Shown: positions 1 through 24,205 of the stretch, piece by piece | Layout: each line of letters opens with the position of its first letter | Numbering within the stretch: position 1 is the first letter of the stretch | From: a virus | Length of the DNA stretch: 24,205 nucleotides | Strand: one strand, 5' to 3' | IMG/VR virus record: IMGVR_UViG_3300031208_000019 | Location: 1-24,205 of that record | The notes under the pieces: model-generated | Told to the model about the DNA's origin: nothing | The model's input: only the letters and a program-made list of their open reading frames with translations | Databases searched by the model: none | Translations under genes and position numbers: made by a program

Positions 1-62
1 CAGAAAAGTATAAAGACGTACTAGCACATAAAATACCCTATCCGGTTTTTGAAAACCTATAA
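1..62 (+). CDS. C-terminal tail of an unidentified gene (partial)
   Basis: In the frame starting at base 3 there are 19 sense codons and a TAA at 60-62, giving EKYKDVLAHKIPYPVFENL. The other two plus frames have stops in the first 25 bases, so this is the only frame that can be open across the left edge. It has the same strand as the following genes. The fragment is too short to assign a function, and its status as a gene end is an inference from frame openness alone. Confidence 0.4.
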   Translation, partial: EKYKDVLAHKIPYPVFENL

Positions 63-71
63 GCCAGGAAC

Positions 72-149
72 AAAAAAAGCCTTAGACGCTTGTGCTAAAT
101 ATCTTTAACTTATTGGAGATATTTGAGTATGAGATCTAAGGCTTTTTTT
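72..149 (+). promoter_or_regulatory. Nested inverted repeats enclosing the RBS and start codon of the GT9-like gene
   Basis: AAAAAAAGCCTTAGA (72-86) is perfectly complementary to TCTAAGGCTTTTTTT (135-149), a 15-bp stem with a 48-nt loop. Inside the loop a second perfect repeat, AAATATCT (97-104) with AGATATTT (117-124), makes an 8-bp stem whose right arm takes the AG of the GGAG Shine-Dalgarno (115-118). The ATG (129-131) lies between the two right arms. The outer right arm is coding (codons 3-7 of the gene) and ends in seven T. It could be a translational switch in read-through RNA, or an unusual terminator for the upstream gene. Structure is seen in the sequence; function is inferred. Confidence 0.6.
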
Positions 150-1088
150 GTGAATGGAGGATACGGCAGAGTAGTTTCTAGTATTCCTGCGTTTGAATTG
201 TACGAAAAAGAATCAGGTGACGAAGATTTTATTATTATATGTGAGGGCGGAACTGATGCCTTCAAAGGACATCCGTCTCTCGACGACAGGACCTATGATG
301 TTTGGCACAAGAAGCTGTTTGAAGATAAAATAAAAGATAAAGATGTAGTGACTACCGAGCCCTACCGTATTTGGGAATACTACAATCAGAAATGTAGTAT
401 TGCTCAAGCATTTGATATTGCAATTAACGGAAAAGGCCTCAGAGAAATCCCCAAACCAGAAATATATTTGTCTAATCAAGAAATGATAGACGGGCAAGGT
501 ATTATTGACGAAGTAAAAAAGAAGCTTAAAAAAGACAAAGTGATAATAATTCAGCCGTTTGGTCGAGGAATAGGAGAGCATAACGGACAGTTGACTGACC
601 CGTCAGCACGAAGTATAAGACTACCTGATCTTAAAGAAATAGTTAAAAAGTTGCAAAAAGAAGAGTTTGCTGTTATAATGATGAGTGAGTTTAAATTCGA
701 CTTTAAATCAAAATCTGATTTAAAAGACGAATTTGCAATTCCAGAAGGTGTAGGTCTTAGACAATGGGCGGCTGCAATCAAATTAGCTGATCACTTCTTA
801 GGATGTGATAGCGTAGGGCAGCATCTAGCAGCAGCAGTAGGCACAGAATCTACAATAGTTTTAGGCTCAACCTTCCCAGTGAACGTTTCGTACCCCGACA
901 ACGACTTATTCGAAGTAGTCGACCTTGGAATGCACTCTAGAGTATACGATCCTATAAGAATTACAATAGATGAATCTAAGACTCGTAAAAATGAAAATCT
1001 AATAACAATGAACAAAGAAATTATACAATACGTTGTTAAGAGAGTATTAAGAACCCCAAAAGACGAGGAAGAAAATAACGGTGAATAA
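129..1088 (+). CDS. Glycosyltransferase family 9-like protein (putative heptosyltransferase)
   Basis: A 319-residue protein with the two-domain look of GT-B family 9 enzymes (ADP-heptose:LPS heptosyltransferases). The N-terminus has GGYGRVVSSIPAFELYE (10-26), matching the family's 'gD.v...P....l' opening. The second domain begins at VIIIQPFGRGIG (128-139), and the donor-site region is LADHFLGCDSVGQHLAAAVG (209-228), with the D217-S218...H222-L-A-A pattern typical of GT9, followed by VLGSTFP. GT9 enzymes transfer heptose from ADP-heptose in the cytoplasm, usually to the lipid A-core acceptor; here the acceptor is unknown. ATG at 129 is preferred, with GGAG 10 nt upstream; an in-frame TTG at 123 is only 4 nt from GGAG. 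The gene overlaps the next by 8 nt, so the two are probably translated together. ADP-heptose genes 2-5 kb away support a heptose donor. Confidence 0.72.
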   Translation: MRSKAFFVNGGYGRVVSSIPAFELYEKESGDEDFIIICEGGTDAFKGHPSLDDRTYDVWHKKLFEDKIKDKDVVTTEPYRIWEYYNQKCSIAQAFDIAINGKGLREIPKPEIYLSNQEMIDGQGIIDEVKKKLKKDKVIIIQPFGRGIGEHNGQLTDPSARSIRLPDLKEIVKKLQKEEFAVIMMSEFKFDFKSKSDLKDEFAIPEGVGLRQWAAAIKLADHFLGCDSVGQHLAAAVGTESTIVLGSTFPVNVSYPDNDLFEVVDLGMHSRVYDPIRITIDESKTRKNENLITMNKEIIQYVVKRVLRTPKDEEENNGE

Positions 1089-2859
1089 TAAGACAGGATA
1101 CATTGCAGCAATTGCTCGAGGGCACAATGCCGGAGTTTGTCTTCTAAAAGACGGAGTGGTTGTTTTCTCTATTGAAGAAGAAAGGCTAAGTCGTCAAAAA
1201 TACGACGGCGGTCCTTATGCATCTATGATGAAAATCTTAGAGTATACTGACAAAATTGATTACTTGGTAGTTGCGCATACACAAAACCTGCATGATACTG
1301 CTGGAAAAGTTGATTTTACTGGAGACGACATATATACTGGTTTAGCCAGAAAGCTAAACCTAATTGATCGAAAAGCAAACTTGCATGAGCACCCTCAGGT
1401 AATTGATCTTAGTCACATGCATCATAAACTGCATGCTGCGTGTGCGTTTTATAATTCAGGGTTTGAGACAGCAACTGCCGTTATTGTTGACGGCGCAGGA
1501 ACGTTTATTCCTTTACAAGTAGGCGAAGAGACAATCACCGGGTGGGAAACAGAAACATTGTTCGAATGTGAATACCCGGCAGAAATAAAAACAGTATACA
1601 AACACATAGGTACAAGAGGCCCTACTCCTACTTCGTTTATGAAAGCGTACGACAACGATAACGAATACTCTGCACTAGTTACTGAGCATGCTGGAATAGT
1701 TAAAGTCTACGAAGCAGTAACAGAATACTGCGGTTTTAGTTCTATCGAAGCCGGCAAAACTATGGGATTGTTTCCGTACGGCAAGGAAGATGTCACATTG
1801 CCGGAATTGTTTATCGACACTGACGTTGGTGTTATTTCAAACAGAAATACAATAGTTCCTAATTACCCAAATGGTGCAATAGTAAATCAAGGAATATCTA
1901 AAACACTAACGCAGTTTGACGAAGATGTTGATATTACTACTCTTGAAAATAGACGGAACCTAGCGTGGAAGTGTCAAACTGATACTCAAGCACAGGTTGC
2001 TAACCTTATTAAAGAAGCAGTAAAAATCACTGGAAATAAAAATGTTGTCCTTAGTGGCGGGTACGGACTAAACTGTGTTGCAAACTACTACTATTTAGAT
2101 GCGTTAAAAGACAGCGGAATTAATTTATACGTAGAACCAGTATCCAACGACGCTGGCACTGCGATGGGTGCTGCACAGTTAATGTATCGTACTATAACAA
2201 AGGACCAAACGGTTTCTGATCCTCAAGATACAGTATACCACGGACCTTCTTATAACTTTAGCAATGATGATATTACAGAAACCGCAATAAAATATAATGC
2301 ACAGATAGAAGACGCTTCACACGAAACGCTAGTAGATTTAATTACTAGCAAGAATATTGTTTCTGTGTTTCAAGGGAGAAGTGAGAATGGCCCCCGGGCA
2401 TTAGGTAACCGGAGCTTGGTGTTTGATCCTACATTTACAGACGGCAAGGATTTTGTTAATGGAATAAAGCGTCGTGAATACTTTCGTCCGTTTGCAGGTT
2501 CTATTCTTGAGGAAGATGTGCATGAATGGTTTGATTTGCGAGGAATGAAAAGTTCTCCCACAATGATGTATGCAGTGAATTGCCAACCAGGCATTGAAGA
2601 AAAAATCCCTGCTATTATCCACGTAGACGGAACTTGTCGCATCCAAACAGTTAATAGAGAACAAAATCCTCACTACTATGATATTATTAAAGCATTTAAA
2701 GAAAGAACAGGTGTACCTATTGTTTTCAATACTAGTTTTAATTTAGGAGGAGAGCCGTTAGTAGAAACTCTTGACGATGCACTGTGGACACTTCAACAAA
2801 GTGATATTGAGTATTTGTATATGCCCGAATACGGAAAGCTTTTAACTATTAAGAATTAA
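1081..2859 (+). CDS. O-carbamoyltransferase, NodU/CmcH/TobZ family
   Basis: A full-length 592-residue family member that transfers a carbamoyl group from carbamoyl phosphate (through carbamoyl-AMP) to a hydroxyl of a sugar or other acceptor. The N-terminal Kae1-like domain shows GHNAGVCLLKDG (14-25), IEEERLSR (31-38), the metal-site HMHHKLHAA (112-120), VDGAG (136-140), GKTMGLFPYG (225-234), LSGGYGLNCVAN (324-335) and EPVSNDAGTAMGAA (352-365). The C-terminal YrdC-like domain has QGRSENGPRALGNRS (431-445), KRREYFRPFA (463-472) and VFNTSFNLGGEP. The start is GTG 1081, overlapping the preceding stop, with GAGGAA 10 nt upstream. Known members act on nodulation factors, aminoglycosides, cephamycins and P. 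aeruginosa LPS-core heptose (WapO); phage members that carbamoylate 5-hydroxymethylcytosine are also described. The substrate cannot be read from sequence. No key motif is missing. Confidence 0.93.
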   Translation: MNNKTGYIAAIARGHNAGVCLLKDGVVVFSIEEERLSRQKYDGGPYASMMKILEYTDKIDYLVVAHTQNLHDTAGKVDFTGDDIYTGLARKLNLIDRKANLHEHPQVIDLSHMHHKLHAACAFYNSGFETATAVIVDGAGTFIPLQVGEETITGWETETLFECEYPAEIKTVYKHIGTRGPTPTSFMKAYDNDNEYSALVTEHAGIVKVYEAVTEYCGFSSIEAGKTMGLFPYGKEDVTLPELFIDTDVGVISNRNTIVPNYPNGAIVNQGISKTLTQFDEDVDITTLENRRNLAWKCQTDTQAQVANLIKEAVKITGNKNVVLSGGYGLNCVANYYYLDALKDSGINLYVEPVSNDAGTAMGAAQLMYRTITKDQTVSDPQDTVYHGPSYNFSNDDITETAIKYNAQIEDASHETLVDLITSKNIVSVFQGRSENGPRALGNRSLVFDPTFTDGKDFVNGIKRREYFRPFAGSILEEDVHEWFDLRGMKSSPTMMYAVNCQPGIEEKIPAIIHVDGTCRIQTVNREQNPHYYDIIKAFKERTGVPIVFNTSFNLGGEPLVETLDDALWTLQQSDIEYLYMPEYGKLLTIKN

Positions 2860-2865
2860 TAAATA
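2858..2865 (+). promoter_or_regulatory. T4-type late promoter box (AATAAATA)
   Basis: AATAAATA overlaps the TAA of the carbamoyltransferase gene and lies 24 nt before the ATG of the next gene, with an AAAGGAA Shine-Dalgarno (2878-2884) between. It matches the ATAAATA core found before nine other gene starts here. Predicted start of transcription is about 2871. Confidence 0.55.
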
Positions 2866-2889
2866 CTCTAACAATGAAAGGAATGTTAG

Positions 2890-3321
2890 ATGTTTGACAT
2901 AGGAAATATTTTTAAAGTAGGCAAAAATAACTCTTTATTAGTAAAGAACAACGGTTCGTTTTCGCATGACGGGCCGTTTGTTTATGTACTTGAAACTACA
3001 CTGTTAGATCGTTGGTATATAAACAACTTCTCTACTGTAGAATATTCGATAAGTGTAGACTTAAACACTCAGAACAAAGAGTTTATTAAGGTAGTGGCTA
3101 TTGCTACACTTGACACAGTGGTGTTGACAGAAATATTCCGCACTTCTACTAATAGAAGGTTAGTAGAAGTGTCAGCTACAGTAAACAGCAGTTATGTAGA
3201 TATACTAATTACTCCTACAGAAACTGCCGATGACTCTTCAACTATTAAAGACAATCTTGGTTCAAAGGTTATATATACTGCTAGTTACTTTGGTACGCAA
3301 AATCCACTATCTCTCTCATGA
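2890..3321 (+). CDS. Small phage protein of unknown function, probably beta-rich and structural
   Basis: A 143-residue protein that I do not recognise as a characterised family. It is rich in alternating hydrophobic/polar stretches typical of beta strands (FVYVLETTLLDRWYI, EYSISVDLN, FIKVVAIATLDTVVLTEIF, VEVSATVNSSYVDILITPT), with no membrane segment, signal peptide or catalytic motif. A clear AAAGGAA Shine-Dalgarno and a late-type promoter box precede the ATG, which suggests late expression and so a virion or assembly role; this is inference. Its TGA shares the six bases TCATGA with the convergent HAD phosphatase gene. Confidence 0.75.
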   Translation: MFDIGNIFKVGKNNSLLVKNNGSFSHDGPFVYVLETTLLDRWYINNFSTVEYSISVDLNTQNKEFIKVVAIATLDTVVLTEIFRTSTNRRLVEVSATVNSSYVDILITPTETADDSSTIKDNLGSKVIYTASYFGTQNPLSLS

Positions 3322-3951
3322 AGACTTACTAGTCACATATTCGTAAAACGAGAATAGATCATCAAATATTATAGTCTTTTTGTTTAATTCACGATATGTA
3401 AATTTCTTAAGTTCTTTCTCGGTATCGGCCCCGTGTCCTGTCCTTACTAGCACAGGTGTTGCTTTGATTTTACTAGCAGCTTTCAGATCAGTCAACTTAT
3501 CACCTACGTAATACCCACTAGAAAATTTAATATTCTTGTGTTTCTGCTCGTCCTCGGCTTTTTTAAACATGCCTAGGTTAGGTTTAGCGTAGTAATCATC
3601 TTTTTGGTTAGTGATAGAAAAATAGATTCCGTCTATGCTAGGGCATCCAGCTGCTCCTAAAAGTTTCAGCATGTGTAGGTGTACCTTATTAACATCTTCT
3701 TCTGTACACATTTTTTTGAATATTCCTGCTTGATTAGTAATAATAACAATTCCAAACCCTGCTTTTCTAAGCCCAGCAATTGCTTCTATACTTCGGTCAA
3801 CAGGAACAAACTCGCTAGGATGTTTGACGTAGTCACTTCTATTTTCGTTTATGACGCCGTCCCGATCTAATCCTATCACACACTTGGTCGGAATATAATC
3901 AATACTATGCATGTCTACTATGAGATCGTTACTCCAATGTATATTAACCAT
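3316..3951 (-). CDS. gmhB: HAD-superfamily phosphatase, GmhB-like (D,D-heptose 1,7-bisphosphate 7-phosphatase)
   Basis: A 211-residue HAD phosphatase of the GmhB/histidinol-phosphatase group. Motif I is LDRDGVIN with D29 and D31 as nucleophile and acid/base; motif II is IITNQAGI (70-77); the KPNLGMF segment (K123) is motif III; GDKLTDLKAA (D151, D155) is motif IV. The expected role is removal of the 7-phosphate from heptose 1,7-bisphosphate, between the two HldE reactions. The usual zinc-binding Cys/His set of bacterial GmhB, just before the KPxxG motif, is absent (YFSITNQKDDYYAKPNLG). ATG 3951 is chosen because it overlaps the cupin stop by 8 nt; an in-frame ATG at 3975 would add 8 residues, and ATG 3912 is also possible. 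It is the last gene of the minus-strand operon. Specificity is inferred mainly from its hldE/hldD neighbours. Confidence 0.8.
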   Translation of the reverse strand: MVNIHWSNDLIVDMHSIDYIPTKCVIGLDRDGVINENRSDYVKHPSEFVPVDRSIEAIAGLRKAGFGIVIITNQAGIFKKMCTEEDVNKVHLHMLKLLGAAGCPSIDGIYFSITNQKDDYYAKPNLGMFKKAEDEQKHKNIKFSSGYYVGDKLTDLKAASKIKATPVLVRTGHGADTEKELKKFTYRELNKKTIIFDDLFSFYEYVTSKSS

Positions 3952-4342
3952 TAGTTTTTGTCTTCTGTGAATCACCGGGCATTATTCGATAATTGTCTGC
4001 AATGCTGTCTGGTGTACTTACTTCAGTAACACTTGATCCGTCTTCTAGTGCAATTAATTGATGAGGCAGAAGTGGTGGATTGCGCCAAGTATCGCCTTCT
4101 TTTAGCTCAACTTCGACTAGCTCAGCTGTTTCTGTTTTAATGTACAGTAGTTTAAATCGACCGTTATTAACAAACCACGATTCGTCTTTCTCTTTGTGAA
4201 AATGCATGCTAAACTTAGCACCAGCTTTGTCGAACACCATTATCTTGCCACAATACTTATCGTTAGTTGCCCATATCAGCTCGTATCCCCATTCTTTTTT
4301 TACAAATCCGTGTAGCCGTTCCGTATTATTATTTTGAATCAT
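3944..4342 (-). CDS. Single-domain cupin, probably sugar-nucleotide or sugar-phosphate related
   Basis: A 132-residue single cupin. Motif 1 fits the G-x5-H-x-H-x4-E-x6-G pattern exactly (G41, H47, H49, E54, G61), and motif 2 has GDTWRNPPLLPH with H94, so the 3-His/1-Glu metal site is complete. The sequence (HGFVKKEWGYELIWA at the start) resembles the cupin half of type II phosphomannose isomerases and small cupins found in polysaccharide gene clusters. The ATG overlaps the end of hldD by 14 nt and the stop overlaps the gmhB-like gene, so it is translationally coupled inside the heptose gene block. No ADP-heptose pathway step is known to need a cupin, so its job is open: isomerase, epimerase, binding or regulatory protein. 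Confidence 0.82.
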   Translation of the reverse strand: MIQNNNTERLHGFVKKEWGYELIWATNDKYCGKIMVFDKAGAKFSMHFHKEKDESWFVNNGRFKLLYIKTETAELVEVELKEGDTWRNPPLLPHQLIALEDGSSVTEVSTPDSIADNYRIMPGDSQKTKTNG

Positions 4343-5153
4343 TAATGTAGTCCTCGATAGATGTCCAGTTCATATCTATTGTAGTGTTTATCTTAGATAG
4401 GTTTGCGCAGGTGTAGGATTGGTATTGTTGTTTTAAGTTATCTGGCATAGGTACATACTTTATAATTGCATTATGTTTTTCAGCTATTGCTCTCGCAACT
4501 GTTTCAAAACTGATAGCAGTTCCTGTACCAACGTTAAAGATTCCTTGTGCATTGCTATTGAGCATCAAGCTATGCACTTGACAAACGTCCTCAACGCATA
4601 CAAAGTCTCTTTTATATAGATCTGAATTATTAAATAGCGTGATAAACTTGTTGTCTTTTGCTTGCTTAGTAAACTTGGTATAAGGACTTGCCTGATCACC
4701 CTTGTGATCTTCACCCGGGCCGTATACGTTGAAGTATCTAAATCCTTTTATGTTTATGTTAAACTCGTTAATATGTTGTATAACATATCGATCGAACAAA
4801 TATTTTGACCAAGCGTACGGCGACTGTGGTTGCAGCTTATCGTCCTCATTAAAATGTGTAGTAGTAGTCCCGTATACACTTGCACTTGACGCATATTGAA
4901 AATCAACGCCGAGTTGATTACACTCGTTAATCAGCCGTTTACTGAATTCAAAATTCTGTTCTAAGATCTGATCTACGTCTGTATAGGTAGTGTAACTGAT
5001 TGCTCCTAGATGTATAACTTGGTCGTATCTCTCGACTGGCGGGAACGCCGATTGTTTGTACTCCCAACCTTCTACTGCATGACCTTGTTGTAGTAGATGA
5101 GCTACTAGATTTTGTCCTATGAATCCGTGATGTCCTGTAACTAATATTCTCAT
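4329..5153 (-). CDS. hldD: ADP-glyceromanno-heptose 6-epimerase-like SDR enzyme (HldD)
   Basis: A 274-residue extended short-chain dehydrogenase/epimerase. The NAD(P)-binding glycine motif is VTGHHGFIG (G7, G10, G13); the catalytic YxxxK is Y113-AWS-K117, with the Ser/Thr element at YASSASVYG (87-95). FRYFNVYGPGEDHKG (138-152) is the part that points to HldD (compare the family's FNVYGP.E.HK), supported by YKRDFVCVEDV and FNVGTGTAIS. HldD converts ADP-D-glycero- to ADP-L-glycero-beta-D-manno-heptose, the last step of the pathway. It is shorter than E. coli HldD (310). Its ATG overlaps the hldE stop as ATGA, typical of coupled translation. UDP-sugar epimerase activity is the main alternative. 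Confidence 0.87.
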   Translation of the reverse strand: MRILVTGHHGFIGQNLVAHLLQQGHAVEGWEYKQSAFPPVERYDQVIHLGAISYTTYTDVDQILEQNFEFSKRLINECNQLGVDFQYASSASVYGTTTTHFNEDDKLQPQSPYAWSKYLFDRYVIQHINEFNINIKGFRYFNVYGPGEDHKGDQASPYTKFTKQAKDNKFITLFNNSDLYKRDFVCVEDVCQVHSLMLNSNAQGIFNVGTGTAISFETVARAIAEKHNAIIKYVPMPDNLKQQYQSYTCANLSKINTTIDMNWTSIEDYINDSK

Positions 5154-6292
5154 TTGCTGGCCTTAATTATAGTTGTAGTAGAAAAGTTTTTTAGTGTTGG
5201 GAAGATATACACGTCTGCTAAATTATTGCCTACAACCTGCTCTACGGTGTAGTCTCCGCCTTTGACAATAATACCAGGGCGTATCTGTTTGATGAGATTA
5301 TAAGGAGTATCCTCGTCAAATATGAAAGCACTATGTACCCAAGGCAGTATCTTTATTTGTTCTAGCCTAGTCTGCTGATTATTTATTGGTCTACTATTAC
5401 CTTTTAATCGTTTAACACTATCGTCGGAGTTAATACCTACTATTAACTTTTTGCCTAGACTGCTAGCCTTTTTAAGTAATTCTAAATGACCTTGATGTAA
5501 AATATCAAACACACCGTTGGTAAAAACAACAGTATTGTGTATATCACTAGGTTGCAATATATAGGTTCCTATATGCTTTACACTTTCACTTGCTGCTTCT
5601 ACTGCAATTTCGAGACTTAGTTGATAATCTTTATTTTGAACAAGCGCATAAACAAATGCGGCAACAAAACAATCACCTGCGCCGGTAACGTCGTTTACTT
5701 CAACCTTTACTGGGTTGACAGTATATTCAACATCGTCGATTTGCGCAATTAGGCAGTTATCAGCATCAGTAACTATAATATTGCTACCCCAACTAGAAAA
5801 TCCTAGTTCCTTATATTCTTTTTTATTTGGTTTTACTAACCATGCTCCTTTGTATCTACTTGCTATTCGTTTAGGATCTACAATAATTTTACATCCGGCT
5901 TGATTTATTAAGTCGATAATTTCTTCTACTAAATCTAGTGCTCCTTTATTATAGTCGCTGAGTATTACGTAATCGTAAATACTCAGCTCCTTGGTTCGTA
6001 GATCTCTTAGCAGCTTGCTGCTATCGGCAATGTGATCGTCGTCTATTCGTGATACATAATGATTATCACATATTACTCTAGTCTTTATACTCTTAATGTT
6101 GTTAGGGTTATATAAGTCAACATCAACACCCAAGCTTTTTAGATTTTCGTAAACTAGCCCTGCGCCGCCTAGTGTCTCTACTATTTTTTGTTGTTTAACA
6201 ATAGGAACTGGTGCTTCTGGACTAAGTCTTTCCGAGGTGCCGTAGATATATCTGTCGATTATGATATCGCCTATAACTAGTACTTTTGTCAT
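5150..6292 (-). CDS. hldE: Compact bifunctional heptose-7-phosphate kinase / heptose-1-phosphate adenylyltransferase (HldE)
   Basis: A 380-residue fusion. The N-terminal PfkB/ribokinase domain (about 1-245) has GDIIIDRYIYG (8-18), ERLSPEAPVPIV (21-32), LGGAG, the VDPKR strand and the anion hole/catalytic NDVTGAGDCF (200-209, base D207). The C-terminal nucleotidyltransferase domain (about 254-380) has FTNGVFDILHQGHL with HxGH at H266-H269, VGINSDDSVKRLKG, VKGGDYTVEQVVG and the terminal STTTII. It phosphorylates D,D-heptose 7-phosphate at C1 and, after GmhB, adenylylates heptose 1-phosphate. It is about 100 residues shorter than E. coli HldE; much of the loss follows GGAGLVYENLKSLGVDVDL, in the kinase domain. 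Both active-site motifs are retained. The ATG at 6292 lies 15 nt after the Nudix stop; the Shine-Dalgarno is weak (AGG), so coupling is likely. Confidence 0.92.
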   Translation of the reverse strand: MTKVLVIGDIIIDRYIYGTSERLSPEAPVPIVKQQKIVETLGGAGLVYENLKSLGVDVDLYNPNNIKSIKTRVICDNHYVSRIDDDHIADSSKLLRDLRTKELSIYDYVILSDYNKGALDLVEEIIDLINQAGCKIIVDPKRIASRYKGAWLVKPNKKEYKELGFSSWGSNIIVTDADNCLIAQIDDVEYTVNPVKVEVNDVTGAGDCFVAAFVYALVQNKDYQLSLEIAVEAASESVKHIGTYILQPSDIHNTVVFTNGVFDILHQGHLELLKKASSLGKKLIVGINSDDSVKRLKGNSRPINNQQTRLEQIKILPWVHSAFIFDEDTPYNLIKQIRPGIIVKGGDYTVEQVVGNNLADVYIFPTLKNFSTTTIIKASK

Positions 6293-6307
6293 TTTGTGCC
6301 TATTTGG

Positions 6308-6748
6308 TTAGTTATCAAGTAGATTGATAGTTTGGAATACTGTTTCGAGTTTTCTTAGATTTATTTTACTTTGAAGAGTATTGCGTAACCCGTGATGCAA
6401 CGGCTTAGGCCATTTATTAAAACTACACCAAGCGTATCCGTTATGTTCCTCATTTAATACCGGTATAAACTCTGAATCAATAATACACAAGTACGTATGA
6501 AAGTAAAATCTATCGTCTACACTGACGAAGCTTTCTAGCGGTAACGTCTTTTTGATAAACGGAAGTTGTCCGATTTCTTCTTGTATCTCGCGTAGAAGCC
6601 CTTCGAACGGCGTTTCGGAGTTTTCATTTGTTCCTCCGACTAACCCCCAAAGGTCAGACTGGCGGCCGCGTGTTCTGTGCAGAAAAAGAAACCGATGTGT
6701 GTCTAGTGTATAAAACAGTGCTCCGCTACAAACTATTTTGTTGCTCAT
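6308..6748 (-). CDS. Nudix hydrolase
   Basis: A 146-residue single-domain Nudix protein. The Nudix box G-x5-E-x7-REUxEExGU is perfect: G39, E45, R53-E54, E57-E58, G60. The segment HRTRGRQSDLWGLVGG before the box is typical of Nudix enzymes that act on nucleotide-linked substrates. The reaction would be hydrolysis of a nucleoside diphosphate linked to another group; NTP cleaning, RNA cap removal, or NDP-sugar (even ADP-heptose) cleavage are all possible and not separable by sequence. A GAAGGA Shine-Dalgarno is 11 nt before the ATG. It lies between gp15 and hldE, with 48 nt and 15 nt gaps, and no promoter box or terminator was seen in those gaps. Confidence 0.92.
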   Translation of the reverse strand: MSNKIVCSGALFYTLDTHRFLFLHRTRGRQSDLWGLVGGTNENSETPFEGLLREIQEEIGQLPFIKKTLPLESFVSVDDRFYFHTYLCIIDSEFIPVLNEEHNGYAWCSFNKWPKPLHHGLRNTLQSKINLRKLETVFQTINLLDN

Positions 6749-6796
6749 ACAAATAGTTATCCTTCTAAATCAATAGCTATATACCGACTGGGTAAG

Positions 6797-8209
6797 TTAA
6801 CCCTCTAGAACAATGCGCCACGATCCCACGGGGTAGTCGCCGTCTACTGACCTGAGCCATTCTCCATTTTTGAAACGATATTGCGTGCTAGTAGCTAAGT
6901 TAGTGGTGTAGGTTACTTCAGTAACCTCACTGGCATTGAATATAATGCGCCAGCTAGTACCAGTCCACTCAATAATATCGTTGGCATTAGCAACTAACTT
7001 AGTGCCGTCGCCATTCTCCCAAACAGCCGCACTCTCTGTAGCAGTGTTCGACCCAATGTCCTCTAGTATAAGAAACCGTGCAGCCGGCGACAGAACGCTT
7101 GTTGGGTTAAATCTAGTGGGATCTATTACATAATCTATATTAGTCCTTCCGTCAATAATAGTGTCTCCTGGGAAAGTGTCGATGTCAAAGTCGATGTTAA
7201 TTTTGCCTTCGTCGTTGACGTCAAGTGAGACTGTGCCAGTTAATGTACTGTCGTTGTCTTTGTTGGTAATAAAAATAGTAGTTACTCCGGCGTTATACGA
7301 TCCGGGAAATGCTTCAAATATTTTCCTCCAGGACTCAGTGCCTACTGTGCCGTTTGTTATTAGCTGAGCTGTGCCTTTTTCGAGATACAACGGCCACTGC
7401 ATATAGTTTACGTTAGCCATCTGATCCGATAGTTCTGTTTGTGCCACTGCTCCGTAACGATTGTTAACTTTGCCTGGGGTAGCAAAATCGTCGTACTGAT
7501 TGATCTCAGGTGTGCTAACTCCAGCTTCGATGGTTCCTCGGGTCTCGTCAAACATTGATGTAATGATGTTGGTGATTACTCCCATTTTTTTGACCTTTAT
7601 AGGAGGACTAATGTAGATAGGTATACTAAACGATATAGAAGCAACATCTATCTCACTGTCGACACCCACTGGTATGCTGCGACTAGACCAGGAAATGCTA
7701 TCAAGATTTACTACAGTGATGCTAGTCCAGTCGATAAAGTTGTCAGTGGTCTGTATCTCAAGAGCCGGATTAAACATTACTAGTATCTGCTCAAGCAACT
7801 GCAACTTTTGATCAGTGTTACTTGCCCAAATATCCGAAGTTAATCGAAGAGTATAAGGAGTGGGCATTAGTCGCTCTACAGTATAGTTCTTACCTTGGTA
7901 ATTAAGATACTCGTTGTTGTTGCTGTCGTATGCACGTTCTCTAATATTAGTCTTGCGAGTGTAAGATGAATCGCTAAGCCTATCCCTGTCTAACTCAAGA
8001 CCAGTTACGTATACGCTTATTCTAGGTGCACTAGGTAGCTTGTTCTCACTGTTCTCTCGAATAACGTTAGCAACCTGTCGAGTCATATCTCCGTACAACA
8101 CTGGAACTTCTTTTATGTTGCCGGCACCGTCTTGGACAGGGAAGTTGCTCATGATGCGCATCATCTGAGTTATATATCTTCTAATCTGAGCGTCGTAGAA
8201 AAATCTCAT
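6797..8209 (-). CDS. 15: T4 gp15-like tail terminator / proximal sheath stabiliser with C-terminal extension
   Basis: A 470-residue protein whose first ~215 residues match T4 gp15, the hexameric ring that ends the tail and stabilises the sheath at the neck. Shared features are the opening FFYDAQIRRYITQMMRIMSNF, the LPRI-like APRISVYVTGLE, the YTVERLMPTPYTLRL strand, QKLQLLEQILVMFNPALEIQ, and SISFSIPIYISPPIKVKKMG (T4: WSLTFEVNGWMYPP). T4 gp15 has 272 residues; here about 230 extra residues follow, with WTGTSWRIIF, YRFKNGEWLRSV and GSWRIVL, aromatic strand motifs also seen in gp14 and gp18. ATG 8209 has GGGAGA 6 nt upstream and lies 14 nt after the gp14 stop. The minus orientation, opposite to gp13 and gp18, is unusual. 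Confidence 0.82.
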   Translation of the reverse strand: MRFFYDAQIRRYITQMMRIMSNFPVQDGAGNIKEVPVLYGDMTRQVANVIRENSENKLPSAPRISVYVTGLELDRDRLSDSSYTRKTNIRERAYDSNNNEYLNYQGKNYTVERLMPTPYTLRLTSDIWASNTDQKLQLLEQILVMFNPALEIQTTDNFIDWTSITVVNLDSISWSSRSIPVGVDSEIDVASISFSIPIYISPPIKVKKMGVITNIITSMFDETRGTIEAGVSTPEINQYDDFATPGKVNNRYGAVAQTELSDQMANVNYMQWPLYLEKGTAQLITNGTVGTESWRKIFEAFPGSYNAGVTTIFITNKDNDSTLTGTVSLDVNDEGKINIDFDIDTFPGDTIIDGRTNIDYVIDPTRFNPTSVLSPAARFLILEDIGSNTATESAAVWENGDGTKLVANANDIIEWTGTSWRIIFNASEVTEVTYTTNLATSTQYRFKNGEWLRSVDGDYPVGSWRIVLEG

Positions 8210-8223
8210 GTATTCTCCCTATC

Positions 8224-9384
8224 TTAATTATCTGGTTTTGGTCTAAGTGCTTTAGACAAGCTTTGTCTTTCTTCTACTACCTCACCGTCGATTATGCTGG
8301 AGTTGAAGTTATTAACAAAGCTGCCTCGTTGGGTTTGTCTTTCATCTACGTTACTTAATGTCATTCTAATGTCATCGTAGACTTTTTTCCAGCGATCACC
8401 GTCATACTGAAACATTCTATTGGGCATAAAGTCTGTTCGTAAGAAGTAATCACCGTCCATTGTATCTCTGGGAAACTGAATTCCCATTCCAAAAGGTAAT
8501 CCGTTAGGAGTAGCATCCCCGCCGCCTATCATGTAACCTGTATAACCAGATCGAGCAGGTCTGTCTGTGATCTCGTCAGCAGTAGTAGTAATACCACTAG
8601 CATAAAGATCATCGCTGTCGGCAGTTCTTAACGAAACGCTGCCGTCGTCGTTTGTATCTATAGTGTAGTAATGACTGATATCAAATCCAGAGCGAGGGGA
8701 ATCTGCTTCTGCTTGCGCTACTACTGCTTGACTAATCTGCATTTCTTTATCATAAGTCGATAGTAGGTCTCGCAGTGTTTCGTCGCTGTCTTCGTCAGCG
8801 GGCTGGTCAAGTATGTCAGCGTACTCTTGGCTGTCAACGATTTGTTTAAGTTTAAGTCTATATAAATGGGGATACCAAGTATGACTAAAACCTTCTGCTG
8901 CTCGTGTTACGTCCTCAACTACATAGAATCGTTTTAGACTAATTGAATAATCATTAAGTGCATATTCGTCTTTTAAGTGCGGCAGTTCGATAACATCACC
9001 TGAAATAATTTTGCGTCCTATGGTTTTTACGCTGCTGTTAATATGAATAGTCAAGAATAGAGTGTCGTTACTTAAAAACAGTCCAAATGCCGACAAGTCA
9101 AAGTCGATATCTTGTAAACTATAGATACCACGAATGTTGTAAATATCCGGGTCGTACTTCCGGTCACGATTTTCTAAAAATAATAGATCTTGAATATTAG
9201 TTTCTGACAGAGCATCGTACGTGGGCTGGTCAGCAGTTCCTTGTCCTTCTTCGGGATTTAGGGGACCTAGATATTTGTGTATGTTAACGTCAGTGCCACC
9301 AACTACAAACATTTCCTGTATTTGTCGATCAAGAAAATAATAGTCGTTGCCACGTTCTGGTTTATATAATGATAAGCGAGGGAT
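8224..9384 (-). CDS. 14: T4 gp14-like neck protein, apparently with a non-ATG start
   Basis: About 386 residues, resembling gp14 neck proteins of marine T4-like phages: KPERGNDYYFLDRQIQE, GGTDVNIHKYLGP, LLFLENRDRKYDPDIYNIRG, DFDLSAFGLFLSNDTLF, GRKIISGDVIELPHL and RFYVVEDVTRAAEGFSHTWY. gp14 forms the neck ring with gp13 that joins head and tail. The C-terminus carries DGDYFLRTDFMPNRMFQYDG followed by DRW, like modules in gp18. Start: a strong AAGGAG (9391-9396 on the minus strand) is followed by ATT (9387) and ATC (9384), not ATG/GTG/TTG. The frame continues up to a TTG at 9423, which has no Shine-Dalgarno and lies upstream of a late promoter box. The first ATG (9312) would remove conserved residues. 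I give 9384 as the best guess (6 nt spacing). Confidence 0.8.
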   Translation of the reverse strand: MPRLSLYKPERGNDYYFLDRQIQEMFVVGGTDVNIHKYLGPLNPEEGQGTADQPTYDALSETNIQDLLFLENRDRKYDPDIYNIRGIYSLQDIDFDLSAFGLFLSNDTLFLTIHINSSVKTIGRKIISGDVIELPHLKDEYALNDYSISLKRFYVVEDVTRAAEGFSHTWYPHLYRLKLKQIVDSQEYADILDQPADEDSDETLRDLLSTYDKEMQISQAVVAQAEADSPRSGFDISHYYTIDTNDDGSVSLRTADSDDLYASGITTTADEITDRPARSGYTGYMIGGGDATPNGLPFGMGIQFPRDTMDGDYFLRTDFMPNRMFQYDGDRWKKVYDDIRMTLSNVDERQTQRGSFVNNFNSSIIDGEVVEERQSLSKALRPKPDN

Positions 9385-9407
9385 AATGTTCTCCTTGGTT
9401 CCTAGTG

Positions 9408-9415
9408 TATTTATT
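9408..9415 (-). promoter_or_regulatory. T4-type late promoter box for the gp14-gp15-heptose operon
   Basis: AATAAATA on the minus strand, about 12 nt before the AAGGAG Shine-Dalgarno of gp14. A start of transcription near 9402 would give a short leader containing the Shine-Dalgarno, and would exclude the TTG at 9423. It is the only such box I found between operon genes from 9424 down to 3316, so it may drive the whole minus-strand block. Confidence 0.6.
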
Positions 9416-9436
9416 TGATTCAAAACTTAATGTAAC

Positions 9437-9444
9437 GATAAATA
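9437..9444 (+). promoter_or_regulatory. T4-type late promoter box before gp13 (GATAAATA)
   Basis: GATAAATA ends 19 nt before the gp13 ATG, with GGAGAA (9451-9456) between. It is 21 bp from the oppositely directed box for gp14, so the two neck genes are fired from divergent late promoters. Confidence 0.65.
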
Positions 9445-9463
9445 TGTTATGGAGAACCACTAA

Positions 9464-10450
9464 ATGTCGAACTTGACCACACAAAAACAAGAAGTATTTG
9501 ATTACGTAAAAGCGTTTCTGGGCGGCGGCATGGTCGACGTTGAACTTGACCCTATTCACTACGAGACTGCTCTAAAAAAAGCACTATCAAAATTTAGACA
9601 GCGAGCAGACAACTCTGTTGAAGAGTCGTATATTTTTATCACAACTACAGCAGATCAAAACGACTATACGCTAGCTAATGAAGTAATTGAAGTAAGGAAA
9701 ATATTTAGAAGAAGTATTGGGTCACGCCCTGCCACATCTCAAGCAGGCGGCCCAATATTTACTCAATCATTTACAGCAGTGCCGGGACAATTGTCTACCT
9801 TTGATGTAAACTACAATCTAATGGCAGTGCAAAATGTTGTTGTAAAAGTGAACGGAGTAGACACAAAGGACTACGCTATTGATACTAATAATAGATCAAT
9901 TACGTTTATTACACCGTTGTCACCAGCTGATGTTGTAGGTGTTAGTCTTTATACATCTGGCGAAAACGGCGGCGGAACGTTGTTTGACCCGTTTAGTTTA
10001 GCTTACACAAACGCTTACTTACTAAACAGCTCTAATATGGGCGGGCTGGCCACTTACGATATGTTTAGTCAGTATCAGGAACTAGTAGGACGGATGTTTG
10101 GTAGTTTTATTGAGTTTAAATGGAACACTTCAGCTAAAAAACTAACCTTGTTACAACGACCAAGGGCCGAAGAAACACTGATGCTATATGCTTATAATTA
10201 TAGACCAGACGATCAGTTATTGACAGATTATCTAGCAGGGCAATGGATTAAAGATTATACTCTAGCCGGTTGTAAGTATATGCTAGGAGAGGCACGCTCA
10301 AAATTTGCTACAATCGCCGGCCCACAAGGAGGCAGTTCACTAAACGGTGAAACACTAAAAGCGGAAGCGCAAGCTGAAATGGAAAAACTTGAGATTGATG
10401 TAATGCAGCAAGTAGCCGGCGGAGTGGGGTACGGCTTCGCTATAGGATAA
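9464..10450 (+). CDS. 13: T4 gp13-like neck protein
   Basis: A 328-residue neck protein; T4 gp13 has 309. Family-like features are the N-terminal helix pair (EVFDYVKAFLGGGMVDVELD, HYETALKKALSKFRQRADNS), the YIFITTTADQNDYTL strand, VIEVRKIFRRSIG, a central beta domain (AVQNVVVKVNGVDTKDYAID), then FEFKWN-like FIEFKWNTSAKKLTLLQRPR and a C-terminal helix ending in VGYGFAIG. gp13 with gp14 closes the filled head and forms the platform for tail attachment. ATG 9464 follows GGAGAA by 7 nt. In T4, genes 13, 14 and 15 run together on one strand; here gp14 and gp15 are divergent from gp13. Confidence 0.87.
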   Translation: MSNLTTQKQEVFDYVKAFLGGGMVDVELDPIHYETALKKALSKFRQRADNSVEESYIFITTTADQNDYTLANEVIEVRKIFRRSIGSRPATSQAGGPIFTQSFTAVPGQLSTFDVNYNLMAVQNVVVKVNGVDTKDYAIDTNNRSITFITPLSPADVVGVSLYTSGENGGGTLFDPFSLAYTNAYLLNSSNMGGLATYDMFSQYQELVGRMFGSFIEFKWNTSAKKLTLLQRPRAEETLMLYAYNYRPDDQLLTDYLAGQWIKDYTLAGCKYMLGEARSKFATIAGPQGGSSLNGETLKAEAQAEMEKLEIDVMQQVAGGVGYGFAIG

Positions 10451-10455
10451 ATTGG

Positions 10456-10484
10456 TTGACAAGTTGATGTTCTCCTAGTATAAT
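10456..10484 (+). promoter_or_regulatory. Sigma70-type (early) promoter for the P-loop gene
   Basis: TTGACA (10456-10461) and TATAAT (10479-10484) are both perfect consensus hexamers with a 17-bp spacer. Start of transcription is expected near 10491, about 18 nt before the TTG start of the next gene. It lies in the 58-bp gap after gp13 and indicates early transcription by unmodified host RNA polymerase. Confidence 0.85.
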
Positions 10485-10502
10485 TCAATAAACTAGGAGA
10501 AC
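10469..10502 (+). promoter_or_regulatory. Perfect 11-bp inverted repeat covering the -10 edge and the RBS
   Basis: GTTCTCCTAGT (10469-10479) pairs with ACTAGGAGAAC (10492-10502) across a 12-nt loop. The right arm holds the AGGAGA Shine-Dalgarno and the left arm is its exact complement. RNA reading through from gp13 would hide the RBS; RNA started at the local promoter lacks the left arm. A protein operator is the alternative. Confidence 0.7.
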
Positions 10503-10508
10503 AATAGC

Positions 10509-11054
10509 TTGATTAAAAAACCTAAACTAATGGTTATCGGACACGCACAACACGGTAAAGATAAGGCGTGCGAGGCACTAGTCAAATACTACAACTTAGC
10601 ATACGAATCTAGTAGCCATTTTGCTGCCCGTAAATTTATCTTTGACGAAATCAAAGATCATTACAAATACAACACTATAGAAGAGTGTGTAGCAGATCGT
10701 GTTAACCATAGACGGATGTGGTATGACATGATCTCTAATTACAACTACCCTAACCCTGCCCGCCTTGGCAAAGAACTGTATAAGGAAAATGACATCTATT
10801 GCGGTCTTCGACACAGACGTGAATTCAATAGTATGAAAAACCAAGGTGTGTTTGATTGCGTAATATGGATAGATCGCAGCGATCACATGCCGCCTGAAGA
10901 TAAGTCTAGCATGACGCTCGAACCATGGATGGCAGATTTTATAATTGACAATAACGGAACTGAAGCAGAGCTGGAAATCAGAGTATGTGAACTAATGGAC
11001 TACCTGTTGCCTGCAAGATACGGGCTATTGTCTGCCTCAGTGATCAGGCGTTAA
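10509..11054 (+). CDS. P-loop nucleotide kinase-like protein (possible dNMP kinase)
   Basis: A 181-residue cytoplasmic protein beginning with a strand and a P-loop of the form GxxxxGKD: LMVIGHAQHGKDKACEALV (G11, G16-K17-D18). The rest is helix-rich (HFAARKFIFDEIKDHY, ECVADRVNHRRMWYDMI) followed by VFDCVIWIDRSDH, which looks like the second core strand of a P-loop kinase. The P-loop with Asp after Lys and the overall size fit phage deoxynucleoside monophosphate kinase-like proteins (T4 gp1 type); specificity is not proven. The start is TTG 10509, 8 nt after AGGAGA; the in-frame ATG at 10530 has no RBS of its own. It has its own early promoter, unlike its neighbours, fitting a role in nucleotide supply. 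It overlaps the convergent HNH gene by 18 bp. Confidence 0.75.
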   Translation: MIKKPKLMVIGHAQHGKDKACEALVKYYNLAYESSSHFAARKFIFDEIKDHYKYNTIEECVADRVNHRRMWYDMISNYNYPNPARLGKELYKENDIYCGLRHRREFNSMKNQGVFDCVIWIDRSDHMPPEDKSSMTLEPWMADFIIDNNGTEAELEIRVCELMDYLLPARYGLLSASVIRR

Positions 11055-11372
11055 GTCGCCCTGTCGCCAGCGTACACCCGTTTTTTGCAGGATACGCTGG
11101 CAGTTAGCGCACACAGTCTTCAAGTTGTTTGGACGGCAACTATTTAGATCTCCGTCAATATGATACACGTCAAACTGCTCCGGAAAATTAGACCTAAACC
11201 CGCACTTCTCACAGTATTGCTTTTTCTCGTATTTGGCCTGTTTCCACTTGGGTATTCCGTGCCCTACGCCGTTGCGCTGACATGTCCCGCATAGCTTACG
11301 ATAATATGTTTTTCCTTCTTTTTTATAATTTATAGCAGCTACTCGCTGTCCGCACTTGCATAATGGTCTCAT
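11037..11372 (-). CDS. HNH endonuclease-like zinc protein
   Basis: A 111-residue basic protein with four Cys pairs: C5/C7, C28/C31 (LCGTC), C54/C57 (YCEKCGF) and C88/C91 (VCANC). The core HNH signature is YHIDGDLNSCRPNNLKTVC, with H71, D73 and N82-N83. The last HNH His is replaced: CANCQRI, where CxxCH is usual, so catalytic competence is uncertain. Such small free-standing HNH genes are common in T4-like phages as homing endonucleases or packaging-related nickases; this one could be either. It lies on the opposite strand to both neighbours, between the early kinase gene and gp18. Upstream, GTAAATA lies 4 nt before the ATG, one mismatch from the late box. Confidence 0.8.
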   Translation of the reverse strand: MRPLCKCGQRVAAINYKKEGKTYYRKLCGTCQRNGVGHGIPKWKQAKYEKKQYCEKCGFRSNFPEQFDVYHIDGDLNSCRPNNLKTVCANCQRILQKTGVRWRQGDLTPDH

Positions 11373-11440
11373 CCTGTATTTACCTAGCCTTTTTGGTGCC
11401 TTTTCTAGGGCTATAATTGGGTAATTTTAACGGAGAACAA

Positions 11441-11447
11441 CTAAATA
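11441..11447 (+). promoter_or_regulatory. Weak candidate late promoter box before gp18 (CTAAATA)
   Basis: CTAAATA differs at the first base from the ATAAATA core; it lies 36 nt before the gp18 ATG with AAGGAG (11469-11474) downstream. A TATAAT hexamer at 11412-11417 in the same gap has no convincing -35. The 111-bp gap holds no other signal that I can see. Confidence 0.3.
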
Positions 11448-11483
11448 CAGTTAGATAAGAATTATCCAAGGAGAATAATAATC

Positions 11484-14400
11484 ATGGCATTAGTATCACC
11501 AGGCGTAGAAGTCAATGTAATTGACGAAAGCTTCTACACGCCGGCAGCTGCCGGCACAGTACCTATGATCTTCGTAGCAACTGCAGAAAACAAGCCAGGC
11601 ACCAGCGGCATAGGTGTTGCTCGTGGCACACTAAAAGTAAACGCCGGCAAACCATATCTAATCACTAGTCAACGAGAACTGAGCGAAACGTTTGGTGATG
11701 CGTTGTTCTATTCAGACAATAATAACAATATGATTCACGCAGGTGAATTAAACGAATATGGCATACAAACTGCTTACTCGCTGTTAGGCGTTAGTAATCG
11801 AGCATACGTTGTTCGAGCAGACTTAGACCTAGGTAAGTTACAAGCTTCGTCTACTGCGCCAGGTGGCGAGCCTGCTGGCGGAGCTTATTGGTTCGACACC
11901 CAGGTTTCAAGATTTGGACTGCTAGCGTGGAATTCTGCTCCGGTAACTACAACAGGCGGCCAGAGCTTTTCTACAGTGCCACGTACTGTAATTATTGAAA
12001 CAAATGACATTGACGCTAACACTGATGCACCTAAAAGATCAATAGGTCAAATTGGCGAATACGCAGTTGATGCTACAACTACAGCAAACCGTGTGTGGTT
12101 CAAGACAGCAGGAGTAGTAGGAAGTCCAGTAACATCAGGTGATTGGGTAATAGTTGGATCGTCAGAATGGAAAGCAAGTCATCCTGTAGTACGCGGTACT
12201 AATCCTAACCCGGTGCTTGTGCCAGGCGATGACTTTACTATTAACGGCACTTTAATTACTATTTCAGGAAATTCCGTTGAAGATGTAGCTAGCGACATTA
12301 ACGTTCAGTTCGCAGCAAACGGCATCTATTCAGCAGTGGTCAACGGCGCATTAGAAATTTATTCAGACAGCGCAGATGTAGTGATCGGCGGCCCTGGCAC
12401 GTTAGTTGGATTTGAAGGTTCTACTTCAGACGACGGCGCTCTTGGTATCACTGAAGGTACTTACAGCGCTCCTCGACTAGCAATCCAGCCACACACTAAT
12501 GTTCCGACATTTAAGCGAACTGATGTAAGTCCTGCACCGACTGGTTCGTTGTGGCTAAAGACCACAACTCCAAACGGCGGCGCAGAGTTTTCATTAAAAC
12601 AATATAACGGTGATACCCAGTTGTGGGAAACCCTACGCGCACCTCTATTTACTTCACCAGAAGCTGCATTGTTTAGTTTAGATAAGGCAGGTGGCGGAAG
12701 AAATCTAAGAGTTGGCGATATTTATATTAAAGCAAATATCGAGGAACAAACTCCGCAGGTTGCTAACTATAAGTTCTATCGTCGAGTAACGCAAGGCCCT
12801 ACTCAAGTAGAAAGCTCTAAAATATCCGAGCAATTAATCGCTGGCACAAGCTATGAGTTTGACGTATCGGAATCAAGGGTAGGCGAAATTCTCCTTAGTT
12901 CTCCGAGGACTATAAATTTTGAAGCAGTAGGGGCAGCACAAGACGCAGAAATAATTGCAGCAGCAATTAACTCAGCAGGCTTTACTAATATTGTTGCACT
13001 TGTTGATGCGTCAAATAGACTCTTAATTCAACATAACACTGGCGGAGAAGTTCGATTAGCAGACACAACAAATGCACTAAACTTAATTGGATTTGCAGCA
13101 TTTGATCTTAACACAAGCGTCGGTACAGTAAACCTTTACGCAGCGCCAAAAGGCGACGTCGACAACGATTTTGTAGCATCAAGTTGGAAAGAACTTGAAT
13201 ATACAGCAGACCCAGATGAGCCACTAAGCTTAACAGCCGACGGCGAACTTTGGTACAGCAGTGTAGTTGACGAAGTTGACATAATGATACACGACGGCGA
13301 GAACTGGGTAGGGTATCAAAACTACAGTGCGGATTACGAAGAAACAAACGCAACAGGACCGATTGTCAGTGCAACAGAGCCTGACAGGCAGAGAGATGAT
13401 ACTGCTCTAGTAGACGGCGATCTTTGGATTGACACTGCTGATATTGATAACTATCCTGGTGTGCATCGTTATAACGACACACTACAAGAATGGGAATTGC
13501 TTGATAAGTCGGATCAAACCAGCGAAAACGGCATACTGTTTGCTGACGCTAGATGGAGCGACGCAGGCAGCAACAGTGCAGCGGCTGACATAGACGAGCT
13601 GTTGGTTTCGGACTACTTAGACCCAGACGCGCCGGATCCGGCTCTTTACCCAAAAGGAATGTTGCTGTGGAACTTGCGTAGAAGCGGTTTCAATGTTAAG
13701 CGTTTTGTTCGTAACTATATTGACCTAGCAGGTGATAACCAAAGATTTCAAGAAATAGGTAACAGCGGTAATCTTGAAGATCAACCAATGGCTACCTATT
13801 ATGCAAACCGTTGGGTTACTGACTCAAGTAACAACATTGACGGCTCCGGCTCGTTTGGCAGAATTGCACAACGTAAGTCAGTAGTCCAGGCGCTGCAAGC
13901 AATGGTTAACAGTAACCAAGCAATCCGTGACGACGAAACACGTCAGTTTAATTTAATAGCTACTCCTGGTTATCCAGAACTAATCGGCGAAATGATCACC
14001 CTGAACTACGATCGTAGACTTAGTGCGTTTGTAGTTGGTGACACGCCAGCTAGATTAACACCGGATGCTACTACACTTAATGAGTGGGGTTCAAACGTTA
14101 ACCTTGCAGTTGAAGATAACATAAACGGTGCGGTTAGCCGTGACGAGTACCTTGGTATGTATTACCCATGGGGCTTTACTAGTGATAACAACGGCAATAA
14201 CATTGTTGTTCCGCCAAGTCACATGGCACTGCGTACATTAATACTAAACGACCAAGTGGCGTTTCCGTGGTTCGCTCCAGCAGGCACTCGCAGGGGCGGC
14301 GTAACTAACGCATCGGCATCAGGCTACGTTAGCAGCGAAGGAGAGTTTATAAGTATTGCACTGAATACTGGCCAACGAGACACACTGTACAGCAATAGTA

Positions 14401-14801
14401 TTAATCCGATTACGTTTATTAACGGAGCAGGTCTTGTAGTATTTGGTCAAAAGACTCGTGCAAGAAATGCAAGTGCGCTGGATCGTATAAACGTTGCACG
14501 TTTGATTGTTTACTTGCGCGGTCAGCTTGAGTTACTGGCTCGACCTTATTTGTTTGAGCCAAACGATAAGATCACACGTGATCAGATCAAGGCAGCAGCA
14601 GATTCGCTTCTTCTAGAACTAGTAGGGCTACGTGCGTTGTACGACTTCTTGGCAGTGTGTGACGAATCAAATAACACACCGGCAAGAATAGATCGCAATG
14701 AACTTTACTTAGATATTGCAATCGAACCTGTTAAAGCAATTGAATTCATCTATATTCCATTGCGTATTAAGAACACAGGCGAGATTGCATCACTAGGATA
14801 A
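11484..14801 (+). CDS. 18: T4 gp18-like contractile tail sheath protein, greatly enlarged
   Basis: A 1105-residue tail sheath subunit (T4 gp18: 659). The N-terminus MALVSPGVEVNVIDES and YLITSQRELSETFG, and the C-terminal ~350 residues (AYPEL-like YPELIGEMI, FPWFAPAG, VFGQKTRARNASALDRINV, LFEPNDKITRDQI, CDESNNTPARIDRNELYLDI), are the conserved sheath core that polymerises and contracts. Residues ~125-700 are inserted material. It holds repeated aromatic strand motifs (GGAYWFDT 132-139; GSLWLKT 354-360 with YNGDTQLWETL; GELWYSS 587-593 with GENWVGY; GDLWIDT 645-651 with YNDTLQEWELL) and two segments (~246-327 and ~452-545) that resemble each other and recall flagellin/hook IN-type repeats. These probably protrude from the tail surface. 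AAGGAG lies 9 nt before the ATG. Confidence 0.92.
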   Translation: MALVSPGVEVNVIDESFYTPAAAGTVPMIFVATAENKPGTSGIGVARGTLKVNAGKPYLITSQRELSETFGDALFYSDNNNNMIHAGELNEYGIQTAYSLLGVSNRAYVVRADLDLGKLQASSTAPGGEPAGGAYWFDTQVSRFGLLAWNSAPVTTTGGQSFSTVPRTVIIETNDIDANTDAPKRSIGQIGEYAVDATTTANRVWFKTAGVVGSPVTSGDWVIVGSSEWKASHPVVRGTNPNPVLVPGDDFTINGTLITISGNSVEDVASDINVQFAANGIYSAVVNGALEIYSDSADVVIGGPGTLVGFEGSTSDDGALGITEGTYSAPRLAIQPHTNVPTFKRTDVSPAPTGSLWLKTTTPNGGAEFSLKQYNGDTQLWETLRAPLFTSPEAALFSLDKAGGGRNLRVGDIYIKANIEEQTPQVANYKFYRRVTQGPTQVESSKISEQLIAGTSYEFDVSESRVGEILLSSPRTINFEAVGAAQDAEIIAAAINSAGFTNIVALVDASNRLLIQHNTGGEVRLADTTNALNLIGFAAFDLNTSVGTVNLYAAPKGDVDNDFVASSWKELEYTADPDEPLSLTADGELWYSSVVDEVDIMIHDGENWVGYQNYSADYEETNATGPIVSATEPDRQRDDTALVDGDLWIDTADIDNYPGVHRYNDTLQEWELLDKSDQTSENGILFADARWSDAGSNSAAADIDELLVSDYLDPDAPDPALYPKGMLLWNLRRSGFNVKRFVRNYIDLAGDNQRFQEIGNSGNLEDQPMATYYANRWVTDSSNNIDGSGSFGRIAQRKSVVQALQAMVNSNQAIRDDETRQFNLIATPGYPELIGEMITLNYDRRLSAFVVGDTPARLTPDATTLNEWGSNVNLAVEDNINGAVSRDEYLGMYYPWGFTSDNNGNNIVVPPSHMALRTLILNDQVAFPWFAPAGTRRGGVTNASASGYVSSEGEFISIALNTGQRDTLYSNSINPITFINGAGLVVFGQKTRARNASALDRINVARLIVYLRGQLELLARPYLFEPNDKITRDQIKAAADSLLLELVGLRALYDFLAVCDESNNTPARIDRNELYLDIAIEPVKAIEFIYIPLRIKNTGEIASLG

Positions 14802-14811
14802 TATGCACACA

Positions 14812-14841
14812 TAATGCAGCGGTTTAACGACCGCTGCATTA
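14812..14841 (+). terminator. GC-rich stem-loop between gp18 and gp19
   Basis: TAATGCAGCGGT (14812-14823) and ACCGCTGCATTA (14830-14841) form a perfect 12-bp stem with a 6-nt loop, 10 nt after the gp18 stop. There is no T-tract, so it may be a weak terminator or an mRNA 3'-end protector rather than a full intrinsic terminator. The gp19 late promoter box follows at once. Confidence 0.6.
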
Positions 14842-14844
14842 GCA

Positions 14845-14852
14845 CATAAATA
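14845..14852 (+). promoter_or_regulatory. T4-type late promoter box before gp19 (CATAAATA)
   Basis: CATAAATA ends 22 nt before the gp19 ATG, with an AGGAGA Shine-Dalgarno (14864-14869) in between. The predicted start is near 14858. Confidence 0.6.
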
Positions 14853-14874
14853 CAAGTGATAATAGGAGAAAAGA

Positions 14875-15519
14875 ATGCCAATCACAACTTTACAGAACAT
14901 TAGTGTACCAACAGAAGGAGGCGGATCTAACTCGTCTCTGCTAATGCCCAAGCTACAATATCGCTTTAGGGTATTATTTGACAGTTTTGGAACAGCTGGC
15001 GGTCCAGACGGCGTCAGGGAAGTTTCGCGACAGGTAATTGACGTTACTCGTCCTAACCTAACATTCGAGCAGATTACAATTGATGCTTACAACAGTAGGT
15101 CTTATCTTGCAGGTAAGCATACCTGGGAGCCAATCACTCTCAACTTGCGTGAAGATGCGAACAACAACATTCAAAAAGTTGTTGGTCAGCAACTGCAAAA
15201 ACAATTTGACTTCTTTGAACAGTCGAGTGCAGTATCAGGCGGAACCTACAAGTTCCAAACAAGAATTGAAATCCTAGATGGCGGCAACGGAGCAAATGGG
15301 GCTAACGTTATTGATCGATTCCACTTAGTAGGTTGCTATATCGAATCAGCAAACTATAACACGCTAGCGTATGCTACTAGTGACGCAGTAACAGTTGCAT
15401 TGACTATACGTTATGACAACGCTATTCAGTTCGGCGCTGACGAACAGCAAAACGGCATTGGCGAAAGCTTTGCCCGTGCAGTTGCAGACACAGCAGGCGG
15501 CACTCAAGCTACCGGCTAA
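14875..15519 (+). CDS. 19: T4 gp19-like tail tube protein
   Basis: A 214-residue tail tube subunit (T4 gp19: 163). Typical tube-fold strands are LQYRFRVLFDSFG (28-40), VREVSRQVIDVTRPNL, QITIDAYNSRSYLAGKHTWEPITLNLRED (the long beta hairpin), the helix KVVGQQLQKQFDFFEQSS, YKFQTRIEILD, and RFHLVGCYIESANYNTLAYATSDAVTVALTIRYDNA. Hexamers stack inside the gp18 sheath to form the DNA channel. It follows gp18 with its own hairpin, late box and Shine-Dalgarno, and is closed by a strong terminator, so it can be expressed as a separate abundant mRNA. Confidence 0.92.
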   Translation: MPITTLQNISVPTEGGGSNSSLLMPKLQYRFRVLFDSFGTAGGPDGVREVSRQVIDVTRPNLTFEQITIDAYNSRSYLAGKHTWEPITLNLREDANNNIQKVVGQQLQKQFDFFEQSSAVSGGTYKFQTRIEILDGGNGANGANVIDRFHLVGCYIESANYNTLAYATSDAVTVALTIRYDNAIQFGADEQQNGIGESFARAVADTAGGTQATG

Positions 15520-15539
15520 CTTATATTTGGTTGGTGTTA

Positions 15540-15574
15540 CCAAAAACAGAGACTTTTACAGTCTCTGTTTTTGG
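15540..15574. terminator. Strong hairpin terminator after gp19
   Basis: CCAAAAACAGAGAC (15540-15553) and GTCTCTGTTTTTGG (15561-15574) form a perfect 14-bp stem with a 7-nt loop. T-runs on both strands make it possibly bidirectional. It is 20 nt after the gp19 stop and 25 nt before the next late box. Confidence 0.88.
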
Positions 15575-15598
15575 TTGTCTGTTTACTTAATCATACGA

Positions 15599-15606
15599 GA
15601 TAAATA
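15599..15606 (+). promoter_or_regulatory. T4-type late promoter box (GATAAATA), 5 nt from the ATG
   Basis: GATAAATA is followed by only five bases before the ATG at 15612. If the box occupies -13 to -6 as in T4, transcription begins at the A of the ATG. No Shine-Dalgarno lies between or just before it. Confidence 0.6.
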
Positions 15607-15611
15607 CTGAT

Positions 15612-16841
15612 ATGAGCTTCTTAAATAATTTTCTAGACAATCTAAATGCACGAACTAATGAAGTAACCCTTAGAGATGCCCGCCATGCCCACCAATTATT
15701 TACAGAGCACGGACTTGCGCTTGCACCTAAAAACAAGTTCTTGTATCATGTTGTATTTCAAACAAGAGACGAAGTAGGCAACCACACTGATTCAAATACT
15801 GCAAAGTTCCAAAAGGAAATAGGTGTACTAGCAAAGAGTGTCGAACTGCCTCAGTACAGAGCAAGCATTGAAAACAAACAACAGTATAATCGAAAGAAGA
15901 ACGTCCAAACTCGCATAGACTATCAAGACTTAACTATTAAGTTTCACGATGATAACACTGGCATGACAAGAGCGATGCTTCAGGAGTATTATAAGTACTA
16001 TTACAATGACGGTAGGCACCAGTTAAAACAAGGTGCGTACGATCCGCGAGACAAGTACAACGAGAGAGTGCCACGATATGGGTTAGACACAACTAACCAA
16101 GGACCGTTCTTTGACTATATTAAAATTTTTCAACTTGCAAGAAAGAAGTGGTTTAGTTATACACTAGTAAATCCGCTGATCAGTCAATGGGGTCACGACG
16201 TATTAGAATACGGCGACACAGGTGGTCAAATGGAAAACACCCTAGTACTGGCATACGAGAGCGTGATATATAAAAACGGTAACATTGATAGTGACTTACC
16301 TGCTGGGTTTACCTCAAACGAAACAAGGTACGACAAGGTTTATAGTCCACTTCAATATCCTGAACAAGAAGATGACAGTATTTTTTCTAACATACTTGGC
16401 CCGAAGCTTAACTCGTCGACAGGAAATACTCCAAGAAGAACGTTACCAAAACGAGCTAGCAACAGTGATAGCAAGGAGCAAAAATCCAATCTTGCTAATT
16501 TAGGCAGAGGATTAATAGGTGCCCTTCGTGACATTGAAGTACCTACACAAAATACTCAACTAGCAACTAATACCTCTTCGCTGCCGTCTAGCGGCGCAAA
16601 CTTGTCTAATCCCGACTCGTTAATAACCGGATTAAATTCCAACCCTAGAGCAAAAGAAAGTTTTACTGCAAGGGCACTTAATGCAAACACTGTAGAAGGC
16701 ACAAGTTATGCAGATTACGTTGCTACTAGTGCCGACGGTAGAGAAGCAATAGACGCAGATTTGCGTAGCAAAATATCAACTGGTGATAGAAAAACATCAT
16801 CGTTTGCACAGAGTGCAATTAACAGCGACGGAGCACAATAA
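15612..16841 (+). CDS. Tail tube/baseplate tube-initiator-like structural protein
   Basis: A 409-residue protein. Its first ~230 residues look like the tail-tube fold family (gp19/gp48/gp54): KNKFLYHVVFQTRDEVGNH, a loop, KEIGVLAKSVELPQYRASIE, QTRIDYQDLTIKFHDDNTG, a helical MLQEYYKYYYNDG and a late strand MENTLVLAYESVIYKNG. It contains the Tyr/Asn-rich REST typical of marine T4-like homologues. The last ~170 residues are Ser/Asn/Ala-rich low-complexity sequence without recognisable motifs. A role at the baseplate-tube junction (gp48/gp54-like) or as a second tube protein is inferred from fold signs and position after gp19. There is no Shine-Dalgarno; a late box is 5 nt upstream. Its TAA overlaps the next ATG by one base. 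Confidence 0.7.
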   Translation: MSFLNNFLDNLNARTNEVTLRDARHAHQLFTEHGLALAPKNKFLYHVVFQTRDEVGNHTDSNTAKFQKEIGVLAKSVELPQYRASIENKQQYNRKKNVQTRIDYQDLTIKFHDDNTGMTRAMLQEYYKYYYNDGRHQLKQGAYDPRDKYNERVPRYGLDTTNQGPFFDYIKIFQLARKKWFSYTLVNPLISQWGHDVLEYGDTGGQMENTLVLAYESVIYKNGNIDSDLPAGFTSNETRYDKVYSPLQYPEQEDDSIFSNILGPKLNSSTGNTPRRTLPKRASNSDSKEQKSNLANLGRGLIGALRDIEVPTQNTQLATNTSSLPSSGANLSNPDSLITGLNSNPRAKESFTARALNANTVEGTSYADYVATSADGREAIDADLRSKISTGDRKTSSFAQSAINSDGAQ

Positions 16842-17206
16842 TGGCACGGTCAGATAGTATAAACCCACCAGTCAACCCGGATTCTACAACCAGGTTCTTT
16901 AATAATTTTTATAGCCAAGAAATATCATTTAATGCAAGCGAAGTAGACGCTGTTATTGGGTACTTCTTAAAAAGAGGGTTTGACAAGATTGCTGCCACTA
17001 ATACCGCCAGTATTATCTTACAACAAGCGGCGACTGATAACATTACTGTGTTTCAATTAATTGACACGTTAAAAGGAGCAACTGACGTGCAGCTCAGTAA
17101 CGTAATTGCACAGATACTCAACTTGAATAGGAGCAAAACCAGCACCATAGGTTACAAAGTAGCAAGTCTAACTCAATTGTTTGACCAACGACAGATCATA
17201 GTATAA
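16841..17206 (+). CDS. Conserved marine T4-like phage protein, probably structural
   Basis: A 121-residue, mostly helical protein: FFNNFYSQEISFNASEVDAV, a helix around GYFLKRGFDKIAATNTASIIL, NITVFQLIDTLKGATDVQLS, and a C-terminal region with RSKTSTIGYKVAS. I know similar unnamed proteins next to tail genes of marine T4-like phages, but no function. It is joined to its neighbours by TAATG overlaps on both sides, so it is made together with the tube-like protein and gp4. No catalytic motif, signal peptide or membrane segment is seen. Confidence 0.78.
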   Translation: MARSDSINPPVNPDSTTRFFNNFYSQEISFNASEVDAVIGYFLKRGFDKIAATNTASIILQQAATDNITVFQLIDTLKGATDVQLSNVIAQILNLNRSKTSTIGYKVASLTQLFDQRQIIV

Positions 17207-17655
17207 TGCCACGCTTTGCTCAAGGGAAGTTTACTCTAAAGAACCCAGACAAATATGTAGGTAATAAAATTCCCACATATAGAAGTGGGTGGGAATTTCA
17301 CTTTATGAAATTTTGTGACGAGCATCCGTCAATCTCTCAATGGGCCAGTGAAGCAATCAAGATTCCTTATAAAAATCCGCTTACTGGCAAGCCGTCAGTG
17401 TACGTTCCGGATTTCTTTATTGCATACAACGACAAAGGTGGAAAGCAGAGAGTAGAGCTAATAGAAGTAAAACCTGCTAGTCAAGCTATAAAGGAAAGGC
17501 TAGGTCGTTCTAAATTCAATCAAACCCACTACGTAATAAATCAGGCCAAGTGGGAGGCTGCTCGTGCATGGTGCAAGCAGAAAGGCATTATTTTTAGAGT
17601 AGTCACTGAAGACGACATCTATACTGGAACCAAAGGCAACAGCAAGCGACGATAA
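17206..17655 (+). CDS. 4: T4 gp4-like head completion protein
   Basis: A 149-residue basic protein matching T4 gp4 (also called gp50/gp4 head completion): the opening RFAQGKFTLKNPDKYVGN (T4: YRQGRYNPVNPQKYIGD), TYRSGWEFHFMKFCDEHP, ISQWASEAIKIPYKNPLTG and VYVPDFFIAYND. The family has a restriction-endonuclease/TnsA-like fold, and the site residues are here: E30, D69 and E87-V88-K89 (PD-x-ExK). It acts on packaged heads before tail joining; a DNA-end trimming activity is suspected in the family but not shown by this sequence. It overlaps the preceding stop by one base and its own TAA overlaps the next late box. Confidence 0.87.
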   Translation: MPRFAQGKFTLKNPDKYVGNKIPTYRSGWEFHFMKFCDEHPSISQWASEAIKIPYKNPLTGKPSVYVPDFFIAYNDKGGKQRVELIEVKPASQAIKERLGRSKFNQTHYVINQAKWEAARAWCKQKGIIFRVVTEDDIYTGTKGNSKRR

Positions 17656-17658
17656 ATA
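17651..17658 (+). promoter_or_regulatory. T4-type late promoter box before gp16 (GATAAATA)
   Basis: GATAAATA covers the stop codon of gp4 (17653-17655) and ends 26 nt before the gp16 ATG. The predicted start is near 17664. Confidence 0.6.
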
Positions 17659-17684
17659 ATGTTAGCACATAATGGGATTAAACT

Positions 17685-18182
17685 ATGACCAAGCGATTGG
17701 AAGATTTATTAGATTTGCCAGAGTCAAAAGCACTTGTAGACGAAGCTAAAAAAGAAGAGAGCAAGAAAACAAAATACGAAGCAGTGTCACAAAAAAAGGC
17801 GTTTGCACAAATTGCAGAGTTTGATAAAATAAGTTCAGCGCTACCTGCTGTTAAGGGCCTAGGCGAGGTCTCGGACAGCGAACTGAACGACATTGCACTA
17901 AAGGCAATGACAGCATACGACGACCTAATGGATCTCGGAATGAATGTAGAGGCTCGTTATTCAGCTAGGATTTTTGAAACTGCCGGTGGAATGCTTAAAA
18001 CTAGTCTTGATGCCAAGGTTGCAAAAATGGACAAAAAGCTGAAGATGATCGAACTACAGCTAAAGAAAGAGAAAATGGACAAAGACAATAACCCTATTGA
18101 TAATAATATGGTCAACGGCGAAGGGTATGTAGTCACTGACCGCAATAGTCTATTAGAAAAACTTAAAGGAATGGACAAATAA
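17685..18182 (+). CDS. 16: T4 gp16-like small terminase subunit
   Basis: A 165-residue, highly helical, charged protein, about the size of T4 gp16 (164). The central segment ALKAMTAYDDLMDLGMN, then ARYSARIFETAGGMLKTSLD, then KVAKMDKKLKMIELQLKKEK, gives the long antiparallel coiled coil of the T4-type small terminase, with unstructured ends. gp16 rings recognise concatemer DNA and regulate gp17. The assignment rests on pattern and on gp17 lying 1.5 kb downstream; two other genes separate them, unlike T4 where 16 and 17 overlap. The Shine-Dalgarno is weak (GGGA, 9 nt upstream). Confidence 0.78.
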   Translation: MTKRLEDLLDLPESKALVDEAKKEESKKTKYEAVSQKKAFAQIAEFDKISSALPAVKGLGEVSDSELNDIALKAMTAYDDLMDLGMNVEARYSARIFETAGGMLKTSLDAKVAKMDKKLKMIELQLKKEKMDKDNNPIDNNMVNGEGYVVTDRNSLLEKLKGMDK

Positions 18183-18220
18183 CATAGGTAAAAACTATGT
18201 ACACTGTTATACCTGTTATT

Positions 18221-18228
18221 GATAAATA
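18221..18228 (+). promoter_or_regulatory. T4-type late promoter box (GATAAATA)
   Basis: GATAAATA ends 23 nt before the ATG at 18252, with AGGA (18239-18242) as Shine-Dalgarno. A second near-match, GATAAATC (18241-18248), lies 3 nt before the ATG. Confidence 0.6.
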
Positions 18229-18251
18229 AAATATAACTAGGATAAATCTAC

Positions 18252-18746
18252 ATGAAATCTTTTACACAACTTTTAAATGAATCCAAAAAAACATACCAGT
18301 TTAAGATTGGTGTAGCAGGACCTCTTCCTGAGGACTTTCAAGACCATATGGAAACAGCACTAAAGAAATTTAGTATTGTTGATATTAGCACAGGAAAGAA
18401 AACTCCTATTCAAGAACGTCCTTTAGATTTTCCGAATCTACAGAACATGGAAGTTACTTACTTTGAAGTAGAGCTTGAGTATCCTACAACTCCACAGGTA
18501 TTACAAGATTACCTAGGACGAGTATGCTCTGTTCCTCACAGCAACATCATTGTACGTAACCCGCAAGAACCGCTAGAGCTTTATCAGAATCAAAGCGAAA
18601 GCAACATATATGAGCCGCTACTTACTAAACATGATTTGGGCGGCGAGAGTGCTCAACAGAACGTAGGACAGAGTCGTGTTATGGACCTTTTAAAGGAACT
18701 TGAAACTGCTACCAAAGAGCGCACTAACGCAACCCAGGAGAGTTAA
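18252..18746 (+). CDS. Conserved T4-like phage protein with a capsid-targeting-like N-terminus
   Basis: A 164-residue protein of unknown function. The N-terminus MKSFTQLLNESKK resembles the capsid-targeting peptides of T4 internal/core proteins (MKTYQEFIAEA), and LNE fits the L/I-x-E cleavage rule of the prohead protease gp21. The body has alternating strands and helices (YQFKIGVAGPLPEDFQDHME, ALKKFSIVDIS, VTYFEVELEYPTTPQVLQDYLGRVC, NIIVRNPQEPLELYQ) with a ferredoxin-like look. Proteins like this lie near gp17 in marine T4-like phages. Packaging or prohead-core roles are both possible. The stop is one base before the next ATG. Confidence 0.72.
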   Translation: MKSFTQLLNESKKTYQFKIGVAGPLPEDFQDHMETALKKFSIVDISTGKKTPIQERPLDFPNLQNMEVTYFEVELEYPTTPQVLQDYLGRVCSVPHSNIIVRNPQEPLELYQNQSESNIYEPLLTKHDLGGESAQQNVGQSRVMDLLKELETATKERTNATQES

Positions 18747-18747
18747 A

Positions 18748-19662
18748 ATGGAAATGAAGAAATTACTAGAGTCGCTAAACGAATGCGGAATGGAGCAAAT
18801 GCCAGGCCAAGAAAGCGGAGCGCCTGTTAGTATGAACATATCGTTAAATGCGTCAGGCAAAGAACATGTAGCTGATTTAGTAGCTATGATGAAAAACGCA
18901 GGTATGGCAGGAGCAGAAGAAGTAACTCCGGATGCAATGCCAATGCGCCACGACATGGAAAGTTTTAGAGGAATGGTAGACGGGCCAGAAGGACCAGAAG
19001 GACCAGAAAGTAGTTCGTCAACTATGCCGGCTATTGCGCCAGAAATGAACGGCGAAGACATGGATGAAGAAACATTAACTGATGCTTGGTCATCTGAAGA
19101 TGCACAAGAGCTAGAGACACTACACGGATTACTAATGAGCGCAGCTGAAGGTGATCGCAGAGCCGCTGCACAATTTGAAGACTATATCGACAACGGGTTT
19201 CAAGATGCCGACGGATCTCCACTAGACGGCAGCAGAATACGTCAAAAAATGATGAAGATGGATAAAGATAGACAAATTAAAATGATTCATGAGCTTATAC
19301 GCGATGGTCAGAGACAGGACACTGACGATACTGATGTTTCAATGAAAAAAGGCGAAATGGGCCTAGAAGGCTACGACAACGAGCCAGACGAAGAGTATCA
19401 AGACACTAACTACATGACCAAGGACATTAGTGGTGGATTAAATCGCGAGAAGAAAGCGTATGCTAAAGCACAAGACGGTGACAACGCAATGGCTGTCGAA
19501 ACTATTAAAGCACAGCTTTTGAGAGCACTTAATGAAAAGAAAGCTAAGCCTGACTTCCTTGACGTGGACAAGGATGGTAATAAGAAAGAACCAATGACAA
19601 AGGCTGTTAAAGATAAAAAGAAAGAAGCCAAGGGCAGTAAAATGTCAAAGAGCAAGAAGTAA
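18748..19662 (+). CDS. Acidic, low-complexity phage protein, candidate prohead core/scaffold component
   Basis: 304 residues from ATG 18748, which follows AGGAG (18736-18740) and the previous stop; an in-frame ATG at 18700 inside the upstream gene is rejected. The protein is acidic and Met-rich in the first two thirds and lysine-rich at the end (KDKKKEAKGSKMSKSKK). Features: N-terminal MEMKKLLESLNEC, a GPE triplet run (VDGPEGPEGPES), QFEDYIDNGFQDADGSPLDG, and DVDKDGNKKEP near the end, an incomplete EF-hand-type calcium loop (DxDxDG). Several LNE/IHE sites would fit gp21 cleavage. Composition suits a scaffold or internal protein, but this is inference. A hairpin terminator follows, so it ends the transcription unit before gp17. 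Confidence 0.7.
   Translation: MEMKKLLESLNECGMEQMPGQESGAPVSMNISLNASGKEHVADLVAMMKNAGMAGAEEVTPDAMPMRHDMESFRGMVDGPEGPEGPESSSSTMPAIAPEMNGEDMDEETLTDAWSSEDAQELETLHGLLMSAAEGDRRAAAQFEDYIDNGFQDADGSPLDGSRIRQKMMKMDKDRQIKMIHELIRDGQRQDTDDTDVSMKKGEMGLEGYDNEPDEEYQDTNYMTKDISGGLNREKKAYAKAQDGDNAMAVETIKAQLLRALNEKKAKPDFLDVDKDGNKKEPMTKAVKDKKKEAKGSKMSKSKK
18984..19008 (+). repeat. Three tandem GPE-coding 9-mers
   Basis: Consecutive 9-base units of the type GGACCAGAA (the first is GGGCCAGAA) encode (G-P-E)3 inside the acidic protein. A short collagen-like or simply low-complexity stretch. Confidence 0.6.
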
Positions 19663-19684
19663 TTACAGTTGAATAAGACAAATT

Positions 19685-19712
19685 AATAGGGCCTTGCTGC
19701 CCTATTTTTTTT
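19685..19712 (+). terminator. Rho-independent terminator before gp17
   Basis: AATAGGGC (19685-19692) and GCCCTATT (19699-19706) form an 8-bp stem with a 6-nt loop, followed by an uninterrupted T-run to 19712. It lies 23 nt after the stop of the preceding gene and directly before the gp17 late box. Confidence 0.92.
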
Positions 19713-19713
19713 G

Positions 19714-19721
19714 GATAAATA
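19714..19721 (+). promoter_or_regulatory. T4-type late promoter box (GATAAATA), 5 nt from the gp17 ATG
   Basis: GATAAATA begins right after the T-run of the terminator and leaves five bases before ATG 19727, the same distance as at 15612. No good Shine-Dalgarno exists, so mRNA from this box would be leaderless. Confidence 0.6.
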
Positions 19722-19726
19722 ATATT

Positions 19727-21307
19727 ATGTCTAAATCACTCGATGGAGTCCTAACCAAAAAGGCTCACACTAAAGATACATACACTGAAGAACAGATTCA
19801 GCACATTGTAAAATGCATGGATCCTGATAATGGGTATATGTATTTTGCAGAACACTTTGCGTATATTCAGCACCCAGTAAAAGGCAAGCTGTTGTTTGCT
19901 CCTTACGAATATCAAGTAAGATTAATGCATAGTTACCACAACTATCGTTTTAACATTAACATGATGCCGCGACAAACAGGTAAGACAACGTGTGCTGCTA
20001 TCTACCTAGCATGGTATGCTATGTTTAAGCCTGATCAGACTATCCTTATAGCTGCTCACAAGTACACCGGTGCTCAGGAAATAATGTCACGTGTACGCTA
20101 CGTGTACGAGATGTGCCCGGATTATATCAGAGCAGGTGTTACTTCGTATAACAAAGGCAGTATTGAATTTGAAAATGGTAGTAGAATTGTATCTCAGACT
20201 ACTACAGGAAATACCGGTCGTGGTATGGCTATTTCGTTGCTATACTGTGACGAGTTCGCATTCGTAGCTCCGAACATTGCTGAAGAATTCTGGACTTCAA
20301 TCTCTCCTACCCTAGCAACAGGCGGTAGGTCAATTATCACAAGCACACCAAACTCTGACGAAGATACATTTGCTACTATTTGGAAACAAGCAGAACAGAA
20401 GTTTGACGATCACGGAAACGAACAAGAGCTAGGTATCAACGGATTTCATAGTTTTGTTGCTAAGTGGGACGAACATCCAGACAGAGACGAAGAGTGGCGG
20501 CTTGCTGAAACAGGGCGAATCGGCGAAGAAAAGTTCCGTCGAGAGTACGGTTGCGAATTTTTGGTATTTGATGAGACTCTTATCAACAGCTTGAAACTAG
20601 CAGTAATGGAAGGCAAAGTTCCTATACTTAACATGGGCCAAACACGCTGGTATAAAAAGCCAACTTCACAATACACCTACGCAGTGGCGCTTGACCCAAG
20701 TATGGGCACTGGAGGCGACAATGCTGCTATTCAGGTGTTTGAACTGCCCAGCTACGTACAAGTGGCAGAATGGAATAACAACCAAACTTCAATACCTGGA
20801 CAAATAAGAGTGATGTCAGACATTTGTAAGTATTTGGTAGAACAGACAAAGAATCCAACAGGCATATACTGGAGCGTAGAAAACAACGGCATTGGTGAGG
20901 CTGCATTAATTGTTATCAATGACTTTGGCGAAGAAAACATTCCTGGCCTATTTGTAAGCGAGCCTATTAGAAAAGGCCACGTGCGCAAGTTCCGCAAGGG
21001 GTTTAACACAACGCACGGTACTAAAGTAAGTGCATGCAGTCGTCTTAAGACCATGATAGAAAACGACAATATGACAATAAACAGCAAGCCCATGATATCC
21101 GAACTTAAACAGTATGTTGCAACAGGTTCAAGTTACCAAGCAAAGTCAGGCAATGGCGACGATTTAATCAGTGCAACACTACTAGCACTAAGAATGATTA
21201 CTGTGCTTAAAGACTGGGATCCGAGGATATATAACTCTTTTAGCCAAGCAGAGCATGTTCAAGAGTATGAGGCACCAATGCCCATCTTTATAAGCTCAAA
21301 CTATTGA
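19727..21307 (+). CDS. 17: T4 gp17-like large terminase (ATPase/nuclease)
   Basis: 526 residues from ATG 19727; the upstream in-frame TTG (19694) lies inside the terminator and is rejected. The N-terminal packaging ATPase has Walker A MPRQTGKTT (80-88; K86), a motor/coupling region QTTTGNTGRG, and Walker B LLYCDE with D165-E166. The C-terminal RNase H-like headful nuclease has acidic residues D313 (ALDPSMGTGGD), E385 (SVENNGIGE) and D468/D469 (GDDLISATLLALRM). It translocates DNA into proheads and cuts the concatemer. It is shorter than T4 gp17 (610), mostly at the N-terminus. All catalytic motifs are present. Confidence 0.96.
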   Translation: MSKSLDGVLTKKAHTKDTYTEEQIQHIVKCMDPDNGYMYFAEHFAYIQHPVKGKLLFAPYEYQVRLMHSYHNYRFNINMMPRQTGKTTCAAIYLAWYAMFKPDQTILIAAHKYTGAQEIMSRVRYVYEMCPDYIRAGVTSYNKGSIEFENGSRIVSQTTTGNTGRGMAISLLYCDEFAFVAPNIAEEFWTSISPTLATGGRSIITSTPNSDEDTFATIWKQAEQKFDDHGNEQELGINGFHSFVAKWDEHPDRDEEWRLAETGRIGEEKFRREYGCEFLVFDETLINSLKLAVMEGKVPILNMGQTRWYKKPTSQYTYAVALDPSMGTGGDNAAIQVFELPSYVQVAEWNNNQTSIPGQIRVMSDICKYLVEQTKNPTGIYWSVENNGIGEAALIVINDFGEENIPGLFVSEPIRKGHVRKFRKGFNTTHGTKVSACSRLKTMIENDNMTINSKPMISELKQYVATGSSYQAKSGNGDDLISATLLALRMITVLKDWDPRIYNSFSQAEHVQEYEAPMPIFISSNY

Positions 21308-21313
21308 TAAATA
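21306..21313 (+). promoter_or_regulatory. T4-type late promoter box (GATAAATA), 4 nt from the next ATG
   Basis: GATAAATA overlaps the TGA of gp17 (21305-21307) and stands 4 nt before ATG 21318. No Shine-Dalgarno is seen in the gap. Confidence 0.55.
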
Positions 21314-21317
21314 CAAT

Positions 21318-22784
21318 ATGAACGAATTTAATAAGATAGGCGAAGACCTTTTTAATAAAATTAGAGGAAGATTTCCTAACGTTACTATTGGTGACGAAGA
21401 AGGAAATGTTACCAACGAGCCAGAAGAAGCTCGATTCTTTGACTTTGAGTTTAAAGAAGGCAATACTAAGCTGGGGAAAGTTAGCGTAAGCATCGACGAA
21501 GACGAAGGCTTAGCTGTTATTTTCTCTAAAGACTTTATGCAAGGTCAAGACAGCATAACGCAAAAACGCTGGTACAGCTTTCTTAAAGAATTGCGCGTAT
21601 TCAGTAAAAAGCGCATGATGGGCTTTAGTATACGCGACATTAATAAGTCTAACTTAAATAAAAGAGATTACAAATTTTTAGCTACTAATCGGTCTGGGGA
21701 CGATCAAATGACAGAATCAAAATTATACGGTACTCACAAAACGAGTTATCAAAACGTAGACAATGCCAGGCTTGTGATCAAGCATACAGAAAGTATAGAT
21801 CAAGAAAAGTCAAGTGCTCGTTCGACAAAAGTAGGGTCGATCTATATTGAAAATGACCAAGGCGAACGGTTTAGATATCCGTTTAATCATCTAAGTGGTG
21901 CTCGAGCAATGGCTCGTCACGTTGCAGAAGGTGGCAAACCGTTTGACGAATTTGGCAGTCACATCACAGGCCTGTCAGAAGAGATAGCAAAATTGCGCAA
22001 GTTTAAGACCCACATGGGACGCAATTCTGTTATGGCAGAAAGTTTAGCAGGCTACATGGACATCGTTAAAGAACGATTAGTTACTGTTAAAAAGACACTA
22101 GAGCAATTACAAAAGCCTAATTACTATAAAGAAACATTTGACTCATTTGAAGTTCCTGTAATGGAAGACGTTCCGAATGATGTACGTGATAACTGGATCG
22201 ACGAACTAACTATCAAACAGTTTAACGAAGACCTTAAAGATGTATTCCCTTACATATATAATCTTGTATCTGAAAAGACCAAGACTAAAGAGATGGGCCC
22301 GGACGACTTTATGAGCGAAGCAGACGATCCGTGCTGGGACAATTATAAGCAAGTAGGTATGAAAGACAAAGGCGGAAAGAAAGTTCCGAACTGTGTGCCG
22401 GAAGAGTCTCAGATCGAATCAATCTTTAACGAACTAGCAGGGCAGTGGGCCGACGAAGGTTATACTGCCGACGACGAAGGTGACGAAGGTGACGAACACG
22501 AAGGTGACGAAGTAAACGGAGCAGAACCTCAGCCAGCACAGACCCCTATTAGTGAATTTGTACTCAGCTATTACGATAGAGAAACAGGCACGTTCCCTAA
22601 AGGAGAAACGGCTGTATTAACTATGGTAGAGAAAGAGTACGGAGACCAGTATATTAAACCTGCTAAACAGTTTATTGAGCGGGTAGGGCAGGTATACGAA
22701 CAATTTCGTGGTACATCTGATACAATGGTGCGCGACGAAGAACAATACGAATTTGAGCGTATGAGAAACTTAGCTGGGGTGTAA
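21318..22784 (+). CDS. Large conserved T4-like marine phage protein of unknown function
   Basis: A 488-residue acidic protein, not a family I can name. The first ~150 residues (FDFEFKEGNTKLGKVSVSID, WYSFLKELRVFSKKRMMGFSIRD) look alpha/beta; the middle has ESLAGYMDIVKERLVTVKKTLEQL as a likely coiled coil. Near residue 340 lies DPCWDNYKQVGMKDKGGKK followed by VPNCVPE, a Cys-containing motif that recurs in unrelated structural proteins of marine T4-like phages. It is followed by a GDEGDEHEGDE acidic run and a helical C-terminus. Position after gp17 and a late box point to head or packaging work; a structural role is likely but unproven. No Shine-Dalgarno precedes the ATG. Confidence 0.8.
   Translation: MNEFNKIGEDLFNKIRGRFPNVTIGDEEGNVTNEPEEARFFDFEFKEGNTKLGKVSVSIDEDEGLAVIFSKDFMQGQDSITQKRWYSFLKELRVFSKKRMMGFSIRDINKSNLNKRDYKFLATNRSGDDQMTESKLYGTHKTSYQNVDNARLVIKHTESIDQEKSSARSTKVGSIYIENDQGERFRYPFNHLSGARAMARHVAEGGKPFDEFGSHITGLSEEIAKLRKFKTHMGRNSVMAESLAGYMDIVKERLVTVKKTLEQLQKPNYYKETFDSFEVPVMEDVPNDVRDNWIDELTIKQFNEDLKDVFPYIYNLVSEKTKTKEMGPDDFMSEADDPCWDNYKQVGMKDKGGKKVPNCVPEESQIESIFNELAGQWADEGYTADDEGDEGDEHEGDEVNGAEPQPAQTPISEFVLSYYDRETGTFPKGETAVLTMVEKEYGDQYIKPAKQFIERVGQVYEQFRGTSDTMVRDEEQYEFERMRNLAGV
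22473..22511 (+). repeat. Short GACGAAGGT tandem repeats
   Basis: GACGAAGGT occurs at 22473-22481 and 22482-22490, then with an insertion up to 22505 and a further partial copy. They encode the acidic DEGDEGDEHEGDE linker of the 488-residue protein. Confidence 0.6.
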
Positions 22785-22807
22785 GGCCCGCTAAGTCGTT
22801 CATTTTT
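22768..22807 (+). terminator. Probable terminator before gp32
   Basis: ACTTAGC (22768-22774) and GCTAAGT (22790-22796) form a 7-bp stem that can extend by GGG/CCC after one bulged base; a T5 run follows at 22803-22807. The left arm is the end of the preceding coding sequence. It separates the late unit from the gp32 promoters. Confidence 0.5.
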
Positions 22808-22821
22808 AAAGAAAAAATCAG

Positions 22822-22850
22822 TTGACAGGATAAATAAACTTGTGTAGTAT
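22822..22850 (+). promoter_or_regulatory. Sigma70-type early promoter for gp32 overlapping a late box
   Basis: TTGACA (22822-22827), a 17-bp spacer and TAGTAT (22845-22850, four of six consensus bases) form a plausible early promoter; TATATA (22848-22853) is an alternative -10 with a 20-bp spacer. GATAAATA, the late box, lies inside the spacer at 22829-22836. gp32 may thus be transcribed both early and late. Confidence 0.65.
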
Positions 22851-22940
22851 ATAACATGTGCTACACAATTAAAGGCACAAGCAGTTAAGAGCTGCAACTA
22901 AAACATAGGCAAAAGGCAAAACACAGGAGGCACTTATACT
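22840..22940 (+). promoter_or_regulatory. Long A-rich leader of gp32 with inverted repeats
   Basis: TTGTGTAG (22840-22847) and CTACACAA (22861-22868) are an 8-bp perfect inverted repeat over the promoter start. Farther on is GCAG/CTGC with a 7-nt loop, then an A-rich stretch up to AGGAGG (22925-22930), 10 nt before the ATG. T4 gp32 represses its own mRNA by nucleating on a leader structure and spreading over unstructured A/U-rich RNA; this leader could serve the same purpose, by inference. Confidence 0.4.
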
Positions 22941-23972
22941 ATGGCTACACTAGCGGAAATTCGCGCAAAACTCAAAGATCAAGAAGCAAACAAAGGCGGC
23001 AACACCCAATCATACGGTGATAATGCTATTTTTCCATTCTGGAACATCAAAGAAGGCGAAAGCACTGTTTTTCGTTTTTTACCTGATGGCAATACCGAAA
23101 ACACATTCTTCTGGGCTGAACGTCTTATGATCAAACTGCCATTCGCAGGGATCAAAGGTGAGACTGATTCACGTCCTGTACAAGTACAAGTACCCTGCAT
23201 GGAAATGTATGGAAAGACTTGTCCTGTACTAGCAGAAGTGCGTGGTTGGTTCAAAGACCCAGCATTAGAAGACATGGGCCGCAAGTACTGGAAAAAGCGT
23301 TCTTATATTTTCCAAGGCTTCGTTACTGATACCCCATTAAAAGAAGAAAACCCCCCTGAAAATCCGATTCGTCGGTTTGTCATTGGACCGCAGATCTTCC
23401 AGATTATCAAGCAGGCTCTTATGGATCCTGATATGGAAGAACTGCCAACTGACTACACTGCCGGTATTGATTTTCGACTTAACAAGACTAGTAAAGGCGG
23501 CTTTGCTGATTACTCTTCATCTAACTGGGCAAGACGTGATCGCCCGCTTAGCGACGAAGAGAAGAAAGCAGTTGACGAACATGGCTTGTTTAACATGAGC
23601 GACTTCTTACCAAAAGAACCTGATGACGTAGCAGTACAAGTTATCAAGGAAATGTTTGAAGCCAGCGTAGACGGCGAAGCATACGATGCAGATCGTTGGA
23701 GCCAATACTTCCGTCCTGCAGGTGTTAGTGCAAAGACTGGTGATCCCAACAAGGGCCCAGGTGGCACGTCTAAGCCAGCAGCTAAGCCAGCAGCTAAGCC
23801 AGTATCAAATACTGACAAGCCAACAGCTAAGGCCGAAAGCACACTAGCTGAAGACGAAGCAACCTTACCTTGGAACAATGATGACAAGGATGCTAAGACA
23901 GAGACAAAATCTGAAGGCGGCGGTAGCGCCCAAGATATTCTGTCAATGATCCGTTCACGTCAGAATCAGTAA
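22941..23972 (+). CDS. 32: gp32-like single-stranded DNA-binding protein
   Basis: A 343-residue cooperative ssDNA-binding protein of replication, recombination and repair. The T4-like core is clear: FPFWNIKEGESTVFRFLPDG, FWAERLMIKLPFAGI, PVQVQVPCMEMYGKTCPV, MGRKYWKKRSYIFQGFV and RRFVIGPQIFQIIKQAL (OB-fold region). Of the T4 zinc ligands only two Cys are visible (C86, C94), so the zinc finger of T4 gp32 seems to be missing, as in marine relatives. The C-terminus is a KPAAKPAAKP linker and an acidic tail (LAEDEATLPWNNDDKD), the part that recruits partner proteins in T4. uvsX follows, a natural partner. Confidence 0.93.
   Translation: MATLAEIRAKLKDQEANKGGNTQSYGDNAIFPFWNIKEGESTVFRFLPDGNTENTFFWAERLMIKLPFAGIKGETDSRPVQVQVPCMEMYGKTCPVLAEVRGWFKDPALEDMGRKYWKKRSYIFQGFVTDTPLKEENPPENPIRRFVIGPQIFQIIKQALMDPDMEELPTDYTAGIDFRLNKTSKGGFADYSSSNWARRDRPLSDEEKKAVDEHGLFNMSDFLPKEPDDVAVQVIKEMFEASVDGEAYDADRWSQYFRPAGVSAKTGDPNKGPGGTSKPAAKPAAKPVSNTDKPTAKAESTLAEDEATLPWNNDDKDAKTETKSEGGGSAQDILSMIRSRQNQ
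23771..23802 (+). repeat. Tandem 12-bp repeat in the gp32 linker
   Basis: TAAGCCAGCAGC occurs twice in tandem (23771-23782, 23783-23794) plus eight bases of a third copy. It encodes the K-P-A-A linker, a site where copy number could change by slippage in steps of four residues. Confidence 0.75.
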
Positions 23973-23980
23973 TAGGCACA

Positions 23981-24005
23981 ACTAGGGGGAGTTCTTCCCC
24001 CTAGT
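23981..24005 (+). terminator. Hairpin terminator between gp32 and uvsX
   Basis: ACTAGGGGGA (23981-23990) and TCCCCCTAGT (23996-24005) form a perfect 10-bp stem with a 5-nt loop, 8 nt after the gp32 stop. There is no continuous T-run (ATTATTAA follows), so some read-through into uvsX is likely. Confidence 0.75.
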
Positions 24006-24031
24006 ATTATTAACTAGCACAGGAGTCATTA

Positions 24032-24205
24032 ATGGCTAAATCTTTCGATCCGACAAAATTCAGGAAAGACATAACAAAAGCAATAACAGGCATGAGCACT
24101 GGTTTTAACGATCCAACTGATTGGGTATCGACTGGCAGCTATGCCTTGAACTATCTAATCAGTGGAGACTTTCATCGAGGCGTACCATTGGGCAAAGTAA
24201 CAGTA
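24032..24205 (+). CDS. uvsX: UvsX-like RecA-family recombinase (5' part, runs off the window)
   Basis: 58 codons from ATG 24032, with AGGAG (24021-24025) 6 nt upstream. The translation MAKSFDPTKFRKDITKAI...DWVSTGSYALNYLISGDF, then GVPLGKVTV, matches the region of UvsX/RecA proteins just before the Walker A loop (the 'TGS..LN..lsG....G.P..k...' pattern); the P-loop itself lies beyond the right edge. UvsX forms filaments on ssDNA for strand exchange and works with gp32, encoded directly upstream. Assignment depends on the short N-terminal part and on context. Confidence 0.85.
   Translation, partial: MAKSFDPTKFRKDITKAITGMSTGFNDPTDWVSTGSYALNYLISGDFHRGVPLGKVTV

Follow-up and report, generated by a model that had tools for sequence, protein, structure and literature searches.

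The closest described relatives of the genes considered here come from marine cyanophages. Sullivan et al. (2010; PMC3037559) defined the cyanophage clusters T4-GC 302-308, of which 304, 305, 307 and 308 co-occur, and left the function of the set open ("stuffer DNA"). The same cassette is carried by P-SSM2, S-CAM1, S-SSM7 and other cyanophages; it is thus not new in itself, having been filed as "LPS genes" in 2010. More recently, viral NDP-heptose enzymes were found by Tang et al. (2024) and shown to make ADP-heptose, according to a commentary (PMC11461863). In its passages on that work, the commentary gives the phosphatase as absent in viruses and does not mention a cupin isomerase, whereas the DNA described here has a phosphatase and a cupin for which an isomerase role is proposed. 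On the bacterial side, TibC is a protein O-heptosyltransferase that acts on adhesins; TibC and AAH have a GT-B/GT9-like fold, with ADP-heptose as donor and an adhesin protein as acceptor (PMC4358343). Additionally, the LPS of marine Synechococcus lacks heptose and Kdo (PMC4515613).

The stretch that we analysed, called the window (24,205 nucleotides), is T4-like marine phage DNA that encodes heptose-activation genes together with a GT9-like and a carbamoyltransferase gene. Its gene set is that of T4-GC 302-308 in P-SSM2, S-SSM7 and S-CAM1 (GT9-like, carbamoyltransferase, HldE-C, HldE-N, small HAD, cupin and HldD), in the same genomic zone. By contrast, HldE is fused in the window, GmhB stands where the cyanophages have the small HAD, and the pathway operon lies on the opposite strand, in a Nudix/gp15/gp14 neighbourhood. 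As the set is kept across many phages, a chance assembly is implausible. What is new here is the association of the cupin with HldE and its exchange with GmhA, the placing of the GT9-carbamoyltransferase pair among tail-fibre genes, and the use of heptose-free cyanobacterial LPS as an argument. Literature searches on cyanophage heptosyltransferases, on phage ADP-heptose fibre glycosylation and on cupins together with sedoheptulose 7-phosphate turned up nothing pertinent.

The gene set and the proposed pathway

The features of the locus are as follows.

129..1088, plus strand: GT9-like (remote heptosyltransferase-fold) glycosyltransferase, phrog_8954; ATG at 129, stop at 1086-1088
1081..2859, plus strand: NodU/TobZ-type O-carbamoyltransferase, phrog_1601, from Pfam and PDB matches
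2890..3321, plus strand: small protein (about 140 aa) of a family found 3′ of the GT9-carbamoyltransferase pair in many phages, from locus comparison
3316..3975, minus strand: GmhB-type HAD phosphatase (heptose 1,7-bisphosphate 7-phosphatase) that lacks the Zn loop; translation probably starts with the ATG at 3951
3944..4342, minus strand: cupin of 132 aa with a 3His/1Glu metal site, proposed sedoheptulose-7-phosphate isomerase from context and signature residues
4329..5153, minus strand: HldD, ADP-glyceromanno-heptose 6-epimerase, from alignment and PDB match
5150..6292, minus strand: HldE of 380 aa, fused heptose-7-phosphate kinase and heptose-1-phosphate adenylyltransferase, from domains and motifs
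6308..6748, minus strand: Nudix hydrolase upstream of HldE, from domain match and locus comparison

HldE, HldD, the GmhB-type phosphatase, the GT9-like protein and the carbamoyltransferase are all intact and lie where an earlier note on this DNA had placed them. That note did not mention the cupin gene, although it sits inside the heptose operon. Neighbouring genes overlap by 8 nt (GT9-like and carbamoyltransferase), 4 nt (HldE and HldD) and 14 nt (HldD and cupin).

We propose that the phage makes ADP-L-glycero-D-manno-heptose by a route of its own. The cupin would take over the GmhA step, from sedoheptulose 7-phosphate to D,D-heptose 7-phosphate, the HldE kinase would phosphorylate this product at C1, the GmhB-type phosphatase would remove the C7 phosphate, HldE would then adenylylate, and HldD would epimerise ADP-heptose at C6. 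Tail-fibre or adhesin proteins of the phage itself would receive the heptose from the GT9-like transferase, and the carbamoyltransferase coupled to it would add a carbamoyl cap to the transferred sugar. For this pathway as a whole, in which a cupin replaces GmhA and ADP-heptose serves to carbamoyl-heptosylate the fibres of the phage, we consider the chances to be about even.

HldE shares 149 of 380 positions with its E. coli counterpart and has both a PfkB-type kinase and an adenylyltransferase domain, with the kinase GAGD and nucleotidyltransferase HxGH motifs in place; it scores under the NCBIfam equivalog cut-offs, and the kinase domain is shortened. HldD (109/273 identities with E. coli HldD; PDB match 1eq2, E 5e-51) has the SDR fold and keeps the equivalents of the catalytic pair Tyr140/Lys178, as its YAWSK and HKG motifs align with the E. 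coli protein, and it scores 241 bits against TIGR02197 (cut-off 274.6). The phosphatase is a HAD-IIIA protein with the DxD motif and similarity to GmhB, its top PDB match being the heptose bisphosphate phosphatase 4pnh (E 4e-21); in alignments searched for the Zn-binding Cys/His loop of GmhB, the Cys loop is deleted. By fold and context, it would work like GmhB.

We also considered the small HAD of the cyanophages, which databases label "phosphoheptose isomerase", and rejected it for that role. It has the DxDGT motif of HAD enzymes and matches the capsule phosphatase EcbF/BcbF, and the label is probably wrong. Since this mini-HAD occurs widely in other T4-like phages too, a part for it as heptose phosphatase is argued from position only. 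Similarly, the Nudix gene is probably not part of the cassette, given that it stays with gp15 at loci that lack HldE.

The cupin and GmhA

The metal site of the cupin (His47, His49, Glu54 and His94) lies in a double-stranded beta-helix, which places the protein in the cupin superfamily. This beta-barrel has no SIS match; its fold is unrelated to that of GmhA, the SIS-domain sedoheptulose-7-phosphate isomerase, and it is not a member of that family. It also falls outside type II mannose-6-phosphate isomerases, with 20.8 bits (E 4.7e-4) against the MannoseP_isomer Pfam model, under the cut-off of 23.6. In fold searches, oxalate decarboxylase and quercetinase rank above sugar isomerases, and consequently the fold does not fix the function of the cupin. 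The database label "cysteine dioxygenase" is probably wrong. Signature residues are common to phage and cellular cupins, and these shared residues are all that we take from the cupin tree (123 columns, 100 rows), about half of whose forks are open.

The likeness in function to GmhA is one of context only. Of the 33 phage loci with adequate flanks, 32 have the cupin no more than 5 kb from HldE, and all 31 cyanophage records above 5 kb that bear HldE have it too. Altogether, 35 phage records carry it, 31 of them with HldE, and of the remaining four, those with annotation have an adjoining kinase or nucleotidyltransferase. Outside phages, in DPANN archaea and candidate-phyla bacteria, heptose operons that are otherwise identical have the cupin where GmhA would stand, as do kinase fusions. 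For instance, two cellular operons (L254 and L255) consist of a waaC/F-like gene, cupin, HldD, HldE-N and GmhB/HldE-C, and the same operon occurs with GmhA in the cupin slot (L258; also L253, in which no waaC/F gene is visible). Kinase-cupin fusions (L247, L248, L249 and L261) parallel kinase-GmhA fusions (L250 and L251), and one protein (L246) joins phosphatase, cupin and adenylyltransferase. Within one phylum, 37 HldE-positive genomes comprise 20 with a strong GmhA, 14 with the cupin, none with both and three with neither (p = 1.1e-7, uncorrected for relatedness).

The earlier note had suggested that GmhA might come from the host or lie elsewhere in the genome. Both options are now disfavoured, as the operon holds the cupin that replaces GmhA elsewhere and six complete cyanophage relatives have no GmhA-type gene by the SIS_2 and TIGR00441 models. 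The search for GmhA in phages was essentially negative: 67 other phage records gave one match, below the cut-off, and E. coli GmhA as query matched nothing in cyanophages. For the cyanophages alone, the absence of heptose from cyanobacterial LPS (PMC4515613) further argues against supply by the host.

The cupin is probably a GmhA-independent sedoheptulose-7-phosphate isomerase, judging from its genomic company. A different reading is that host GmhA supplies D,D-heptose 7-phosphate and that the cupin performs another step, such as epimerisation or the decoration of a nucleotide sugar. Cupins are functionally diverse, CapF, KdgF and oxalate decarboxylase are among the folds closest to this one, and several cupin-bearing genomes also carry a GmhA-like gene (three weaker ones in the 37-genome comparison). 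However, an additional decorating enzyme should co-occur with GmhA, whereas the two are mutually exclusive among HldE genomes and share operon position and kinase fusion; moreover, the GmhA model has no match in Synechococcus elongatus, one of our control genomes. We therefore regard this reading as unlikely.

The transferase pair and its target

The GT9-like protein is a remote relative of heptosyltransferases. Its Pfam (E 0.0045) and NCBIfam matches are below the cut-offs, and a family profile against PDB sequences gave spurious hits only, so that fold comparison was needed. Profile-profile comparison with true GT9 enzymes gave a probability of 96.4% (E 1.4e-9). The structural model (pLDDT 90), a comparison that the earlier note had called for, is predicted to have a GT-B heptosyltransferase fold like that of WaaC/WaaF: the best matches are GT9 3tov, WaaF and TibC (TM 0.54-0.61 on the query), with WaaC at 0.45-0.49. 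With TibC/AAH, identity is 10-12% and the likeness is by fold only; by analogy, an ADP-heptose donor and an adhesin acceptor are proposed here too, although the window differs in its phage context and in the coupled carbamoyltransferase. The donor-site residues Asp261 and His266 of WaaC correspond to Asp227 and His232, invariant in the family. By contrast, the catalytic Asp13 is replaced by Arg14, an Arg in 98 of 98 sequences, and donor, acceptor and activity are consequently putative. The earlier suggestion that the phage may make, transfer and carbamoylate heptose is supported for the ADP-heptose route and for the presence of heptosyltransferase-like and carbamoyltransferase genes.

The carbamoyltransferase, whose closest known counterparts are WapO, TobZ and NodU, has both Carbam_trans_N and Carbam_trans_C over the cut-off and matches 7xb6 (E 1.6e-54) and TobZ (E 2.5e-40); the direct comparison is with TobZ, and heptose is a putative acceptor. 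It accompanies the GT9-like gene in 86 of 87 loci. In related phages (the window starts at the GT9 gene, its own upstream side lying beyond), a tail-fibre-assembly-like gene is near the GT9 gene in 78 of 80 loci, Gly/Cys-rich adhesin-like genes in 75/80, and very long tail-fibre-like proteins in 49/80 and 57/80. The family at 2890..3321, present in 43 of 80 GT9 loci, also matches larger proteins (528 aa) with weak tail-fibre PHROG matches, and the product is probably a tail or virion domain protein.

Among the three targets named by the earlier note, this position favours virion proteins, host LPS is possible and DNA is unsupported. Modification of the host surface (LPS or another polysaccharide) during infection, blocking superinfection or grazing, would fit the classical action of GT9 enzymes on LPS, the superinfection exclusion proposed for cyanophage "LPS genes" (PMC2984593, PMC9602691) and the HldE genes found among other glycosyltransferase genes in P-TIM68 and S-T4. 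Nevertheless, at least 75 of the 80 loci have the pair near tail-fibre or adhesin-like genes, cyanobacterial LPS offers no heptose or Kdo core acceptor (PMC4515613), and a single transferase with no flippase or polymerase would be a poor polysaccharide kit. We consider this target rather improbable, while noting that the argument from heptose-free LPS holds for cyanophages only.

The two halves might also be unrelated neighbours, the GT9-like enzyme using another donor and ADP-heptose going to another acceptor. HldE-HldD-cupin occurs without the pair in most of the loci L019-L054, and most GT9 loci have the pair but no HldE inside 10 kb; among 12 GT9 records over 100 kb, HldE-C is absent from four, which leaves room for a different donor or for supply by the host. 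The sub-threshold domain matches and the exchange of the catalytic Asp for Arg point the same way. On the other hand, the halves stand side by side in cyanophages as well as in the window type, with both HldE architectures, HldE-C is matched at E 1e-30 or better somewhere in seven of those 12 records, and the nearest folds are heptosyltransferases, making independence somewhat less probable still than a host-surface role. T4 glucosylates its DNA, a precedent for placing heptose on phage DNA to which no sequence feature points here; the window has no visible base-modification gene, and the genes adjoin tail-fibre genes and not DNA metabolism, which leaves this target highly improbable.

Biological meaning

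Modification of the phage's own fibres is thus the target that we prefer. The broadest form of the proposal, in which the cupin family would be an unrecognised GmhA-independent phosphoheptose isomerase of phages, DPANN archaea and candidate-phyla bacteria, put to use by T4-like phages for carbamoyl-heptosylated tail-fibre adhesins in heptose-free hosts, is put forward tentatively. If true, the proposal would supply the first step that heptose synthesis now lacks in phages, and in archaea and small-genome bacteria without GmhA, and cyanophage genes long called LPS genes or stuffer would be assigned a function in glycosylating receptor-binding fibres. It would also constitute a phage counterpart of adhesin heptosylation.

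Heptose genes of the window and the known cyanophage cassette

The 24,205-base IMG/VR fragment comes from a T4-like phage and, apart from neck and tail genes (gp13, gp14, gp15, sheath, tube), terminase and single-strand binding protein, it contains the following genes:

129-1088, plus strand: GT9-like gene, overlapping the next
1081-2859, plus strand: carbamoyltransferase gene, overlapping the GT9-like gene
6292 to 3316, minus strand: HldE, HldD, cupin and GmhB-type phosphatase genes, in a tight overlapping operon

Families, PDB sequence matches and alignments to E. coli proteins bear out the identities given in the earlier note for HldE, HldD, the phosphatase and the carbamoyltransferase and, remotely only, for the GT9-like protein. 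Its observation is confirmed, and its interpretation (phage synthesis, transfer and carbamoylation of heptose) is partly supported; the cupin gene was absent from that account. Between gp13 and the sheath gene lie deoxynucleoside monophosphate kinase-like (10509-11054) and HNH-endonuclease-like (11037-11372) ORFs, an arrangement similar to that of the compared locus L012.

The cassette as such is already known, in outline. P-SSM2, S-CAM1, S-CAM3, S-SSM7 and Sf-FS3 hold the same gene set between tail-fibre and downstream virion genes, and this cyanophage version corresponds to T4-GC 302-308, several "LPS genes" of which were reported to co-occur and to be possibly functional or else stuffer DNA (Sullivan et al. 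2010, PMC3037559). Additionally, according to a commentary (PMC11461863), a 2024 Science paper reported viral NDP-heptose enzymes to be functional and the phosphatase to be missing there. By contrast with cyanophages, the window has a true GmhB where they carry a small HAD protein, so that one phosphatase seems to have taken the place of another. This GmhB-type protein (3316-3975) has lost the Cys loop with which the E. coli enzyme binds Zn.

Two database labels look wrong. In locus L159, 13027-13371 (P-SSM2 gene 311, phrog_1238), labelled "phosphoheptose isomerase", is a small EcbF/BcbF-like HAD phosphatase, and 13352-13708 (phrog_7851), labelled "cysteine dioxygenase", is the same cupin as in the window operon. 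A contig titled Rhodobacteraceae MAG NAT686 (L183), with a complete cyanophage-type cassette, probably represents phage DNA that was placed in a bacterial bin.

A cupin as probable replacement of GmhA

The ADP-heptose pathway requires a sedoheptulose-7-phosphate isomerase, normally GmhA. A SIS_2 search gave no match in six complete cyanophage genomes and 19 other large records, a GmhA-family search of 48 further records gave a single sub-cut-off match, and E. coli GmhA matched 13 phage records, none of them from cyanophages. Of 33 phage loci flanked by 3 kb on each side, 32 have the cupin no more than 5 kb from HldE. The cupin is present in 35 of 50,697 phage records, 31 of which are HldE records; six HldE records lack it, five of them not from cyanophages and the sixth a fragment of 4 kb.

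In cellular genomes, a scan with the cupin alignment found relatives chiefly among DPANN archaea and bacteria of candidate phyla, many of these relatives adjoining HldE kinase, adenylyltransferase, HldD, GmhB and WaaC/F-like genes, with no GmhA match in 80 loci around them. When an identical set of 194 genomes from one archaeal phylum was searched for HldE-C (the adenylyltransferase half), GmhA and the cupin, the 37 genomes with strong HldE-C comprised 20 with strong GmhA, 14 with the cupin, none with both and three with neither (one-sided Fisher p 1.1e-7, ignoring kinship in genomes that are probably incomplete). With a loose GmhA threshold, both genes occur in three genomes (p 1.1e-4, kinship ignored). 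Inspection of the loci revealed operons that are otherwise alike with the cupin (L254, L255) or GmhA (L258, L253), as well as kinase-cupin fusions (L247, L248, L249, L261) paralleling kinase-GmhA fusions (L250, L251); Pfam and NCBIfam verified examples of these. Several genomes with cupin-linked operons have a GmhA-like gene elsewhere, so cupin genomes do not all lack GmhA.

Phage and cellular cupins share the metal site, Lys33, Lys52, Glu107, Asp116 and other signature positions, and the predicted structure is confidently a cupin (pLDDT 90). Cupin phosphoglucose isomerase and D-lyxose isomerases are among the proteins of similar fold, but oxalate decarboxylase and quercetinase rank above them; therefore, it is from genome context, and from neither fold nor assay, that we conclude that the cupin replaces GmhA.

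The GT9-carbamoyltransferase pair and its setting

The GT9-like family is conserved (mean column identity 56%, 40 sequences) but only distantly related to the characterised GT9 enzymes, which it matches with 96.4% probability when profiles are compared; its top Foldseek matches are a GT9 protein, WaaF, TibC and WaaC. Equivalents of WaaC Asp261 and His266 are invariant, whereas Arg stands at the position of the catalytic Asp13 in every sequence (98/98).

A carbamoyltransferase accompanies the GT9-like gene in 86 of 87 loci. When the neighbours in 80 loci were clustered, 78 loci had a tail-fibre-assembly-like gene and 75 had Gly/Cys-rich adhesin-like proteins; two families of long tail-fibre-like proteins occurred as well (49/80 and 57/80), annotation covering one of these two and smaller neighbour families. 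Such neighbours argue that the pair acts on fibres. TibC, of the same fold, offers a precedent by heptosylating an adhesin (PMC4358343), and the LPS of marine Synechococcus contains neither heptose nor Kdo (PMC4515613), a point that applies to cyanophages only. A 2OG-Fe(II) oxygenase gene lies immediately upstream in ten GT9 loci, and such genes adjoin or sit within the cassette at L143:4339-4950, L012:12994-13623, L156 and L160; these oxygenases possibly hydroxylate the acceptor residue ahead of glycosylation. In 18 of the 80 loci (e.g., L154:10959-11876), a conserved protein of ~306 aa, with no match in Pfam or PHROG, is encoded between the two genes of the GT9-carbamoyltransferase pair; on visual inspection, its N-terminus, FTFGCSFTNY, looks similar to SGNH hydrolases.

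A minority of GT9 loci have HldE within 10 kb, and of the 12 GT9 records above 100 kb, seven match HldE-C at 1e-30 or better, one matches it weakly and four give no match. A second T4-like group (L019-L052 and L054) has HldE-HldD-cupin adjoining gp13-gp15 and Nudix, and its surroundings show neither GT9 nor carbamoyltransferase nor a recognised phosphatase; the two of its loci that were inspected in detail, L025 and L036, carry a ~200-aa gene of no named family between HldE and HldD. As HldE is close to GT9 in a minority of loci and each half is found alone, we only infer ADP-heptose as donor and fibres as acceptor of the GT9-like transferase. With the cassette itself known, the new points are the exchange of GmhA for a cupin and the position among tail-fibre genes, both directly testable.

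Follow-up and report, generated by a model that had tools for sequence, protein, structure and literature searches.

A promoter spacer complementary to its own start site may tie translation of a phage kinase gene to its sigma70 promoter

In a marine T4-like phage, the spacer of a sigma70-type promoter would also serve as the left arm of an RNA switch that ties translation of a P-loop kinase gene to the gene's own promoter and denies it to read-through RNA, a reading to which we assign a probability of roughly 0.75. The DNA analysed, hereafter the window, is the whole stretch of 24,205 nucleotides of IMG/VR record IMGVR_UViG_3300031208_000019 (positions 1 to 24,205). RNA from the kinase promoter would start at about 10491, past the left arm, and be translated from an open Shine-Dalgarno and TTG start codon. 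RNA started upstream, for the most part at the late-type promoter that serves the preceding gp13-like gene, would carry both arms and go untranslated, as its Shine-Dalgarno and start codon would be folded into an interrupted stem of 19 bp. Synthesis of the kinase would thus be confined to the period of host-type promoter activity, and the late polycistronic read-through RNA would be silent. We infer where transcription starts, when each RNA is made and how strongly translation is blocked, and we call the sigma70 promoter early by assumption from its type. Judged from sequence, the promoter-hairpin is a real feature and the pairing is under selection, because relatives keep it with different letters.

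The promoter, TTGACA (10456-10461) and TATAAT (10479-10484) separated by 17 nt, is the sole 12/12 match within positions 1-20000, and it begins about 5-6 nt after the gp13-like stop codon (Table 1). Segment 10469-10479 (GTTCTCCTAGT) is the exact reverse complement of 10492-10502 (ACTAGGAGAAC). The first-pass annotation had described this 11-bp repeat as pairing the ribosome binding site; the 11 bp are exact, but the size was understated, as the inner helix has 12 bp (10468-10479/10492-10503) and is followed, after one A.A mismatch, by an outer helix of 7 bp (10460-10466/10505-10511). In this outer helix, TAGCTTG, start codon included, is paired with the final CA of the -35 box and the AGTTG next to it. 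The left arms (10460-10479) lie between the promoter hexamers and overlap them, as had been claimed for an arm ending inside a perfect promoter, and the kinase hairpin thus has its left arm in or upstream of its own promoter, the arrangement of the T4 e/soc type. Neither the sequence nor the listing of terminator-like sites revealed a terminator between gp13 and the kinase, so read-through RNA is to be expected.

Table 1. Features at the junction of the gp13-like and kinase genes, in window coordinates
Feature	Position	Strand	Basis or remark
T4-like late promoter motif ATAAATA	9438..9444	+	20 nt before the gp13-like gene start
gp13-like head-tail adaptor (neck) gene	9464..10450	+	PHROG 211 head-tail adaptor Ad2, E 1.6e-31; proposed source of read-through RNA
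sigma70-type promoter, TTGACA-17-TATAAT	10456..10484	+	12/12 match; most relatives have a sigma70-type promoter here too
Outer left arm CAAGTTG	10460..10466	+	Its CA belongs to the -35 box; partner 10505-10511; RNA fold
Inner left arm TGTTCTCCTAGT, anti-Shine-Dalgarno	10468..10479	+	Promoter spacer plus first -10 base; exact complement of 10492-10503
Predicted transcription start	10491	+	7 nt after the -10 box; from hexamer spacing
Inner right arm ACTAGGAGAACA	10492..10503	+	Shine-Dalgarno AGGAG at 10495-10499
Outer right arm TAGCTTG	10505..10511	+	TTG start codon 10509-10511; sequence and RNA fold
P-loop kinase gene, deoxynucleoside monophosphate kinase-like, 181 aa	10509..11054	+	PHROG 139, PHROG 38514

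The two RNAs differ sharply in their predicted folding (all stem energies given here are predictions). The read-through RNA (10456-10515) reached -25.8 kcal/mol, compared with a shuffle mean of -7.1 (z -7.6), a value attained by 0 of 200 shuffles, and formed a stable helix over the start site, with the kinase start region unpaired at 0.06-0.07. RNA beginning at 10491 was no more structured than its shuffles (z 0.56), leaving the start site open. These results bear out the earlier proposal that the stem can form in read-through RNA and not in RNA from the gene's own promoter. Among the 23 gene starts tested in the window, only those of the kinase and of the gene at 129 had a start region that was almost completely paired (unpaired 0.07 and 0.08; rank 0). 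Co-transcriptional folding, upstream translation or RNA helicases could open the kinase stem.

The start at 129 belongs to a second promoter-embedded hairpin (70-151), which has a perfect outer helix of 17 bp and an inner stem (-52 kcal/mol for 55-190, z -7.4). Its left arm contains the late-type motif GCTAAATA and its right arm a Shine-Dalgarno and ATG 129; by hairpin layout, gene 129-1088 has the classical T4 e/soc polarity. A late-type hairpin at this place was not supported as a family property, being present in 4 of 39 relatives of that gene.

The gene arrangement fits a late origin for the read-through RNA. The window holds 12 exact ATAAATA motifs, nine of them at most 130 nt upstream of a same-strand gene (6% expected by area), and these nine stand 5-27 nt before their genes, once 105 nt. 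That gp13 RNA is late is plausible because one such motif precedes the gp13 start by 20 nt and none occurs between gp13 and the kinase; nor does the kinase promoter match the T4 late promoter (TATAAATA). Downstream of the kinase are an HNH gene on the opposite strand and then the tail sheath gene.

The kinase matched the dNMP kinase family PHROG 139 (E 3.2e-11) and PHROG 38514 (E 9e-52), and had no match in Pfam. The profile search recovered no chain of the solved T4 enzyme at E 0.01 and gave a weak match of 23 residues to a dephospho-CoA kinase structure. A longer reading frame is excluded by the in-frame TAG at 10494-10496. Public annotations of the homologues from Roseobacter, Rhodobacter and Sulfitobacter phages (H26-H48) read MazG-like, Cof hydrolase or thymidylate synthase, names that look unreliable or derived from fusions. 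Elsewhere in the window we observed a sugar cluster on the minus strand (3316-6292; HldE-like, epimerase and GmhB-like, of ADP-heptose type, assigned by motifs only) with an adjoining cupin-like gene, a nearby carbamoyltransferase gene (1081-2859, plus strand; Pfam) and, among the structural genes, a protein with a TnsA-like endonuclease N-terminal domain (17206-17655, plus strand; Pfam E 6e-24).

The evidence that the pairing is selected comes from the kinase family. Most relatives that have a gp13-kinase junction, or a similar one, carry a sigma70-type promoter directly before the kinase, and in 38 of 40 units a codirectional ORF ends within about 60 nt of it. We analysed 39 non-redundant kinase relatives with their own sigma70 promoter, leaving the window out, and scored the energy of the duplex between spacer and start site while shuffling the spacer alone and keeping the promoter hexamers. 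The duplex averaged -8.55 kcal/mol vs -5.40 in the shuffles (KS 2.5e-9), and 15 of the 39 relatives had p<0.05, where about 2 were expected. When spacers were swapped among relatives, own pairs gave -8.55 and swapped pairs -5.33 (permutation p 2e-4), and for the 19 spacers less than 55% alike the values were -9.27 and -5.21 (permutation p 2e-4). In the control of 73 random viral promoters, the duplex energies were -4.82 vs -4.44 (KS 0.48; swap p 0.20). The relatives are not fully independent, but the outcomes survive strong thinning. Consistent with these results, the start region was less accessible in read-through RNA than in shuffles in two separate samples of relatives (0.28 vs 0.37 and 0.33 vs 0.42), while in own-promoter RNA of the same samples accessibility was 0.55 and 0.60; a coding control did not have lowered accessibility.

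Individual relatives illustrate how the pairing is kept while its letters change. L155 pairs CATTTTATTTTTCTAA with TTAGGAGAATAGAATG, start codon included, L510 pairs GTTCCTCTGTGTT with AACGCAGAGGAAC, and L517, L477, L143 and L542 pair with yet other letters. In relatives, too, the right arm falls on the Shine-Dalgarno or start codon, at times including the latter. Like the kinase gene of the window, these homologues from T4-like marine phages (L155, L477, L510, L517 and others) have a sigma70 promoter right after a codirectional gene and a spacer complementary to its own start site; they differ from the window's gene in their arm sequences, and some homologues lack the pairing or are leaderless-like. 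The trait is not universal, as in about one third of the relatives the pairing did not go beyond chance. G.U pairs were in weak excess among arm mismatches (29/78, 37%, vs 27% in shuffles), and we do not rely on this.

Two wider generalizations were rejected. Complementarity is not a general property of phage promoters, as 85 random ones had no overall bias, even if stems of at least 8 bp numbered 4 vs 0.3 expected. Nor is it general to the promoters of these phages, since 11 other sigma70 promoters in the relatives' own genomes were unbiased (0 of 11 at p<0.05).

Other layouts were also observed in the family. About 13 further kinase relatives (among them L481, L484, L487, L489, L501, L507, L513, L522, L535, L538, L544 and L548) lack a Shine-Dalgarno and place their ATG 3-9 nt downstream of the -10 box, which resembles the layout of leaderless mRNAs; we conjecture that leaderless starts would favour own-promoter RNA too. 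In L145, L148, L162, L166, L167 and L215, the -10 box and the start upstream of the kinase lie within another near-palindrome, ATATACTTTAAAGTATAT or a close variant of it. In L639, L647 and L648, the late-motif-like CYTAAATA lies inside the sigma70 spacer of several promoters, which possibly serve both phases.

A DNA search of annotated records found no close phage relative. Among the viral contigs, L001, L002 and L004 keep the promoter, the TTG start and the stem. Compared with L004, 2 of 53 promoter-hairpin positions are changed, vs 60 of 357 in the coding sequence (42 of 119 at third positions). The change 10472 C->T turns a G-C pair into G.U and 10507 G->A turns U.G into U-A, and both keep the pairing. 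L002 has two further apical changes outside the 12-bp and 7-bp helices, one of which disrupts a weak 2-bp TA/TA helix. The exact letters of the repeat are limited to the four closest contigs, and the repeat fails as a conserved sequence motif. The proper test is conservation of the pairing; checked in this way, the conservation that the first-pass annotation had looked to is found in the pairing, which recurs across relatives, and not in the letters.

The same layout was found before unrelated genes. The pattern TTGACA..TTCTCCT..AGGAGAA matched 97 stretches in viral contigs, vs 44 for a left-arm control matched in dinucleotides, and 21 units vs 5 once duplicates were removed and a -10 box, the correct order and an ORF start were required. 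Many matches that lacked a -10 box or a start codon were discarded as coding-sequence coincidences. The seeds extended much further in the real set, up to 16 bp, vs 0-2 extra in the control, and codirectional ORFs end near TTGACA in most units. Perfect arms of 15 bp were found in L223 (6800-6865), where TTGA runs into CATTCCGTTTCTCCT, the partner of AGGAGAAACGGAATG, and in L281 (143-190), where TTGA runs into CATAATTGTTCTCCT, the partner of AGGAGAACAATTATG; in both, the CAT of TTGACAT is paired with the ATG start codon. The genes concerned include those for a clamp-loader-like AAA ATPase (L230, L261) and an endonuclease VII-like protein (L231, L313), as well as other phage genes (L281, L223, L299). 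They resemble the kinase gene in the TTGACA, the anti-Shine-Dalgarno in or beside the spacer, the -10 box, the Shine-Dalgarno and the start codon, but they are not kinase homologues and are known by pattern match alone. Complementarity of 12-19 bp between promoter spacer and start site was also seen in bacterial genome contigs (L451, L434, L442), before genes for a PLP-dependent enzyme and a MarR-type regulator and a short ORF.

Could the stem have another role? It might serve mainly to part gp13 RNA from kinase RNA, as an RNase target or a transcription block, and mask the start site only secondarily. A long perfect stem directly after the gp13-like stop, predicted in read-through RNA only, would make a good processing site, but processing has no need of a right arm kept on the Shine-Dalgarno or start codon across relatives. 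As for a transcription block, no T run follows 10511, so the stem is not an intrinsic terminator, and it is absent from the listed terminator-like sites. We consider this explanation improbable. More improbable still is that the palindrome is a DNA operator on which a dimeric repressor controls the promoter. Its half-sites do lie 23 bp apart, about two helical turns, straddling the -10 box and the start; however, the arms vary between relatives and yet match their own partners, the changes to G.U in L002 and L004 break the DNA palindrome and not the RNA stem, L012 retains ACTAGGAGAAC without the left arm, and the motif has no other copy in the window.

Very little likelihood attaches, too, to the idea that the main kinase RNA starts upstream and carries the stem, which a factor, an antisense RNA or temperature would open. 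The kinase transcription start is placed from hexamer spacing, which gives this idea some room, but the left arm is flanked by the -35 and -10 boxes of a consensus promoter, in the window and in relatives, so that RNA from that promoter cannot carry it, and the leaderless-like relatives fit use of the promoter. Least credible of all is chance complementarity between a strong Shine-Dalgarno and a pyrimidine-rich spacer: complements of the Shine-Dalgarno are short and about 1.3 of 85 promoters would be expected to have at least 7 bp, but the z of -7.6 at the kinase, the covariation in the family, the lack of bias at other promoters and the spacer swap all disfavour it. On these grounds, the operator, chance and a processing site are less likely than promoter-dependent translation.

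In IS10/Tn10, fold-back inhibition of the transposase gene works in a similar way: RNA from its own sigma70-type promoter is translatable, while RNA from outside promoters folds over the start site. There, a transposon shields itself from flanking host transcription, whereas the kinase is a replication/nucleotide gene in a phage structural operon, adjoining neck and sheath genes rather than being a transposase in an insertion sequence, and its arm is inside the promoter spacer. A literature search returned nothing direct on an early-promoter version or on IS10 read-through control.

The comparison with T4 e and soc made in the first-pass annotation was correct: in T4 e, soc, 49 and I-TevI, the helix forms only in upstream-initiated RNA and late promoters lie inside the left arm (PMC3014915). 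As in these genes, and in segB and Aeh1 mobE, the start site of the kinase would be masked in read-through RNA and the own promoter lies in the left arm, which would give an arm-less, translated RNA (PMC3014915; PMC2988022). The effect reported for the T4 e hairpin is 100-fold (PMC3014915), and in a 2010 review the genes regulated by such hairpins were all late genes (PMC2988022). The difference is that the T4 hairpin genes have late promoters and block early or middle read-through, while the kinase has a consensus sigma70 promoter and its blocked RNA is presumably late.

Covariation across the family and recurrence in unrelated genes lift the arrangement above a curiosity. For promoter-locked translation as a recurrent, convergent device, we see the balance as even: the spacers of embedded early sigma70 promoters would complement their own start site, the CA of TTGACA would in some cases pair with the start codon, translation would come only from own-promoter RNA, compensatory change would have gone on over large distances in the kinase family, and leaderless starts may be an alternative solution. 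As the left arm serves both promoter spacing and RNA pairing, a genome-wide prediction follows, namely that embedded sigma70 promoters should have spacers matching their own start site. If true, the textbook polarity of T4 control would be reversed here, with early RNA translated and late read-through RNA silent, and promoter usage would be read at the ribosome by sequence alone, without a protein factor. The way in which expression of embedded phage genes is inferred from RNA levels would then change.
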